Below are positions 1 to 64,000 of a stretch of 64,000 nucleotides of DNA, in pieces. The notes below the pieces were generated by a model. That model saw only the letters and a program-made list of their open reading frames with translations, made no database searches and had not been told where the DNA came from. The position numbers were made by a program, and so were the translations under genes. The DNA is taken from the NCBI GenBank assembly GCA_012103505.1, contig WLWP01000001.1, forward strand, positions 1,054,001 to 1,118,000, written 5' to 3'. This DNA is from Pseudomonadales bacterium. GTDB taxonomy: Bacteria; Pseudomonadota; Gammaproteobacteria; Pseudomonadales; Azotimanducaceae. Every line of letters starts with the position of its first letter. Within the stretch, counting starts at the first letter, position 1.

Positions 1-1
1 C

Positions 2-916
2 ATCAGTGCGCTGATTATGGGCATCAGAAGTAAAGTATTAGAAGGTTACTCTCTCGCGAATAGCTTGCGTGAATATCCGCAGAGTTTTAATGAGCTCTAT
101 TGTTCCTCTGTCGCTGCTGGGGAACAGTCAGGCTACCTGGATCGAGTACTGGAAAACTTGTCTGACTATCTAGAGCGCCAATTTGAATCTACTCGAAATG
201 TTGAGATGGCGCTCCTGTATCCGGTTGCGCTGCTGGTACTGGCTTTTTTCATCGTCGGTGCACTGATGATCTATGTGGTCCCGGATATGATTACGGTCAT
301 CGAAGACTCTGGTCAAACGCTCCCATGGGTTACGGTCGTGCTCATTGGTATGACCGAGGTCCTGCGGGATTATTGGTGGCTCTTGCTCGCAATTATACTT
401 GGCACGATTGCGGTACTACGGTGGGCGCTTGCACAACCCGCCATTCGTTTGCGCTGGGATCATCAGAAATATTCCATACCGCTCGTTCGGAGGATTAGCC
501 GAAGTGCGAGCGCCGCTCGGTATGCCAACACTTTGTCGATTCTGACAAGCGCTGGCGTGCCTCTTGTCGAAGCGATGAACATCGCTTCAGAAGTTGTTGG
601 CAACAGCTGGTTGCGACGTCGCTTACAGGAGGCCACGCAAACCGTCAGTGAAGGGATGAGTTTAAAGGTCAGTCTGGAACAAGTCGGTCAGTTTCCGCCC
701 ATGCTGCTACACATGGTAGGTAGTGGTGAGCAAAGTGGTGAGCTCGATGCCATGCTAGATCGAGTAGCTGAATATCAACAGGCTGAAGTCGAACGGATTG
801 TTTCAACCTTGGTCAAAATGTTTGAGCCAATGATGTTGTTGCTGATGGGTGGTGTCGTGCTGTTTATTGTGATGGCTGTCCTATTACCCATTCTGAGTAT
901 GAATACGCTTGTATAG
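2..916 (+). CDS. gspF: Type II secretion inner-membrane platform protein GspF (5' end outside window)
   Basis: GspF is the polytopic inner-membrane protein of the type II secretion system. It couples the cytoplasmic ATPase GspE to pseudopilus assembly. About 304 residues are visible and the frame is open to the window edge, so the first ~100 residues of a ~405-residue family are missing. Two copies of the GspF repeat can be seen: one ending before the hydrophobic stretch at nt 220-285, and a second starting at 'ARYANTLSILTSAGVPLVEA'. A final membrane helix lies at nt 835-900. The paired motif 'GEQSGYLDRVL' / 'GEQSGELDAML' is typical of the two halves. It is followed directly by gspG-M in the canonical order, so the assignment is very secure. 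Confidence 0.96.
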   Translation: MSALIMGIRSKVLEGYSLANSLREYPQSFNELYCSSVAAGEQSGYLDRVLENLSDYLERQFESTRNVEMALLYPVALLVLAFFIVGALMIYVVPDMITVIEDSGQTLPWVTVVLIGMTEVLRDYWWLLLAIILGTIAVLRWALAQPAIRLRWDHQKYSIPLVRRISRSASAARYANTLSILTSAGVPLVEAMNIASEVVGNSWLRRRLQEATQTVSEGMSLKVSLEQVGQFPPMLLHMVGSGEQSGELDAMLDRVAEYQQAEVERIVSTLVKMFEPMMLLLMGGVVLFIVMAVLLPILSMNTLV

Positions 917-947
917 CGTTACGCATAAAAGAAGTGAAGAGGTTGAG

Positions 948-1385
948 ATGAAAGGAAACATGCAAGTCAACGCACCAGCCAAAGGCTTTACGCTGATTGA
1001 AATATTGGTTGTTGTGGTCATTTTGGGCATTCTCGGTGCGATTGTAGTACCAAATCTTATGAGCCGACCCGATACGGCACGAATTCAAGCGGCGCAAACT
1101 GACATTCGAATGCTCGCATCAGCCTTGGATGTGTATCGGCTAGACAACTTTCAGTATCCATCTTCGGAGCAAGGTCTGGAGGCGTTGGTACAACGTCCGA
1201 GCGGTTTTCCTGAACCGCCTAATTGGAATGCAGATGGATACATCAAGAAGCTCCCGAGTGATCCGTGGGGTTCCCAGTATATTTATGACCGAAACGAGAC
1301 AGTCTTCTCGCTTTTCAGCTTAGGTGCTGATGGACAAGAAGGTGGTGAGGGCATGAATGCGGATATTCAATACGCAGATCTCTAG
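948..1385 (+). CDS. gspG: Major pseudopilin GspG
   Basis: GspG is the main subunit of the periplasmic pseudopilus that pushes substrates through the secretin. The 145-residue protein has a type IV prepilin leader ending in KG|FTLIEIL with Glu at mature position 5, then a long hydrophobic helix. The C-terminal part carries the family signature 'YPSSEQGLEALV', the 'LPSDPWGSQYIYD' segment and a 'SLGADGQEGGEG' calcium-loop region. The ATG at 948 follows a GAGG Shine-Dalgarno. An upstream in-frame ATG at 909 would overlap gspF and lengthen the leader, so it is less likely. It lies 31 nt after gspF and overlaps gspH. Confidence 0.97.
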   Translation: MKGNMQVNAPAKGFTLIEILVVVVILGILGAIVVPNLMSRPDTARIQAAQTDIRMLASALDVYRLDNFQYPSSEQGLEALVQRPSGFPEPPNWNADGYIKKLPSDPWGSQYIYDRNETVFSLFSLGADGQEGGEGMNADIQYADL

Positions 1386-1929
1386 TCCTAGTGTGGCGTT
1401 AATGGCTTCAATCAGTCGAGGTTTCACCTTGATTGAAGTGCTGGTTGTAGTTGTGATTCTCGCTATTGCAATGAGTGTGGTTGTTGCCGGATTCACTGGG
1501 GCTGACCAAGAGCAGAGTTTTAAAGGGTTTGCGGAAAGGATGGTGTTACGCATCGAGATGGCTCGAGATCGAGCGGTGCAAACCAACAATGAATGGGGCG
1601 TCTACGTTGATGCAGACGAAATTTCCTTTGCTGAATTCGATCATGTGAGCGCGCAGTGGCTGCCTCGAATACAGCGCCCATTTCGAGTCGAGTCTACAGA
1701 TGATAATTTCCGATACCGGGTGAAGGTTGAAGCGTACCCGGGCCAGGTTGAGCCCAGCGACGACGATGAGGATACTCCATCGATCATTTTGTTCTCAAGC
1801 GGGGAGACAACACCGTTTGAGCTTTCTATTGAACCTGAGGCATGGACAACGAATTCATGGACGCTCGTCAGCGACGGTTTCTCCCGCACGGTGGCATCTC
1901 GAGTAACAGAGGACGATTCGTTGCTATGA
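1357..1929 (+). CDS. gspH: Minor pseudopilin GspH
   Basis: This minor pseudopilin has the prepilin cleavage motif RG|FTLIEVLVVVVI followed by a hydrophobic helix and a C-terminal beta domain of the GspH type. Two starts are possible. ATG 1357 has a GGTGAGG Shine-Dalgarno at the right spacing, overlaps gspG by 29 nt and gives a 22-residue leader. ATG 1402 gives a standard 7-residue leader (MASISRG) but has no clear ribosome site. The protein would act at the tip or base of the pseudopilus with GspI, J and K. Its stop overlaps the gspI start as ATGA. The family call is secure, the start is not. Confidence 0.92.
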   Translation: MRIFNTQISSPSVALMASISRGFTLIEVLVVVVILAIAMSVVVAGFTGADQEQSFKGFAERMVLRIEMARDRAVQTNNEWGVYVDADEISFAEFDHVSAQWLPRIQRPFRVESTDDNFRYRVKVEAYPGQVEPSDDDEDTPSIILFSSGETTPFELSIEPEAWTTNSWTLVSDGFSRTVASRVTEDDSLL

Positions 1930-2306
1930 ATGCCAAGGGTTTTACTCTGTTAGAGATGCTAATCGCGGTGGCGATTATTGCGATTGTGGGGACGACCATA
2001 TCTGCAGCTGTCGGAAATGTTGCCAATCAAACACATGCTATGGAGCGCCGGACACTCGCGAACTGGGTCTCGCAGAACGCAATGACCCGCCTGCGTATCG
2101 ATTTGCGGGTGAACCCTCGCGTTTTGCCAGTTGGAAAAGACAATGCTCGAATCTACATGGGCGAGCGGGAGTGGGATGTTCTGACGGAAGTTGAAGCGAC
2201 AGAGTCACCGCTCTTGCGACGAGTCGAACTTGACGTCTACGAAGTCGTTGAAGGCGAGCGGCAAGGACCCTTTGACCACTTGGTCGCCTTCGTCGGTAGG
2301 CACTAG
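1926..2306 (+). CDS. gspI: Minor pseudopilin GspI
   Basis: This short pseudopilin of about 126 residues starts MNAKG|FTLLEMLIAVAII, with cleavage after the Gly of a five-residue leader and Glu at mature position 5. The ATG at 1926 overlaps the gspH stop codon as ATGA, a translational coupling that fixes the start. Longer upstream extensions would only be gspH sequence in another frame. The remainder contains 'ANWVSQNAMTRLRI', which matches the GspI consensus helix (A..VA.N.L..LR). In the secretion machine GspI forms the tip complex with GspJ and GspK. Confidence 0.94.
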   Translation: MNAKGFTLLEMLIAVAIIAIVGTTISAAVGNVANQTHAMERRTLANWVSQNAMTRLRIDLRVNPRVLPVGKDNARIYMGEREWDVLTEVEATESPLLRRVELDVYEVVEGERQGPFDHLVAFVGRH

Positions 2307-2318
2307 AGGCTAAGTACA

Positions 2319-2921
2319 GTGAAGCTAGTGCTCAGGCAAGCTGCCGGATTCACCCTCATAGAGATACTTGTTGCACTAGTTGTCTTCTCGATCATTGGAC
2401 TTGTCAGCAGCCAACTTTTGTCCCAGACGATTCGATCGAACGAGATTCTCTACGATAGAGGCAGCTATTTATCCGAAATGCATCGCGCGATGCAGGTACT
2501 TCAACGGGATGCGATGCAAATTTCTAGCCGGGGCATCCGGGATCAGTACGGCGACCGTCTCGAGAATTTGATCATTGGGACTGACGGGGCAATCGAATTT
2601 TCGAGGAACGGTTGGCGTAATCCGTTGCGTTTGCCTAGGGCCGAAGTCCAACGTGTCGGCTACCTTGTTCAAGACAACAAACTGCTGCGCGCCTATTGGC
2701 CTGTATTGGACCGAGCGCAAGACACCGAACCGGCTTATCAAACCATTCTGGAAAATATTGAGCGGGCGGAATTTTACGCGCTAGACAATTTCGGTAACGA
2801 ATATACGTACTGGCCACAGCCCGGTTTACCCCCAGATATTAAGCTTGTTGGACTGATCGTTCGGGTCGAACTCGCAACATTCGGTGTGATCGAGAGGATT
2901 TGGGAGATTCCCAATGTATAA
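2319..2921 (+). CDS. gspJ: Minor pseudopilin GspJ
   Basis: This 200-residue pseudopilin begins with GTG at 2319 and has the prepilin motif AG|FTLIEILVALVVFSII. The C-terminal body includes 'MHRAMQVLQRDAMQISSRGI' and a later 'GWRNPLRLPRAEVQRVGY' segment, both characteristic of GspJ. It starts 12 nt after gspI and overlaps gspK by 8 nt. Its role is in the GspI-J-K tip complex that initiates pseudopilus assembly. Confidence 0.95.
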   Translation: MKLVLRQAAGFTLIEILVALVVFSIIGLVSSQLLSQTIRSNEILYDRGSYLSEMHRAMQVLQRDAMQISSRGIRDQYGDRLENLIIGTDGAIEFSRNGWRNPLRLPRAEVQRVGYLVQDNKLLRAYWPVLDRAQDTEPAYQTILENIERAEFYALDNFGNEYTYWPQPGLPPDIKLVGLIVRVELATFGVIERIWEIPNV

Positions 2922-3876
2922 CCGACGTCGTGAAACGGGTGTAGCTTTGATTAGCGTTCTACTTATAGTGGCCATTTTGTTGGCAGTGGTTGGACGATTA
3001 ATGGCGAATCACGGTCTCTCTATTAGTCAGAATCAGAATGTATTTGAACAAAACCAAGCACTGCAATATGCGCTTGGGGCAGAGAGCTTGGCGCGCCAGG
3101 CGCTGTTTGAAGATTTCTCGCAAGGTGGTCCCGATGTTGACCATTTAGGTGAGGTTTGGGCGCAGCCAGTATTGCCTTTCGAGCTAGACGAGGGCGGCTT
3201 CTTGGAAGCGCAGGTTCGTGATCTTAACGGCTGCTTTAACTTGAACAACCTCGCAGGCGGCGGAAGTAAGGCGGCAATAGAACGATTAAAGCGCCTGTTA
3301 ACTAATCTCAATGCTCCCCAGCAAATCGCAGACGCATGGTTAGATTGGATTGATGGTGATAGTAACGTCACGGAGTTTGGCGCGGAGGATTCGGAGTATT
3401 TGGTTGCCAATATTCCGCACCGGACGCCAAACGATCTCGTTTCGAATGTCAGTGAAATGGCACTATTGCAAAACATGGATGCAGACACATTGTTAGAGGT
3501 GCGCCCCCATGTCTGTGTTTTACCGACTACCGATACGACACTAAATGTAAACACTGCCAATCTGCAGACCCTAGCCTCGTTAGACAATAGCGTTTCACCG
3601 GCCACCGCTGAAGCCGTGGTAGGCATCGCACGTGAATATTCTGCTGTGAGCGATTTCTTAACTGAGTACCCAGACTATCAACCTGCTGCGGCAGTCCTAT
3701 CGGTTAAAAGCGAGTACTTCGAAATGCACGCGTTTGCACAAGTCGGAGACTCTTCTGTGACGCTGCTCTCAGTTTTTCACCGTGATCCAACTAGTGGAGA
3801 AGTCACAGTCTTAGCCCGTGATTTTGGTAGACTCTTCCGCTCATCGATTGAAGTGGCGACCGAGGAAGCCAGTTAA
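2914..3876 (+). CDS. gspK: Minor pseudopilin GspK
   Basis: GspK is the large tip pseudopilin. The 320-residue protein has a short basic N-terminus, then ETG|VALISVLLIVAIL, where Glu at mature position 5 is replaced as usual for GspK, and one hydrophobic helix. The body carries the GspK landmarks 'DLNGCFNLNNL', 'LDWIDGDSNVTEFGAED', 'PNDLVSNVSEM' and 'LNVNTANLQTLASLD'; the last is the helix-hairpin-helix-like insert domain. It overlaps gspJ upstream and its stop overlaps the gspL start as TAATG. Length and motifs fit the family fully. Confidence 0.96.
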   Translation: MYNRRRETGVALISVLLIVAILLAVVGRLMANHGLSISQNQNVFEQNQALQYALGAESLARQALFEDFSQGGPDVDHLGEVWAQPVLPFELDEGGFLEAQVRDLNGCFNLNNLAGGGSKAAIERLKRLLTNLNAPQQIADAWLDWIDGDSNVTEFGAEDSEYLVANIPHRTPNDLVSNVSEMALLQNMDADTLLEVRPHVCVLPTTDTTLNVNTANLQTLASLDNSVSPATAEAVVGIAREYSAVSDFLTEYPDYQPAAAVLSVKSEYFEMHAFAQVGDSSVTLLSVFHRDPTSGEVTVLARDFGRLFRSSIEVATEEAS

Positions 3877-5135
3877 TGCCCAAACTCTACCTACGTGTTT
3901 TGTCAGACGCACGAGCAATTCCGGACGAAGAGGAATATGAGATTAGCCTGGAGTGGTTGATCACAGAGAACGACGGTGGAGTGCGTGGGTATGGTCGCAC
4001 AGATCAACGCGGCTTGGCCGATGTCGCCGATCCGAATGTGGAGTGGCTTAACGACCCAGACAATACCACCGTCTTTGTGCCTTCAGACTTTGTGTTGAAA
4101 GTTGCGTGTGAAGTGCCTGGGCGCAGCCAAGCTCAGATTCGCAGGGCTCTACCGTTCGCTGTAGAGGAATATATCGCGTCAGACATAGAGTCTATGCACA
4201 TTGCACATGGCCCTATCAAGGCAGGCGAGCCGATCCACTGCAATCTTCTCTCACGCGAACAGATCGATAACTGGCTGGCTTGCTTTACGTCAGTCGGCGT
4301 GCATCCCGGTGCTTTTATTGCTGATGCTGAGATATTAGATCAAAACCGAAGCGTTGCGACTCTTGTTTTCGACGATGACTCAGTCTTGGTGAACAACGCA
4401 AGCCAAGCTGCGGTAGTAGGTCGCGATAACTTATCTATGGCCCTCGGCACGCTCGCTATAGATCGTATAATTTCATTAAACGGCGTGCCCACAGATCTTG
4501 AGCTTGGTCAGATAGAAAGCTCGGTCGCTGTTGAAGAAGTCTCGGTCACGGAAGCCGGTGTCATTGAGTACTTCGCCAAGCGTCATAGAACTGGCGAATC
4601 GTATGTTAACTTGTTGCAAGGTGAATACCGTCCACACAGACCCCAGAGCGCCAATGCGACACGTTGGAGAGGCGTATTTGCGCTAGCTGCGGGTTGGCTC
4701 GTTGTAGGCTTTGTCAGCCTCGTCGTTCAAGGTTGGTGGGCGAGCTCAGAAGCAGAACGGCTGGAAAGACTCAGTTTCGACTTCTACAAACAAACATTCC
4801 CGCGTGAAAGCCAGCCTGTCAGTATCGATCAGCTCAGGCGGCGAATGGCGTCTAAACTCGGGCAGGCTTCGCCTGGCGCTGAGGGTAGTGAAAGTGCGTT
4901 CATAGGATTAACTGCTCAGTTTGCGAACGTCGCCAAGGCTGAACACAGCGTATTGTCGATGAGCTACACCGAACAGCGGCGGGAACTCAACGTTGAAATC
5001 CTGTTGAAAAACTACGATGAATTGGACGCGTACAAGACTCAGCTTGCAGCTCAAGGTATAGAGGTTGAAACAACCAACGCAGAGCAAGAAACTCGTGGCG
5101 TTCGAACTCGCATGCGTGTGCGATATGCGGGCTAG
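3876..5135 (+). CDS. gspL: Type II secretion bitopic membrane protein GspL
   Basis: GspL links the ATPase GspE to the inner-membrane platform. The 419-residue protein has a cytoplasmic actin-like region (about residues 1-260) with the family feature 'VPGRSQAQIRRALPFAVEEY'. One transmembrane helix follows near residues 265-287, and the C-terminal periplasmic domain of about 130 residues is of the ferredoxin-like GspL type. The start is fixed by the TAATG overlap with gspK. It is followed after 24 nt by gspM, its binding partner. Confidence 0.94.
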   Translation: MPKLYLRVLSDARAIPDEEEYEISLEWLITENDGGVRGYGRTDQRGLADVADPNVEWLNDPDNTTVFVPSDFVLKVACEVPGRSQAQIRRALPFAVEEYIASDIESMHIAHGPIKAGEPIHCNLLSREQIDNWLACFTSVGVHPGAFIADAEILDQNRSVATLVFDDDSVLVNNASQAAVVGRDNLSMALGTLAIDRIISLNGVPTDLELGQIESSVAVEEVSVTEAGVIEYFAKRHRTGESYVNLLQGEYRPHRPQSANATRWRGVFALAAGWLVVGFVSLVVQGWWASSEAERLERLSFDFYKQTFPRESQPVSIDQLRRRMASKLGQASPGAEGSESAFIGLTAQFANVAKAEHSVLSMSYTEQRRELNVEILLKNYDELDAYKTQLAAQGIEVETTNAEQETRGVRTRMRVRYAG

Positions 5136-5159
5136 GGTAGGACGGAGTAGGGTGAGGAT

Positions 5160-5675
5160 ATGACAGGTTTTGCCAACAGTTTTACTCAAGCGTTACGAAC
5201 AAGTTCGCTTGGCCGATGGTATGCCCACAAAGAACGAACTGAGCAACGAGTGGTGCTCGCCGTACTGATTCTAGTTATTGCATCCGTTCTGTGGGTCGGC
5301 GCTTGGAAGCCAGTGTCGGATTGGCGAGCCATAGCCGTAAACAAACAGCAGAATGCACAGTCATTAAACGATTGGCTACGTGCCAATGAGAACGCAGCTA
5401 AACAAGCAGCGCGATCCCGCAGTGGTGAGGTCACCTCTAGAAGGTCGCTCACACCCCTTGTGACGAAAGCTGCTGACGCACACCAGATTACAGTCAACCG
5501 CCTGCAGCCCGAAGGCAACGGCATAGTCAGCGTCTCTGTGCAAGGGCAGCCTTTCAACAAGATAGTGGCCTGGGTCTCGCAACTTGAAGAAAACAACGGC
5601 ATCACTGTCGAGCGAGCGAGCATAGATAGCGTAGATGCGCCGGGATTCGTTAACGCTCAGATTCGACTGAACTAG
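5160..5675 (+). CDS. gspM: Type II secretion protein GspM
   Basis: GspM is a small bitopic inner-membrane protein that stabilises GspL. The 171-residue product has a short cytoplasmic N-terminus, a membrane helix at about residues 30-50 ending 'LWVGAWKP', and a periplasmic domain. The motif 'LTPLVTKAADAHQITVNRLQPEGNG' region and the final 'ERASIDSVDAPGFVNAQIRL' part fit the GspM fold. It is the last gene of this secretion operon in the window; no gspN follows, which is common. The ATG at 5160 has a weak upstream GAGGAT. Confidence 0.93.
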   Translation: MTGFANSFTQALRTSSLGRWYAHKERTEQRVVLAVLILVIASVLWVGAWKPVSDWRAIAVNKQQNAQSLNDWLRANENAAKQAARSRSGEVTSRRSLTPLVTKAADAHQITVNRLQPEGNGIVSVSVQGQPFNKIVAWVSQLEENNGITVERASIDSVDAPGFVNAQIRLN

Positions 5676-5791
5676 ACCATTATCTGAAGCTGTTTTGCGG
5701 CACAGTTCCCACACGAAGTGTGTCTGGTTCAACGTATTTCCACTGCTGTCCCCTAGACTGAGTATCAGAGAAGAGAGACTCGAGGTTTGGG

Positions 5792-6403
5792 ATGCAGAAG
5801 GGCAGAGACCCCCGAAACATGCTCAGTGCGCTTTTTTACGAAGCGACGGGCGAACTCACAAAGCTCATGGATGGGTTTTACAACAACATTGAAGATGGCT
5901 TGTTTGAGCTGGCGTATGCCAATGCGGATGCGAATCAGCAGAAGCGTATCGTTGAACTTATGCGAGAGTTGCGCTTTAGGCGCGAGCATCTCATGGGTAC
6001 GTTCATCAAACGCGTGCAACGGGGTACGGAGGATTGGTTAGCCCAGTCTGACTCACCCGAGTACCTAGAAGAGCAGCTCCAAGCTGAGAAAATAGCTAGC
6101 CGGTGCTCCGGTCATTTTGGTTTTCTATTGCAATCAATAGCAGAACGGATGGCGCATGCAGCATCGCGCGATGCAGATCGAGATAGTCTACCGATCAGTC
6201 CAGAGCAAATTAGTTACCACTTCGTCATGTCCTGCCGCAATGTAGAATTCGACCGCGATGCAGTAGATGTTGTACAGGACTTGTTTCATCGCTTTGTCTT
6301 AGATCGACTGGGAACGATTTATGGCGTCATGAATCAAAAGTTGGTGGATGCAGGATGCCCAACGGTTCGCGAGTTAGAAGACGATACAGCTTCAATCGCC
6401 TAA
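5792..6403 (+). CDS. DUF1631-like protein, short form
   Basis: This 203-residue soluble, charged protein has no signal peptide. The segment around 'LFELAYANADANQQKRIVEL' followed by 'LRFRREHLMGTFIKRVQRG' resembles the N-terminal part of DUF1631 proteins (PF07793), which are usually about 700 residues long. Here only that N-terminal part exists and the gene ends with a normal stop, so it is a short paralogue or a remnant. ATG 5792 follows a CGAGG ribosome site. It lies 116 nt after gspM on the same strand and could be co-transcribed. Function is unknown. The family assignment is from memory of the consensus. Confidence 0.6.
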   Translation: MQKGRDPRNMLSALFYEATGELTKLMDGFYNNIEDGLFELAYANADANQQKRIVELMRELRFRREHLMGTFIKRVQRGTEDWLAQSDSPEYLEEQLQAEKIASRCSGHFGFLLQSIAERMAHAASRDADRDSLPISPEQISYHFVMSCRNVEFDRDAVDVVQDLFHRFVLDRLGTIYGVMNQKLVDAGCPTVRELEDDTASIA

Positions 6404-6417
6404 TGGATAACATCGCG

Positions 6418-6588
6418 TTAACCCGCTCGTTGTAAGTTCCAAAGATAGGCTTGCATGGCTGTTTCGCGCCGATCTTTCGACCGACGGTCGATAAAATTGA
6501 TAGCCAACTGCCGACGCCTCCGGTCATTGAGATAACGCCGGTCAGCAACGTGGGCTGGGGCTGATTGGGGTTGTTTAAAGGCCGTCAC
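6418..6588 (-). CDS. Small Arg-rich protein with DRR repeats
   Basis: This is a short candidate gene of 56 residues starting with GTG at 6588. It overlaps the end of the upstream exported-protein gene by 14 nt and is preceded by GGGAG at suitable spacing. The product is strongly basic and patterned, with 'ADRRYLNDRRRRQLAINFID' followed by 'RRSKDRRE'. Such DRR/ERR-rich stretches occur in many small gammaproteobacterial proteins of unknown role. Overlap and ribosome site argue that it belongs to the same minus-strand operon as the lipoprotein and exported protein upstream. No function can be given. Confidence 0.45.
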   Translation of the reverse strand: MTAFKQPQSAPAHVADRRYLNDRRRRQLAINFIDRRSKDRRETAMQAYLWNLQRAG

Positions 6589-7632
6589 TTTCTTGCTCCC
6601 AGAGCCGCTGTCTTTGTTCAGTTTTTGCTTCAGTATCGATAAACGCGAGTTCAATCTGTTGTGTATTGAGGCGCTTGAGAATCGCGCGGTTGTTACCGAC
6701 CTTGTGGATGACATGGCGGTCCGTGGCTTTCATAGGTGTACCAAACTTTGCCTTCAGCGCATCGGCAACTTGTTCGAACGCCAAATCAAAAAAAGTGCCT
6801 CGTATCACGATAGGTACGCGATCGGGAGCGATTTCCAGCGAGATCTCCCCGTCTTCAAACTTCTCAGGAAGAACAGGTAAAACAGCGACAAAGAGTCGGT
6901 CTATCGGAAACTTCTGTGTCGACTTTTCTGCAAAGGGTTGTTTGAACGCGATACCGAAGGCGCCGGCTAAGCGATATTGATCACCGAGGGTGAACGTATC
7001 AGCAAAGTGAACTGCACGCCGCCGCTCGAGAACAATTTTCCGTTTCTCGATGCTTTTTTGTTCACGTTGATACAGGTCATAAGCTTGTTGGGCATTCTTT
7101 GCCCAGGACGCAAGGGCAGCGTAGTCCCCGTATTCAATCTGCAGCTGTTTGCCGCATTGAACGTCGATTTGGTAACCACTAAACGTAATCCGAATTGCTT
7201 CTGCGAATCCCTCGCTTGGTAAAGTAGAAACGTCTCCAACAACCGAGTACTTCTTAATGAGAGTATCTTTTAACCACTGATATTCTTGCCCACAACCTAA
7301 ATAGGCTATTTCGGAAACCAAACGCAGCGGTTCTTTGCGCTGGTTGATCATTATGTAGTTCTTAGAGGTCAGGTCTCGAAATAGACGGGGTAAGTTCGGG
7401 TCCAGGTACATCCGCCATGCCAGAGGCTCTCCGGGGATGATGGGGGGATGTCGAGCGGGCGATTGTTCGGGGAATGAAAGGTGCGTTCGATTGCTGATCC
7501 CAGCGCTGCTGGATCTATCGGTGTGTGAAATTTGGTGCCTAAGCCGCCCAAGATTGGTTTCTCAGCGACGCTGGCAAGAGTTGGAGAGTAAGAAAGAAAG
7601 GTCAGCATGCCCAACCAGAGGACTTTTAGCAC
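6575..7632 (-). pseudogene. Exported protein of unknown family, split by a frameshift at a C6 run
   Basis: Two reading frames fit one protein. The first starts with GTG at 7632 after AGGAAGGA and encodes a clear signal peptide (VLKVLWLGMLTFLSYSPTLAS) reduced here to its hydrophobic core, then a mature start 'VAEKPILGGLG'. It ends in an apparent stop at 7369. The second frame, open from about 7557 to 6575, carries the remaining ~280 residues, including 'AWRMYLDPNLPRLFRDL'. The frames would join at the run of six C (minus strand, nt 7442-7447) if one C were added. Either the sequence lacks a base or the gene is newly broken. The mature protein is basic and not recognised. It follows a lipoprotein gene with a 7-nt overlap. 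Confidence 0.6.
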
Positions 7633-7829
7633 ACGTAACGTCCTTCCTCTCGTCGACGAGTGCACTCGCGCTTGAAGTTATCACAACGAATGGCAAAGCC
7701 AGGACTTTGATCAGTAGACGAAGAACATGCGTAAACTTTGTCGGCGAGTTGCGTGTCCGGCATATCTTCGAATGGGCTCGAACAACCACTTAGGAGGAGA
7801 AAAGCGATTGTTATGACAAGAAGTTTCAC
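7626..7829 (-). CDS. Small lipoprotein of unknown function
   Basis: This 67-residue product starts MKLLVITIAFLLLSGCSS, a short lipoprotein signal with lipobox LSGC, so it should be lipid-anchored. The mature part of about 50 residues is rich in Cys (three more) and ends 'RREEGRYVC'. Its stop codon overlaps the GTG start of the following exported-protein gene by 7 nt, which suggests coupled expression. An inverted repeat lies 12-47 nt upstream. I do not recognise a family; the lipobox is the only functional clue. Confidence 0.6.
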   Translation of the reverse strand: MKLLVITIAFLLLSGCSSPFEDMPDTQLADKVYACSSSTDQSPGFAIRCDNFKRECTRRREEGRYVC

Positions 7830-7840
7830 GGTCTTCTTCC

Positions 7841-7876
7841 TACGGTTGATTAAGGATTTTCATCTTCTTAACCGTA
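7841..7876. promoter_or_regulatory. Inverted repeat upstream of the lipoprotein operon
   Basis: TACGGTT and AACCGTA form perfect 7-nt outer arms, with partly matching inner ATTAAG/CTTCTTA stretches around a 20-odd nt centre. It sits directly upstream of the minus-strand lipoprotein start at 7829, where an operator or leader hairpin could act. There is no T tract in the minus direction, so it does not look like a terminator for the preceding femAB-like gene. Confidence 0.4.
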
Positions 7877-7953
7877 GACGAGGCTCGCTAATTGTCGAAT
7901 TTACTGTGTATGTTCGAAAAAGTGATTAAGCGTGTTGTTTTGAGATAATGAAA

Positions 7954-9177
7954 CTAGGGTAGATTTCTGACCAATCGTGGGCCAAGGAGATTCGCAACCG
8001 GTATTGGCAGGTGTTGCCATGCCTTGATCGCCATAGCGTACTTTTTGCTACTTGTCGTAAGCGCGCCGGCTTTCGCAGGGTCAGAGTAATACCAGTAGCA
8101 AGGAACCTCGATGGCACCCCATTGCTTCTTAAATTTGTGAGTGGGGGCGTTGATGGTCGAGCGCCCGAAATCGAAACGCGTGCCTCCACGCTGAATCACG
8201 AATTCTAGAATCGAGGCGTATAGCGCCATATTAGCGTTGATGCGATTCGCGGACCGGAGTGTGCTGGCCCAAGGGATTTCCCACTCATTGTTGTGTACTA
8301 GTAGAAAAGCACAGGAAACCGGTGAAGCGCCGCTATACCCGACAACAAGCTTTGTATCTTCTGGAAACTTGGCAAGGATAGAAGTAAAAAATTCCTTACC
8401 GTAAACCGGAGTGCCGAGATCTCGCATGTGGTGCGCGAATACTCGATAGAAATCCGTTAACAGCTCGGTCCCGCCGAACTGAAAAGTCATCCCATTCGAC
8501 TGAGACTTCTTTATTTGCGACCTGACTTTGGAAGACAGTGATTGCAACAAGTCAGCAAACCTTTGCATGCCTTGTAGATTAAGAAGCATGCAAATTTTGT
8601 CGGTTCTAGCACGTAACCCAGCGTGGGCTTTTGTGTCTCTGAGTTCGACATGAGTTAAGCCCCAATCCGTAGTCAACTTGAACGCACTTTTGATTAAGGC
8701 CATTTCAACGTTTTCTGCGATACCAATTGGCCCACCGTAGTTGGTATACGGTAACGAAACTCCATATCTCCCGAAGATTTTTGATTTCGTTACCGCTATA
8801 GGAAGAACTCCTAGGATCTCATTAGATTCAGAGCGCGCAGATAGATAGTGCAGTTCACGCTTCATCACATTCTTGAAGACATCTCGCCATTCGGCCGAGT
8901 GGTAGTGACTAGCAGGCTGAATGGCAATGAACTCATTCCATCCATCTAATGATTCATCTAGGACAGTTATACTGCCGGTATAGTATGCACGTGTGACGCT
9001 GAGTTCTTTTTCATCGGTGGGCGTTGCAGCGGTCTCAGCGTTTAGCTTGCTTAATTTTTGCTTGGCAGCCTTGATCTGGCGAGACAGTTCTACTCGACCA
9101 GAACGATCATCTTTGGCAAGACCTGCTCTAGCCTTCGTAAGCGATTTGATATGACGTTTTACTTCGCCTTCGGACAT
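7954..9177 (-). CDS. FemAB-like GNAT-fold protein of the exosortase/exopolysaccharide locus
   Basis: The product resembles the FemAB-related proteins found in XrtA/PEP-CTERM loci, which carry a tandem GNAT fold and are thought to transfer an aminoacyl or acyl group. Typical features are 'LPYTNYGGPIG' and 'TRFDFGRSTINAPTHKFKKQ'. I start at ATG 9177, 7 nt after the deacetylase stop; a start at 9252 would overlap that gene by 68 nt. The first ~60 residues are a charged, helical extension (many Lys/Arg/Glu) ahead of the usual domain. About 407 residues, no signal peptide. Substrate unknown. It is the third gene of a minus-strand operon with the deacetylase and the sugar-phosphate transferase. Confidence 0.83.
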   Translation of the reverse strand: MSEGEVKRHIKSLTKARAGLAKDDRSGRVELSRQIKAAKQKLSKLNAETAATPTDEKELSVTRAYYTGSITVLDESLDGWNEFIAIQPASHYHSAEWRDVFKNVMKRELHYLSARSESNEILGVLPIAVTKSKIFGRYGVSLPYTNYGGPIGIAENVEMALIKSAFKLTTDWGLTHVELRDTKAHAGLRARTDKICMLLNLQGMQRFADLLQSLSSKVRSQIKKSQSNGMTFQFGGTELLTDFYRVFAHHMRDLGTPVYGKEFFTSILAKFPEDTKLVVGYSGASPVSCAFLLVHNNEWEIPWASTLRSANRINANMALYASILEFVIQRGGTRFDFGRSTINAPTHKFKKQWGAIEVPCYWYYSDPAKAGALTTSSKKYAMAIKAWQHLPIPVANLLGPRLVRNLP

Positions 9178-9184
9178 TGCTGCG

Positions 9185-10048
9185 CTAGCCGTATCTGTAG
9201 CTTTGCAACTGTTGGCACTGCTTGAGGGATTCTCCCATAGGACCGAATTCAAATTCAGAAAGCAGTTTGTCTAACCGCGAAGCGACGTGTTCCAAATTAA
9301 CGTAGTGGCGAAACTTTGATTTCAGTGAAGCGCCTTGAACCCGTGGTTGATCTGGATCAAGCTCCCAGGGGTGTAGATAGAAGACAAAGGGTGCATCCAC
9401 CTCTTTTTGTCTCTTCCGTAAAAGCACCTGTGTCAGTGAGTATGGAAAAATTCGAAAATACCCTCCACCGCCAACGGGAATATTTAGTCCGGCGACCGCT
9501 GTGGTCGTAATCGGGAATTCTATGATCGAGCGATTGTTGTCCAGATCAATCCGATACGGTTCATGTGGTCCACCTTGCAATCCATAATTGTCGTGGCGAA
9601 TCGGATAGATGCTAGAGTCATATTCAAAACCAGCGTCTGCGATTGTATCCAGGGCCCATAGTGACTTCTGCGTAATCGAATAACTAGCAGCCCGATAGCC
9701 CTCGACAGGCTTTTGAATTTGTTCTTCTAAAAGTGCTTTTGAGCGATAGGTCTCTTCACGGAAGCGTTCGTGCGATTGTTCATAGATAAGCTGATGGGAG
9801 TACCCGTGAGAGCCAACCTCGTGACCCGCTGCCGCAACTTCTCGCACCAAGTTTGGGAAACGCTCAGCGACCCATCCTAAAAAAAAGAAAGTTGCCCGGA
9901 CGTCATGTTGATCAGTTATCTCCATAAAGCGATGCGTGTTCGCTTCAACTCGACAACGGTACTTATCCCATTCGTGTGGAGCGATGTTTGTACTAAATGC
10001 AGCTACTTGAAAGTAGTCCTCCACATCAATCGTTAGGGCATGCTTCAC
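9185..10048 (-). CDS. XrtA-associated polysaccharide deacetylase (NodB fold, DUF3473 tail)
   Basis: This is a carbohydrate esterase family 4 protein that would remove N- or O-acetyl groups from the exopolysaccharide or a precursor. Metal-binding motifs are visible: 'LTIDVEDYFQV' near the N-terminus (motif 1 with the Asp pair), 'HEVGSHGYSH' (motif 2) and 'GYRAASYSI' (motif 3). The C-terminal 'FYLHPWELDPDQPR' is the DUF3473 region typical of PEP-CTERM loci. There is no signal peptide. The gene starts with GTG at 10048, overlapping the upstream stop as TAGTG. 287 residues, full length. Confidence 0.93.
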   Translation of the reverse strand: MKHALTIDVEDYFQVAAFSTNIAPHEWDKYRCRVEANTHRFMEITDQHDVRATFFFLGWVAERFPNLVREVAAAGHEVGSHGYSHQLIYEQSHERFREETYRSKALLEEQIQKPVEGYRAASYSITQKSLWALDTIADAGFEYDSSIYPIRHDNYGLQGGPHEPYRIDLDNNRSIIEFPITTTAVAGLNIPVGGGGYFRIFPYSLTQVLLRKRQKEVDAPFVFYLHPWELDPDQPRVQGASLKSKFRHYVNLEHVASRLDKLLSEFEFGPMGESLKQCQQLQSYRYG

Positions 10049-11496
10049 TAGCGAGCGCCTTCGCCAACCAAGACGACTTCAACGGTTTGTATCAAAATGA
10101 TGAAATCAAGGAGTAGACTATGATTTTTCAGATAGTATAGGTCGTATTGCAATTTTTCCTTAGCGTCGTCTATGGAGGCACCATACGGATAACAAAGCTG
10201 CGCCCATCCCGTAATGCCAGGTTTAACTTTATGGCGCTGATCATAGAAAGGTACTGTCTCCCGAATCTTATCCACAAACATTGGTCTCTCTGGGCGTGGC
10301 CCAACGAAGCTCATATCACCGACTAGAACGTTAAAGAGCTGAGGTAGCTCGTCGATACGGGTTTTGCGGATGAAGGCGCCGACTGTTGTCACCCTTGGGT
10401 CGTTCGCACTCGCCCAAATTGCGCCACCTTCCTCAGCATCGACCGTCATACTTCGAAATTTCATCACCCAAAAACGCTTGCCATCCAAGCCAATCCGTTC
10501 CTGTCGGTACAGAATGGGGGCTTTAAAAAAACTGCCAATCCCAATACTAAATGCTGCGATGAGCATAATAGGCCATGCGAGCAAAAGGAGGGCGAGTGCC
10601 GCGATCTTGTCAAATGCGGATTTGATGAATAATCTAACTTGATTAGCGACAAAACCATCAGAGAAAATCATCCAACTCGGGTGTAAAAGATCAACATCCA
10701 CCTTTCCCGCCTCGCGTTCGACAAAGGCCTGTACTTCACAAATCTCGATTCCATCTGTACGACAGTCAAGCAGTTCGTCGATAGGTAACCCGGGGGCATT
10801 GCCATCCCGGCGTCGCTCATCGACCGCAATGACGATTTCGTCAATCTTTTGCGTGACACAAAATTTTTGGAGACTGAGCTCCGTGGTTAAAACGTTAGCA
10901 CCGTGTTCGCTGACTAGGTCCTCCATGCCTTGTTGGCGGAGGAATCCGACGAGTACGAACGCTCTACGATCAGATTTACGCCGCATCCGAGTGGCGACCT
11001 TGATAGACCTATGACCCGTGCCAAGGATCAGAACTCTGCTTTTAAGGGTATCTTCATCAATTAAATGGTTGGTTATCCATCTAGAAACGGCGACCAGTAC
11101 GAAGGCTTCTGTGGCTGAGAAGAGTAGTACACCTCTGCCCATATCGAGTGAAGGCGCAAAGAATGCGAGCATGGCAAATCCCATGGTCCCGAGCAGGAAT
11201 ATGCTGACAGCGGTCCGCAACATCATTCCAGGGTAGCCCTCCCTGAGGCGCGACTCGTACACACCCATTGCGGCCATTGCAATAATCTGTACCAAAGCAA
11301 ACAAAGTCGCTGTCGGCCAGTATTCTGACCAAATTGGCCACTCCCCATGCCTGGAAGCGTGACCGGTGAATACTGCCGCAAAAATTAGCGTGAATTCAAG
11401 CGCTGACGCAATCAGGAATGGAGTGTGTATATAGTGTCTTAGGACACGAATATGTGGCACGAAAGATCCTTTTCTAGTACCCGAGCGATCCTGCAT
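10048..11496 (-). CDS. Polyprenyl-phosphate sugar-phosphate transferase (TIGR03013-like)
   Basis: This priming enzyme loads the first sugar-1-phosphate onto undecaprenyl phosphate to start each exopolysaccharide repeat. The 482-residue protein has several N-terminal membrane helices, a central Rossmann-like part ('RVLILGTGHRS'), one further helix near residues 290-315, and the bacterial sugar transferase domain. In that domain 'LYRQERIGLDGKRFWVMKFR' and 'IDELPQLFNVLVGDMSFVGP' are unmistakable. It fits the subfamily tied to XrtA systems. It is the first gene of the minus-strand operon; a 178-nt divergent region separates it from a glycosyltransferase. Confidence 0.93.
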   Translation of the reverse strand: MQDRSGTRKGSFVPHIRVLRHYIHTPFLIASALEFTLIFAAVFTGHASRHGEWPIWSEYWPTATLFALVQIIAMAAMGVYESRLREGYPGMMLRTAVSIFLLGTMGFAMLAFFAPSLDMGRGVLLFSATEAFVLVAVSRWITNHLIDEDTLKSRVLILGTGHRSIKVATRMRRKSDRRAFVLVGFLRQQGMEDLVSEHGANVLTTELSLQKFCVTQKIDEIVIAVDERRRDGNAPGLPIDELLDCRTDGIEICEVQAFVEREAGKVDVDLLHPSWMIFSDGFVANQVRLFIKSAFDKIAALALLLLAWPIMLIAAFSIGIGSFFKAPILYRQERIGLDGKRFWVMKFRSMTVDAEEGGAIWASANDPRVTTVGAFIRKTRIDELPQLFNVLVGDMSFVGPRPERPMFVDKIRETVPFYDQRHKVKPGITGWAQLCYPYGASIDDAKEKLQYDLYYLKNHSLLLDFIILIQTVEVVLVGEGAR

Positions 11497-11674
11497 TCTA
11501 ACTGAATGTTGCGATCCGTATTCTTCATACCATCGCTAGTGTGACCGTCGTCAACTACGCTACGTTAACTCGATCGAAATGAACCGAGTAATTATTTATC
11601 AGTGATTTGTAAGCACGCACATTTTTCGCACACCAAGCGCGTTAGAATTACCGCAACACTGCGTAGGACAGCAC
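11497..11674. promoter_or_regulatory. Divergent intergenic region of the exopolysaccharide locus
   Basis: These 178 nt lie between the leftward priming transferase operon and the rightward glycosyltransferase operon, so promoters for both must be here or inside genes. I saw no convincing sigma54 -24/-12 element, although such elements are known in other PEP-CTERM loci. TGTGA-N6-TCAAC at 11540-11555 is one base from a Crp half-site pair but is too weak to call. No coding sequence is visible. Confidence 0.5.
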
Positions 11675-12811
11675 GTGCTCACCACAATTGGCATTGCAAC
11701 ATTGACGTTATCGGGATTCTGCCTGATATGGGGCTATTTCGGTTACCCGCTTTTTTTGTGGGTTTCAAATCACCTCACCGGCAAAACAAACGAATTGAAC
11801 GAGGGGTTGAAGCAAGAACATAAGGTTTCAATCATTATCACTGCTTATAATGAATCAGCCCGGATATCAGAAAAGATCAGCAACACAATCGCCCTCGATT
11901 ATCCACCTGATTTGCTTGAGATTATTGTTGCTTCAGACGGTAGTGACGACGGAACCGATGAAATAGTTTCGGGCTTCCAGGAAGTCCGCTTGGTAGTAGT
12001 GCCTGGTCGAGTGGGAAAGGAAGCAACTCAGGATGCTGCCGTCAAAACCAGTGTTGGTGAGATAACCGTGTTCACTGATGTCGCCACCATTTTGGAAAAA
12101 GACGCCCTCAGACGAATCTCTGCACAGTTTACAGTTCTGGAAGTTGGTGCGCTTTCTAGCGAGGATCGATTTATCGTCGCTGATGGCAAAGTCAGTGGAG
12201 AGGGGGTATACGTTCGTTACGAAATGGCTTTACGCAAGCTAGAGGGTACGTTCAATACTTTAGTTGGTTTATCCGGCTCCTTTTTTGCCTGTCGTCGACA
12301 GGTTTGTCACGACTGGAATAATAGCATTCCATCCGATTTTGGAACTGCCCTCAGGTGTGCCAAGCAAGGATTACGAGCGATTCCGGCCCCGGGTTTGTAT
12401 GGTTACTACAAGGATGTATCGGATCCTAAGAAGGAATACAACAGAAAGGTCCGAACTATACTTAGGGGGATCAACGGGTTACGTAGTGAGCCAAGAGCAC
12501 TCAATCCAATGGAGAATGGCTGGTTTGCACTTCAGCTATGGAGTCACAAAGTCTTAAGGTGGTCGGGACCACTGTTGTTAGCAGGCGCATTAATAGGTTC
12601 GCTTTTACTTGCACTGGATTCCACCTTCGGCCGAGTAATCCTCGCAATCCAATTGGCTTTTTACTCAATTGCGATGTTTCCCTCTCAGTTCGTTCCTGGT
12701 TATTTACGTCTCCCGAAGTATTTCGTAATGACAAATTTGGCCATTGGACACGCTCTAATCTTATCGTTTCGAGGTGTCAACAAAGTCGCCTGGCAACCAT
12801 CACAGAGATGA
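11675..12811 (+). CDS. Membrane glycosyltransferase family 2
   Basis: This is a processive-type or membrane-anchored GT2 enzyme. It has an N-terminal membrane helix (about residues 3-28), a GT-A domain starting 'VSIIITAYNESARISEKISN' with 'IIVASDGSDDGTDEIV', a DxA-like acceptor region 'TVFTDVATIL', and at least two C-terminal membrane helices. It begins with GTG at 11675 and ends in an ATGA overlap with the next gene. It probably adds sugars to the lipid-linked repeat at the cytoplasmic face. About 378 residues; donor and acceptor are unknown. Confidence 0.88.
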   Translation: MLTTIGIATLTLSGFCLIWGYFGYPLFLWVSNHLTGKTNELNEGLKQEHKVSIIITAYNESARISEKISNTIALDYPPDLLEIIVASDGSDDGTDEIVSGFQEVRLVVVPGRVGKEATQDAAVKTSVGEITVFTDVATILEKDALRRISAQFTVLEVGALSSEDRFIVADGKVSGEGVYVRYEMALRKLEGTFNTLVGLSGSFFACRRQVCHDWNNSIPSDFGTALRCAKQGLRAIPAPGLYGYYKDVSDPKKEYNRKVRTILRGINGLRSEPRALNPMENGWFALQLWSHKVLRWSGPLLLAGALIGSLLLALDSTFGRVILAIQLAFYSIAMFPSQFVPGYLRLPKYFVMTNLAIGHALILSFRGVNKVAWQPSQR

Positions 12812-13875
12812 GAATGTTACCAAGTAGTGAGATTCAGATATACGAAGGAATTGATGATGTACTTTTTGAGAGGTGGCTTCAGCTGTACGAGCGCTCAAGT
12901 GAAAAGACGTTCTTTCAGCATCCTTCATGGACCAAAGTTTGGCTATCTTCGAAATCTAGGGAGAATGTTAGGGTGTGTTGTCTCTTCGTCGATGATCGCT
13001 TGGAGATTTTGACACCACTTAGAATAGAGAGCGCATCACGCTGTGTGATCAGCGGAAATGAACATACTGATTACAATATGATTCTGGTGGGCGAAGGTTC
13101 AGAGGGCCATTTGCAAACGTTTCTCGCGTGGATTGGTAAACAATTTGGAACGATTGTAGTCTCAGAGATCCCCAAAGCATCAATTCAAGCTAGCTCTCTA
13201 GCCAATCTAAGGACAGTTTTTCGTGATGAGGTTACCCATTGTCCGAGAATAGATTTATTGGATTTTAACCATGTCCAAGACTTGCTTTCCAAAAAAAGCA
13301 CCAACAGAAAAACCAAAATGCTCTACAACGCAGGAGAGGTGCGTGTCGAACATACCCAGGAACTAGAAAAAATTGGAGGTCGATTAAGTGAATTCATCGA
13401 CCTCCATATCGAAAGATGGAAAGCAACTGCTTCTCCAAGTATGTTCCGAGATGACTCCTCAGTTCGCCTCTACCAAGGGTTGATCGAGAACTGCGTACCG
13501 CTGGTCTGGTCAGGTTTGTATCTTGACGACGAACTTGTAGCTGGCCACATTGGAATAGTCGACCGAAAATCGCTGCTCTGGTACAAACCGGCTTACTCAA
13601 CCAGTCATTCGAAACTATCGCCAGGCGAAATATTGTTGCGAGAAGTGATTCGATACGCAATAGAAAACAACTATCACAGTTTGGATTTCACACGAGGCGA
13701 CGAACCCTACAAGTACCGATACGCGAACTTGACGATGGCGAATGAGAATCTGGTTATTTGTCGACGGAGGATTCACAGTATAGGGCTGCTAGCACATTCT
13801 GAATTATTGCGACAAGCTCGACGAGTACGAAGCAAAGTTCAAATTCTCGTCGGACGTAGGACGAGTTTGGAATGA
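12808..13875 (+). CDS. GNAT/FemAB-like acyltransferase
   Basis: The 355-residue soluble protein belongs to the GNAT superfamily branch often called Acetyltransf_6 (BioF2-like). Supporting segments are 'SEKTFFQHPSWTKVWL' near the start, 'AGHIGIVDRKSLLWYKPAYS' and the late 'SLDFTRGDEPYKYRYAN', all common to these cell-envelope acyl or aminoacyl transferases. ATG 12808 overlaps the preceding stop as ATGA; longer versions would only read through the upstream gene in another frame. It likely modifies a sugar or lipid intermediate of the exopolysaccharide. It is the second such protein in the locus, after the FemAB-like gene. Confidence 0.75.
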   Translation: MRMLPSSEIQIYEGIDDVLFERWLQLYERSSEKTFFQHPSWTKVWLSSKSRENVRVCCLFVDDRLEILTPLRIESASRCVISGNEHTDYNMILVGEGSEGHLQTFLAWIGKQFGTIVVSEIPKASIQASSLANLRTVFRDEVTHCPRIDLLDFNHVQDLLSKKSTNRKTKMLYNAGEVRVEHTQELEKIGGRLSEFIDLHIERWKATASPSMFRDDSSVRLYQGLIENCVPLVWSGLYLDDELVAGHIGIVDRKSLLWYKPAYSTSHSKLSPGEILLREVIRYAIENNYHSLDFTRGDEPYKYRYANLTMANENLVICRRRIHSIGLLAHSELLRQARRVRSKVQILVGRRTSLE

Positions 13876-13941
13876 CATGGTCGCGATTTCTCATAGTCCA
13901 TTTGATTATTTGTCAAGGCATCAGAGCAGGGGGTGTTGGCG

Positions 13942-16900
13942 ATGAGCGCTAACGATGTCGCAATAATTGGTATGCAAGTTCGAGTTCCGGGAGCTCGGGA
14001 TTTAGGTTCGTTCTGGGACAATATAAAAAATGGAGTTGAGAGCACTGAAGAAATATCTGACACGGAATTAGAGCGTAACGGTGTCCCTCGCCATCTAATA
14101 GACAATCCAAACTACGTAAAAAGTGGAGCGTTTCTCGCAGGCATCGATCGTTTTGACGCCGGTTTTTTTGGTCTCACGCCGCAAGAAGCATCGGTAATGG
14201 ACCCTCAGCACCGAGTCTTTCTCGAAGCTGCCTATCACGCCCTCGAAAATAGCGGTATAGACCCCTATTCATACTCGGGTAGCGTTGGCGTGTTTGCCGG
14301 TAGTGGCTACAACGCCTATTTTCCAAATCACGTACTTCAAAATGAAGAGCTAGTGTCGGAAATGGGCTTCTTTTTGCTGCGTCACACAGGGAACGATAAA
14401 GACTTTTTAGCAACTCGCGTTTCTTATTGTCTCAACCTCCGCGGCCCAAGTGTGAATGTTCAAACCGCGTGTTCAACCTCCCTGGTTGCTGTACACCAAG
14501 CTTGTCAATCTGTGCTTGATGGAGAGTGTGATGTGGCTCTCGCTGGCGCAATTACCTTGGAGCTTCCACAGCGGGTCGGCTACCTGTACACGCCTAACGA
14601 AATTCTGTCGGATGATGGGCACTGTAGGCCATTTGATGACAGCTCGACGGGAACAATTTTTGGCAGTGGTGTTGGGGTCGTGGTCTTAAAAGAAGTTGAA
14701 GATGCGCAGCGCGATGGAGACAAAATTTGGGGAGTGATTAAGGGTTCAGCGGTGAACAATGATGGTTCCGTTAAAGCGGGGTACCTAGCTCCGAGTGTTG
14801 ATGGTCAAGCCGCTGTAATCCGAGAAGCCATAGAAGTCTCTGGGTTGGCCCCATCCCAAATTGGCTTAGTTGAAGCGCATGGCACTGGCACTCGACTTGG
14901 TGATCCAGTTGAGCTTGCAGCGTTAAATCTCGCTTACAAAGATTCTGATCTACCTTCAAATTCTATTGCTCTGGGGTCAGTGAAGGGCAACATTGGCCAT
15001 TTAGATACGGCGGCTGGTGTTGTAGGGCTGATCAAACTAGTTTTGGCAATTGAAAATAGCACTTTGCCGCGAAGTATAAATTACTCAAAACCGAACAGTG
15101 ATCTCCGAATTGAAGAAACGCCCTTTTACGTTAACAGCCAGACGTTGCGGTGGACCACTGAGTTCAAAGTTGGCGCTGTCAGTTCCCTCGGAGTAGGAGG
15201 CACCAATGCTCATGTCATTGTTTCTGAACACCGTCAGAAAACCACTAGCATGTCATGGGAAGGACCGTTTCCTATTGTTTTGAGTGCGGCTTCGCAGGAG
15301 TCCTTGGATGCAACGATCGATAGAATTGTTGACGAATCGAAAGTCCAAGATGGAGAACTTGGTGGTCTCTCTCAAACCTTGCTCAGAAGAAGAGTGCATT
15401 GGCCAAAAAATGTCATAACGTCGATAGATAAAGCTGACAAACTCGAAAGCAAATTGGACTCAGCAATATTTCCAGAAACTTTAAGAGACGTAAACCAACT
15501 AGATCGACCAAAGGTTGTGTTTGGTTTTTCTGGTCAAGGTTCTCAATTCGCAGGCATGAGCAGAGGTTTGTATGAGACTTATTCTGTATATCGGTCTAGT
15601 TTTGATGATTGCTGTGACGCGGCAAAACCCTACCTCGATTTTGACCTAAAGCAAATGGTGTTTGAAGGACAAAGCCACGACAAAGACATTTCAGATATCT
15701 CAGTTTCTCAGGTTGTGTTGTTTGCCGTTGAATATTCGACAGCAGCCGTGTGGAACAGCTTAGGAATAACTAGTGATTTTGTGATTGGCCACAGTAGTGG
15801 CCAGATAGGTGCCGCAACACACGCTGGTTTGTTTGACCTAAGCGGCGGCATCAAGTTAATCGCCGCTCGAGGTCGCCTAATGCGACAAACGGAACTTGGT
15901 GGAATGCTTTCGGTTGCTCTTTCAGTAGCCGAAGTTGAGAGATTGCCGCTAGCGAATCTAGAGGTAGCGGCAATCAACGCGGACAATGCAGTAGTACTTA
16001 CTGGGGAAGCAAATGAGATCGATACCTTAGCCAGCTTTCTAGAAAACGAAGAGATCCCATTTAAAGAAATTCGTACCTCTCACGCAGGACATAGTCGATT
16101 GCTCGACCCGATCTTGAGTCATTTTGGTGACGTCTTTGAAGAGATAGAGACCCGACCAAATAGCATTCCGATCATCAGTAATGTGTCTGGGCAATTGTTA
16201 AGTGAAGAGGAAATGAATTCGCGTGAATATTGGATGCGTCATCTGCGGTCCCCGGTTAACTTTCATGATTCAGTACAAACATTAGCAAGTGAGGGTGATT
16301 TTATATTCATAGAGGTAGGGCCTGGTTCTGGACTCTGCCAATTGGCGCAGTTGACCACAGGGAATTCTCGGGTGGTTTTCCTCCAGTCTGCTCGTGGACC
16401 GACGCAAGAGGTGGAAGACCCTGATGTGCTCGCGTCTTCCTTGGCAGCTGCAGTTTTCGCAGGGGCAAAATGGGATTCGGGTGCACTTGGTCCAGTACTG
16501 AACTTACCGACATACCCGTTCCAACCTGAAAGGCATTGGATAGAGCGAGTTGACAGCAAAGACGTAATACAAGAAATACATCTTGCGAAATTGGGATGGA
16601 AGGACTCCGAGCAGTTAAATAGTCTGCCAGACTCTATAAATGGTGCTCGACAGAAAAACTTATTGATTGCCGGTTATGAGATAGAAGGCTTATCTAAGGA
16701 CCGATGGGATCACATAAACCTACCTGGCTTGAAATCCGTTGCAGACTTCAGTCTCCGCGCAAAGGTTTCAGAGCTAGAACTGGCGTTGGCTGACCATGGT
16801 GGAATTGATCATTTGCTATACGCACCAAGTAACCATCAGGCTCCGATGGCTAGCTTCTACGAATCCCTGAGCGTTGCTCAAGCAATTGCGGGAGCCGGAA

Positions 16901-17820
16901 TTACTTGCTCCGTGACCACGCTCACGGGGGTAGGGCAATCGATAACTGTTGGCCCAATGTTAGCGCTGGGACCGGAACTGGCGATTCCGAGTCGCGTAGT
17001 AGAAGTTGAGCAAGTGAATCCACAAGCTGTAAATGAAGCGCTCACTTGTGGTGATCCGGTTTCGAGATTGAGCGGGGCGATTACTCAAAACCGAGACTAC
17101 GTTAGTGTTGGGCTGGTTCATGATTCATTGAAGGACTTGGGCACTATTGTGATTACCGGTGGATCTTCCGGGATTGGGTTAGTCACGGCTGAGTATCTAT
17201 CAGATTACTGCTCGCATATCGCTATCATAGGTAGGCAACACTTACCGGACAAAGAAGAATGGCCTGGCTTGATCGAAGGCAAAGTGGATTCACCAGAGAT
17301 CGCAAAACTCTCTAGATTGGTTAGGCTCAATCGAAAAACATCATTGAGCTACCATGCGGTAGCGGTAGAAGATGCCGAATCGGTAGATGCGCGCTTTAGA
17401 GAAATTTCTTCAAAATACGGCGAAATAAGCGGGTTGATTCATGCGGCAGGGGTGATTGATGATGGTCCGCTCTTGAACAAGACCGTAGCGGGTGTAGATA
17501 GTGTGTTATCTAGTAAAGTTGCGGGAACGAAGAATCTAATCAACTGCCTGCCTCGAAGTGCTTTTTTGATTGGATATTCATCGTTAAGTGCTTTAATTGG
17601 TGTCCCAGGCCAAGCAGATTACATATCTGCTAACTCATATCTAAATGCTGCCATCGCACGGCGTGCTTCAGAGGCAAGTGGGCGTTCGTCATCAATTTGC
17701 TGGGGTCCATGGAAAGAGGCTGGCATTGCTCATCGCCTCGCCAAGGACGAAGCCACTATCGATTCTTGGCATCCACTCATTACTCGGGCAATGATATATC
17801 CCGGTGCATCGAGAACTTGA
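13942..17820 (+). pseudogene. Type I polyketide synthase KS-AT-KR, truncated before the carrier domain
   Basis: This is a modular type I polyketide synthase. The ketosynthase (about residues 1-430) has the catalytic Cys near 177 in 'VQTACSTSLVAVHQ' and the two His motifs 'EAHGTGTRLGDP' and 'KGNIGHLDTAAG'. The acyltransferase has 'GFSGQGSQFAGMS' and 'GHSSGQIGAA', with Gln where most have Glu. The ketoreductase has the NADPH motif 'GGSSGIG' (about 1072), the Ser in 'GYSSLSAL' and the Tyr in 'GQADYISANSYL'. After 'SICWGPWKEAGIAHRL' the similarity stops, no acyl-carrier domain follows, and the frame ends in a piece of deacetylase. ATG 13942 follows AGGGGG; GTG 13933 is an alternative. Without a carrier domain it can hardly work alone. 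Confidence 0.85.
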
Positions 17821-18629
17821 AGAGCCAGGCATAATTGTTGACCCCAACCTATTTCATAACCACATGCGATGGTTACGAGAACTAGGTACGATCGTAAAAC
17901 TCTCTGACTGGCTGACGGATCCAGAGTCTTACAAGAAGGAGAGATGTTTTGCGGTCACTTGTGATGATGGCTGGTGGGACAACTACGAGTATGCCTTTCC
18001 TGTCGTCTGTGAAGAAAGAGTTCCAATATCAATTTTTTTAGTTACTAGTTTCATCGATACAGCACGCAGGTTCTGGCCTGGTGAGGTATACCGATATCTG
18101 GATGGTCGAGAAACCAAACTAACGGAAGGAGTGAAATCTATTGTTGACGCACATATTCAGACTGCGCGAAGGTTGCCGTCCGAGGATAATTACTCAGCTA
18201 AAATCAGAATTTAGGGATGATGAGATTTTCGATCTGGACAATACCAGTGGCGCTGGGGTGGGTGATTGTTTGAACTCTGAGCAATTACAAGATATGGCGG
18301 AAAGCGGATTTGTCGACTTTGGTTCGCACACTTGTTCCCACATTCGTCTTAATAGCAATATATCAAATGAGACAGGGGAATCAGAAGTATTGCAGAGTAA
18401 GAGTCAGCTTATTGGGTTAGAGAGCTACAACGAAATCTTTTGTTATCCCAACGGTGACATAGACGAACGTTTCGATACCATCGTTAAGGAAAATTTCAGA
18501 GCGGCACTAACAACTCGAGTGGGTTTGAATTGCAGCGATTCTGATCTTTATAGACTAAGTAGAATAAATGTTCATGATGATAACTCGTTTGACCGGTTTG
18601 CTTTTTATTACTTGTTAACAAACACATAG
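17804..18629 (+). pseudogene. Broken polysaccharide deacetylase (NodB fold)
   Basis: Two frames together encode most of a NodB deacetylase. Frame one (17804-18214) has 'HMRWLRELGTIVKLSDWLTD' and the metal motif 'FAVTCDDGWWDNYEYAFPVV'. Frame two, entered near 18190-18205 by dropping one base (a run AAAA lies there), has 'GFVDFGSHTCSHIRL' (motif 2, H-x3-H) and 'IFCYPNGDIDERF'. The N-terminal strand before 'HRELEEPG' is not in frame: 'TRAMIY' just upstream looks like its continuation but lies in the polyketide synthase frame. At least two breaks are therefore needed. It looks like a decaying or misassembled gene, not a working one. Confidence 0.75.
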
Positions 18630-18778
18630 CACGGACAGCCTCCTGGCTTATGCAGAGGGACTCTATGAACTATCCAGGCTAGGATGTCTCGGAACACGCC
18701 GAACTCAACCCAGACAGCATGGCGCCAGCTCTGTAGGCAGCACCCAAGCCTTGATTACATAATTTAACATAATATATA

Positions 18779-19684
18779 TTACGAGAGATTTAACAGTCTT
18801 CGCGCCCAGCGACGAATATTTTCGATTGTTAGGGATCGTAAGAATAATGGGACGGCCACCAGAAACATACTCCGGCGGGCATACGCACGCGCTAAAGCAA
18901 ATGTTTTTTCGGATAGTATTTCGTCAAAGAGAGTTTTTGGGATGTTGTCTTGATATAGGGCTCGAACCGCGCGAATTGTCGCCAAGTGCACTCGATCTTT
19001 TGTCAAAAAGTCAGCCCCCTTATTATTGTTATGAATGCGGACTACTGCCAATTTTTTATCGAGGTAGCAGACGGAGTAGCGGGTAAAGAGTTTGAGAAAT
19101 AGATTAAAGTCCTCTGACTTAAATACGTTTGGATCCCATCTATAATTCTGGTGTACTTCGCGTTTGATCGTACAGACGGTTGGATAAAATGCGTATCCCC
19201 TTAAAATAAGTTCTAATGCCTTGTCTGTAGAAAATTCCACGCAGTCGCTGTTCAATGGTTGCCCTAGCTCGTATACGAACGGAAAAAAGAAGCTATTGCC
19301 AAAATCCGAGGGGGTTTCGCTAACGGCGAGTTCGTGCTTAACGAAATCACAAAAGACAAATTCGGGGTCTTTCGCGGTTTTTATGCATCGATCAATAGAT
19401 GATAGATAATCCTGGTCCCAGAGATCATCACTGTCCAAATAACAGACATACTCACCTATGGCATGCGACACGCCAGTGTTTCTGGCTATGGAGACACCTG
19501 AATTCTCTTGGTGGATCCATTTCGCCTTTGGATACACAGATATGAGTTCAGTGGTCTCGTCCGTAGAGCCATCATCAATCACTATCAATTCGTAGTCGTC
19601 AAACGTTTGATTAAGTACTGACTTAATTGCATCATCGAGCATCGCGGCCCTGTTAAATGTCGGAACAATTACGGAAAAGCGCAT
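18779..19684 (-). CDS. Glycosyltransferase family 2
   Basis: This is an intact 301-residue GT2 enzyme. It starts 'MRFSVIVPTFNRAAMLDDAI' and has the nucleotide-sugar segment 'ELIVIDDGSTDETTEL', then 'ENSGVSIARNTGVSHAIGEY' and the DxD motif in 'CYLDSDDLWD'. No membrane helix is evident. It lies 5 nt downstream of the GT8-like gene on the same strand. It sits inside the block bounded by broken genes. By eye the DNA is more AT-rich than the flanks; a 149-nt AT-rich spacer follows its end toward the deacetylase fragment. Confidence 0.92.
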   Translation of the reverse strand: MRFSVIVPTFNRAAMLDDAIKSVLNQTFDDYELIVIDDGSTDETTELISVYPKAKWIHQENSGVSIARNTGVSHAIGEYVCYLDSDDLWDQDYLSSIDRCIKTAKDPEFVFCDFVKHELAVSETPSDFGNSFFFPFVYELGQPLNSDCVEFSTDKALELILRGYAFYPTVCTIKREVHQNYRWDPNVFKSEDFNLFLKLFTRYSVCYLDKKLAVVRIHNNNKGADFLTKDRVHLATIRAVRALYQDNIPKTLFDEILSEKTFALARAYARRSMFLVAVPLFLRSLTIENIRRWARRLLNLS

Positions 19685-19689
19685 AGTTG

Positions 19690-20490
19690 TTACCCGTTAT
19701 CCCTACGACTTTTTAGGTAGATCAAAAAGTCTCTGTCGGCACGATCTAACAACCATCTTAAGTGCGTAAACTTTCTCGATAAAAGTAGATGGATGGGGCT
19801 GTTGATGATGCCAAGATCTTTTCGCATCTGGGTTAGCCTTGACCCATATCTATGTCCGCTTGGACCGGAATAGTGAATGAAGAAACTGTTAAATCGAATA
19901 TGTGTTTCTCTAATTACTCTGGTGTGGTTGTAGCGAAATCCTAAGTCGGTCATTGGCATTGCTAGTTCATTGAGCCGGTAGTTAAGGTAGGGTTGATCGG
20001 ACATCACATGTTCGGACTTGCCCGTTGACGTCACCCAAAGGTTGAATTGGCTACTTTTAGGATTAAATAGTTCTTTCTGATTTTGCGAAACAACCATGAC
20101 TCCGGAGTTAAAGTAGGGGTTTACCCAATTTATACCCCCTAATTTTGCCTGGGTCGCTTCTTTGTGCGCTGAAACCATAGAATAAGCCTCTTCGTTTGCG
20201 GCACCGAAAGTATCGGGGGGTACCAAGTCAAACAGGGATGGGGCATCGGGCAAGACCAGAATGTCCGTATCCAAAAAAATAACTCGACGGTACCTTTCCA
20301 ACAGATCGTACATCTGAAACTTCTCATACGTCGGAAACTCAGCTATGTTTTTTGACTGGTCAATAATGATGAATTCAGCTCCAATCCTTTTTGCGTACTT
20401 CCTCATTAACGGGTGGGTAACACGACCCATTTCCGAGAATTCCTGCCCGATTGCGAGAGTAACGATTGCTAGCGTTTTGGTGGTTGCCAT
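19690..20490 (-). CDS. Glycosyltransferase with GT8-like fold
   Basis: The 266-residue protein has the features of retaining family 8 or glycogenin-like enzymes: an N-terminal 'TLAIVTLAIGQEFSEM', a central DxD motif in 'RVIFLDTDILVLPDAP', then 'NPYFNSGVMVV' and a late His in 'FFIHYSGPSGHRYG'. It would transfer a sugar from a nucleotide donor during exopolysaccharide assembly. Its ATG follows the TAA of the upstream membrane-protein fragment with no gap. The gene is intact. Family-level call is good, donor unknown. Confidence 0.8.
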   Translation of the reverse strand: MATTKTLAIVTLAIGQEFSEMGRVTHPLMRKYAKRIGAEFIIIDQSKNIAEFPTYEKFQMYDLLERYRRVIFLDTDILVLPDAPSLFDLVPPDTFGAANEEAYSMVSAHKEATQAKLGGINWVNPYFNSGVMVVSQNQKELFNPKSSQFNLWVTSTGKSEHVMSDQPYLNYRLNELAMPMTDLGFRYNHTRVIRETHIRFNSFFIHYSGPSGHRYGSRLTQMRKDLGIINSPIHLLLSRKFTHLRWLLDRADRDFLIYLKSRRDNG

Positions 20491-20660
20491 TTATTTAAAC
20501 CTTGTTTCAAAAATACGATATGCGGGATAACAGGTGGACAAAACTAGGAGCAGGCTGAATGTAACCCTCAGGGCAAGATCTGAATAAGGGTTACCAATAA
20601 TCGGCACGTAGTTTTGCGCGATAATTGATAGAGCTGCGGTTGCGCCAACTAAGGCTTCGA
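20491..20660 (-). pseudogene. C-terminal fragment of a membrane protein
   Basis: About 50 residues of hydrophobic sequence end in 'TCYPAYRIFETRFK' and read 'IIAQNYVPIIGNPYSDLALR' before that, which look like the last one or two helices of a polytopic membrane protein (flippase, polymerase or acyltransferase are possible). Upstream of about 20660 the frame runs into sequence antisense to the ATP-grasp fragment, so the N-terminal bulk is missing. It is directly upstream of the GT8-like gene. Its break coincides with that of the ATP-grasp gene on the other strand. Confidence 0.55.
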
Positions 20661-21146
20661 GAGCGCCCTCCTGATGGCGGGGTGAGCGTGCTAAGTGAGA
20701 GCATACCAGTTGACCCAATTCTCCAGGGGTACTCAGACCAGTTGCTTCAGAGTGCTAAGTGGACTGGTGTGGCGATGATTGAGTTTAGAGTCACGCCAGA
20801 GGGTAAGCCATTTCTCATGGAAATAAACCCTAGGTTTTGGGGTTCGTTGCAGCTCAGTGTTGATTCAGGAGCTGATTTCCCAAGTATGCTCGTGGATTTG
20901 TACGTCGGAAAACAAATCTCCCCGAAATCCTATCGAGTCGGTCAGCGTTTACGATGGTACTTGGGTGACCTAGACAGGACTATCATGGTCTTGAAAGACC
21001 CAAATCTGACTAAATGTCAAAAGATTGAGAGTGTTTGGGGATTCCTATTCACAAGACTAGCGTCTCGTAATGAGATCTTTAGACTAAACGATGCACGGCC
21101 TGCAGTAAGGGAGTTGAGAGGGTACATCCGTGATATTTTCACCTAG
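20652..21146 (+). pseudogene. C-terminal fragment of an ATP-grasp ligase
   Basis: The frame begins abruptly at 'RERPPDGGVSVLSESIPVDP', a segment normally found in the middle of ATP-grasp proteins of the carbamoyl-phosphate-synthase-like type, and goes on to the metal-binding 'VAMIEFRVTPEGKPFLMEIN' and 'PRFWGSLQLS'. About 165 residues remain; the N-terminal ATP-binding half of a ~400-residue protein is absent. A nominal ATG at 20625 exists but lies in the sequence shared with the opposite-strand membrane fragment. The 3' end is normal and overlaps the GT4 gene by 17 nt. Similar ATP-grasp genes occur in XrtA-type loci. Confidence 0.72.
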
Positions 21147-22311
21147 ACAGTTGACCAAAAACCGCCACAAGTCGGTTCTCGCGCTAAGTAACTATGGTCC
21201 TGACACAGAATACGCGTGGAGATTTATACGCTTGTTTTGGGAAGAAATCGGACGGCAGTGTGAGGAGAGTGGTGAAAGGTTTTTGTTGGGATTTCCAACT
21301 TTAAGCAATGGATCCCGGCCTCTTGAGGACCGTGAAGTAGAGATAGTCCAGGCGGCATTTCCCACTTGGTCACTTACATCGTGGCTTGCGTGGTATCGCC
21401 TCGTTACCAGAAACAACATCGGCAAAGTATACTTGACCGATAGACCCTATTTCTCATTACTTTATCCTTGTTTGCGTCTATTGGGGGTCGATTCAATAGT
21501 AGTTCACGACCACACACCCGGGGACCGGGAGCCGGTAGAAGGTGTTAAGGGCTGGACTAAAAGTTGGGTGAATAGGTCACCATGGTTCACTGCGGACTTT
21601 GTACTCAACGTATCGCACCTAATGCGAGAGCGCAGTCTTTTTAGTGGGCGAATACCAGAATCCAAATGCATAACGATAAAGAATGGGATTCAACCTCGTA
21701 CGTTTACGTCCGAAAACCAATTGAGTTTGCGGTCCAAATATGGGTTGAACCCTAACTCTTTTATTTTCATTTCAACGGGAAGAGCTAGTTCATACAAACG
21801 ATGGGATTTCGTAATATACGCAGTACATAAGTTGATTCATCTTCCAAATACGATTGACTTTAAGTTAGTTTTTGTTGGGGATGGACCAGATTTGGGAGCT
21901 TTTGAGAGCTTAGCGTCTGAACTGGGAGTGTCTTCACGGGTTAAGTTTCTTGGTTTTCAGGAAGATTCACGAGCTCTGCTCACGTTAGCGGACTGTGCCG
22001 TTCATGCATCTAAGGGTGAAGGGCTTAGCCTCTCCGTTCTTGAGTACATGGATGCTGGTCTCCCTGTTCTGGTAAGTGATGTGCCTTCTGTCTGTCAAAC
22101 AATAGTCGATCAATCCACTGGTTTTACTTTTAATTCGAATTCTTTCGAGGATTTAGCCCTGGCGATGGCTAAGGTTCTGGATGATCGCGATACCGCAAAG
22201 AGTGTTGGTTTAGCTGGCCAACTAGAGGTAAGAAGAAACTATGCGCTCAATGACACTATGGCTGCTTTTAGTGCTTTTTGGGCGGAACTTGCAGCCCATA
22301 GGAATATCTGA
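21130..22311 (+). CDS. Glycosyltransferase family 4
   Basis: This 393-residue GT-B enzyme has the retaining GT4 hallmark region: 'STGRASSYKRWDFVIYAV', 'LVFVGDGPDLGAFESLA', then 'VHASKGEGLSLSVLEYMDAG' with the E-x7-E pair and 'LPVLVSDVPSV'. It starts with GTG at 21130, overlapping the ATP-grasp end. It probably acts in the cytoplasm, building the repeat unit. It ends 2 nt before the convergent aminotransferase. Intact. Confidence 0.92.
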   Translation: MIFSPRQLTKNRHKSVLALSNYGPDTEYAWRFIRLFWEEIGRQCEESGERFLLGFPTLSNGSRPLEDREVEIVQAAFPTWSLTSWLAWYRLVTRNNIGKVYLTDRPYFSLLYPCLRLLGVDSIVVHDHTPGDREPVEGVKGWTKSWVNRSPWFTADFVLNVSHLMRERSLFSGRIPESKCITIKNGIQPRTFTSENQLSLRSKYGLNPNSFIFISTGRASSYKRWDFVIYAVHKLIHLPNTIDFKLVFVGDGPDLGAFESLASELGVSSRVKFLGFQEDSRALLTLADCAVHASKGEGLSLSVLEYMDAGLPVLVSDVPSVCQTIVDQSTGFTFNSNSFEDLALAMAKVLDDRDTAKSVGLAGQLEVRRNYALNDTMAAFSAFWAELAAHRNI

Positions 22312-22313
22312 TG

Positions 22314-23435
22314 TCAATACAGAATACTAGGGACGGTGATTCTATACTGGGAAACAATATTCAGAATATCTTCCAAGTCGCTCAATGATGCGTAGTTATG
22401 TAGCGGTAGAGTAAGTAGGCGAACTGCGTAACTGTCAGCATTTGAGTTGGCGGGTAACTGAGAAATTTTGAGCGGGACGCCATGTATATTTCGAAGTGAT
22501 GCGTTGTACATCTTTGATACACCTCCAATCCGCAGACATTTGGTATATGCTATCTCGCGATCTGATTCTGAAGAGAACAGGATTGGAAATCTAAGAAGTA
22601 TTGTCTTTTCGGGGGGCCGCGCGTTTGTAGTTGATCGCGTATTTAGTTTGTCTGCAAGACGCAACCGAACGAAATCCTGAGCAAGCGTATCTGTTTCTAA
22701 GGATGTTTCGCACATGTTGGAAGCCAGTGAACTTCTGTACGAGTCTAATCGACATGGCGGCGTCGCGCCTTTGTAACTTGTACGGCCCAACGGTGAACCC
22801 GGGAGGTAATACACTTTGGCTAAGGCACCGCTTTTGAGCGCGCGGTTGAACAATAGCGCCCTGAATTCGAAGAAATGACTCGATTGCCGTTTGCAAGGGA
22901 TTGGGTATATTTGGCTACATTCCTCTGAAAAGATAAGAGCTCCGCCTCCTAACAAATTTAACTGTTTCCCTCTGCCAAAACTGAGTATCTTGAAGTCAGC
23001 ACTACCGAGATCTAGATTAGGTTTTTCTTGGGCAGCATCTAGAATAATCAGCGCCCCCACTGAAGAGGCTATTGATCTAAGCGCTGTAAGGTCCTGTCTC
23101 GCACCAAGAAAACTGACGCTGATGATTGCAAGTGTTTTTGAGCTAACCTCTTCAGCCGCTTCTGAAACTCCAAGGTGGGCAAAATCCTGACACGTATCGA
23201 CGACAATAGCTTTGAGATTGACGTATTCACATGCCGCTAAGACTGTCGGGCACACGTAACCCGGAATCACGACTTCATTTTTTTGGGGTGGCGCCAACAT
23301 TTTTGCAGTCGATAACGCTAAAATCAATGCAGACGTTCCAGAATCCAGAAATATAGCGCGGTCTTGTGGTAGCGAAGTTACTTTAGGCGCCTCAAGCTTA
23401 ACTGTAACTGGGTTGCCTGAAGGGAGAAGTTTCAT
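22314..23435 (-). CDS. DegT/DnrJ/EryC1-type aminotransferase-like protein
   Basis: This is a fold-type I PLP protein of the DegT/DnrJ/EryC1/StrS group, whose members usually aminate keto-sugars. Visible landmarks are 'IFLDSGTSALILAL', 'EVVIPGYVCPTVLAA', the Asp in 'LIILDAAQEKP' and the PLP Lys in 'SFGRGKQLNLLGGGALIF'. A C-terminal 'LLTLPLHNYASLSDLEDI' is also present. The 373-residue length fits. Substrate cannot be told. It is the last gene of the minus-strand operon starting with the Wza-like gene; 28 nt separate it from the chain-length gene. Confidence 0.85.
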   Translation of the reverse strand: MKLLPSGNPVTVKLEAPKVTSLPQDRAIFLDSGTSALILALSTAKMLAPPQKNEVVIPGYVCPTVLAACEYVNLKAIVVDTCQDFAHLGVSEAAEEVSSKTLAIISVSFLGARQDLTALRSIASSVGALIILDAAQEKPNLDLGSADFKILSFGRGKQLNLLGGGALIFSEECSQIYPIPCKRQSSHFFEFRALLFNRALKSGALAKVYYLPGSPLGRTSYKGATPPCRLDSYRSSLASNMCETSLETDTLAQDFVRLRLADKLNTRSTTNARPPEKTILLRFPILFSSESDREIAYTKCLRIGGVSKMYNASLRNIHGVPLKISQLPANSNADSYAVRLLTLPLHNYASLSDLEDILNIVSQYRITVPSILY

Positions 23436-23463
23436 GAATTAGAGATCGATGTGTCGCTTACTC

Positions 23464-25002
23464 TCATGGATGGGTCGATAGAACTAGGACGACGTAACAT
23501 CCGTACAGAAACAGGAGTAAGAATGTAGCTGTGATGTAGATTGCGCTGCTTTTCCTTGTGACAACTCCGGCATCAATCGGAGAAATAGTACCTAAAATTG
23601 GCAATTTCAATGCTAGTGACATTTCGATACGATCGGTGAACACGGGGCGCAGCAAGCTCGAAGTGTAACCAAGGCCTATTCCCCCTAGAATTCCTACTAG
23701 TAAAACCAATGAAGCTAACTCGAAACGTTGCGGACCAATCGCGCGAGTGGGAAGTTTTGGCGGCTCAATTACTCTAAAAACAACGTCTCCTTCTGATTTA
23801 TCGCGCTCTCGCGAAAGTCGAGTTGCTTCCAGCCGTGTTAATAGTTCGTCATATTGCTCCTTGGTGATATCGTAGTCTCGTGTTAGCTTTACGAAATCCG
23901 CCTCAATTCTTGGGATGACATCAATTGCAGTCTCGAGTTCCTCGAGTCTATTTTTATCGCTCGCGATCCGTGCTGTGTCAGCTGCAACCTGAGCATCGAT
24001 GATCCCTAAAGATATCCGTAATTCTTCAAGAACCCGATTGCCTGAGACCGCTGCGGCGTTAACCAATTCTTCGTCAGACCGCGGTACATCGAACCCGGCC
24101 TTAATGTCTTTTATCGTTCTCTTGATTGCCATAACTTCTGGATGCACGTCGGTGTACTTGAGTTTTAAGTCTACTAACCGTGTTTCCAAGTCCAGAAGCC
24201 GTAACTTGGAATCTGTAGGGCCTAACTCGGATTGAAAATTGTCTGAGCGAGACAGTTCGTGGATCTGCTTCAATAGCGCAATGCGATGGTTTTCGGCTTG
24301 ATCCAAGTCGAGCATTGCGGATCTAATCTCAGTTTGGAGGTTTCTGAGTTCGCTGAAGTAGTCTCCACCGCTATCGGGTAGTAACCCCATGTTTTTTCGT
24401 TTGAAAGCAGTTAACGACGCCTCAGCAGCTTCCAGTTTTCGACGATAGTCTAGTAAAGTTTCTTCTAAAAATTTTTCGGTCGACTCCGCGTCTTGAAGAC
24501 TCGACCCCATCATAGTCTCCAAAAAAATATCAAGGAGGGCAACAACTACCCCGTAGGCTAACGCGGGATTTTTGTGTTCGAAGCCAATGGTTATCATGTT
24601 TTGGGTGCTGCGACGATTTGTCGAGGTGCTTTCTCCCAGTACTTCAACATTACGAATCTGTGATATTGCGTTTGCGAGACTGGAGTCGCTAGTCATTACA
24701 TCCAAATCAAGTTCACGAGCAACTCGTTCCAAATTTGGCTCGCTGAGTAGTAGAGATCGGGCGAGGTCCAGAAACTCACCCTCAGAATCTTCAGCTTCAA
24801 CAGCGAGCCCTTTGAGCGAGCGACCAAGCATTGTGCTGGTATCCACATAGACTTTTGTTTCCGCTCTAAACACGTCTGGAAGAACATATAAAATGGACCA
24901 GCCGCAGATGGACAGAACGAATGCAGATGTTGCTGCAACACGTCGATAAAGCCACGCTTTTTTTGCGATTCTTAAGATTTGTACGAGAATTTCGTCCATC
25001 AT
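23464..25002 (-). CDS. Exopolysaccharide chain-length determinant (Wzz/GNVR type, XrtA-associated)
   Basis: This polysaccharide co-polymerase sets polymer length in the inner membrane. The 512-residue protein has an N-terminal helix (about 22-42), the Wzz domain ('FRAETKVYVDTSTMLGRSLK'), long coiled-coil stretches over residues ~170-390, and a GNVR-like 'YDITKEQYDELLTRLEATRL'. A Pro-rich 'IEPPKLPTRAIGP' precedes a second helix, and an additional C-terminal helix is present. No tyrosine kinase domain is fused and none is next door. Translation starts at one of two adjacent ATGs (25002 or 24999) with no Shine-Dalgarno; instead five copies of a 7-nt repeat fill the region upstream. Confidence 0.9.
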   Translation of the reverse strand: MMDEILVQILRIAKKAWLYRRVAATSAFVLSICGWSILYVLPDVFRAETKVYVDTSTMLGRSLKGLAVEAEDSEGEFLDLARSLLLSEPNLERVARELDLDVMTSDSSLANAISQIRNVEVLGESTSTNRRSTQNMITIGFEHKNPALAYGVVVALLDIFLETMMGSSLQDAESTEKFLEETLLDYRRKLEAAEASLTAFKRKNMGLLPDSGGDYFSELRNLQTEIRSAMLDLDQAENHRIALLKQIHELSRSDNFQSELGPTDSKLRLLDLETRLVDLKLKYTDVHPEVMAIKRTIKDIKAGFDVPRSDEELVNAAAVSGNRVLEELRISLGIIDAQVAADTARIASDKNRLEELETAIDVIPRIEADFVKLTRDYDITKEQYDELLTRLEATRLSRERDKSEGDVVFRVIEPPKLPTRAIGPQRFELASLVLLVGILGGIGLGYTSSLLRPVFTDRIEMSLALKLPILGTISPIDAGVVTRKSSAIYITATFLLLFLYGCYVVLVLSTHP

Positions 25003-25006
25003 CTAT

Positions 25007-25041
25007 TCTGCTATCTGCTATCTGCTATCTGCTATCTGCTA
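25007..25041. repeat. Perfect heptanucleotide repeat (TCTGCTA)5 before the chain-length gene
   Basis: Five perfect tandem copies of TCTGCTA (TAGCAGA on the gene strand) end 4 nt upstream of the ATG of the chain-length gene and take up the place of its ribosome site. The 90-nt spacer to the exosortase stop contains a GGTAGGAAAG on the far side of the repeat. Heptamer arrays change length by slippage, so copy number could alter expression of the length regulator. Confidence 0.9.
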
Positions 25042-25092
25042 CGACTCGATATTATTGCAAACTTTCCTACCGGGTGTGTATGTACAATGTAG

Positions 25093-26445
25093 CTATACTT
25101 TTTCTGTGTCACAGTATTTCTGTTCGCGTGTGAACAGAGTGATAAGTACCTCACACACCGCCTCCGATTTTATCTGGCCATATCCTTCTTTCTTAAACAC
25201 AAGCCGATGAGCATCCGTCCGACCATCTTGCATAAGTGATACTAGTTGGTAGTACTTTGCATCTTGATATCCGACGACTAAATTTCGACCATAAAGAGAG
25301 TACGTTTTTTCGTACTCCAATTTTTTTTCGTAAAACCCGTCAATCTCACGGTTTGCGCGTTGGACCGGAAATGCCGTAATTTCTAAAGTTGTATCGCCTT
25401 TTGATAGCAGTATGAGGTTTTTTGTCTTGGTTGTGTGTTTTACGTTTCGAAAACCAATGGAGTGCAACTTTTCTTCTGCGGAGCTGAGGAAGGTCTCACT
25501 TTCCTGAATGCCATTGTGCTCCAATTCCGTGACAACGATTGGATTGGCCAATAGCAAAACCAATGTCACGATCAGCCTTTTAACTGAGACTGGCTGTCTG
25601 GACCGAATTTGAAGTAACCGTTTGCTTTCACTTCCGAAATATTTCTCAAAAAAGTAAACCACTAGTCCAATACAAATAGCGGTCAAAGCCCAGCCGTACC
25701 AGTAGTGATCTACTGCAATTAGATAGTGCTTCATTCCCCAAAGCTGTGCGACGAATATCAGTCCAAGTATCCGTATCCAGTTGATTAGGATCGCTCCAAT
25801 CGCGCAGCAAGTGAAGATAGCGAGTGTTTTTCGAACTGGGTAGTGAGCTGTGTACGCGTACATTAGGGAAAACGACGACGCCGCAAGGAAAATGTTCAGG
25901 CCACTACAACCACTGGCAATCTCAAAAGTACCACTCAAAATTTCAATCTGGTGACCGGTAATAAATGCTGGAATGTTGGTGTGAGAAATGATAAATGTTG
26001 TCGCGATCGTTGTCATATCGCGCAGAGGTTCGTTAACAAAATCCCAAGCTGGGAGGGCTAACACTAGGAGACCGAATGGCACGACCAGAGCTTCTAGTTC
26101 CGCGGGTTTAGAGAATAAACAATATGTAGAGAGACCTAGCATAAACCACGCGACATGCTCAACGACGCCCGCACCAATGCAGACGGCAGCGATCCATGTT
26201 GCTCCTGCGCAGGTAGCTAGTATTTGCAACAAAGTCACGGTTGAAAATCGGTTGCCTACCGAACTTCTACTCACTTTTACGAAACAGTAGGCGGCAAAAG
26301 CAACATTTATTAGCCCATGGCTGAATGGTCCATAGCTATCCAGCCAATACCCAAGAAGACTCTGTAGAGTACGGTTATAAAATGTGAAGAGGACGAAAAG
26401 CAGTGTAAGAAGAGTGATGACACCATTGCTTCTCGACTTCAACAT
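25093..26445 (-). CDS. xrtA: Exosortase fused to an EpsI domain (XrtA-like)
   Basis: Exosortase is a polytopic inner-membrane transpeptidase-like enzyme that recognises PEP-CTERM tails. The N-terminal ~270 residues form about eight helices with the expected catalytic set: Cys180 in 'EIASGCSGLNIFLA', Arg225 in 'LINWIRILGLI' and His247 in 'AVDHYWYGWAL'. The C-terminal ~170 residues form an EpsI (DUF3485-like) periplasmic domain with 'LEITAFPVQRANREIDGFYE'. The fused architecture is known for some exosortases. No PEP-CTERM substrate is encoded in this window. The gene sits 1 nt after the beta-barrel gene and 90 nt before the chain-length gene. Subtype A is inferred from the neighbours. Confidence 0.88.
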   Translation of the reverse strand: MLKSRSNGVITLLTLLFVLFTFYNRTLQSLLGYWLDSYGPFSHGLINVAFAAYCFVKVSRSSVGNRFSTVTLLQILATCAGATWIAAVCIGAGVVEHVAWFMLGLSTYCLFSKPAELEALVVPFGLLVLALPAWDFVNEPLRDMTTIATTFIISHTNIPAFITGHQIEILSGTFEIASGCSGLNIFLAASSFSLMYAYTAHYPVRKTLAIFTCCAIGAILINWIRILGLIFVAQLWGMKHYLIAVDHYWYGWALTAICIGLVVYFFEKYFGSESKRLLQIRSRQPVSVKRLIVTLVLLLANPIVVTELEHNGIQESETFLSSAEEKLHSIGFRNVKHTTKTKNLILLSKGDTTLEITAFPVQRANREIDGFYEKKLEYEKTYSLYGRNLVVGYQDAKYYQLVSLMQDGRTDAHRLVFKKEGYGQIKSEAVCEVLITLFTREQKYCDTEKV

Positions 26446-26446
26446 G

Positions 26447-27728
26447 TCAAAATTTATCTACCAGCGCATAGCTAAATGCAATCTGACCGATTATTTCCTC
26501 ATACGATGTTCCGTTTGCGTTAGAACTGCGCTTCACATAATTTAAACCGAATCGAAGATGAGTGCGCCGAGAGCTTTCTACTCGTAGGTTTATGGTCGCG
26601 TTGGTTACTTCATCCTTTTGGTTCTGGTCAAGAAATTGCTCATCTGCATATTGGCCTCCGACATTTAGTATCGTATTTGCCGACACTTGTCTTGCGACGT
26701 TAAGAGAGAGCTTTTTGGATCGTCTGTCCCTGAGAATAGATTCGTAGTTTTCTTCACCAATTGAAATAGTAGCTGTAATTTGGTTGCGCCCGAATTGAGG
26801 AGAAACTGTGAAATTTGCGTCGGTTTGTACAAAAACTGTTGCGGTATCCGAATTATCGAGAGGGATAAATTCGATTTCGTCAAGGGTTCCTCGTTCCAAA
26901 AGGGAGGATCGATCACTAATGGCACGATCAATAGATATTGACCAAGGTAGGACGGTTCCAACCCCTCTTTCGAGCCTCAACCGTCCTGTTATGCCCGATA
27001 CGTTGTCGACGTGTCCGAATTCTTGGTCTGTCTGCGTATAGCCTAGCTCGATTTCTAATGTCGCATTTGCAAGTTGAGATTCGAAATACGTTCCAAGAGT
27101 ATTCTTGTCATAGTCATTGAAATTTAGGGTGTCGAACTCAGTCCTTGACATTTCCGTAAAAGCGCCCAAACGACGTGTCTCTTCGATCGGGATGTTATAG
27201 CCAATGCGAATGGAATTATTTTTGCTGTCGTTTTCAGTGTCGTCATAGGAATTTATTGCATGTGTGGCTTGTAGTGAGAAAGACTGATTCCCAAACGTTG
27301 TTTGATTATAGGCAACGCTACCTGAGAGTCGCTGGGTTTCTTGCCTATTGCTGGGTGTGTTTGGTCTGAAAGAGTTTATTGTCGACTCTGTTCTAAAGTG
27401 GTTGAGATCGAAGGTCAACTTTTGGCCTATAGCATTCCATCTGATGTCTGATTTACCAGTCACTGCGTTTTCGTTTTCGAACTCTTCTTCGTTGCAAAAA
27501 ATAGTCCGAATCTAGTTCTACTGCATCAGAGCTGTGTGCTAATCGGCCCGACAAAGCCGGTGTGTAGATCCACTGTCGCAAACCGTTTGATGATTGTTTA
27601 TTCGAATTAGAACTATGTTCAGCGCCCAGCTCAGTGCTAAGTGCATAATCCAGAGGATGAGCCAGGGGTGATAGTAGAATCATGACAATGCATATTGGAG
27701 GTTTAGAAAGGAGCGTTACTAACTTCAT
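26447..27728 (-). pseudogene. PEP-CTERM-associated outer-membrane beta-barrel, frameshifted at a T6 run
   Basis: The 5' frame (ATG 27728, overlapping the wza-like stop as TGATG) encodes a signal peptide and 'YALSTELGAEHSSNSN', then runs out at 27453. The 3' frame encodes 338 residues of alternating amphipathic strands with many Asn/Thr/Arg, ending in Phe, as in the TIGR03016-like outer-membrane proteins of XrtA loci. Dropping one T from the run of six T (gene strand, about nt 27497-27502) joins them through 'DSDYFCNEEEFENENAVTGK', which matches the expected acidic strand-loop pattern. It would be the outer-membrane partner of the export lipoprotein. Real mutation or read error cannot be told apart here. 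Confidence 0.78.
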
Positions 27729-28336
27729 CAAAATAACCTCTCAGGCACCGTGATTACATCACCTGGACGCAATCTCACGTTACTTCGTAAGTCCCTGCCG
27801 TTGAGTATGCGGTCCAATCTAATAACTATTGGTTCATGTCCCTGGCGAAAAACCCTAACCTTCGCCGAATTCGCGAACTCATTGACGCCTCCGGCTTCAA
27901 GGACTACATCCATTACAGTCATGCCATTTTTAAACTCCACCGATTGCGGGCTAACCACCGCACCAGTGATCCTAATCCGAGATAGGTAATCTGAGTTTGA
28001 AACGTTTGCGACGGTAACAGTTACAATTGGGTCGCGGATGAACGTCGAGAGAATTTTGGTTATGCGTGTAGCGACTTCTTCGGGTTCATTGCCACCTACT
28101 GGAATGTCACCTGCGATTGGAATGGTAATTTTGCCATCGGGTCTGACCATGACAATTGTACTGACATCTTCATGAGCGTAAACGTCGATACTCAAAGTGT
28201 CGCCAACACCGATCCGATATTCTTCAGCAAACACAAACTCCTGATTTGTTGGGTCATCGAGGACAACGACGCCCGAAGCACACGAGATTGCTGAAACCGC
28301 TACGGCAAATGGGAGTAGTCTCGAGACGACACTCAT
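27728..28336 (-). CDS. Polysaccharide export lipoprotein (Wza/EpsA-like)
   Basis: The 202-residue exported protein has a signal ending at a probable lipobox (AISC, Cys near 19), the polysaccharide export domain ('YRIGVGDTLSIDVYAHEDVS', 'VRPDGKITIPIAGDIPVGG') and SLBB-type repeats ('IRITGAVVSPQSVEFKNG', 'VRLRPGDVITVPERLF'). It is shorter than E. coli Wza, as is usual in PEP-CTERM loci, and would form the outer-membrane pore with the beta-barrel. A near-perfect AAGGAGG lies just before the ATG. It is the first gene of the minus-strand export operon; the 234-nt region upstream should hold its promoter. Confidence 0.92.
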   Translation of the reverse strand: MSVVSRLLPFAVAVSAISCASGVVVLDDPTNQEFVFAEEYRIGVGDTLSIDVYAHEDVSTIVMVRPDGKITIPIAGDIPVGGNEPEEVATRITKILSTFIRDPIVTVTVANVSNSDYLSRIRITGAVVSPQSVEFKNGMTVMDVVLEAGGVNEFANSAKVRVFRQGHEPIVIRLDRILNGRDLRSNVRLRPGDVITVPERLF

Positions 28337-28570
28337 ATATTCCTCCTTAAATCACAGAGTCGAAGTTGGTCATGATACACAACAACGGTCATGTAATTGT
28401 TCCGATATTTAGAAACGTGATGTCCCCCAACATTGTACGAGTAGGATAAGGGCGGGTTTTCGGATCTTCTCACACGTGAGTGAAAGCGCATCTTGAAATT
28501 TGAGGTTTTTCCCCAAAAAAAGCGGAAGCGTTCTGCGGTTGTAGCACAATCGTTCAGCAGTCTTAGCATG

Positions 28571-30133
28571 TCATAGTTTCGCTAGCGTTTTGCCAATAAC
28601 TCGAATCGCCAACGTTTCTTCCGCACCTTCAAAAATCGACAAAACTCTCGCATCTGCAAAATATCGACTCACGTCTGTTTCTTCAGCATAGCCCATCCCA
28701 CCGAACAGTTGGACTGCTTCCCGCGTGACAGTTTCGGCTGCTCGACAAGCAAGCAACTTTACAAGACTCGCTTCCATTTCTCCCGTACCCGAATCCATCA
28801 TCGAGGCGACATCAAGTGTTGCGGCTTTACAGGCGCATATTAGGGTCCCCATATGTGCAAACTTGGCCAGCGACAGCGGATATTCAGCGACAGGCTGGTC
28901 GAACACCCGACGCTCAGTCGCATAGTTGATTGAGGACTCCATTGCGGCTCGCATGAGACCGCAGGCGCGTGCTGCCGTTTGTAAACGCCCCCCCATGAAT
29001 CCACGCATGGTGTAGTAAAAACCCTTGCCCCGCCCTTCTTCTTCACCTATGAGATCCTGATTCGGTACAAAATAGTCATCGTAGAACATCTCGTAGGAGT
29101 GCATGCCGCGATACCCTAAGGTGGCAATAGCACGTCCTGTGACTGTGCCATGGCCTTCCTGCGAAAATTTGAAGTCATGTCCATCCGTTACTGGTTTCGT
29201 CACTACAAAAAGCGAGAGTCCCTTGTGGCCCGCAACTTCTTCTGTCCGTGCAAGTACTAACACTGACCCAGCTTTACCGGCGAACGTGCACCAGGTTTTC
29301 CCACCGTTGAGGAGCCACCCACCATCAGTCTGGGTTGCGCGAAGCGCAACGCTCGCGACATCGGAACCGGTGTTCGGTTCGGTGACAGAAATAGCGCAAA
29401 GGGGCTCCCCTGCCGCGATGCCAGGTAGCCAGCGTTGTTTCTGCTCTTCTGTGCCACCTTCCATGATTGCCCGTGCCATGATTTCTGGCCTTGTGATGAG
29501 GCTTCCAGCTGCACCGAGAGATCCTCGTGACAGCTCTTCCGTCACGATTACCATACCGACACTATCTTCTCGATTATCTGGCTTTAGCCCACCATAACGT
29601 TCAGGAACCGATAGGCCGAAACAGCCCATTTCTCGGAGAGGATTAAGAATTTCGTCAGGAACGATTAGATCGTTGCGGTGAATTTCTTCCGCCAGCGGCT
29701 TAACCACTTCGTTGGCGAAGTTGTGGAAAGTATCGCGGATAATTGTTTTCTCTTCATCCAGTTGGTCCAACGGGAGTCCGTCGGTGACAAACGCTCTACC
29801 AAGTTCGGTGACTTTTTCGGGGCTAAGCGCTTCTTCCAGCACCTCCATATTCAATACGTCGGTTCGGTCAATGCCATAGGATTGTGGTCTTCGCAGCAGT
29901 CTCGCTTGAATTCGAGATATTGAATCCGCTGCGAAATAATTCGCTGCGGCTTGCTTCAAAGTCGAATCCGAATTCCGAAGCAGAGAGTTGGCAGCAAAAA
30001 GCTCTGCTTGGCTAAATGCGAGGTCGTAGAGCTCGATCTGTTCTAGATCCAAGTCGCCATTGAGGGACTTCAACGCGCGGTCAAAGATTGATTGAGTGCT
30101 CTTAAGGGCCGCTTCGACGCGGGTAGGTTCCAT
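28571..30133 (-). CDS. Acyl-CoA dehydrogenase with N-terminal extension
   Basis: This FAD-dependent enzyme oxidises an acyl-CoA to the enoyl-CoA. The core shows 'GCFGLSVPERYGGL', the FAD segment 'CAISVTEPNTGSDVASVALR', 'LNGGKTWCTFAGKAGSVLVL', and the late 'AVQLFGGMGYAEETDVSRYF' with 'SIFEGAEETLAIRV', where the catalytic Glu is expected. Ahead of the standard domain is a ~110-residue extension rich in Ala, Leu and charged residues that many acyl-CoA dehydrogenases lack. Total 520 residues. It is monocistronic on the minus strand, divergent from hemF. Substrate chain cannot be predicted. Confidence 0.9.
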   Translation of the reverse strand: MEPTRVEAALKSTQSIFDRALKSLNGDLDLEQIELYDLAFSQAELFAANSLLRNSDSTLKQAAANYFAADSISRIQARLLRRPQSYGIDRTDVLNMEVLEEALSPEKVTELGRAFVTDGLPLDQLDEEKTIIRDTFHNFANEVVKPLAEEIHRNDLIVPDEILNPLREMGCFGLSVPERYGGLKPDNREDSVGMVIVTEELSRGSLGAAGSLITRPEIMARAIMEGGTEEQKQRWLPGIAAGEPLCAISVTEPNTGSDVASVALRATQTDGGWLLNGGKTWCTFAGKAGSVLVLARTEEVAGHKGLSLFVVTKPVTDGHDFKFSQEGHGTVTGRAIATLGYRGMHSYEMFYDDYFVPNQDLIGEEEGRGKGFYYTMRGFMGGRLQTAARACGLMRAAMESSINYATERRVFDQPVAEYPLSLAKFAHMGTLICACKAATLDVASMMDSGTGEMEASLVKLLACRAAETVTREAVQLFGGMGYAEETDVSRYFADARVLSIFEGAEETLAIRVIGKTLAKL

Positions 30134-30209
30134 CTAAGGTAACCAATTATGAGGAAGCGCGCATTCTAGGGGGCCCAGGCGTCTGCTACAAATATGTTAT
30201 AAAGCGCGC

Positions 30210-31109
30210 ATGAATGCATCTGAACTTGTGACGGCTGTGCGCGCGTACTTTCTCGACCTCCAAGAAACAATTTGCCGAGCGTTGGAGAGTGAGGATGGCA
30301 CCGGCAATTTTTCGAAAGAACCTGTTGTGGCGCCAAATGGTGGACTAGCTCAGCCACGCGTCCTAGCTGATGGTCGACATATTGAAAAAGCAGCTGTGCA
30401 ATTCACACATTCAATTGGAGATGCCCTGCCCCCTGCGGCGACCGAACGAAATCCGCATTTGGCTGGGTCCCCATTTCAGGCAGTAGCGATTTCGCTAATT
30501 GTTCATCCGCAGAATCCATTCGCTCCGACGACACACATGAACTTGCGCTTCTTTGTCGTTGATGCAGAAGAACCTGCTTGGTATTTCGGTGGTGGCTATG
30601 ACCTGACACCCTATTACGCTTATGAAGACGATGTTGTTCATTGGCATCAAACTGCGGCCGCCGCTTGCGGCGCGCACTACCCAGCGCTGAAAGCCAAGTG
30701 CGATGAGTATTTTTTCCTTAGGCATCGGCAAGAATGCCGCGGTGTCGGTGGGGTTTTCTTTGATGACTGGACTGAGGGCGGTTTTGATTCCAGTCTTGAG
30801 TTTGTGAAATCGGTTGGGGATTCCTTTCTGCCCGCGTACTTACCGATATTAAGCAAACGGAAATCTGAGCCTTATTCAGAAGCGCAACGAGATTTCCAAC
30901 TCTATCGTCGTGGACGATATGCTGAATTCAATCTAGCGATCGATCGAGGCACAAAGTACGGGCTCCAAAGTGGGCGTCGTGTTGAGTCCGTGCTCGCGTC
31001 TCTCCCGCCGTTGGTGAAGTGGGTATACAACTACCAAGCCGAGCCTGGTAGTCGGGAAGCAGAGCTGACGGAATATTTCTTGAAACCACGGGACTGGCTC
31101 GCTGAGTGA
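30210..31109 (+). CDS. hemF: Oxygen-dependent coproporphyrinogen III oxidase
   Basis: HemF oxidatively decarboxylates coproporphyrinogen III to protoporphyrinogen IX in aerobic heme synthesis. Conserved parts include 'VHPQNPFAPTTHMNLRFF', 'WYFGGGYDLTPYYAYEDDVV', 'GVFFDDWTEGGFDSSLEFV' and 'YAEFNLAIDRGTKYGLQSGR' followed by 'RVES'. The 299-residue length is normal and the dimeric cytosolic enzyme is complete. It stands alone, without the aroE or qor neighbours seen in Pseudomonas. Very secure. Confidence 0.98.
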   Translation: MNASELVTAVRAYFLDLQETICRALESEDGTGNFSKEPVVAPNGGLAQPRVLADGRHIEKAAVQFTHSIGDALPPAATERNPHLAGSPFQAVAISLIVHPQNPFAPTTHMNLRFFVVDAEEPAWYFGGGYDLTPYYAYEDDVVHWHQTAAAACGAHYPALKAKCDEYFFLRHRQECRGVGGVFFDDWTEGGFDSSLEFVKSVGDSFLPAYLPILSKRKSEPYSEAQRDFQLYRRGRYAEFNLAIDRGTKYGLQSGRRVESVLASLPPLVKWVYNYQAEPGSREAELTEYFLKPRDWLAE

Positions 31110-31133
31110 TCACCCGTTTCGAACTCTTAGATC

Positions 31134-31305
31134 TGTGGATAAGTCTGGGGATTAAAGTCGGAGCTTTGTAGGAATAGTCTGAGAAGGCGTATGTCCTACA
31201 AATCGTTGGCGACAAATATCTTTAAATATCAACCAGTTAGATTGTATTTTTTACTCTAAAAGTCGGAGCTAAGTAATCTAAACAGGCTCGTCAGATGTGC
31301 ATAAG
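31134..31305. other. Intergenic region with two DnaA-box matches and direct repeats
   Basis: Between hemF and the BON lipoprotein are TGTGGATAA (31134-31142) and TGTGCATAA (31297-31305), both fitting the DnaA-box consensus TTATNCACA on the other strand. Two copies of AAAGTCGGAGCT lie at 31154 and 31260, with an AT-rich stretch between. Two boxes are too few to call an origin; the region could also be a simple promoter area. No gene is visible in these 200 nt. Confidence 0.3.
31165..31202. repeat. Perfect 9-nt inverted repeat downstream of hemF
   Basis: TTTGTAGGA (31165-31173) and TCCTACAAA (31194-31202) can pair around a 20-nt loop, 56 nt past the hemF stop. There is no T run directly after it, so a factor-independent terminator is doubtful. 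It may stabilise the hemF message 3' end. Confidence 0.55.
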
Positions 31306-31313
31306 TTAGTCAG

Positions 31314-31628
31314 CTATTGGGGGTTGACCAGTGTTAAACGATCCTGAACTTCCTGTACGCCGCGAATATCTCGAATGAGATTGACCGCCTTTGTTCGCGC
31401 GTATTCGGAAGGAATTGGACCGAAAAGAGTGACTACGCCACGTTTCACTTCAACGTTAATGCGCATGCCGTTAATCTCGTCATCGCGAACCAGTCGCGTT
31501 TTAACCTTGCTTTGGACGGCAACATCATCGGTGAATTCACCGACTGTACGACTACCCCCTTCCCGGTAACTTTGGCAACCGCTCAGTAGAGCGATTGAAA
31601 GGATGAGTAAAAGCAGAGATCGTTGCAT
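31314..31628 (-). CDS. BON-domain lipoprotein
   Basis: The 104-residue product begins MQRSLLLLILSIALLSGCQS, a lipoprotein signal with lipobox LSGC, and continues with one BON domain: 'VQSKVKTRLVRDDEINGMRI', 'VEVKRGVVTLFGPIPSEYAR' and 'IRDIRGVQEVQDRL'. BON proteins (OsmY/DolP type) act at the envelope, often in outer-membrane maintenance or stress. Single-BON lipoproteins are shorter than DolP. Start at ATG 31628; an upstream in-frame ATG at 31739 would run across the divergent promoter. Divergent from the SMP-30 gene. Confidence 0.85.
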   Translation of the reverse strand: MQRSLLLLILSIALLSGCQSYREGGSRTVGEFTDDVAVQSKVKTRLVRDDEINGMRINVEVKRGVVTLFGPIPSEYARTKAVNLIRDIRGVQEVQDRLTLVNPQ

Positions 31629-31732
31629 ATTGAAATGAGCCAATGTTAACTCCGAGGAAAGAAATAATTCTGACACGCAGCTTGGCGTTAAGCTACACCT
31701 GCGTCGATCGTCGGACCAATATTGGAGTACAC

Positions 31733-32638
31733 ATGGCACAAGAATTTGACACTATCGCAGAAGGGCTTCGATTCCCCGAGGGCCCTATCGCGCTACCTGG
31801 CGGACGCGTCCTCGTCGTTGAGATCGCTAGAGGCACATTGTCCGTAGTCTCAAGCAACGGTGAGGTGTCTGTTGTCGCTGATCTAGGTGGTGGTCCCAAC
31901 GGCGCTGCGATGGGACCCGATGGCCACTGCTTTGTATGTAACAACGGTGGCTTTGAATGGATCGAAAGAGACGGGAAATTATACCCAGGCGAGCAACCGG
32001 CGGATTATGCTGGAGGTCGTATCGAGCGGGTTAACATCGAGACTGGGCTGTTCGAGGTGCTCTATTCCGAGTGCGATGGACGCCCCCTGAAAGGCCCCAA
32101 CGACATTGTATTTGATGCGACTGGTGGCTTTTGGTTTACCGACCATGGTAAGTCTCGCGAAAGAGAGCGAGATCGAACGGGTGTTTTTTATGCGACAAGC
32201 GATGGCAGTCGCATAGAAGAAGTGATCTTCCCGATGGAAGGTCCAAATGGCGTAGGGCTCTCTCCAGACGAATCAGAACTCTATATAGCCGAAACTGTGC
32301 CGGGTCGCGTTTGGGCTTATGAGCTTGCCTCGCCTGGCAAGGTTAAGGGTACGCGCCGACTTCTTACCGATCGACCCGGATTCCACTTCTTCGATAGTCT
32401 TGCGGTTGATGCGCAAGGCGGTGTCTGTGTCGCTACGATTATCGACGGAGGAATAACAACGCTCGCGCCAACCGATGCACCTCCCAAGTTCTTTGCGACG
32501 GACGATCGTTTGACGACCAATATTTGTTTCGGTGGTGGTGACTTGAGTACGGCCTACATCACGCTTTCGAGTACAGGCCGCCTGATTTCAACACAATGGG
32601 ATGTACCGGGGTTACCGCTTAACTTTTTGAATAAGTGA
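31733..32638 (+). CDS. SMP-30/gluconolactonase/LRE-family protein
   Basis: This six-bladed beta-propeller lactonase of 301 residues has metal-binding residues in the expected places: Glu in 'EGLRFPEGPIALPGGRVLVV', Asn in 'GPNDIVFDATGGFWFTDHGK' and Asp in 'FFDSLAVDAQGGVCVATIID'. Members hydrolyse sugar lactones or other cyclic esters, but the substrate is not readable from sequence. ATG 31733 gives a cytosolic protein; upstream extension to 31643 would be promoter sequence. No sugar catabolic genes lie next to it. Confidence 0.85.
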   Translation: MAQEFDTIAEGLRFPEGPIALPGGRVLVVEIARGTLSVVSSNGEVSVVADLGGGPNGAAMGPDGHCFVCNNGGFEWIERDGKLYPGEQPADYAGGRIERVNIETGLFEVLYSECDGRPLKGPNDIVFDATGGFWFTDHGKSRERERDRTGVFYATSDGSRIEEVIFPMEGPNGVGLSPDESELYIAETVPGRVWAYELASPGKVKGTRRLLTDRPGFHFFDSLAVDAQGGVCVATIIDGGITTLAPTDAPPKFFATDDRLTTNICFGGGDLSTAYITLSSTGRLISTQWDVPGLPLNFLNK

Positions 32639-32736
32639 TTGGAACATTCAAATAGAAACACTATTGATGATCTGTGGATTGGCATTTGCTCGTGTGTCGC
32701 ATAAGATAACGCGCTTGCATTGCGAGAGGGGTAGGC

Positions 32737-33150
32737 ATGCGTAGACCATTTGGTAGAGGCCGAGAAGACGAAGGTGACAATCAGATCAATCTGACGCCCA
32801 TGTTGGACGTTGTGTTTATCATGTTGATCTTTTTTATCGTGACAGCCACTTTCGTCAAGGAAGTAGGCCTAGATGTGAATCAGCCGGATGACGACAAGCC
32901 AAAAACCGTCGATCCAGACAAGAAAAGCATCGTTGTTCGCATCTCCAATCGAGATCGTATCGTCATCGCACAGAGAGATGTCGATTGGCGTGCCGTACGC
33001 GCGAATATCGAACGGTTGCATGCGGAAAATCCTGAAGCGCCTGTGATCATTCAACCGCATCCAGATTCGACGACAGAAGCCATGATTCATGTCATGGATT
33101 CGGCAAGGCAAGCGGGGGTATACAACGTTAGTCTTGCTGCGGCGAACTGA
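32737..33150 (+). CDS. exbD: Biopolymer transport protein ExbD/TolR family
   Basis: The 137-residue protein has a short cytosolic N-terminus, the signature 'NQINLTPMLDVVFIMLIFFI' containing the proton-relay Asp inside a single membrane helix, and a periplasmic domain. ExbD works with ExbB (and TonB) to energise outer-membrane transporters, yet no exbB or tonB is nearby. It is followed by a terminator. It may serve an ExbB encoded elsewhere. Confidence 0.9.
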   Translation: MRRPFGRGREDEGDNQINLTPMLDVVFIMLIFFIVTATFVKEVGLDVNQPDDDKPKTVDPDKKSIVVRISNRDRIVIAQRDVDWRAVRANIERLHAENPEAPVIIQPHPDSTTEAMIHVMDSARQAGVYNVSLAAAN

Positions 33151-33167
33151 CGAAGTAACGTAGTTTG

Positions 33168-33194
33168 AAAAGGCCGGGCATCCGGCCTTTTTTG
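33168..33194. terminator. Bidirectional rho-independent terminator
   Basis: A GGCCGG/CCGGCC stem with a 4-nt GCAT loop is flanked by A residues on the left and a T run on the right. The symmetry lets it stop both exbD transcription from the left and nupC transcription from the right. It is the clearest terminator in the window. Confidence 0.93.
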
Positions 33195-33214
33195 TGCCTG
33201 AATTTGTTGGTTTA

Positions 33215-34441
33215 TTAGACGACCAAGCCGATCACGGCTCCGGTGATCAACGTCACTAATGTGCCGCTTATCAATGATTTAGGTGCTATTTCAAGAGTTT
33301 CTTCTCGGCGTTCAGGTACCATTGTGTTCAAACCACCGAGCAGAATGCCTAGGCTTCCGAAGTTCGCGAACCCACACAGCGCATAAATCAGAATGATTTG
33401 ACTCTTGGCGCTGAAGTTCTCAGTACTGCCCGCGAATTGCAGATAGGCAACCAGTTCGTTCAGGACGAGTTTGGTACCCAACAGGCTTCCGGCGTGTATG
33501 GCTTCTGACCAGGGGATACCGATCAGCCACGCGACAGGCGCAAATATCCAACCCACGACGAGTTCTAAAGATAAGGTCAGATCGCCAATCGGGATCAGCC
33601 CGAGTAGACCGTTGACTAGAGCTACCAACGAGAGCAGCACAAGTAGCATCGCACCAACATTCATCGCCAGTGCCAGCCCATCCGTTGTGCCTCGCGTGAT
33701 CGCATCCATTAGCGACGCATATTTTAATCCTGTGCCGCGATCGCCGGTGCCGGATGAATCGGACGGGATCAACATTCGTGCGACGTAAGTTGCGCCGATA
33801 ACATTGAGTACAGACGCGCTCAAAATATGTCCAAGCCCGCCCGGTAGATATTCGTTAAGAACGCTGGCATAGAGAACCATGACTGAACCGGCAACTGTAG
33901 ACATGCCGAAAGTCATCAGACAAAAATACTCAGAGCGTGAAAGTTCCTTGAGGTACGCGCGAACCACTAGTGGGGTCTCGACCATACCAAGAAATAGTGT
34001 TGCGGCACCTGACGTACCCAGAGCGCCGCTGACGCCTAAAGTTCGCTGCAACAGCCAGCCAAAGGCGCGCACAATTGCTGGTAGTACACCCCAATACCAC
34101 AACACCGCGATGATGGCGGAAAAGACCACGACCTGCGGCAGCACTCGAAACGCGAAGAGATACATCGCGCTGCCCTTTGAAATTTCAAAGGGCGTTTCGC
34201 CACCGCCGAGGTAGCCGAAGAGAAACGTTGTGCCCGCTGTGGTCGCCGCTTCGATCTGTTCGACGATGCTGTTTAGCATTAGGAGTGCGTTCGCAACCCA
34301 CTCAACTTGAATAAACAGATACGCCAACGCGAGTTGAATGCTTAAACCAATCACAACGAAACGCCACGTGATGTCCCGTCGTGATTCGCTAACAAGCCAA
34401 CAGATAGCGATGAATACGCCGATGCCAAGAATTGCTTGCAT
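33215..34441 (-). CDS. nupC: Concentrative nucleoside transporter NupC (CNT family)
   Basis: This 408-residue inner-membrane symporter has nine or ten hydrophobic segments. Typical CNT segments are 'FAFRVLPQVVVFSAIIAVLW', 'GTSGAATLFLGMVETPLVVR' (substrate-binding hairpin), 'MTFGMSTVAGSVMVLYASVL' and 'YALCGFANFGSLGILLGGL'. It imports nucleosides with Na+ or H+. Its ATG overlaps the stop of the phosphopantetheinyl transferase gene as TAATG, so the two are co-translated although functionally unrelated. Confidence 0.93.
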   Translation of the reverse strand: MQAILGIGVFIAICWLVSESRRDITWRFVVIGLSIQLALAYLFIQVEWVANALLMLNSIVEQIEAATTAGTTFLFGYLGGGETPFEISKGSAMYLFAFRVLPQVVVFSAIIAVLWYWGVLPAIVRAFGWLLQRTLGVSGALGTSGAATLFLGMVETPLVVRAYLKELSRSEYFCLMTFGMSTVAGSVMVLYASVLNEYLPGGLGHILSASVLNVIGATYVARMLIPSDSSGTGDRGTGLKYASLMDAITRGTTDGLALAMNVGAMLLVLLSLVALVNGLLGLIPIGDLTLSLELVVGWIFAPVAWLIGIPWSEAIHAGSLLGTKLVLNELVAYLQFAGSTENFSAKSQIILIYALCGFANFGSLGILLGGLNTMVPERREETLEIAPKSLISGTLVTLITGAVIGLVV

Positions 34442-35103
34442 TAGCTGCTGATCACGAAGAGTGTGAATACATGGTCATGAGCGATGCGCCAATATCCACG
34501 TCCGGTTTTTAATATCTCGTTGGGATTGTGTTCGCCGATATAGTCGATGATAAATGTCTGTGCGTTTTCGTTCAGATGAATCTCCGCCTCGTGAAAGCCA
34601 ATGAACTCTTGCCCGATAGGAAACACCGCCTTGTATCCAGCTTCCTTGGCAGAGAACATGATTGTGTCCGCGTTCTGATCATAGTTGCCTAGCAGTTCCA
34701 ACTCGTTCTCGGTGAAAAGTGTTTTGTGCAACCCATCATGCAATCGATCGAGTTGTTCCAGATCGATGCCAACCGCGTGGTTCCTGCTGACGATCGCGCC
34801 CGCAAACTGATCAGTGTGCGTGATGCTGCCATTTAGGCCATTTGGCCATACTGGGGCACGGTTTTCTCGATGCACAGGTGTTGGCATGAGACCTAGTGTT
34901 TCTTGGGCTCGGTGTGCACACCAACGCCCACTGGAGAAACCGGCTTTTCGCTTGGGCGCCATAGGCTCGAGCTCGTCTTGCTCTTCGGGGAAAAGCTGCT
35001 CAACACGATCACGCACACCTGAAAAGATGATCGCGGTATCTGCAAGATCTAAACTTTCAATGACAAACTCGCCGAAACCATCACTTTCGTCCTGCCAGTG
35101 CAC
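34441..35103 (-). CDS. 4'-phosphopantetheinyl transferase (EntD/Sfp type)
   Basis: This enzyme activates carrier proteins of polyketide, peptide or fatty acid synthases by adding phosphopantetheine from CoA. The 220-residue protein has 'KRKAGFSSGRWCAHRAQETL', 'GSITHTDQFAGAIVSRNHAV', the Mg-binding 'GIDLEQLDRLHDG' and the signature 'MFSAKEAGYKAVFPI' (WSxKE-like). It has no local synthase; the nearest candidate, the polyketide synthase at 14-18 kb, lacks a carrier domain. Start ATG 35103 is near the divergent kinase gene. Confidence 0.9.
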   Translation of the reverse strand: MHWQDESDGFGEFVIESLDLADTAIIFSGVRDRVEQLFPEEQDELEPMAPKRKAGFSSGRWCAHRAQETLGLMPTPVHRENRAPVWPNGLNGSITHTDQFAGAIVSRNHAVGIDLEQLDRLHDGLHKTLFTENELELLGNYDQNADTIMFSAKEAGYKAVFPIGQEFIGFHEAEIHLNENAQTFIIDYIGEHNPNEILKTGRGYWRIAHDHVFTLFVISS

Positions 35104-35149
35104 TGGGCTACCCTACACAATTCAATTTAGGAGCCTCAGTGTAATCGAT

Positions 35150-35758
35150 ATGGCGAACGTGATTCTCTTGAATGGCTGTTCAAGCTCGGGTAAGACCACA
35201 CTCGCAGAGACGCTGCAACAACGCCTACCAGAACCCTATCAGTACATCGGTCTGGATCAGTTTCGTGATGGCATGCCTGCGCGAGTCCGAGGCCTTAACG
35301 CTCCACCCGGCAGCGAAGGCGCTCGCGGACTAAACGTGGTGCCCGGTATCCTAGACGGTGCGCGAGTCACCGAGATCCAATTTGGAGACTTTGGCCAAGC
35401 CATATTAAGTGGTATGCGCCAGACTGTAGCATCGCTCTCATGCGCTGACATTCCTGTCATTGTCGATGACTTACTCTTTGAGCGTTCTTTCCTAGATGAG
35501 TATGTGCGGTTGTTGGATAGTCAGTCGGCGTGGTTTGTCGCGGTGCGTTGCGACCTTGACGTGATCAATCAACGTGAGAGCGGTCGTGTTGGCAGATTTC
35601 CAGGGACTGCAACTGCGCATTACGACCTCGTACATGCGCATGGCGCGCCTTACGACCTGGAGGTCGATACAACTGCAGCAAAGCCACGTGAACTTGCAGA
35701 CGCCATTATTCAGCGTATGCAATCGCCTCCCCAAGCTTTTGAAACGCTCAAGGCATAG
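35150..35758 (+). CDS. Chloramphenicol phosphotransferase-like P-loop kinase
   Basis: The 202-residue protein has a Walker A motif 'LLNGCSSSGKTTLAETLQQR', then 'YIGLDQFRDGMPARV' and 'IPVIVDDLLFERSFLDEYVR', matching the CPT family, whose namesake phosphorylates chloramphenicol. Most relatives are P-loop kinases of unknown substrate, so resistance should not be assumed. ATG 35150 lies 16 nt after AGGAG, a long spacing, but no better in-frame start exists. It converges with the exported beta-propeller gene, overlapping by 11 nt. Confidence 0.78.
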   Translation: MANVILLNGCSSSGKTTLAETLQQRLPEPYQYIGLDQFRDGMPARVRGLNAPPGSEGARGLNVVPGILDGARVTEIQFGDFGQAILSGMRQTVASLSCADIPVIVDDLLFERSFLDEYVRLLDSQSAWFVAVRCDLDVINQRESGRVGRFPGTATAHYDLVHAHGAPYDLEVDTTAAKPRELADAIIQRMQSPPQAFETLKA

Positions 35759-36746
35759 TTAGGACAATCTCAAAAAGCTGTGCGGCACCCTTCTGTTCAA
35801 ACCGTTCCCTAGAAACAATTGCCCGATCAGTGTCCCCACTGACCCAAGTGATTGCCTCACGTTGCCCGATACTGGGCATAGGTACCCACAGAGGTGGAGA
35901 TCGAACATCCTCCAAATTGTAGATGTACGCGTCTTTATATGTGGTCAGTAACAAGCGTCGGTTGATTGGGTCGTAATCCATGCCAGTAGGCATATAACGA
36001 TACTGTGCTGTCCTAGGGTCCTCGTCGTAGTCGAGTTGTATGGGTTTTGGCAAATGGGTTAGTTCGGATATTTGCTGCGCTACAACTGGCTTCTGAGCCT
36101 TCAGTGGAACCTCATACAGGCGTTGCGGATAGTCACGCTTGCTTAGAATCAAAATCCGATCGCCGGTAACATCGACAGACATCGCCTCACTATCGCGCGG
36201 GCCATCTGGGTACGTGTAGGTAATCTGCCAAGCCAAATCGAGTGATGTGTCTGCTAACCCGTCGGGTTCTGGCACTACGAGGATTGAAACTTCGCCGCGC
36301 CAACCAAAATTGTCTCCAATGTCACCTATCGCAATGTAAGACTGTCCCATGAGTTCGAATGTATCGAGAGATTCCCAATCGATCGGGTTGGTTGTGGCTA
36401 TGGGAAAACGCGCCAGGTGTGCCCCACTTTCGCTCATCGCAAAAAGCTCGGCGTCGCCCCCGGAATCGTTCATAGACCATAAGACGCCAGGATGTTTGAT
36501 ACTAGACGCAAGCCCAGATGACTCTTTCAAGTCACGTTGCTCAATGTCGCCAAGCCATGAAACCCGATGGTCCTTGATCCGAATAACCTTTGGGTTGGAG
36601 GAAACGACATCAGGATGTGGTTTAAGAATGTTGCTCAAGCCACGAATTGGATCATGGCCATTGCTCCAGCCATAGCCGAAAAACAAACCGAGCAACGAGA
36701 CGGCTCCGAACACTGCGAGCAGAGTTAGCGTTTTGATTACTCGCAT
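35748..36746 (-). CDS. Membrane-anchored beta-propeller-like protein, unknown function
   Basis: This 332-residue product has an N-terminal hydrophobic stretch (about residues 5-25) that is a signal anchor or signal peptide. The rest resembles a propeller: 'ESSGLASSIKHPGVLWSMND', 'SGGDAELFAMSESG', 'YIAIGDIGDNFGWR', 'DSEAMSVDVTGDRILILSKR' and 'PTGMDYDPINRRLLLTTYKD'. Such repeats are seen in exported proteins of unknown role in marine proteobacteria. It overlaps the preceding isomerase-like gene by 10 nt. No enzyme function can be assigned. Confidence 0.7.
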   Translation of the reverse strand: MRVIKTLTLLAVFGAVSLLGLFFGYGWSNGHDPIRGLSNILKPHPDVVSSNPKVIRIKDHRVSWLGDIEQRDLKESSGLASSIKHPGVLWSMNDSGGDAELFAMSESGAHLARFPIATTNPIDWESLDTFELMGQSYIAIGDIGDNFGWRGEVSILVVPEPDGLADTSLDLAWQITYTYPDGPRDSEAMSVDVTGDRILILSKRDYPQRLYEVPLKAQKPVVAQQISELTHLPKPIQLDYDEDPRTAQYRYMPTGMDYDPINRRLLLTTYKDAYIYNLEDVRSPPLWVPMPSIGQREAITWVSGDTDRAIVSRERFEQKGAAQLFEIVLTMP

Positions 36747-37336
36747 AAAGCTTGTGCCACTAGCGGCAGGCGGTCGTTGCCAAAATACATATCCGTTTCA
36801 TTGACGAAAAGAGTTGGCGAGCCGAACCCGCCTCTTGTGATCAGTTCGTCAGTGTTTGCTTTCAACTTGTCTTTGTACGTTTGTGAAGTGACCTTTTGCC
36901 AGAACGCGTCAACGTCTAAACCAGCTGAGACGGCAATCGATCGCACCTCTTCATCTTGTGAGATGTCTCGTAGCTCACCCCAATATCGATGGAATGCGAT
37001 CAGCGCGTACTCGACAAGTTTACCTGCCTCTTGGGCGACAAATGCGCCGCGCATTACCTTGACACTATTCACAGGGAACACTGGTGGATTACCTATTTCG
37101 ATTCCCACAAAGCGGGCCCAGTCCGCCAAGTCCTTTTGATAGTACGTTTGCTTGATGGGCACCGGATTGGCGCGGGATTCATACACACTTGGATTTACAG
37201 TGTTGAATAGACCGCCGACCAAGATCGGTTTCCAAACGACCTCACATTTCTTAAATGTGTCGTCGTTGTTGAAGGCTGCAAATGCTAGATAGGTCCAAGG
37301 ACTTGAACAATCGAAGAAGAACTCAACCTTTTTCAT
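36737..37336 (-). CDS. DsbA-fold 2-hydroxychromene-2-carboxylate isomerase-like protein
   Basis: This 199-residue protein of the thioredoxin/GST-kappa superfamily has the N-terminal 'VEFFFDCSSPWTYLAFAAF', with Ser in place of a redox Cys pair as in HCCA isomerases, then 'WKPILVGGLFNTVN', 'PPVFPVNSVKVMRGAFVAQE' and the cis-Pro motif 'GGFGSPTLFVNETDMYFGND'. Family members isomerise glutathione conjugates in aromatic catabolism, or have unknown glutathione-dependent roles. No aromatic pathway genes flank it. Start at ATG 37336. Confidence 0.85.
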   Translation of the reverse strand: MKKVEFFFDCSSPWTYLAFAAFNNDDTFKKCEVVWKPILVGGLFNTVNPSVYESRANPVPIKQTYYQKDLADWARFVGIEIGNPPVFPVNSVKVMRGAFVAQEAGKLVEYALIAFHRYWGELRDISQDEEVRSIAVSAGLDVDAFWQKVTSQTYKDKLKANTDELITRGGFGSPTLFVNETDMYFGNDRLPLVAQALCE

Positions 37337-37411
37337 GTAGCGCTCATGCGGGATTTCGGCAAAATGTTACCATGCTGACGGTTTAACGCCGTACAAACGC
37401 GGGGAGAAAAG

Positions 37412-38653
37412 ATGAAGTTTACTTGGTTTAACCTGATGCCCTGGCCGCATTTACCGGACGATTTTAGAGAGAAGTATCGCTCGGTCTGGGTGGACATACC
37501 GAGTCATCTATATGATCCCGTTAAGGGACACGAGCTGTACAACGTCTACCTCGATGAACTCGAGTACGCAGAATCTTTAGGCTTTGATGGCATCGGGGTC
37601 AACGAGCATCATGCGAATGGCTACGGACTGATGCCTTCGCCCAATATTATGGCGGCGACGCTAGCTCGACGTACGTCGAAGTCCGCTCTCGTTGTGTTGG
37701 GTAACTCGATCGCGCTGTACAACCCGCCGATACGGGTTGCGGAAGAATTCGCCATGTTGGATGTCATTTCCGGTGGTCGCTTGCTAGCCGGTTTTCCTGT
37801 TGGTACATCGATGGATACCAATTTCTGCTACGGCCAGATTCCGTCACTCACCCGTGAGAAGTATGCGGAGGCACATGAACTCATCATCAAATGCTGGGAG
37901 GAAGATGAGCCGTTCGCGTTCAATGGCAGGTATAACAAGTTGCGCTACGCAAACTGTTGGCCCAAACCGATTCAGAAGAATCCCCCTATCTTTATCCCGG
38001 GCGGCGGTAGTCTAGAAACGTATGATTTCTGTATTGAAAATGACTATGTCTACTGCTACTTAAGTTTTTCCGGCTTCAAGCGCGCGAAGCAGCTGATGGA
38101 CGGATATTGGCAGCGTGTCGAAGAGTTTGGTAAAGACGACTCACCCTATCGAGCGGGGTTTGCCCAAACCATTGTTGTCGCCGAAACCGACGCCGAGGCA
38201 GAACGCGACTATCGAGAGCACATCGACTACTTCTACAATCGTTGTTTGCATGTGTATCCCGGATTCGCAGATGCGCCGGGTTACCGCACGATTAAGACAC
38301 TTAAGGAAAATGTTACTTCGCAAATGACACGTTCTGCTGTTGGTGACGTTTCAAGCATGAGTTGGGACCAACTTGTGGGCGAAGGCTATGTCATAGCAGG
38401 TTCGCCAGCTACCGTGACCGAGCAGATGAATGAGCTCATTTCAACATTGCGAGTCGGCAATCTCTTTTGCCTCCTTCATGTTGGGGATATGCCACAGGAC
38501 AAGTGCATGCGCTCGACCAAGCTATTCGCCGAAGAGGTCATGCCTAATCTAAGAGATGTCTGGCCAGATCATGCCGATGATGATCGCTTCTGGATTCACC
38601 CTATCAATCAAGCGGCGCGATCGGGCGTTGATCCTGTGGGTGGAGGCGTTTGA
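37412..38653 (+). CDS. Luciferase-like flavin-dependent monooxygenase (LLM class)
   Basis: The 413-residue TIM-barrel flavoenzyme starts 'MKFTWFNLMPWPHLPDDF' and shows 'SLGFDGIGVNEHHANGYGLM', 'VLGNSIALYNPPIRVAEEFA', 'LDVISGGRLLAGFPVGTSMD' and the late 'GSPATVTEQMNELISTLRVG', all typical of bacterial luciferase-like oxygenases. These use reduced FMN supplied by a separate reductase, which is not seen here. It heads an operon with an alpha/beta hydrolase (1-nt gap) and a sirtuin. Substrate not predictable. Confidence 0.9.
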   Translation: MKFTWFNLMPWPHLPDDFREKYRSVWVDIPSHLYDPVKGHELYNVYLDELEYAESLGFDGIGVNEHHANGYGLMPSPNIMAATLARRTSKSALVVLGNSIALYNPPIRVAEEFAMLDVISGGRLLAGFPVGTSMDTNFCYGQIPSLTREKYAEAHELIIKCWEEDEPFAFNGRYNKLRYANCWPKPIQKNPPIFIPGGGSLETYDFCIENDYVYCYLSFSGFKRAKQLMDGYWQRVEEFGKDDSPYRAGFAQTIVVAETDAEAERDYREHIDYFYNRCLHVYPGFADAPGYRTIKTLKENVTSQMTRSAVGDVSSMSWDQLVGEGYVIAGSPATVTEQMNELISTLRVGNLFCLLHVGDMPQDKCMRSTKLFAEEVMPNLRDVWPDHADDDRFWIHPINQAARSGVDPVGGGV

Positions 38654-38654
38654 T

Positions 38655-39452
38655 ATGGATAGTCGACTGATTGAGTTTAGTGGCGCAGCCGGATCAGATT
38701 TTAGTGTGCGCGTTTATGAGGGTGGGACAGGACCCGAACTACTTTTTCTTCACGGTGCGGGTGGTTTGTTGGAGGATGACCCCTTTCTTGCCCGTTTAAG
38801 TGAAAACTTCACCATTAGCGCTCCCCTGTTGCCAGGATATGAAGATTCTGAAGGGATGGAAGATCTTCGGGAGATGCTTGATTTCACCCTGCATGGCTAC
38901 GATGTATGGCAGCAGCTCGGTTTGAGCAACCCCATTGTCGTCGGTCACTCGATGGGTGGCATGCTTGCAGCTGAAATGGCCGCGATCGCCCCAGAGAAGA
39001 TTCAAAAATTAGTCTTGTTAGCACCGGCCGGACTATGGATGGATGCCGACCCCGTCGCAGACCTTTTTGCGGCCCTACCTTATGAACTGCCAGATCTACT
39101 TTTCCATGATTCGGCGAAGCACGGAGATTTACTATCAGCTGGTGGCGATTTGAACGATCCGGCTTTCCTGACCGATTTTATGGTCGGAAATTCGAGAAGG
39201 TTGGGGATGGCTGCAAAGATCTTGTTCCCTGTGCCGGATAGGGGCTTGTCACAGCGGCTTTACCGAGTGCAAGCCGAAACTGCTATCGTTTGGGGAGCTT
39301 CAGATCGATTGATCCCAGTCGCATATGCGCAAGAGTTTGCCGATGCTATCGACAACGCTGAGAAACACGTCATTGCCGACGCCGGGCACATGCTCCAATA
39401 CGAGCAGACCGACGAGGTGCTTAAAATCATCAATGGACTGCACAATCGATGA
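38655..39452 (+). CDS. Alpha/beta hydrolase
   Basis: This 265-residue hydrolase contains the oxyanion 'LFLHGAGGLLEDDPF', nucleophile elbow 'IVVGHSMGGMLAAEMA', the acid residue in 'IVWGASDRLIPV' and the His in 'HVIADAGHMLQYEQ'. ATG 38655 comes 1 nt after the monooxygenase stop. Position suggests it hydrolyses an ester or lactone formed by that monooxygenase; this is inference from context. Its stop overlaps the sirtuin start as ATGA. Confidence 0.9.
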   Translation: MDSRLIEFSGAAGSDFSVRVYEGGTGPELLFLHGAGGLLEDDPFLARLSENFTISAPLLPGYEDSEGMEDLREMLDFTLHGYDVWQQLGLSNPIVVGHSMGGMLAAEMAAIAPEKIQKLVLLAPAGLWMDADPVADLFAALPYELPDLLFHDSAKHGDLLSAGGDLNDPAFLTDFMVGNSRRLGMAAKILFPVPDRGLSQRLYRVQAETAIVWGASDRLIPVAYAQEFADAIDNAEKHVIADAGHMLQYEQTDEVLKIINGLHNR

Positions 39453-40204
39453 GCGAAGAATCAATTCAACTTCTTGGGCAACTCATCGATGAGTCTCAAC
39501 GAATAGCTTGTTTCACCGGCGCGGGGATAAGCACTGAATCGGGTATTCCAGACTTTCGCAGTCCTGGCACCGGGCTTTGGACGAAGATGAAGCCGATTCA
39601 GTTTCAGGACTTCATTGCGTCGGAGGAAGCTCGTCAGGATTCGTGGCAACGAAAATTCTCTGGTGATCGAACCATGGAGAATGCCACCCCCAATCAGGGT
39701 CACTACGCGCTTGCGCGCTTGGTTGAAGAAGGTCGATGTACCGGGATCATCACGCAGAATGTCGATAACCTGCATCAGAACTCTGGGGTTCCAGACGAGC
39801 AAGTGATCGAGTTGCATGGCAACGCATGCTATGCAACTTGTCTCTCGTGTCATACGCGGTATGAGCTGTCTGATCTGGAGGCGCAGTTCAAAACACTGCA
39901 GCGTGTCGAACCTTGTAGCCGTTGTGGTGGCATCATCAAAACGGCAACGATTTCGTTTGGACAGTCTATGCCAGAGACGGAAATGCGCCGTGCCCAGGAG
40001 ATAACGGAAGCGTGCGATCTGATGATTGTTCTCGGGTCCTCTTTAACGGTATACCCGGCAGCCGGATTTCCAGAATATGCACAACGCGCAGGGGCTAGGC
40101 TTGCAATTGTCAATAGAGAAGAGACTCCGTTGGACGATGTGGCCGATGTTGTTGTACGAGAACAAATCGGCCCAACGATGTCGTTAGTTGTAGGTTTGAA
40201 CTAA
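39449..40204 (+). CDS. NAD-dependent protein deacylase, Sir2 family
   Basis: The 251-residue sirtuin has all core motifs: 'IACFTGAGISTESGIPDFRS', 'TGIITQNVDNLHQNSG', the catalytic His in 'VIELHGNACYATCL' and 'GSSLTVYPAAGFPEY'. The zinc Cys pairs are C-x2-C in 'ATCLSCHTR' and in 'EPCSRCGG'. It would remove acetyl or other acyl groups from Lys using NAD+. ATGA overlap with the hydrolase couples it to the oxidation operon. Its 3' end overlaps the convergent VWA gene by 21 nt. Confidence 0.94.
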   Translation: MSEESIQLLGQLIDESQRIACFTGAGISTESGIPDFRSPGTGLWTKMKPIQFQDFIASEEARQDSWQRKFSGDRTMENATPNQGHYALARLVEEGRCTGIITQNVDNLHQNSGVPDEQVIELHGNACYATCLSCHTRYELSDLEAQFKTLQRVEPCSRCGGIIKTATISFGQSMPETEMRRAQEITEACDLMIVLGSSLTVYPAAGFPEYAQRAGARLAIVNREETPLDDVADVVVREQIGPTMSLVVGLN

Positions 40205-41524
40205 CTGTTTAGTAAAAGACCTCAACTCAGCAAGTGTGCTCACTCTTTCAATATCGCTACAGAAAGGCGCATAGGCCAACATGTCTGAATCCCCAACCTG
40301 CCAATACTCTTTCGGTTCAGGGTTCAGCCACAAAGTACGCTTTACTCGGTGGCTCAGATCTTTGAACACTTTGGCACGCGCGGGATAGAAGTTGCTGCGG
40401 GCGTCGCCTAGAACGATGAGTGTCGAACGTCTACTCATATCTTGGTGGACGAGATTGCGGAAATCCGTGAACGCGCGGCCGTAGTCTGTGTTGCCACCAG
40501 CCCAATCAAGCAGGACGCGCTCTATGGCTTCCTCAGGATTCTCCGCGCCAAAGTAGTCGCTAATTTCTCCAAGTTCGTTTGAGAAAGCGAAGGAGCGAAC
40601 TTTAGGCAGCAGGTCGTGCAGAAAGTGCGTCACCAATAGCATCAGCTTCGAAATCTGCGCGACGGAACCGCTTACATCACAAACGAGATAGAGGGTGCCC
40701 TCTTCCTTTCGTTTCTGCTTGAAGGCGAGCTCCATCATCGCGCCGTCGTAAGGCATGTTTTTTCTTAGCATCCGGCTGACGTCTAAGTTACCCCTGTCTG
40801 CTCGGCGGCGGTGTTTTCGATATTTGTTGTGCAGCTGTTCGGCGAATTCCTTCACTGCCGCCTGAACTTCTGTTTCGTAATCTTTTGGGATCTGATTCAG
40901 CTGGGCAGCTAGGGCTCTGGATCGAAGTACCTGTTTTGCCGGTTCAGCAGCAATGAAATCGTAGTGGCCGTCGACGAAGTTCTTGATTTCGTCGACCAGA
41001 TATTGCCGCAGGTAGGCGACCCCAGTGCGTTGGTCGCCCTGAAGATCTGCCTGTAGGTCACGTAATGCATCGACCCCGAAAGCGGTACCAAGCTTCCTAG
41101 TCACACTGCCCTTATCTCTGAGAAATTGGATTTCGTAAAGACCAGACTGTGTGGCTAAGGCGAACAGACGAGCATTCAGTTGTGTGATGTCGTGATCCAC
41201 AACCCATTTGATGACGCGAGCAGCCTCCTCGTTCCGTTCTTCAAGCTCAGCGATGAGTGCGTTCGAATCTGTATTTCGGAGAATGCTTTTTTTGGCGGGA
41301 TCCAAGAATGCGTTTAGCCCAAAGAAACGATCGAAGCATTCGGTGAATTTGGATTTGTCCGCCGGTGTTTTTGCTAGTGCCAATGACAGAGAGCGCTTGA
41401 ATAAGCCTAAGTCGCTTATGCCAACTGCTGACAATATCCGAAAGGCATCGAGGGATTCCGCCGGGCTGACCTCGACTTCGGCATTTCTCAGCGCATGGAC
41501 GAAGCGTGTGATTGTTTGCTCCAT
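40184..41524 (-). CDS. VWA-domain protein, CoxE-like
   Basis: This 446-residue cytosolic protein has a helical N-terminal two thirds and a C-terminal von Willebrand A domain with a complete MIDAS: 'YLVCDVSGSVAQISKLM' (DxSxS), the Thr in 'GGNTDYGRAF' and the Asp in 'LIVLGDARSNFYPAR'. CoxE-like proteins normally pair with a MoxR AAA+ ATPase to remodel metalloenzymes. No MoxR gene is adjacent here. It is divergent from the phosphotransferase gene with only 23 nt between. Confidence 0.87.
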   Translation of the reverse strand: MEQTITRFVHALRNAEVEVSPAESLDAFRILSAVGISDLGLFKRSLSLALAKTPADKSKFTECFDRFFGLNAFLDPAKKSILRNTDSNALIAELEERNEEAARVIKWVVDHDITQLNARLFALATQSGLYEIQFLRDKGSVTRKLGTAFGVDALRDLQADLQGDQRTGVAYLRQYLVDEIKNFVDGHYDFIAAEPAKQVLRSRALAAQLNQIPKDYETEVQAAVKEFAEQLHNKYRKHRRRADRGNLDVSRMLRKNMPYDGAMMELAFKQKRKEEGTLYLVCDVSGSVAQISKLMLLVTHFLHDLLPKVRSFAFSNELGEISDYFGAENPEEAIERVLLDWAGGNTDYGRAFTDFRNLVHQDMSRRSTLIVLGDARSNFYPARAKVFKDLSHRVKRTLWLNPEPKEYWQVGDSDMLAYAPFCSDIERVSTLAELRSFTKQLVQTYN

Positions 41525-41547
41525 CTGCTTGAGTCTACACTGGACTG

Positions 41548-42351
41548 ATGATGAGTATTAATGAAGCGATCGCCACACTTGCGCCAGAGTGGCAACTGGA
41601 TGCGATCGAGAACATCGAGTTTTTGGCAGGTGGATACTCCAATTCAAATTATTCTGTTCGCTACGCTGGTCGGGAATATGTAGTACGAGTTCCAGGCCGG
41701 GTCCAGCCCTTCGTGGATCGTGCACACGAACAAGCATGGTTGGAAAATCTGCCCTTAAACATTGGTGCAGAGGTTATAGCTTTCGACCGACAAACGGGTG
41801 CGATGCTCTCTCGCTGGGTTGAAGGAACGCTACTTGTTGATTGGTGGGGATCACTGCAGCCATCACAGGAGCCATCACTCCTCGTCTCTTTCTTGGTGGA
41901 CTTACATAGTCAGCTGCCGGATGCCGGTAGGATCTACGATCTGGAGGCCTTAGTCGATGCATATGGTGTGAGCGAGTTTAGGCCGTTGCTGGCGAATGGG
42001 TCAGTAACGACGTGCCACAATGATTTAAACCCATGGAATATTATCGTTACAGAAGATGGCTGGACGACGCTTGATTGGGAGTTTGTGGGCAACAACGACC
42101 CGATATTTGATCTTGTCAGTCTACATCAAGGATTAGAACTGCCTGAGGATGAGCTGCTTGATCTCGTGCGGTTATATATGCACACCAGGGAGCCGGAGCT
42201 CGATGCAGATCCTAAGGCTCGTCTAGCGGCTTGTTTGCACAATTACTGGTTGCGTGAATATGGCTGGGCAGTGGATCAATTGGCTCGTGGTAGCGAGCGG
42301 GAAGAAGTGAAAGATCAGAGGTCTATGGCGCTCAAAAAATTACGAGCGTGA
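41548..42351 (+). CDS. Phosphotransferase of the APH/choline kinase fold
   Basis: The 267-residue kinase-like protein has 'LAGGYSNSNYSVRYAGREYV' (P-loop-like), the Brenner motif 'TTCHNDLNPWNIIVTEDGW' and 'TLDWEFVGNNDPIFDLVSL' (metal-binding Asp). Choline/ethanolamine kinases, aminoglycoside kinases and thiamine kinase (ThiK) share this fold; the size and 'HNDLNPWNI' fit a small-molecule kinase of the choline/thiamine sort. Its 3' end overlaps the convergent NadR-like gene by 37 nt. Confidence 0.82.
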   Translation: MMSINEAIATLAPEWQLDAIENIEFLAGGYSNSNYSVRYAGREYVVRVPGRVQPFVDRAHEQAWLENLPLNIGAEVIAFDRQTGAMLSRWVEGTLLVDWWGSLQPSQEPSLLVSFLVDLHSQLPDAGRIYDLEALVDAYGVSEFRPLLANGSVTTCHNDLNPWNIIVTEDGWTTLDWEFVGNNDPIFDLVSLHQGLELPEDELLDLVRLYMHTREPELDADPKARLAACLHNYWLREYGWAVDQLARGSEREEVKDQRSMALKKLRA

Positions 42352-42842
42352 GCAAGTGCTTTCGTTGTGCGATTGCTGCCTAAACCTTCAATTTCAGCAA
42401 ATTTTAGGTTTCTAAACTCCAAGTCAGATTTGTAAAGTTTGTATAGCCTCTCCCGGTCTTCAGGATGCTCTCTCTGGGGATCGGATTCCCAAGGGATATC
42501 TGGTCGACAGAGCAGATAAAAACGCGCAGAAGACGTCCTGTAGCGTTTCACCAAGCTACTAGGTATTGGACCAAAACGTTCGGACCACCAAATTGCCAGT
42601 ACCTGCAGGTCTGTATCGCAGACGGTGACGTTATGCTCGAGCTGCACGCTCTGTTCCAACTCGTTTTGAATGTTTGCGATTCTGAGTAAGTCAGAAGGTT
42701 GGTAGCGACCAACTTTCGCGTAAGTGTTGAGAAAATTGCGCGCCTGCTCCGCCACTAACCCAGCAGATAAAGAGTCTGCGAGTTCACGAGCAAGCGTAGA
42801 TTTACCGCAAGATTCGGGTCCGGTTAGAACAATCGTTGTCAT
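42315..42842 (-). CDS. NadR-like nicotinamide riboside kinase (AAA_28 ATPase)
   Basis: This P-loop kinase of about 175 residues starts 'MTTIVLTGPESCGKSTLARE' (Walker A), then 'VAEQARNFLNTYAKVGRYQP' and 'VTVCDTDLQVLAIWWSERFG', like the ribosylnicotinamide kinase domain of NadR. The adenylyltransferase and helix-turn-helix parts of full NadR are absent. Its ATG overlaps the pnuC stop as ATGA. With PnuC it forms a nicotinamide riboside uptake and trapping pair that feeds NAD. Confidence 0.87.
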   Translation of the reverse strand: MTTIVLTGPESCGKSTLARELADSLSAGLVAEQARNFLNTYAKVGRYQPSDLLRIANIQNELEQSVQLEHNVTVCDTDLQVLAIWWSERFGPIPSSLVKRYRTSSARFYLLCRPDIPWESDPQREHPEDRERLYKLYKSDLEFRNLKFAEIEGLGSNRTTKALAHARNFLSAIDL

Positions 42843-43465
42843 GCGGTCACAGACCGTGATTCTGGCATTTGCTCTCTCCATGTACGCCAGCCGAGAACAG
42901 CAAGCCAAATGTAGAGCGCGTAGAGGGCGACGTAGAAATACAGTTGCGCATCCTCCTGTGCTTTGAGCAAATACAAAGCCACAGAGACGACGTTGACGAC
43001 GAACCAAAGCACCCAGCTGTCCAAATATTTTTTCGCTGACATCCACATTGCAACGAACGAGATAATCGTCGTAAAGCTATCTGGATAGGCCAGATCCGCA
43101 TCCGTGTAGGTGTCAAAATACCAGCCCATCAGGCCGATCCCGAGCACACTGATACCTAGTACAGGTAGACGCAAATGTGTCGGCATCATGGCAACGACGA
43201 CTTGCTCGGTTCCATGTCTACGAGACGCGTCGCCCCGCAGCCAGAACCACCAGCCGTAGGCATTCATGAGTACGTAGTAGAGGTTTAGGAGCACATCTGC
43301 ATACAACTTGTTGTTGAACATCACGACAACCGTGATGACGCTATACAGAAGGCCGATAGGAAAAGTGAGAATGTTCTCGCGAATGAGTAGCCAAACGCAA
43401 AGAAGGCCAGAGACAAAGCCAACCAGTCCTAGCCAGTTGGCGCTAAGCCACGCAACGATTTCCAC
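42839..43465 (-). CDS. pnuC: Nicotinamide riboside transporter PnuC
   Basis: The 208-residue protein with seven predicted membrane helices has the PnuC landmarks 'IRENILTFPIGLLYSVITVV', 'LYADVLLNLYYVLMNAYGWW', 'FWLRG' and 'LDSWVLWFVVNVVSVALYLL'. It moves nicotinamide riboside down a gradient that is kept by the downstream kinase. Start is GTG at 43465, with a short hairpin 11 nt upstream. The operon order pnuC-kinase is common. Confidence 0.93.
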   Translation of the reverse strand: MEIVAWLSANWLGLVGFVSGLLCVWLLIRENILTFPIGLLYSVITVVVMFNNKLYADVLLNLYYVLMNAYGWWFWLRGDASRRHGTEQVVVAMMPTHLRLPVLGISVLGIGLMGWYFDTYTDADLAYPDSFTTIISFVAMWMSAKKYLDSWVLWFVVNVVSVALYLLKAQEDAQLYFYVALYALYIWLAVLGWRTWREQMPESRSVTA

Positions 43466-43475
43466 TGTTTGTACC

Positions 43476-43495
43476 GCCGAGTTATTTAGCTCGGC
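43476..43495. promoter_or_regulatory. Inverted repeat in the pnuC leader
   Basis: GCCGAG and CTCGGC pair perfectly across an 8-nt AT-rich loop, 11-30 nt upstream of the GTG start of pnuC. In the minus direction it has no T run after it, so it may be an operator or a leader hairpin over the ribosome site, or the end of the small gene upstream. Confidence 0.45.
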
Positions 43496-43529
43496 ATACT
43501 AACGCAAACGCGCCTGACCGCTAGTTTGA

Positions 43530-43730
43530 TTAGGCGGCTACGCGATCCCTGTGCGGTATCCCAGTGGGCTGGAGGGTTTTAAAGTCATACGTACCATCTT
43601 TCAATCGTAGGCACTGGTATTCCAATTGGAATGGAACCAGCTCGCCGATTGATCCAAGCTCCGCAAGTAATTCCTCGGAGAAAGGAACAAATACGGGATT
43701 GCTAGATGTGGTTTTTGATTCAATATTCAC
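43530..43730 (-). CDS. Small protein of unknown function
   Basis: This 66-residue product starts with GTG at 43730 after a good GGAAGGA ribosome site. The sequence is soluble with 'VFVPFSEELLAELGSIGELV' and 'LEYQCLRLKDGTYDFKTLQP', giving a compact alpha/beta look. I do not recognise it. A 10-nt tandem repeat lies 39-69 nt upstream, in promoter position. It precedes pnuC on the same strand by 64 nt. Confidence 0.55.
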   Translation of the reverse strand: MNIESKTTSSNPVFVPFSEELLAELGSIGELVPFQLEYQCLRLKDGTYDFKTLQPTGIPHRDRVAA

Positions 43731-43768
43731 TTGTCGAAATCCTTCCCGATAGTTGGACGCTTCTTGTT

Positions 43769-43799
43769 TTCTTTCTAGTTCTTTCTAGTTCTTTCTAGT
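43769..43799. repeat. Decamer tandem repeat, three copies
   Basis: Three tandem copies of TTCTTTCTAG (plus a decayed fourth, CTTACTAG) have a period of 10, one DNA helical turn. Each copy carries CTAG, a tetramer usually rare in these genomes. The array lies upstream of the small minus-strand gene at 43730, in a 259-nt region with no other gene. Confidence 0.85.
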
Positions 43800-43911
43800 A
43801 CTTACTAGCGCGTCATACGTCATGTATGTATTGAAGCACCTGAATCACAATCCAGGTTGCAGCAATAAGTGAAGCTCAGGGAATAATCATGGAGAAAATC
43901 TTAAGAGCGGG

Positions 43912-43960
43912 CGTGACGTAGATCACAGCTTGCACGTCGGAGCTTAAAAACCGCTAGAAT
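43912..43960 (+). promoter_or_regulatory. Crp-like site and sigma70-type promoter before pdsR
   Basis: GTGA-CGTAGA-TCAC at 43913-43926 is a full palindromic Crp core, with the right half extended as TAGATCACA. Downstream are TTGCAC (43930-43935) and TAGAAT (43955-43960), spaced 19 nt, followed by CAGGAG and the TTG start of pdsR. The Crp centre would lie around -47 from the likely start, near the class II activator position. Confidence 0.6.
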
Positions 43961-43989
43961 TGCGCCACTTAGTGCGTTCAGGAGTCGTT

Positions 43990-44691
43990 TTGGCAAAACT
44001 CATCGCCATCGTTGAAGATGATCCCGATCAACGGTCAAACTACACTGACGCGATCGTCAAGAAGGGTTACACGGTCAATGCCTATGGCAGTCGCGATGAG
44101 GCTTTGGAGGGTATCGACCAAGACCTTCCTGATCTGGCAATCCTCGACATTATCCTGGGTGAGGAAGTGGATGGGGGCTTCCAGCTCTGCCGCGACTTGT
44201 TAGCGAAAGCGCCAAACCTCCCGGTCATCTTCCTAACTGAACGCATTGACGAGATCGACAAAATTTCAGGCTTGCGTTTGGGGGCTTGGGATTATCTACC
44301 GAAGCCAATCTCTCTGGACTATCTCGCTGAGCGCATTTCTTCTCTCCTAAGAATTAACGAAGCCCGAGGCCAAGATCAAGAACCCGACAGTGCCACCGCA
44401 CGTCAGATTGGTGATTTGGCTCTGGACCAAGATGCCCTCCTCGCTTCCTGGCAAGGCGAACGGATCGACCTATCGGGTACAGAGTTTAGGATGCTCGCGA
44501 AACTTGTGCGCATGCCCGGTCATGCAGTGAGTTATGAAACGCTTATGAACGCGACGATGCAGAGTCTTGTTACAAACAACACGATCAATACGCACATGCG
44601 TAACATCCGTAAGAAGTTCGAGAAGATCGATCCGGACTTCGCTTGTATCAAGAGTGAGTACGGATACGGGTACCGCTGGTCCCAGCAATGA
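43990..44691 (+). CDS. pdsR: Response regulator PdsR (dedicated sortase system)
   Basis: The 233-residue OmpR-type regulator has a receiver domain (acidic 'AIVEDDPDQ', phosphoacceptor Asp53 in 'LAILDIILGEEVDGGFQLCR', Lys in 'DYLPKPISLDY') and a winged-helix C-terminus ('NNTINTHMRNIRKKFEKIDP'). 'GEEVDGGFQLCRDL' and 'ISGLRLGAWDYL' are close to the marine sortase regulator family (TIGR03787). I start at TTG 43990, right after CAGGAG; GTG/ATG alternatives in frame are lacking. It overlaps pdsS as ATGA. It likely controls envelope genes, but no sortase lies nearby. Confidence 0.85.
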   Translation: MAKLIAIVEDDPDQRSNYTDAIVKKGYTVNAYGSRDEALEGIDQDLPDLAILDIILGEEVDGGFQLCRDLLAKAPNLPVIFLTERIDEIDKISGLRLGAWDYLPKPISLDYLAERISSLLRINEARGQDQEPDSATARQIGDLALDQDALLASWQGERIDLSGTEFRMLAKLVRMPGHAVSYETLMNATMQSLVTNNTINTHMRNIRKKFEKIDPDFACIKSEYGYGYRWSQQ

Positions 44692-46874
44692 AACTGAATG
44701 GCGCGATTCGCGGACCAAGGCTAGGCACGAAGCTAGCCTTGCTCGGCTTCGCTCTGCTGATTATCCCAGGATTCAGCTACCGTCAACTGGTGCAAATGGA
44801 GCAGTTGCTGATCCAGATTCAGTCCCAGGCGTTGCTGCTCAATGCTCGCAACATCTCGACGCTATTCAATGGCCGCGATGATCTATTCGAAGACCTGCCG
44901 GTTACGCTTGAGCAATTTGACCCGCTATTCGCACACCCTTTGCAGGACCCGGTTCGCCTGGATGGGTTGGCAGACGATTGGGATCCCAGCCTGGAAGATG
45001 AGTACATCTCATTTCAATCAGGCCGGATAAACGATGGTGACTATGAATTGCTCCTTGGTGAGCGTGATGGACAGTTATATGGCCACTTGAAAATTCGTGA
45101 CGACACACTTGTTGTTCGCGATCCTGACTATTTGCGCCTCGATAATTCAGATCACGTTCGCCTGCTCTTCATTTCCCAAGATGGCTCAGAAGGCAGAGTC
45201 AGTCTGATCCCTGATGAGAATGAGGAGATGACAGGTTTCGCCATGGATAGCGAATGGCGCTTTGCCCAAACAGGCAGTGCCGACAATCGGATTCAAGGGC
45301 GAATTGTAAGTGGTGTGGGCGAGTTACAAGTCGAATTTCGGTTCCCCATCGATTTGCTTGGTTCCCGCCGTTTCTTTGGCGTTAACTGGGTCGATGTGGA
45401 TGATCCGGTCGCACGTGAGGTCTCGGGTATTACCCAGGGGCTTCCGAGTGCGGGCAAACAAGGCTTTAACTTGGTCGTTCTACAAACGCCGGAAGTCCGC
45501 AATATCGTTGAAGGGCTCGGATATTCTGGTGCTCGGATTTTGGTCGTTGATACCGACCGTCGTGTACGTGCGGAAATAGGTGCGGTGCAGACGGAAGATC
45601 CTGTTGTCGAAGAGTCGACGTGGATCTCCTTTGGTGCCGCCTTCGATGCCATCCGCCCGTGGGTACACACAGCCGTTATGGGCGAGTCATACGAAGATGC
45701 AACCTTCAGTAAGAGTGAGGAGGAAGTCGCCACACAGGCTATTAGCGCAAGCCTGGAGGGTAATCCGCTCTCATTAAGAGGCCGTGTACAAGATCAACAA
45801 GAAATTATCCTTGCCGCATACCCAATCGTCTCTTCGGATCAAACGATCGGTACTGTAGTTGTTGAACAAAACATTGATGACATTTTGTCCTTCCAGCAAA
45901 CCGCCTTAGAAGAGGTGATTCTTGTATCGATTGTCAGCTTGATGCTGGTGTTGAGTGCATTGTTGGGATTTGCTGGACGCCTCGCATGGCGCATCAGAAA
46001 CCTTCGTCGCGAAGCCAGTGCCGCCATCGACTCGTATGGTCGCCTCAAGAAAGATCAGCTTAACAGCGAAATGAACGCTGGTGACGAGATTGGCGATCTT
46101 GCGCGTTCAGTATCCAATATGTTGACCCGTTTGCAGCGCCACAACACATTTCTAGAGAGCATGCCAAGGACATTGCGGCACGAGATAAACAACCCTCTCA
46201 ACACGATGAGTACCTCGCTGCAGAATTTGGCGGAGGAGTTTCCGGATGTCGAAAGTAGCAAGTACTTAGAAAGCGCTAAAAGAGGTGTAAATCGTATTGG
46301 TTCGATCGTTCAGAATCTCGCAGATGCGGCAAATTTGGAAGATTCTCTCGAAGCCGAAGAGCTGGAAATCATCGATTTGGATCAACTGCTGCAGAACTAC
46401 GTTGCCAACTGCAACCACGTCCATGCTGGTGCTGAATTCGTTTACCGCGGTCCTGCGCAACCCGCCAAGGTGTTGGTATCAGATTTTCGTATCGAGCAGC
46501 TGCTCGACAAGATCGTCGATAATGCTGTGGACTTTCATCGACCTGACAGCAGTATTCGCGTACAGCTGGATTGTTTTGGCGATCAGGCCCAACTAACAGT
46601 TGCCAATCGTGGACCGGTACTGCCGTCCGAAGTCGAAAACTCGGTATTCGATTCGATGGTGAGCCATCGTACTCAACGCAACCGCCTTCATTTCGGGCTA
46701 GGACTCTATGTTGTACGTGTGATCGCGGAACACCACGGCGGCTTCGTCCGAGCGATCAATTTGGCGGACGGATCGGGTGTCGCAGTAATGGTGCAACTGC
46801 CGCTTGCTGAGCCTCTCGTTGCCGCCGCTATACGGGCAAGTGACCCTGTCGTGCCAAAAGTTTCCGCGGGTTAA
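44688..46874 (+). CDS. pdsS: Sensor histidine kinase PdsS (dedicated sortase system)
   Basis: This 728-residue membrane kinase has helix 1 at about residues 12-32, then a large periplasmic part holding a CBM9-like domain ('DPVRLDGLADDWDPSLEDEY', 'VRLLFISQDGSEGRVSLIPD') and further sensor region. Helix 2 lies near residues 405-430, then HAMP-like sequence, His498 in 'LRHEINNPLNTMSTSLQNL' and the ATPase domain ('DNAVDFHRPDSSI', 'LHFGLGLYVVRVIAEHHGG'). This layout matches TIGR03785. It is co-translated with pdsR. The sugar-binding-like sensor suggests that it reads a polysaccharide or envelope signal. Confidence 0.87.
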   Translation: MKLNGAIRGPRLGTKLALLGFALLIIPGFSYRQLVQMEQLLIQIQSQALLLNARNISTLFNGRDDLFEDLPVTLEQFDPLFAHPLQDPVRLDGLADDWDPSLEDEYISFQSGRINDGDYELLLGERDGQLYGHLKIRDDTLVVRDPDYLRLDNSDHVRLLFISQDGSEGRVSLIPDENEEMTGFAMDSEWRFAQTGSADNRIQGRIVSGVGELQVEFRFPIDLLGSRRFFGVNWVDVDDPVAREVSGITQGLPSAGKQGFNLVVLQTPEVRNIVEGLGYSGARILVVDTDRRVRAEIGAVQTEDPVVEESTWISFGAAFDAIRPWVHTAVMGESYEDATFSKSEEEVATQAISASLEGNPLSLRGRVQDQQEIILAAYPIVSSDQTIGTVVVEQNIDDILSFQQTALEEVILVSIVSLMLVLSALLGFAGRLAWRIRNLRREASAAIDSYGRLKKDQLNSEMNAGDEIGDLARSVSNMLTRLQRHNTFLESMPRTLRHEINNPLNTMSTSLQNLAEEFPDVESSKYLESAKRGVNRIGSIVQNLADAANLEDSLEAEELEIIDLDQLLQNYVANCNHVHAGAEFVYRGPAQPAKVLVSDFRIEQLLDKIVDNAVDFHRPDSSIRVQLDCFGDQAQLTVANRGPVLPSEVENSVFDSMVSHRTQRNRLHFGLGLYVVRVIAEHHGGFVRAINLADGSGVAVMVQLPLAEPLVAAAIRASDPVVPKVSAG

Positions 46875-46889
46875 CGGCGGTAGTTCCCC

Positions 46890-47795
46890 TTATGCAGGTC
46901 GTCTGTAGACAGCTTCTAAGGTAACCGGACCCTCGCTAACTAGCTCGCCTCGCGCGACCATGTATTCGACGGATGCCAGAACGCTTCTTGCGGCGGCTGG
47001 GTACATAAACTCCGGCGTGTCCTTGTACATAATCGGCACCATCTCGCCGATGATGTGAACGTCCTGGTCGATGCAACGCAGCACTTGCTGCTCGCGTTCA
47101 CGTCTATGTTCGATAAAGGCGCCGACGTGTTCCTTAGTGTCCGTGATCGCAGGCCCGTGCGTTGGCCAGTAAACTTGATCGTCGCGTTCGAGTAGTTTGT
47201 CCAGACTCTCCATGTAGGCTTTCATATCGCCGTCGGGCGGAGAGATGATACTCGTTGACCAACCCATGACGTGGTCGCCTGTAAACAAAGCTTTGCCTGA
47301 CTGAAGCTGGAAGCACATGTGATTTGAGGTGTGTCCAGGTGTGTAGACACACTCGGCGGACCAGGTCTCTGCTGAGATCACATCGCCGTCTTTTACGACT
47401 ACGTCTGGTGTGAAGTCCATGTCGCCACCCTCTTCTACCTGTACGCCTTGTTCTAGCTTACCGGCGCCGTGAGGACCATAGGCGTACGTCTTGGCGTCAC
47501 AATGTTCTTTTAACAGACGGCAGCCTGGCGAGTGATCCATATGGGTATGGGTCACAAGGATGTGGGTAATCTCCTCACCTTTTGTTGCTGCAAGGATTGC
47601 TTGGATGTGATTTTGGTCGGCAGGTCCAGGGTCGATGACCGCGACCTGGCCTTCACCGAGAATGTAGGTACCGGTTCCGTACAACGTAAACGGGCTTGGA
47701 TTTTCGGCAATAACTCGCCGTATGGATGGTCCTACTTGCTCAACTGTACCGTACTCAAATTCCATTTGACGGCGGAAAGGTATCTCGACTGCCAC
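46890..47795 (-). CDS. Metallo-beta-lactamase-fold hydrolase
   Basis: The 301-residue protein has the MBL motif 'ITHILVTHTHMDHSPGCRLL' (HxHxDH), an Asp-rich 'GQVAVIDPGPADQNHIQAIL', the His in 'CVYTPGHTSNHMCFQLQ' and 'ALFTGDHVMGWSTSIISPPD'. A winged C-terminal tail ('GEMVPIMYKDTPEFMYPAAA') makes it like the LACTB2/glyoxalase II-related subgroup. It probably hydrolyses a thioester or phosphoester. It converges with pdsS, 15 nt apart. Confidence 0.88.
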   Translation of the reverse strand: MAVEIPFRRQMEFEYGTVEQVGPSIRRVIAENPSPFTLYGTGTYILGEGQVAVIDPGPADQNHIQAILAATKGEEITHILVTHTHMDHSPGCRLLKEHCDAKTYAYGPHGAGKLEQGVQVEEGGDMDFTPDVVVKDGDVISAETWSAECVYTPGHTSNHMCFQLQSGKALFTGDHVMGWSTSIISPPDGDMKAYMESLDKLLERDDQVYWPTHGPAITDTKEHVGAFIEHRREREQQVLRCIDQDVHIIGEMVPIMYKDTPEFMYPAAARSVLASVEYMVARGELVSEGPVTLEAVYRRPA

Positions 47796-47840
47796 AACAC
47801 ACCACTGTGAAAAGGGAGCGTGGAATATAGGTGGCCCCTA

Positions 47841-48932
47841 TTACAAAAGCAACAAGCTCAAAGCGACGAGCGCGATCATGCCAATACCGACGTAGATCCA
47901 GATTTTTACGTTTCCGAGAGGCTCGGAGTCTTCACCCGATTGAGGGCTTTGGACATTCACTCTAAACACGAATTCAGACTCGCCTAGTTTGATGATGTCA
48001 CCTTCTGCCAGCCGGGAGCGATCTATCGACTTGTCGTTAAGTGCCACGACATCTAGACCAGTTTGGCGGGTCAATATTGAGCCGTTGGCATCAATCTGAA
48101 CTTCAGCGTATTTGACTGCGTGATCTTCCTGCCAATAAATCTGACACTCTGATGACGAACCTAGGCTGGTGACGCCACTGTTCAGATTGATCCTATCCCG
48201 TGGCAGAGGGCCACTTATCACTTCTAGCTGAGTAGCGGTTGGTGCCGCTGGCGAATCGACTTCTGATCGCGCGGGGGAAGGCCGCCCAGGCGGCGTGACA
48301 TTTGTGCCTCTCAGTGGGTCGACGAACCGATTGACGGGTGTCAATTCATCGCTTTCGGCTACCAATTGAAAACTGTGTCTGTCGAAGCTTATTTGATCGC
48401 CATGGTAGAGCTGCATAGCTCCGTGGATTCGATTGCCATTGACGCGAGTGCCGTTTGCGGATTTGAGATCTTGAAGCCAAAGCATTTGGTTTTTCTCGAC
48501 AAATCGAGCGTGGATTCTCGAGACATGAGTATCGTTGAGCGTGATCCCGGCTTCTTCGCTGCGCCCAACACTCGTCTCTCCAGAAATTTCGATTTCGAGT
48601 CCAGCTTCTGGAACCAGTTTCCAACCATGAATCTGGATGTCGGAAACCTCTTGCTCGACACCGACCTGGATGGTTTCGACACCGATACCAATCGTGTCTC
48701 CGATCATCACTCGAATCGGAGCGTCATGCTCATGCCCATTGACGTTTACTGTGGCTCGTCCGAGCGGAATGAGTTCAGGTCCTCGATCATCTAATGAGAT
48801 CCGTACGTGAAAGTCGGCAACGTCTTCCCCTGCGATCACGATGTCGTTGTCGAGGTGATTCCCGAGCGTGACACTCCCTTCCATCGGAATTGTGTCGCCC
48901 TCGACATATAGCAGATACGTCAGTCCATTCAT
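47841..48932 (-). CDS. Tail-anchored protein with three FHA-like modules
   Basis: FHA domains bind phosphothreonine. This 363-residue protein has a first, weaker module ('GSVTLGNHLDNDIVIAGEDV'), a canonical second one ('SVGRSEEAGITLNDTHVSRI' then 'HARF' and 'DLKSANGTRVNG') and a third ('GVTSLGSSSECQIYW'). It ends in a single membrane helix ('IWIYVGIGMIALVALSLLLL'). Its ATG overlaps the stop of the Ser/Thr kinase gene, so it is the natural reader of that kinase's products. Type VI or other transport genes that sometimes carry FHA proteins are absent. Confidence 0.88.
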   Translation of the reverse strand: MNGLTYLLYVEGDTIPMEGSVTLGNHLDNDIVIAGEDVADFHVRISLDDRGPELIPLGRATVNVNGHEHDAPIRVMIGDTIGIGVETIQVGVEQEVSDIQIHGWKLVPEAGLEIEISGETSVGRSEEAGITLNDTHVSRIHARFVEKNQMLWLQDLKSANGTRVNGNRIHGAMQLYHGDQISFDRHSFQLVAESDELTPVNRFVDPLRGTNVTPPGRPSPARSEVDSPAAPTATQLEVISGPLPRDRINLNSGVTSLGSSSECQIYWQEDHAVKYAEVQIDANGSILTRQTGLDVVALNDKSIDRSRLAEGDIIKLGESEFVFRVNVQSPQSGEDSEPLGNVKIWIYVGIGMIALVALSLLLL

Positions 48933-51196
48933 TGTACTTGCGCACTCTCCCAGGAATCGCGCAGCGTGATCCATTCGGTAGCGTCGGGGTGAATGGTGAT
49001 CGCGAGATCTAGGTATTGTTCTGCATCTTCTGACAGTCCAAATTCGCGGGCTTCCATGGCGACTGCTGCGAGGCGGTCGGCGCAGCTCTGTAGCATCGCG
49101 AGTGCAATTTCATTACCAGGGTCAACTTGCTGTACTTCCCGTAGGTTATCTACCGCGTTGTTACCAATCGGTTGGGTTAGAAATCCAGCCGCCATCAGCG
49201 AGCGGGCGTTGGTAATGTTGTCAGTAATAGTCTGTTGTCTGGTTCGCTCGACCTGTAAGCGACGACGTATTTCCTCCACGCCTTCAGTTGGGAGTGCCGC
49301 GGCTTGGGCTTGGGTTACAAGTGCATCTACACGTTCAAGTTCGCCTTCAGACAGGAGTGCTTCAGCATCTTGTGCAACCTGCGCTGTGATTTCATTGAGT
49401 CCTTGTGAAGCGATCGCATTTTCAGGGTCGGTTGCAAGCACACGGTGGTAGAGCTCGGCTGCGTTTTCGCCTGCGGGCGACATTAGCTGGTCATCTGAGC
49501 GGAGCCTGCGCGCTTCGCGTAACAAGTCGTCGATCGTTGCACGTGCTGTTGTCGCTTGAGAGATTAACTTACGTACTTCATCTAGTTTTGGAATAGATCC
49601 ATCGGCTGCGGTAGCTCGCTCTAACAACGAAATACCGTCGTTCAAACGACCTTCTGCAATCGCATTGTTAGACAGGTTTGCGTAGTGAACGGCAAGCTCT
49701 CGAAGCTGTGTCGTCGCATCGGGATGTCCAGGCGCGAGACGCAGTACCTCGTGAAAGGATTGAATGGCTGCGGTTGCGCTTGGTAGATCAGAAAAACCCT
49801 GGCTGTTGAGCAAGGTCACCGAATTGCCGTAGATGCGTTCCGCACTTAACCGGTTGAGGAGATCTGAATTTAGGTTTGCCCAATCCAAATCGTTTGGAAA
49901 AACTGCATTTGCCTCGTTAAGTCGTGTTTCGGCAAATTGGAGATTGTTATCGTCAAGAGCATCTGCGATCGACGTCTTCCAATCAGCGGCGAGGCTCTCT
50001 AATTCTTCATTTGCGCCTATGTGATCTGGAGCGATGCTGAGAACTCGTCTGAATGCTGCGACGATCGCGGCCAAGCCTTGATTTGGGTCCTGGCGTAAGG
50101 ATTGTGCCTCGTTCCAAGCAATCGCAACTTCCGGGTCGGCGACAACACCCAATTCCGCAAGGATACGGTCTGTCGGGACGTAGCCATTTTCAAAAGCGAA
50201 GTAGCCACCGTAGCCGAGGCCAAATAGTAGAAAAGTAAGAGAAACGATATTTCGAGCACGCCTTCTTCTTTGTGATCGAGCCTGCATCCGTTCTTGACGA
50301 CCTGCATCACGGACCGTCGCCAGAACGTTGCCGTTCGACAACGCGCGTATTTCTTGCGTCGCGATTGGGCGGGTTTTCATGTTCACCTGAGGAAGATCGA
50401 CAGACAATCGGATCTCGTCAACGTCTCGCACGAATTCAAGGGCGCTTTGGTATCGTTGCTCTGGACGCTTCGCGAGAGCTTTGTCGACGATTGGCTGCAG
50501 GTGTACTAAATACTCTGGCAATCGTGGTATAGCTTCTTGAGCATGCTTGGCAATGACCATTTGCGGTGTATCACCGGTGAACGGAAGTTTGCCCGTCAAA
50601 ATGCGGTAGAACACAATCCCGAGTGAGTAAATATCAGATCTTGTGTCCGGTCCCGACAAAGCCTCCGGTGCCATATATTCGGGTGTAGCAAGTACTGCGG
50701 TTCCACGGCCTAGCTCGCCTGGCTGCTCTGCCCAGCGTCTTGTGACACTGAAATCAACGAGATAAATCTGCGTGTTACTTGCAAACAACAAGTTCTCTGG
50801 TTTGATATCGCCATGGACAATCCCTTCGTCGTGCAAATACGCAAGTGCCCGCGCAATGTCCTTGAGGTACTTCAATCCAGCTTGCAGAGATATGCCAGTC
50901 TCTAGGCGACGGAGCAGATCGCCGCCGGATAGATAGGGTTCGATGCTATACGGGCGCCCATCAACCTCGCCGGTCAACAATTGATCGATGATGCCCGCAT
51001 GGTGAAGGTTTGTATGAATGCCAAGACCGATGCGAAAGCGGCGTTCGATCGAAGTGCCTTTTGCGTTAGCAGACAAGGCTTTGATGACTACGGCGCGATG
51101 ATCCTGTCCAAAAATGCCGCGGTATATTTCAATGGGTGTGCCGACTCGGATGGCTTGATCGACCCGAGTATCAGGAATCTCGATCATGCTAACCAC
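48929..51196 (-). CDS. Membrane Ser/Thr protein kinase with helical repeat ectodomain
   Basis: This Hanks-type kinase of 755 residues has its kinase domain at 1-265: Lys39 in 'AVVIKAL', catalytic 'GIVHGDIKPENLLF' (Asp130), and 'IYLVDFSVTRRW', where the magnesium-loop DFG is DFS. Then come 'TPEYMAPEALSGPDTRSDIY' and 'GIVFYRILTGKLPFTG'. The Gly-rich loop is poorly formed. A basic stretch precedes one membrane helix (about 313-335). The outer ~420 residues are TPR-like helical repeats. The start is GTG 51196 or ATG 51187. It lies between MORN and FHA genes with overlaps at both ends. Confidence 0.9.
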   Translation of the reverse strand: MVSMIEIPDTRVDQAIRVGTPIEIYRGIFGQDHRAVVIKALSANAKGTSIERRFRIGLGIHTNLHHAGIIDQLLTGEVDGRPYSIEPYLSGGDLLRRLETGISLQAGLKYLKDIARALAYLHDEGIVHGDIKPENLLFASNTQIYLVDFSVTRRWAEQPGELGRGTAVLATPEYMAPEALSGPDTRSDIYSLGIVFYRILTGKLPFTGDTPQMVIAKHAQEAIPRLPEYLVHLQPIVDKALAKRPEQRYQSALEFVRDVDEIRLSVDLPQVNMKTRPIATQEIRALSNGNVLATVRDAGRQERMQARSQRRRRARNIVSLTFLLFGLGYGGYFAFENGYVPTDRILAELGVVADPEVAIAWNEAQSLRQDPNQGLAAIVAAFRRVLSIAPDHIGANEELESLAADWKTSIADALDDNNLQFAETRLNEANAVFPNDLDWANLNSDLLNRLSAERIYGNSVTLLNSQGFSDLPSATAAIQSFHEVLRLAPGHPDATTQLRELAVHYANLSNNAIAEGRLNDGISLLERATAADGSIPKLDEVRKLISQATTARATIDDLLREARRLRSDDQLMSPAGENAAELYHRVLATDPENAIASQGLNEITAQVAQDAEALLSEGELERVDALVTQAQAAALPTEGVEEIRRRLQVERTRQQTITDNITNARSLMAAGFLTQPIGNNAVDNLREVQQVDPGNEIALAMLQSCADRLAAVAMEAREFGLSEDAEQYLDLAITIHPDATEWITLRDSWESAQVQ

Positions 51197-52190
51197 CGGC
51201 TGGGGTTGGATTAAACTGCGCTTCGCTGGGTAATGTTAGGTAGTCCCCTTGTACGATAGTGCCAAGGACGACTCGCGCTTCTGGAACTAAGAGATCCCCG
51301 TCTAGACTGACGACTAACCCTGTACCATGAGCCAGACCATTGATGCACTTGTCACTACGGAACATCCAAGCTTTGCCATCATGCTCCAGACGGCAACGCT
51401 CAACACTCGTTATTGTATCTGATGCCGCCAAAGTGCCTTCCTGCCAATATTGCACGTCGAGTATGCCATCGGGCTGCTTTTTGACGCCCCAGCCGTGTTG
51501 CCTGCCATCTTGGAACAAACCCCGATAGACTGTACCGTCGCGCCAGTAAAATAAGCCCTGCCCCGTTCGTAGATCGTTGACAAACTCACCAACATATCGA
51601 TTTCCATTGGGCCAAAGAAAGACGCCCCGGCCTTGCTTGATACCGGCGGTAAACTGCCCCAGAAACTGTCTACCATCTACAAAACGGTAGCTGCCAGTCC
51701 CCTGTAGAACTCCGTCTTCAAATTCACCGGTATATTGGGCGCCACTGGCCCAGGTGAATGTGCCGCGACCACTACGACGGCCTTCTACGAATTGTCCCTC
51801 GTAGGTGTCTTTGTTAATCCAGTCGAAACGACCGTTACCGTGCATGTCATTGTTGAGAAATTCACCGTCATACGTATCCCCATTTAGCCATGCTAGCTGA
51901 CCATTACCTTCTCGGCGGTCTTGATTGAAATCGCCTCGATAGGTCCGGCCATCAGCCCAAGAAAACTGACCCAGACCGTGCATACGATTATTCGCGAACC
52001 CACCCTCGTACCGATTGCCGTTCTGCCACTGGTAAATGCCTAGGCCATGACGTTCGCCGTCGACAATATCGCCAGTGTAGGTGTCGCCATTGGGCAATTT
52101 GAGCTCAGCAGCTTGGCTACTCGATGCGATGAATAGAAGAACGACAATGAGGAGGAGTGAGTTACTCAAGTCGTCGAATTTGGATTGCAT
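51189..52190 (-). CDS. Exported MORN-repeat protein
   Basis: After a signal peptide ('NSLLLIVVLLFIASSSQAAE' reduced to its core) come about nine MORN repeats of 23 residues, each with the pattern Y-x-G-x-F-x-x-x-x-x-x-G-x-G, for example 'RYEGGFANNRMHGLGQFSWA'. The last third is a different domain with two Cys ('VERCRLEHDGK', 'RSDKCINGLAHGTG'). MORN repeats bind lipids or proteins and give stiff rods, here in the periplasm. I choose ATG 52190; ATG 52214 is possible. It overlaps pyk by 29 nt and abuts the kinase gene. Confidence 0.9.
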   Translation of the reverse strand: MQSKFDDLSNSLLLIVVLLFIASSSQAAELKLPNGDTYTGDIVDGERHGLGIYQWQNGNRYEGGFANNRMHGLGQFSWADGRTYRGDFNQDRREGNGQLAWLNGDTYDGEFLNNDMHGNGRFDWINKDTYEGQFVEGRRSGRGTFTWASGAQYTGEFEDGVLQGTGSYRFVDGRQFLGQFTAGIKQGRGVFLWPNGNRYVGEFVNDLRTGQGLFYWRDGTVYRGLFQDGRQHGWGVKKQPDGILDVQYWQEGTLAASDTITSVERCRLEHDGKAWMFRSDKCINGLAHGTGLVVSLDGDLLVPEARVVLGTIVQGDYLTLPSEAQFNPTPAGG

Positions 52191-53613
52191 CACTTTCTTG
52201 ATCCGCAAGAACATCAGAAATTACCACTAACTTAGCATGGGCGGGTAGCCCTTCTCGATCCTTCAGGACGTTAAACGCTCGTTGCAGAGTTTTTTCTGGG
52301 TCAGAGCTAAAGGCAGTTCTATACGCGTATACCGCTCTATTCAAGGCTAGCCGTCGCCTTGTCTGACTATGGTTCGTGAACGCATAAATCGGTACATACA
52401 TGGGGCGAGCGTTCGTAACGTAGTCAGCCGTAATTCCGCGGCGCGTAATGACGACGATGCCGTCAGCATCGAGTGCTTCAGCTAGCGCGACTGCATGGAC
52501 AGCCACATGCTGTTTGTCATCCTGAACGACCAGGTCTTTTTCATAGCCGAGCCCCGGATACCGTTCGGTACGATCGGAAATTTCCCCAAGCTGCTCAACA
52601 CAACGAGTCGGGTGTTTGCCAACGCTGGTTTCACCAGAAAGCATAACGGCATCGACCCCTTCGTAGATTGCGTTGGCCACATCTGTGACTTCTGCTCGCG
52701 TGGGGATGGGGTTCTCAATCATCGATTCCAGTAAGTGAGTTGCAACGATGCACCGCTTGCCCCACTGTGCGGCCGAGTGAACAATACGCCGCTGCACGTT
52801 TGGTAGGTCCGCAATATCAGTTTCGATACCTAGGTCACCGCGGGCGACCATAACGCCATCCGCAAGCTGCACAATCTCATGGATGTTGGTCACGCCTTCT
52901 TGGTCTTCGATTTTGGCGATGATCTTGATTGTGTTGGCTTTTGTGCCAAGAAATTCGCGTAACTCCCGTACGTCCTCTGGGCGTCGTACGAAGGACAAGG
53001 CAACAAAGTCCACGTCGTTGTCTACCCCAAACTGAATGTCTTTGCGATCCTTGTCGGTGATGGCGGGTAGATTGATGCGGACGCCTGGCAGGTTCACGTG
53101 CTTGCGACTTCCGAGTGTGCCGCCATCGATCACTTTGCAGGTAAGGTGGTTTTCGGTCTTTTCAAGCACCTCGAAGTTAATCAAACCGTTGTCCAAGGTC
53201 ACGATCCGACCGACATCAACAGCATCGACAATCTCTTCGTAGTTAATATGGATCGATTTAGTCTCGACCATATTTGGGTCCCGGACGGTCAGAGGAACGA
53301 TCTCCCCCTCTTTGAGTTGCATGGGTTGTTCTAAATCACCAGTCCGGATTTCAGGACCTTGTGTGTCTAAAAGTATCGGTATGGGGTATTCGATTTGTCG
53401 GTTAAGCGTTTTTATCCATCCTATGATCTTCAAAGCGTTGGCGTGATCGGAGTGGGACATATTTAGCCTGATCACATCCATACCCGCCTCATAGAGCTTC
53501 TTGAGGCCGTTGAAAGAAGATGTGGCTGGACCGATCGTACACACGACCTTGGTCCGCCGACGGCCTTTAAGCGGGACTGGATCCTGACTGCTTGGACCAG
53601 AACTCTCTGACAT
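52162..53613 (-). CDS. pyk: Pyruvate kinase
   Basis: The 483-residue glycolytic enzyme makes pyruvate and ATP from phosphoenolpyruvate and ADP. Seen are 'RRTKVVCTIGPATSSFNGLK', 'VIRLNMSHSDHANALKIIGW', 'PILLDTQGPEIRTGDL', 'KIIAKIEDQEGVTNI', 'DGVMVARGDLGIE' and 'DAVMLSGETSVGKHPTRCVE'. It has an N-terminal extension of ~18 residues that overlaps the helicase gene by 47 nt; no later start codon fits. Active-site residues all appear intact. It is placed between DNA repair and signalling genes in one overlapping transcription unit. Confidence 0.97.
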   Translation of the reverse strand: MSESSGPSSQDPVPLKGRRRTKVVCTIGPATSSFNGLKKLYEAGMDVIRLNMSHSDHANALKIIGWIKTLNRQIEYPIPILLDTQGPEIRTGDLEQPMQLKEGEIVPLTVRDPNMVETKSIHINYEEIVDAVDVGRIVTLDNGLINFEVLEKTENHLTCKVIDGGTLGSRKHVNLPGVRINLPAITDKDRKDIQFGVDNDVDFVALSFVRRPEDVRELREFLGTKANTIKIIAKIEDQEGVTNIHEIVQLADGVMVARGDLGIETDIADLPNVQRRIVHSAAQWGKRCIVATHLLESMIENPIPTRAEVTDVANAIYEGVDAVMLSGETSVGKHPTRCVEQLGEISDRTERYPGLGYEKDLVVQDDKQHVAVHAVALAEALDADGIVVITRRGITADYVTNARPMYVPIYAFTNHSQTRRRLALNRAVYAYRTAFSSDPEKTLQRAFNVLKDREGLPAHAKLVVISDVLADQESDAIQIRRLE

Positions 53614-55909
53614 GTTGTTTAACCTCGTTTGCGCGAACTTCTTTGGCCTGCCAATGGGCGGGGAAAAATTGCCTCATTTTCGGAAAGCGTGGATCTATAA
53701 GGCAAAGTATACCGCGATCCTCGGGCGCGCGGATTAGTCGTCCGGCAGTTTGTAGTATTTTGGTTAGTGCTGGTTGCGTATAGGCAACCATTTGTCCGAG
53801 GCCTTGTTCACCACGATCGTCGAAATGTGCAGACTGCTTGTCACGGGCCAGACTTGGTGGCGGTAGCCCAATGCCAATGACGACGACCCCGTCCAATCGA
53901 GCCTCCAAGAAGTCTACGGATTCGCTAAGTCCACCGCCCATAACGACCAGTAACAACCCGCCATCAGAACCGAAGTCAGCCACTAACCCCTCTAGACTAT
54001 CCATGCTCGAGCCTCTGCTTTGACTACGTAATGGCATAGTCTGTTGGACATGCTTGAGTTCAGTTTCGAGCTGGCCAAGATATTCATATGAAGGGAGTGC
54101 GACCAGATAGCGCCCAGGATGGGTGCTGTAGATGTCCTCTAACAAGGTACACAACTGACTCAGCGACGCGGCGCGTTGGCGATAGTAAGTGCCTATGTCG
54201 GTAACCAAGTAGACACCAAGTTGCTCAGCAGTAAAAGGGTTCTGCGCGCGCTCTGTGTCCGCGTCCTCGAACCCTTGTACTAGCTGGTTAAGCCCGAGTG
54301 GCGACAAAGTCGCTGAAAACCGAACGTTTGAGGCGTATTCCTGACTTATCAGCTTCAAATATGGAGAAGGATCCACACAGACGTAGCTTAGTTCTCCTTC
54401 CCGACCAGCGATCCTCACGCGTGAGAAGAATGTGCCCTTGCCTAACCAATCTTGGGCTCGGGTCCAACGCAAACACTCGAAGTACAGGTCTTTTAGTTCA
54501 GGGTTATTCACAAAGTCGATTTCAAGCTTTGCAACTGTCTCTATGAGTCTGGCGGCAGCTCTGTCAGCTGATGCCAGGTCAGGTAGCTCATGCTCGCCAT
54601 CTTTCAATCCCTTACGATACTTCGCGCAAGCGCGATCGACGGAGTTCACGCGCGCCCGAATATCTGATTGGCGAATAGATTTTGCGGCGCGGATGTTCTT
54701 GCGGCTCAAAGTCACCGTTAGCATGTCCTGCGCCCGAGGTAACAGTTGATGTGCTTCGTCCGTTAGGATATGCATATCAGATTGACCTATGAACCTCTGT
54801 AGACGGACCACGGGGTCAAAAATGTAGTTGTAGTCGCCAACGACTAGATCTGCAACTAATGCCACATCGAGGGAAAGTTCGAACGGGCAGACTTCATGGC
54901 TAGCGGCAATTTTCTCGATGGCTGCCCGATCACAGTGTTTTGTTCGTACGGCTTGTTCAACTGCATCGCCGATCTTGTCGAAATAGTCTGATGCGTACTT
55001 GCAGATTTCTGGATCACAAGGCATACCTTCGACGAAGCAGATTTTTTCCTTCGCAGTGATATCAACAGCTAGCAAATGTTCGCGACTCTGATCGATCAAG
55101 GACAAGGCGTTTAGCGCCGCTTCCCTACCAGCATTACGCCCTGTGAGGAAAAACATTTGCTCATCCCCTTGCAGGGCACGAATTGTTGGATACAAAACAC
55201 CCAAGGATTTGCCGCTGCCTGTTGGTGCTTCTAGCAAGAGATTCGTTCTCGAGCGGACGGCCCTATAGACGCGCCTTGCCATTGCCTGCTGGCCTGGTCT
55301 AAATCTCGGCAAGGGGAAGTCCAATGTTTCGATCCAAGTGGCGCGTTTTTCGCTTTGCTGCGCTCGCCGTTCGCAAGAAGCAGCCAACAGACTGAGGAGC
55401 CACTGCAGATCGTCTAGCAAGTCACTTCGTTGTTTTACCCACGTGAAGTGGCGTTCTTGGAGAGTCTGAACTTCAACGTAAACCAGGTGGAGTTCAATCG
55501 GCTTACTTTCGAGCGTGGCTTGCTCAGCAGCCAACAAGCACCCGTAAAGGTAGAGTTGTCCAAAAGCGACAGGATCTTCGAGCTCCGGTAGGACTCCGCA
55601 AGCTTTAAATTCCTCGATGCGCACTTGGGAGTGCGCTTCTAACATGCCGTCAGCTCGGCCACTGATGGTGAGAGTACGTTCTTCAGTGTGATTTGCCAGA
55701 TTTAGCTGCGCCTGTACCGAATGCTTGAACGGTCTTTCTCTAATGTAGTCCGGGTTCTCGGATATGCGCTGATCTTGGACTTCCCGCTGTACACGGACCC
55801 CATCCTCTGCGTCCACGCTAGGACCGACCCTTGGCTGATATAGATCGCCTTGTCGAAAGAAGAACTCCGCGAGCTCACGCACGCTGAAAGATGTGCCGCG
55901 CACCCTCAC
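53567..55909 (-). CDS. XPD/DinG-type Fe-S helicase with an N-terminal nuclease-like domain
   Basis: This is a superfamily 2 DNA helicase of ~780 residues. Walker A is 'LLLEAPTGSGKSLGVLYP' (about 226-243) and the DEAH box is 'HILTDEAHQLLPRAQ'. Four Cys of an iron-sulfur cluster domain lie in 'KEKICFVEGMPCDPEICKYA' and in 'HEVCPFEL' (about 291, 298, 303, 341). Late motifs include 'VRFSATLSPLG' and 'ILQTAGRLIRAPEDRG'. The first ~180 residues hold a PD-(D/E)xK-like core ('SGRADGMLE' then 'VRIEEFKAC'). GTG 55909 overlaps the FAN1-like stop as GTGA. It likely unwinds damaged or branched DNA with that nuclease. Confidence 0.9.
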   Translation of the reverse strand: MRVRGTSFSVRELAEFFFRQGDLYQPRVGPSVDAEDGVRVQREVQDQRISENPDYIRERPFKHSVQAQLNLANHTEERTLTISGRADGMLEAHSQVRIEEFKACGVLPELEDPVAFGQLYLYGCLLAAEQATLESKPIELHLVYVEVQTLQERHFTWVKQRSDLLDDLQWLLSLLAASCERRAQQSEKRATWIETLDFPLPRFRPGQQAMARRVYRAVRSRTNLLLEAPTGSGKSLGVLYPTIRALQGDEQMFFLTGRNAGREAALNALSLIDQSREHLLAVDITAKEKICFVEGMPCDPEICKYASDYFDKIGDAVEQAVRTKHCDRAAIEKIAASHEVCPFELSLDVALVADLVVGDYNYIFDPVVRLQRFIGQSDMHILTDEAHQLLPRAQDMLTVTLSRKNIRAAKSIRQSDIRARVNSVDRACAKYRKGLKDGEHELPDLASADRAAARLIETVAKLEIDFVNNPELKDLYFECLRWTRAQDWLGKGTFFSRVRIAGREGELSYVCVDPSPYLKLISQEYASNVRFSATLSPLGLNQLVQGFEDADTERAQNPFTAEQLGVYLVTDIGTYYRQRAASLSQLCTLLEDIYSTHPGRYLVALPSYEYLGQLETELKHVQQTMPLRSQSRGSSMDSLEGLVADFGSDGGLLLVVMGGGLSESVDFLEARLDGVVVIGIGLPPPSLARDKQSAHFDDRGEQGLGQMVAYTQPALTKILQTAGRLIRAPEDRGILCLIDPRFPKMRQFFPAHWQAKEVRANEVKQHVREFWSKQSGSSPA

Positions 55910-57540
55910 GCTTTTTTGATTTTCATGACGCGGGCCGGTATCGCCATTTCGGCGAAGTGTTTGAACCAAAGGCGTTGCGTGGGTTGTAACTGATCGCCTG
56001 GTCCTTTGACCTCTATCAGTTCGTATCCACCTTCTTCATGAAACACCAATAGATCCGGCTGCCCTGTACGAAATTGAGCAAGACGTCGGATAAGAAATGC
56101 AGCTAAGCGTCTGATGTCGCCTATCGGAATATGCGTGAATAATTTTTCCACTGAAACGTGCTCAAAAAGTGACCAGCTAACTAAGCTATTCGCGACAAGA
56201 TACTTTTCGGTGAGGATGTGTTCGATATGTCCACGCATGGCCTGATCGTCAGCAAGATCCGCCTCGAGGGCAAGAATAGTTGATTCACGAACGCTGTAGA
56301 AATCGTCTAGATAGAGATCGTTTGGTCCTGCTTGGTACGGATTTGTAAACGCCCCAGGTAAGCCCGCAAATAAAGCGGACCAGTAGATAATCCCGGTCAT
56401 TGAGCGAATAAAGGTGTTTTCTGCGTGGATACCGAAGGACATTCCGCCTGCTGCTGCTAGATACTTTAGTGCCTGCTCTTCTATCCTCGTGTTAGGGCTT
56501 ACCGCATCGATGGTGACTTCAAAGGTTTCTGGCTGAAATCCTTTGTTACGCTGCCCAAAGCGTTCACAGAATTGCGCTTCTTCCTCGCTATAAGGTTGAG
56601 TGCGAGCAGTCTCTAGCAGTTGATTAGCAGCAGCCTTGTGTCCTTGGCGTGTAAGAAGCCTAACCGTTCGTTCGCGGGCAGGATGGCGTTCGACATGCTG
56701 GTAGATTTCACAGGCACGCGAAATTTTGTTGTTGCTTTCTAAGTGCCCAGCTATGCGCATAAGGGTGCGATCCCGACGTCGCATGAAAAATCGATCGCCT
56801 GACGCACTGAGGAGTTTTAGGGTAAGTACGCTTTCTAATTCTGGGAAGTCGTCAAGCATGTGACTCATGCGGCTGATCCTACGCATTTCCAAGTCTTGCT
56901 CGAGTGTTTGGCGATCTGAGTATTGGTTGGTCAGAGCTGTGACGGCTTCGTACTGAACAAGTCCGAGATCGTTGAGAACAAAAGTTGACCAGTCACTGTG
57001 TGTTTCGCCAAAAAAAAGAAGTTTGGCTAAATCCCACACATACGCGTTCTGTAGGCCAACTACTTTACTTACACTGCTTGAAAGGCACCGAAGTTGCTCA
57101 TCTGTATACCGGCCAAGAAACCAGGCGGTAAGTTCATTTTTCTTCCAACTACTGATTCCCTTGGCTTCAATCTCTCTCTCTTTGAGCAGTTGTACGAGTT
57201 CATCTTTACGCAACAAACCAAGATATAGATCACCTGGATGTAGTGGTTGCAGAGCGAGCATCTCGGCATTGTTCAGCTCAGCCGCCGCGGCTGGTAAGTC
57301 AGCAATCTCTCGATAATCAAGTTTGTCTAGTCGAAAAATCGGTCCCTTTCTCGTCAATAGTCGCGCTAACAGTCGTTGGGCGTCGTTTCCTAGGCCGAGG
57401 TACGTTCGAAGCTGTTGTGACTCTGCTGCGGACAATAACGTCTCGTACCGACCCAGTACATAGCCGAATAGGTGGCAGCAATTATTCTGATAGTAGTCTT
57501 CCGGTGCCGGTGCGCTGGGCGTTAACATGTAGAGGCACAC
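55906..57540 (-). CDS. FAN1-like VRR-NUC domain nuclease
   Basis: This 544-residue protein resembles bacterial FAN1, a structure-specific 5' flap nuclease able to trim interstrand crosslinks. The C-terminal VRR-NUC domain shows the metal site: 'GQPDLLVFHEEGGYELIEVK' followed by 'GPGDQLQPTQRLW' (PD...ExK...Q). The N-terminal part has a SAP-like 'LLRKDELVQLLKEREIEAKG' and 'LTAWFLGRY', then a helical TPR-like middle ('RACEIYQHVERHPARERTVR'). Start GTG 57540 or ATG 57528. It heads a long overlapping operon with the helicase next. Confidence 0.92.
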   Translation of the reverse strand: MCLYMLTPSAPAPEDYYQNNCCHLFGYVLGRYETLLSAAESQQLRTYLGLGNDAQRLLARLLTRKGPIFRLDKLDYREIADLPAAAAELNNAEMLALQPLHPGDLYLGLLRKDELVQLLKEREIEAKGISSWKKNELTAWFLGRYTDEQLRCLSSSVSKVVGLQNAYVWDLAKLLFFGETHSDWSTFVLNDLGLVQYEAVTALTNQYSDRQTLEQDLEMRRISRMSHMLDDFPELESVLTLKLLSASGDRFFMRRRDRTLMRIAGHLESNNKISRACEIYQHVERHPARERTVRLLTRQGHKAAANQLLETARTQPYSEEEAQFCERFGQRNKGFQPETFEVTIDAVSPNTRIEEQALKYLAAAGGMSFGIHAENTFIRSMTGIIYWSALFAGLPGAFTNPYQAGPNDLYLDDFYSVRESTILALEADLADDQAMRGHIEHILTEKYLVANSLVSWSLFEHVSVEKLFTHIPIGDIRRLAAFLIRRLAQFRTGQPDLLVFHEEGGYELIEVKGPGDQLQPTQRLWFKHFAEMAIPARVMKIKKA

Positions 57541-57568
57541 TTACTAGTGAATTATAGGAGACCACTCC

Positions 57569-58069
57569 TTGGTGATATCTGCAAGCTATCCGTATTGTAT
57601 TGCGACCGTTGTTACTTCTAAAGCCATCGAAGCGATGCTCGAGGCTGGAGGCGAAGGTAACTACAAAGACACCCACCCTTGGTTGATTGCCAAAGAGTTC
57701 TTCGAAAAAGCGCAAGCAGATGGTGCGTTGCTACCGATCCTTTTTGCCTCGATGAATGATGACAACCACGCGATGATCGATTTCTCTCACTGGAGTACGA
57801 TTGACGAAATTGAGGTTGTTGAGCTACATCGAGCAACGTGGGATACGCGGTGTCATTTCAATACGCTACGGACGATGAATCCTATCTTCGAACCGATCGA
57901 TTCAGTTTTTCTCAAAGCGAGCGATGAGCAGATGGCAAGGGAGCGTTTGGAAGGGATTCGTGTCAGCCGAACCGCGCTGGATGAACATCACATTCACCCG
58001 TATGCGATCTGCGAAACACCGGCGTTTATCTTAGAAAGTTTGGCAGCTGTCGATAAAGGCGATATCTGA
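57569..58069 (+). CDS. Conserved-looking protein of unknown function
   Basis: The 166-residue soluble protein has no signal peptide. It starts at TTG 57569 or GTG 57572 after TAGGAG. The sequence 'LLPILFASMNDDNHAMIDFS' followed by 'HWSTIDEIEVVELHRATW' suggests a small alpha/beta domain with many acidic residues and several His, but I cannot name a family. It is divergent from fan1 with only 28 nt between and ends 14 nt before the convergent csrA. Confidence 0.7.
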   Translation: MVISASYPYCIATVVTSKAIEAMLEAGGEGNYKDTHPWLIAKEFFEKAQADGALLPILFASMNDDNHAMIDFSHWSTIDEIEVVELHRATWDTRCHFNTLRTMNPIFEPIDSVFLKASDEQMARERLEGIRVSRTALDEHHIHPYAICETPAFILESLAAVDKGDI

Positions 58070-58083
58070 CAGCTCGGGATGGT

Positions 58084-58269
58084 TTATTTTGCAGCGGCCG
58101 CTTGCGGCTCGCCATGAATACGTAACCAAACCTCTTTGCGATGCACAGAAGCTTTTTTAGGTGCATCGATCCCCAAATGCACTTGGCTACCTCTTATTTT
58201 AAGAACCTTTAACTCGATCTCATCATCAATCATGATCGACTCTCCGGCTCGTCTGGTTAGAACCAGCAT
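58084..58269 (-). CDS. csrA: Carbon storage regulator CsrA
   Basis: The 61-residue RNA-binding post-transcriptional regulator begins 'MLVLTRRAGESIMIDDEIEL' and has 'VLKIRGSQVHLGIDAPKKAS' and 'VHRKEVW', the five-strand CsrA fold with Arg44-type RNA contacts. It binds GGA in leader hairpins and affects biofilm, secretion and central metabolism. A perfect Crp-type palindrome stands 122 nt upstream. The Ala-rich tail is usual. Confidence 0.98.
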   Translation of the reverse strand: MLVLTRRAGESIMIDDEIELKVLKIRGSQVHLGIDAPKKASVHRKEVWLRIHGEPQAAAAK

Positions 58270-58390
58270 ACGAATTCCTCTCGCAATAGATTGCAGGGGT
58301 CAATGTACGTGGGTTTCGGAGAGGGTTCTGTGAACCCCAATACAAATCAGGCGTGGGAGCTCAACGTTTCAGATTGGTGTGGCCCAGAAA

Positions 58391-58408
58391 GTGTGAGCTG
58401 CGTCACAC
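58391..58408. promoter_or_regulatory. Perfect Crp-type palindrome upstream of csrA
   Basis: GTGTGA-GCTGCG-TCACAC is an 18-nt sequence with perfect 6-nt arms and contains TGTGA-N6-TCACA, the Crp/Vfr consensus. It lies in the 180-nt space between the csrA start (58269, minus strand) and the rmuC stop (58450). csrA is the obvious target. Confidence 0.7.
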
Positions 58409-58449
58409 GGCCCGATCAGATGATTGCCGCGCTCAGCGCATGCGACTAC

Positions 58450-59934
58450 TTAAGGATCTTCGACGAGCTTACCTTGCTCGATGGACGTGGGGACGTTATC
58501 TAGATCGGTATCTGTAGCTTTTTCGATCAATTTGTTCTCTATCGGCTTCTTGACTTGCGCGCCTAGCTCGCGAAATTGCTCCGCTTGGCGCACAAGGTTT
58601 CCCTTGCCAGTAGCAAGTTTTGCAAAAGCCGAATGATAGGTTTTCTCCGCAGTCCCAAGTTGTTTGCCAAGGGTCTCCATATCCTCAACGAGGACCCTCA
58701 ACTTGTCGTATAACGCGCCCGCTTTGCGCGCTATTTCTTGCGAGTTTCTGTTTTGTTTCTCGTAACGCCAGACGTTGTTGATTATTCGAAGCGTCATCAT
58801 GAGCGTCGTTGGACTGACGATAACAATGCGTTGGGTAAAAGCCTCGGTAAATAGTCTATGGTCAGTTTCCATCGCGATGGTAAAAGCCGATTCAATGGGT
58901 ACAAACATCAGGACAAAGTCTAGGGAACGGACGTCGGGCAATTGGTCGTAGTCCTGATCGGAGAGACGTTTTACATGGGATCGCAAATTGCTCAAGTGTT
59001 GTCTCAGGAGTTTCTCACGTAGTCCTTCATCTTCTGCAGCTAGCGCTTCTTCATACGCGTTGAGACTGACCTTTGAATCTACGACCACGTCTTTGTCGTC
59101 GGGCAATCTAATCAATACATCTGGACGTTTCAGGTCACCTTTATCGGTGCGTCGTGAGGGTTGCACAAAGTACTCATGGTCTTTGCGCAAACCAGAATCT
59201 TCAAGTACGCGCTCAAGCACCAACTCTCCCCAATTGCCTTGAAGCTTTTTGTCACCCTTGAGTGCCTTGGTCAGGTTTTCCGCTTCCTCGTTGATGCGTT
59301 CACTGGCCTGTTGAAGGTTCTTGATTTCAGTCAGTAGCGATGCACGTTCCTTCGTGTCGGTGTGATACACCTCTTCGACTCGCTTGCGGAAATCAACAAT
59401 CTGCTCCCGAAATGGAGAAAGTACGGTCTGAAGTCGTGCCTTCTGTTTTTCTTCCTGGCTTTCGAAGACTTGATTGGCAAGAACACCAAACTCTTTCTTC
59501 AGTTCGACGCTAGTTTCCTTGATCATCGCTTCGCGTTCAGTGAAGCCCCGCTGTGCTTCTTCTAAGGTCGCTCTGTTGGCCGCGGCCTGAACTTGGACTG
59601 CTGCGAGCTCTTGTTGTTTAGATTGAAGCTCACTGCGTACGTCTTGAAGATGGCTCTGGGTATTTCGTAATGCTTCGATCTCTTTGGCGTGCTCAAGTTC
59701 AAGTGCGCGGTATCGGTCGCGTTCAACCTCGATTTCCCTGCTGGCTTGTTCGCGTTCGAAGAGTCTGTCCTGATTTACCTGCTGCAGCCCGGCCTCGAAG
59801 GCTGCGGTAATTGCGCGCTTGCGCAGATGCCGCCACACCAAGCTCGTTGCAAGTATCGCGAAGGCTATGCTCGCCACAGACCAAAACCAAATTTCAGTAA
59901 AAGGCCAGTTAGATAGGAACTGCAAAGTTGACAC
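58450..59934 (-). CDS. rmuC: DNA recombination protein RmuC
   Basis: RmuC is a membrane-anchored protein with a nuclease-like core that limits inversions between short repeats. The 494-residue protein has an N-terminal helix (about 12-32), a long coiled coil over residues 40-210, then the RmuC domain with 'LQGNWGELVLERVLEDSGLR', 'RPDVLIRLPDDKDVVVDSKV' (PD...DSK) and 'FVLMFVPIESAFTIAMETDH'. It starts with GTG at 59934. Complete. Confidence 0.95.
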   Translation of the reverse strand: MSTLQFLSNWPFTEIWFWSVASIAFAILATSLVWRHLRKRAITAAFEAGLQQVNQDRLFEREQASREIEVERDRYRALELEHAKEIEALRNTQSHLQDVRSELQSKQQELAAVQVQAAANRATLEEAQRGFTEREAMIKETSVELKKEFGVLANQVFESQEEKQKARLQTVLSPFREQIVDFRKRVEEVYHTDTKERASLLTEIKNLQQASERINEEAENLTKALKGDKKLQGNWGELVLERVLEDSGLRKDHEYFVQPSRRTDKGDLKRPDVLIRLPDDKDVVVDSKVSLNAYEEALAAEDEGLREKLLRQHLSNLRSHVKRLSDQDYDQLPDVRSLDFVLMFVPIESAFTIAMETDHRLFTEAFTQRIVIVSPTTLMMTLRIINNVWRYEKQNRNSQEIARKAGALYDKLRVLVEDMETLGKQLGTAEKTYHSAFAKLATGKGNLVRQAEQFRELGAQVKKPIENKLIEKATDTDLDNVPTSIEQGKLVEDP

Positions 59935-60014
59935 GTTTTCGACCTTTACTCTCGGATAACAATTTGTGAGAGTATGGCCTACTTAACACGGATTGGTGGT
60001 TCAGAGGTGCCCTC

Positions 60015-62375
60015 CTGAACATACTCATTGTCGATGACGATGCTCTTCACGGACGCAGTGTAAGGGACCTGCTCGCTGCCCACAATTATCCGGCTGATGT
60101 TGCTACATCCGGCACTGAAGGCTTAGAGAAGCTCCGTGCTGCGCATGCGAGTCCAAACCCATTCGAAGTACTGTTACTTGATCTACATATACCTGATCTC
60201 TCGGGTATTGAAATTCTAAGCGCGATCAAAGATGCCGATTTGCAGTGCAAGACGATTATCCTGAGCGGTGAGCGCGAATTGCAAACGGTTACTCCAATTC
60301 TTCGACTGGGTGCCGTTGACTATTTGCCGAAACCTTTTGATCCGACGCAACTTATCAATAGCGTTGCCAACGCACTGAGCCGTCATCAGCTTGAACAAGA
60401 AAATGCTTCGATGCATCGCGAAGTCGATGAAAATGCGCGACTCTATAAGTTCCTGCTGAACGCATCGTCCGATCTAATCTACATGCTTGACCCCACAGGC
60501 AACTTCCAGTTTGTGAACCAGCAGTTGGACGGCGTCTTTGACGTCAAACTGGATGAGTTAGTCGGCAAACCTTGGGATGCGTTGTTCGAAAAGCAACCAG
60601 GACTAATCGACGTGTTGGGTCATAAAGTTAATGAAAGACGTACCGGTATCCGAGCGACCATCGCAGATGAGTTTGAGTTTTCCTCGGATCTTGGCACCCG
60701 CCACAATTTGGAAATTTCCTCCATTGGCCTGTACGACCATGAGCGGGAAGAGAATGATTATCTCGGGACGTACGGCATTATTCGCGACGTTACAGAGTCA
60801 AAGCGTACCCGACGTCAGTTGCAGCAAAGCCAGCAAAAGTTCTACAGCCTTTTTGTCGATTGCCCTGATGCTGTCTTCATTACCAAGATTGCGACCGGTG
60901 AAATCATTGAGCGAAACCCAAAATTTGTAGAAGTCCGAACAGAAATGGGAGCCGCAGATGATGGGATGGATCACTTTCTGTGGACTGAAGACCAGCCGCG
61001 CAATGAATTTGTTCAAGGTTTGGCTAGGAACCCGAATCACTTTGACTGGCTGATAGAAACAGAAGTTGATAAGACAGAACGATACTTTGAGGTCAATGCG
61101 CGACAGCTAGAACTAGAGGGCGAGCAGTGCATGATCGCCACCGTACGCGATCGCACGCTTGAACGGCGGGCAGAGCAAGATCGGTTAACGATCCAACAGC
61201 AATTGCAACAAGCTGGACGGATGGAAGCTATCGGACAAGTCGCAGGCGGCATTGCCCATGACTTCAACAATATTCTTGCGAGCATCATCGGCTACACAGA
61301 ACTGGTGATGAATACCAGAAAGAGATTTTCAGATGAACAGATTAACCAGTACTTGGATGAGGTAGTTACTGCAGGGCATCGAGCGCGAGACCTTATATCG
61401 CAAATGCTGACGTTCACCCGTGCTCAGCGCGGCGAAACTGCCGCGATCGATGTCACACAGACCATCGCAGATGTTTCACGTATGTTGCGCGCCGCGATAC
61501 CAAGCACGATCGAACTGGACACACAATTCGATGACGACCTCCCAGCGGTCAACATCGATGCAATCCAACTACAGCAAGTCATCATAAATCTACTCATCAA
61601 CGCCCGCGACGCCATACATGGAAATGGTCGTATAGAAGTCTTCGCGAAACGTACGATATCGACATCAACCTGTCGCGTCTGTGGCGAAGAGATTAGTGGC
61701 GAGCAAGTAGCCATTAGCGTCAGGGACAATGGTCATGGGATCCTGCCTGAAATCATCGACAAGATTTTCGAGATGTATTTCACGACACGTGAAACCGATG
61801 CCGGTACAGGATTTGGTCTGTGGATGATTAACAATCTGCTGCATGAGCACGATGGTCACATAACAGTTGAATCTGAGCTTGAAGTAGGGACGACGTTCAC
61901 CATTCACCTGCCTGCAAATGATCACGAAACCGTTGTTAGCGATATAGCGCCGATTCCAGTACCAAAAATTGAAGGTCGCATTGTCGTTGTCGACGATGAA
62001 GTCTCTGTCGCAAACTTTATAGCTGAGGTTTTGCGAGACAAAGGGTATCCAACAGTTGTGTTCACAGACAGCCCGCAGGCGATGACCTATCTACAAAACA
62101 ATATGGAACAAATTGCGTTGTTGGTGACTGACGGGGCGATGCCTTTAATCACTGGAGTGGAGCTAGCAGAGTTTGCTAAATCAAGATCACCTGATTTACC
62201 AATAATATTCATTACCGCGTACACCAAGACGCACAGTGCCCAGGCACTAAAGAAGATTGGTGTCGATCATTATCTGCAGAAACCTTTCAGCATTGAGGAA
62301 ATGCTGACAGCGGTCGGTAGCTTGGTATTACAATCTGCGCCAGCACAGCTCAGTTCGCAGAGCGCTGAAGGTTAG
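60015..62375 (+). CDS. Hybrid sensor kinase REC-PAS-PAS-HisKA-HATPase-REC, apparent CTG start
   Basis: This ~786-residue cytosolic phosphorelay kinase starts with a receiver domain ('NILIVDDDALHGRS', Asp56 in 'VLLLDLHIPDLSG', Lys in 'DYLPKPFDP'). Two PAS domains (about 140-390), His415 in 'GGIAHDFNNILASIIGYTEL', an ATPase domain and a second receiver (Asp706 in 'LLVTDGAMPL') follow. No ATG, GTG or TTG exists in frame between the stop at 59967 and TTG 60240, which would cut off the phosphoacceptor. CTG 60015, preceded by AGAGGTG, stands where Met belongs. No membrane helix, no partner gene nearby. Confidence 0.88.
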   Translation: MNILIVDDDALHGRSVRDLLAAHNYPADVATSGTEGLEKLRAAHASPNPFEVLLLDLHIPDLSGIEILSAIKDADLQCKTIILSGERELQTVTPILRLGAVDYLPKPFDPTQLINSVANALSRHQLEQENASMHREVDENARLYKFLLNASSDLIYMLDPTGNFQFVNQQLDGVFDVKLDELVGKPWDALFEKQPGLIDVLGHKVNERRTGIRATIADEFEFSSDLGTRHNLEISSIGLYDHEREENDYLGTYGIIRDVTESKRTRRQLQQSQQKFYSLFVDCPDAVFITKIATGEIIERNPKFVEVRTEMGAADDGMDHFLWTEDQPRNEFVQGLARNPNHFDWLIETEVDKTERYFEVNARQLELEGEQCMIATVRDRTLERRAEQDRLTIQQQLQQAGRMEAIGQVAGGIAHDFNNILASIIGYTELVMNTRKRFSDEQINQYLDEVVTAGHRARDLISQMLTFTRAQRGETAAIDVTQTIADVSRMLRAAIPSTIELDTQFDDDLPAVNIDAIQLQQVIINLLINARDAIHGNGRIEVFAKRTISTSTCRVCGEEISGEQVAISVRDNGHGILPEIIDKIFEMYFTTRETDAGTGFGLWMINNLLHEHDGHITVESELEVGTTFTIHLPANDHETVVSDIAPIPVPKIEGRIVVVDDEVSVANFIAEVLRDKGYPTVVFTDSPQAMTYLQNNMEQIALLVTDGAMPLITGVELAEFAKSRSPDLPIIFITAYTKTHSAQALKKIGVDHYLQKPFSIEEMLTAVGSLVLQSAPAQLSSQSAEG

Positions 62376-62400
62376 CCGGTCCATTTTTTGCCCTGTTGGG

Positions 62401-62455
62401 GCGGCAAGAGTTGGGTGGCAAGAGTGGCGCCAAGAGCTGAGGCGCCAAGAGCTGT
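62401..62455. repeat. Degenerate 15-nt tandem repeat
   Basis: Two near-identical 15-nt units GGCGCCAAGAGCTG(A/T) at 62426 and 62441 are preceded by two looser copies of GGCAAGAG. The array fills the 141-nt gap after the hybrid kinase, where I see no gene or clear terminator. Confidence 0.7.
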
Positions 62456-62516
62456 TGTTATGAAATGGTGAGCTGCCTTGTTTGAACTGCAGCCCACCTT
62501 ATCTCATAGAGATGAT

Positions 62517-62945
62517 CTACCGTTCTGTAGGATCGCGACCATCGGTTGGTGCGCCGGTACCGGAAGATCCCATGAAGATCTTGCTACCGTCCTCGAAGGT
62601 CACATCTCGGCCGTTAGCACGTTGTGATCTGTCTTTGGATTGGTAACCATCAACAATTATCACTGTACCCGGAAGTAAAGACTTTCGGTTGAGGCCACGA
62701 CGCAAAAGCGTGTTTGGCGTACCGCCTTCAACCATCCAAGACTCTTTTGTTCCGTCTTCTGTGGTGTGCTCCAAATGAATCCAGGCATGCGGGTTAACCC
62801 ACTCCACCTTTGTAACCGGGCCCTTCAGGACGAGCGGACGGTTGGGATCGAACTCGGCACCGAATGCATGGTGCGACCACGCGTCAGAAGCATTCATTGC
62901 CACGACGACACATAGTAGAGCGATTGCAGAAACTCTAAAAAGCAT
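62517..62945 (-). CDS. Exported DUF6152-like protein
   Basis: The 142-residue exported protein has a signal peptide ending near 'NASDAWSHHAFGAEFD' and a single OB-like domain with 'GPVTKVEWVNPHAWIHLE', 'NTLLRRGLNRKSLLPGTVII' and 'VTFEDGSKIFMGSSGTGAPT'. This pattern fits the DUF6152 family, periplasmic proteins of unknown role in marine and steroid-degrading bacteria. The next gene upstream (63011-63856) is on the same strand, 65 nt away, and is usually its companion, from memory. Confidence 0.78.
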   Translation of the reverse strand: MLFRVSAIALLCVVVAMNASDAWSHHAFGAEFDPNRPLVLKGPVTKVEWVNPHAWIHLEHTTEDGTKESWMVEGGTPNTLLRRGLNRKSLLPGTVIIVDGYQSKDRSQRANGRDVTFEDGSKIFMGSSGTGAPTDGRDPTER

Positions 62946-63010
62946 ATGATTTACCTTTCTGTGTATTACTATCTTTGAATAGCGCTAAATCGTTGATCGA
63001 GCTACTGCGC

Positions 63011-63856
63011 TTAGCGCGGTAGAGGCTCACGACGCCATTCACCGTACATCAATTCTTCGACAAATTCGACACAGCGAAATTCCATGAGCTGCGCATTGTC
63101 TTCCACACGTCGGTAGAGCGGCATGCGAATGGTCCAAGGCGTCGTAAATGTCGCAGGATCTTCGATGGTTGCCTCGTACTGCATGTGGTAAGGGCTCATC
63201 GGCGTATATCGTTCGGTGACGACCATGGCAGCCGTATGATGATTACCGGCTCGATCAAACCAGGTTCCACCAACCTGTCCGGTCACTTTGACGACGAGCG
63301 TGTCGCCCTCCCAGGTGCCATGTGACCATCCCATCCAACTGTCGACTGGCGCTTCACCAGGATCATCCATATAAACTTCGCGCGTCGCGCCAGCATACTG
63401 ATAAGCCATGAAGACTGAGTCAGCGCTTTGGAAAATCTGGAAAGGTTGCGGCATATAAGTAGCTCGGGGGATACCCGGGAGGAAGCACTTAACTTCTGGA
63501 TCGCGATCGATCCAGTTCGCGTGATTTTCTTCCTTTACTGCTAACGCCTCTGGGGTGTAAGGAATTTTACCGCCAACTACAACGCCTAAACCCGGAGGTA
63601 CCGCACCGGCCGCACCGAGATACAACGTTTTGATTGCGGGTAAAGGTCCCATCGGTCCCTCGCGCAGTTGCATAGAGTGGCTCGCGGTATGCATTTCAAT
63701 ATTGTAGTTTGCAGTGTTGAGTGCCTGCCAAATGCCATTCAAGTCTGGATGAACGCCGTCGGGTCCGCGTGGTGCTTTGTACGTATCAGCAATCGTTGCT
63801 GACGTAAAAAGTGCACATATAACGAACAGTAGACCTGTGCCAAACGATCGCTTCAT
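63011..63856 (-). CDS. Exported protein of unknown function, companion of the DUF6152-like gene
   Basis: The 281-residue product has a signal peptide (MKRSFGTGLLFVICALFTSA) and a mature part with 'DGVHPDLNGIWQALNTANYN', 'EVKCFLPGIPRATYMPQPFQ', 'GWSHGTWEGDTLVVKVTGQV' and 'TVTERYTPMSPYHMQYEAT'-like strands (as read, 'VVTERYTPMSPYHMQYEAT'). These are shared by a family of periplasmic proteins in organisms that degrade steroids or hydrocarbons. Start ATG 63856 follows AGGGGGA. No catalytic residues stand out. Confidence 0.75.
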   Translation of the reverse strand: MKRSFGTGLLFVICALFTSATIADTYKAPRGPDGVHPDLNGIWQALNTANYNIEMHTASHSMQLREGPMGPLPAIKTLYLGAAGAVPPGLGVVVGGKIPYTPEALAVKEENHANWIDRDPEVKCFLPGIPRATYMPQPFQIFQSADSVFMAYQYAGATREVYMDDPGEAPVDSWMGWSHGTWEGDTLVVKVTGQVGGTWFDRAGNHHTAAMVVTERYTPMSPYHMQYEATIEDPATFTTPWTIRMPLYRRVEDNAQLMEFRCVEFVEELMYGEWRREPLPR

Positions 63857-63995
63857 TGAAATCCCCCTAAATCGCGATTGCTCTGAAAAGAACAATGTTA
63901 GCACAATGATTGCGCGTGACACCTTAACAAAGTGACGCAACCCTACCCTAATCGCGTCGGAGACGGCACAATCGAATCTACAGGGGGGAAGACCA

Positions 63996-64000
63996 ATGAG
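63996..64000 (+). CDS. Probable start of a further gene, cut by the window edge
   Basis: ATGAG at the last five bases follows GGGGGGAAG (63983-63991), a strong ribosome site at good spacing, so a rightward gene probably begins here. Only one codon and part of the next are visible. The 139 nt before it form a divergent promoter region with the exported protein gene. Confidence 0.35.

Follow-up and report, generated by a model that had tools for sequence, protein, structure and literature searches.

In the stretch of DNA analysed here (the window, 64,000 nucleotides, spanning bases 1054001-1118000 of a contig of 4.65 Mb; the genome has 5.82 Mb in 21 contigs), our reading on balance is that a hypervariable, XrtA-type exopolysaccharide (EPS) locus contains a partly decayed segment shaped by at least two separate non-homologous events. 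A first-pass annotation made from the sequence had described this segment as a block of about 2.9 kb between four broken genes, one unit set in native surroundings and explained by one exchange. Two tight joins do truncate genes in the EPS locus, with rare genes between them. However, the deacetylase inside the supposed block keeps company in other genomes with the ATP-grasp gene outside it, so that one imported unit in wholly native surroundings is not supported. The state of the locus looks like routine decay at a site that changes quickly. Its features are listed in Table 1.

Table 1. Features of the exopolysaccharide locus and of its truncated segment, in window coordinates
Feature	Position	Strand	Basis
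Whole XrtA-type exopolysaccharide locus	7954..28336		TIGR03013, TIGR03007 and TIGR03027 above cut-off; exosortase-family protein; Pfam
GT2	11675..12811	+	Co-occurs with DegT aminotransferase, deacetylase and ATP-grasp in other genomes; Pfam
Type I polyketide synthase (PKS), KS-AT-KR, 3' part with ACP lost	13933..17790	+	Pfam domains; homologs extend further
Left join	17780..17830		PKS similarity ends, deacetylase similarity starts
NodB-type polysaccharide deacetylase, about 40-50 N-terminal residues lost, C-terminus apparently complete	17805..18629	+	Pfam, homologs
Intergenic, possible left edge of minus-strand piece	18630..18778		Inference
GT2 glycosyltransferase, intact ORF	18779..19684	-	ORF, Pfam
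GT8-family glycosyltransferase, intact ORF	19690..20490	-	Pfam
Membrane-protein gene tail, 53 residues, 5' part apparently missing	20491..20650	-	ORF structure, stop/start abutment
Right join	20630..20655		ATP-grasp similarity starts here
ATP-grasp protein, last ~165 of ~390 residues	20649..21146	+	Pfam, homologs
GT4 glycosyltransferase, intact ORF	21130..22311	+	ORF, Pfam

The locus comprises genes for a FemAB-like protein, a DUF3473 deacetylase, the TIGR03013 glycosyltransferase, a GT2, a GNAT-type protein and the PKS, then the block, the ATP-grasp tail, the GT4, a DegT-type aminotransferase and the TIGR03007 chain-length determinant, as well as genes for an exosortase-family protein, a porin-like protein and the TIGR03027 export protein. 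In profile searches, the glycosyltransferase scored 550.5 bits (cut-off 393.35), the chain-length determinant 365.4 bits (cut-off 278.85) and the export protein 185.7 bits (cut-off 180), all three scores marking an XrtA locus. A related TIGR03013 gene occurs in 9 of 40 searched genomes of the genus, this one included (E <= 1e-60), and in seven of the other eight it adjoins the same type II secretion genes, the contig of the eighth being too short to judge. This indicates an EPS site that these genomes share and that varies in content.

At the left join, the PKS ORF (13933-17820) carries KS, AT and KR domains by Pfam and stops after the KR, and its match to the same-genus PKS of genome G008 ends at residue 1283 of 1295, at about 17.78 kb. 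All ten aligned PKS homologs from the order extend beyond the KR; nine carry an ACP-type motif further downstream, and the tenth (L057) is cut by the end of its contig. Longer counterparts, in keeping with the proposal of the first-pass annotation to search related genomes for an intact PKS-ACP, are present in G008 (2169 aa) and G025 (2186 aa), both with a GGHSL motif, the ACP-type motif being recognised in these two by pattern rather than by family search. Both resemble the window's PKS in type and are encoded some 20 kb (G008) and 14 kb (G025) away from the TIGR03013 gene, so that a PKS at this site is not odd. The tail of a same-genus PKS, searched in the genome under study, gave nothing at E <= 0.001, an empty answer that shows little for want of a control. 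About 17 kb from the truncated PKS, at 34441-35103 on the minus strand, lies a gene for a 4'-phosphopantetheinyl transferase, the kind of enzyme that would activate the carrier protein of a PKS.

Similarity to deacetylases starts at residues 2-12 of the frame that opens at 17795, which usually corresponds to about residue 50 of the homolog, and some 40-50 N-terminal residues are thus missing. Because PKS similarity ends at about 17.78 kb and deacetylase similarity starts at about 17.80-17.83 kb, the left join is tight, falling within 17.78-17.83 kb. The deacetylase is in addition split over two frames (17795-18211 and 18135-18626), with the change of frame at about 18.19-18.20 kb. We do not take this change as proof of real decay, since there is a second split gene, a nucleotide-sugar dehydrogenase-like gene (named by eye) that is divided into two ORFs about 28-29 kb before the window (L182:10889-12159) and may reflect either real decay or a sequencing indel.

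At the right join, ATP-grasp similarity starts at 20649-20652, and full-length homologs carry about 225 residues before this point. The three plus-strand truncations that had been noted at first pass, namely the loss of the PKS 3' end at about 17.78 kb, of the deacetylase 5' end and of the ATP-grasp 5' part at about 20.65 kb, were all borne out by homologs, the ATP-grasp loss amounting to some 225 of 390 residues, and full-length ATP-grasp homologs were found in other genomes, where the earlier reader had suggested looking for them. Among relatives, the ATP-grasp protein was detected in 10 of 58 genomes at E <= 0.001, this one included, and same-genus genomes gave weak matches only (G010, G027 and G030). 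A scan of a species-genome collection returned at least 589 matching stretches, at least 574 of which encode a relative; the best 80 loci were kept, and 76 of them hold a readable ATP-grasp ORF. In one of the loci found, that of Candidatus Competibacter phosphatis (L106:5432-6599), the ATP-grasp gene is also split over two frames.

The missing parts were searched for in several places. The ATP-grasp N-terminus gave nothing in the genome under study at E <= 0.001, again an empty answer that shows little in a search run without a control. In a separate comparison with the N-terminus of L140 as query, 79 of the best 80 loci were recovered, L140 included. When 121 N- or C-terminal pieces were compared with the whole window, nothing fell below E = 0.016, and a search for lost pieces in the 40 kb before the window yielded one match (E 0.008 over 15 residues), which we take as chance.

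Between the deacetylase and the ATP-grasp remnant lie three minus-strand genes. The GT2 has its best match outside this genome in G126 (46%), and among the best 80 ATP-grasp loci it found only partial, generic family matches of at most about 104 bits. The GT8 is rare: among 369 class genomes, matches at E <= 1e-25 came from this genome and from one other, at 37%, and one of the best 80 ATP-grasp loci has it at 34%; used as a query against named genomes, it found nothing. The stop codon of the membrane-protein tail abuts the GT8 ATG, which suggests that the tail belongs to a real upstream gene of an operon. That this fourth broken gene of the first-pass annotation has lost its 5' part is read from the structure of the ORF, with no homolog found (no Pfam or NCBIfam match, and nothing notable in a set of 123 hydrophobic proteins from related loci). 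The end of the tail may be that of an acyltransferase-3 protein.

The relation of the deacetylase to the ATP-grasp gene is central to how these joins are read. Full deacetylase homologs (302-374 aa, plus one read-through of 578 aa) occur in 43 of the 76 readable loci from the best 80, and in 34 of the 76 the deacetylase shares the strand of the ATP-grasp gene and is no more than 2 kb away from it: it follows directly in 19 loci, follows at a distance of 0.6-1.9 kb in 10, and directly precedes the ATP-grasp gene in five (L121, L129, L140, L141 and L146). According to their record titles, these five loci come from other phyla or classes, and transfer between lineages is therefore likely. In the remaining 9 of the 43, the deacetylase is located 4-9 kb after the ATP-grasp gene on the same strand (four loci), 2.6 and 8.1 kb before it (two) or on the other strand (three). 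These nine loci, the 33 of 76 in which no full deacetylase was found, and the likely transfer between lineages count against the reading with two or more events.

Trees were built from 42 of the 43 loci with both genes, L077 with its 578-aa read-through ORF being left out. In the ATP-grasp tree, the window groups with L098, L117, L121, L129, L140, L141 and L146 (UFBoot 95; FastTree 0.90), and in the deacetylase tree with the same seven loci plus L102, L104 and L111 (UFBoot 75; FastTree 0.82), a placement of moderate support. The agreement between the two genes is likewise moderate, which also weakens our reading: in the analysis with UFBoot, L102 drops out of the ATP-grasp group, and over all loci the window's Spearman correlation between deacetylase and ATP-grasp distances is 0.48, a value towards the bottom of the range, with 4 of the 42 other loci clearly below it. 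A further neighbour is the GT2 at 11675-12811, which exceeds 200 bits in 9 of the best 80 loci, 7 of these belonging to the window's group of 18 ATP-grasp loci (tree of all 76, support 0.89).

The shared neighbourhood and tree relatives make the deacetylase, the ATP-grasp gene and this GT2 look like one resident module, which conflicts with the idea that the block brought in a foreign deacetylase. As judged from these sequence comparisons, the deacetylase is probably a member of the resident EPS module rather than an import. In eight same-genus stretches, four of them only 6-20 kb long, neither the deacetylase nor the ATP-grasp nor the GT8 had a match that scored more than 45 bits. Our reading is also weakened by the PKS, which is absent from all of the best 80 ATP-grasp loci; neither the intact order of the window nor a PKS beside a deacetylase was found in those loci or in the eight same-genus stretches, four of which are shorter than 21 kb.

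We infer the order, number and kind of events as follows. The deacetylase and the ATP-grasp gene, as members of a resident module, may once have been neighbours with the deacetylase first, as in the five loci named above. One event, on the left, would have fused the PKS, deprived of its 3' part, to a deacetylase deprived of some 40-50 residues. Another, on the right, in the interval from the stop codon of the deacetylase (18629) to the remnant of the ATP-grasp gene (20649), would have set a minus-strand piece of at most about 2.0 kb (18.63-20.65 kb, with the GT2, the GT8 and the membrane-protein tail) against the ATP-grasp gene and removed its first ~225 codons. Joins of this type can arise as plain deletions or by illegitimate integration of foreign EPS DNA. 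The deacetylase would additionally have lost its frame. All three plus-strand proteins have presumably lost their function, the PKS for want of its ACP, the deacetylase of its N-terminus and frame, and the ATP-grasp protein of its N-terminal part.

The segment could have reached this state in other ways. First, a random fragment of another EPS locus could have been exchanged at once for 17.80-20.65 kb (about 2.85 kb) by two illegitimate joins, which we consider unlikely. Such an exchange has the economy of accounting for all four truncations by one event, it agrees with the absence of the lost pieces from the genome and window searches, a related EPS locus that served as donor and had the same module would bring a deacetylase of similar kind, and the support of the trees is moderate. 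The association of the deacetylase inside the block with the ATP-grasp gene outside it, both in other genomes and in the trees, argues against it. Composition is divided. The GC content of the block, 0.438, is the lowest of its size anywhere in the window (0 of 277 control windows as low), yet 1 of 60 windows within the EPS locus is as low, these control windows overlapping and hence not being independent, and GC is low across the whole locus. The k-mer comparison of inside and outside that had been proposed at first pass, made with tetranucleotides, does not mark the block: a deviation at least as large as that of its 2.84 kb is seen in 9 of 60 control windows from the locus and in 20 of 277 from the whole window; for 18.63-20.65 kb, the figures are 11 of 72 and 32 of 290. 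With 4-mers unexceptional and low GC common to the whole locus, we rejected composition as a marker of foreign origin.

Second, the joins could be absent from the cell and result from misassembly or a chimeric join, which we also judge improbable, although the first-pass annotation's caveat that a chimeric assembly would look the same still stands. The contamination estimate of 6.61% would fit such an error, and the frame change in the deacetylase and the split dehydrogenase-like gene may be errors left over from sequencing. Misjoins tend to occur at repeats. The 3.2-kb stretch across the segment is single-copy, its sole match in the genome being itself, and neither join showed a repeat of 14 or more bases within 7-29 kb; moreover, the contig of 4.65 Mb probably derives from long reads, and the error would have to consist of two misjoins at a distance of 2.9 kb. 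Distinctly unlikely is a fresh replacement of about 2.85 kb, made in a single step by two illegitimate joins and caught before clean-up. If true, it would represent an intermediate in the switching of polysaccharide type that proceeds, without flanking homology, via a locus with broken genes.

Finally, a mobile element could have carried the block in, since EPS loci often hold insertion sequences, but this is very improbable given the lack of repeats at the joins and of a second genomic copy, the lack of similar DNA in collections of 72,556 plasmid records and 50,697 phage records (E <= 1e-5) and the lack of a transposase family among the Pfam hits of 40 scanned window proteins, a subset of the window's ORFs. 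A simple inversion of the block was ruled out by reasoning from gene orientation.

The significance of the segment beyond this genome is little. It illustrates that what seems to be one block swap may fall apart when the surroundings of the same genes elsewhere are considered, the seemingly foreign piece here including a gene that is probably part of the locus, and the PKS, deacetylase and ATP-grasp genes described here should not be annotated as working enzymes.

The locus can be compared with several known systems. As in XrtA (exosortase A/PEP-CTERM) EPS loci, TIGR03013, TIGR03007 and TIGR03027 members above cut-off are accompanied by a DUF3473 deacetylase, a FemAB-like protein and an exosortase-family protein. 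According to one published account, the neighbours of PEP-CTERM/EpsH genes include deacetylases and glycosyltransferases (PMC1569441). The present locus differs in its exosortase, which reaches 135 bits with PF09721 (cut-off 25.7) and, with 139.5 bits to TIGR03109, remains below the XrtA cut-off of 208, and in the exosortase-associated ligase TIGR03097, for which a search of the genome at E <= 0.001 came back empty. This ligase need not be present in every XrtA locus. It also differs in that two genes lie about 26-28 kb before the window (L182:12330-14368), away from the main EPS locus, so that the EPS gene set looks split; one encodes a tyrosine kinase of XrtA type, whose 212 bits to TIGR03018 fall short of the cut-off, and the other is ATPase-like (recognised by eye).

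Homology-facilitated or double illegitimate recombination of foreign DNA in bacteria likewise produces non-homologous joins inside genes. A parallel for a truncated ATP-grasp copy in an EPS-type locus comes from Marinimicrobium alkaliphilum SW121 (L075, L034), although its origin differs: there, the fragment is part of a direct repeat of 966 bases and 95.7% identity (L075:226-1190 and 8670-9634) that copies the 5' part of the ATP-grasp gene and leaves a truncated copy, with the intact gene about 8 kb away.
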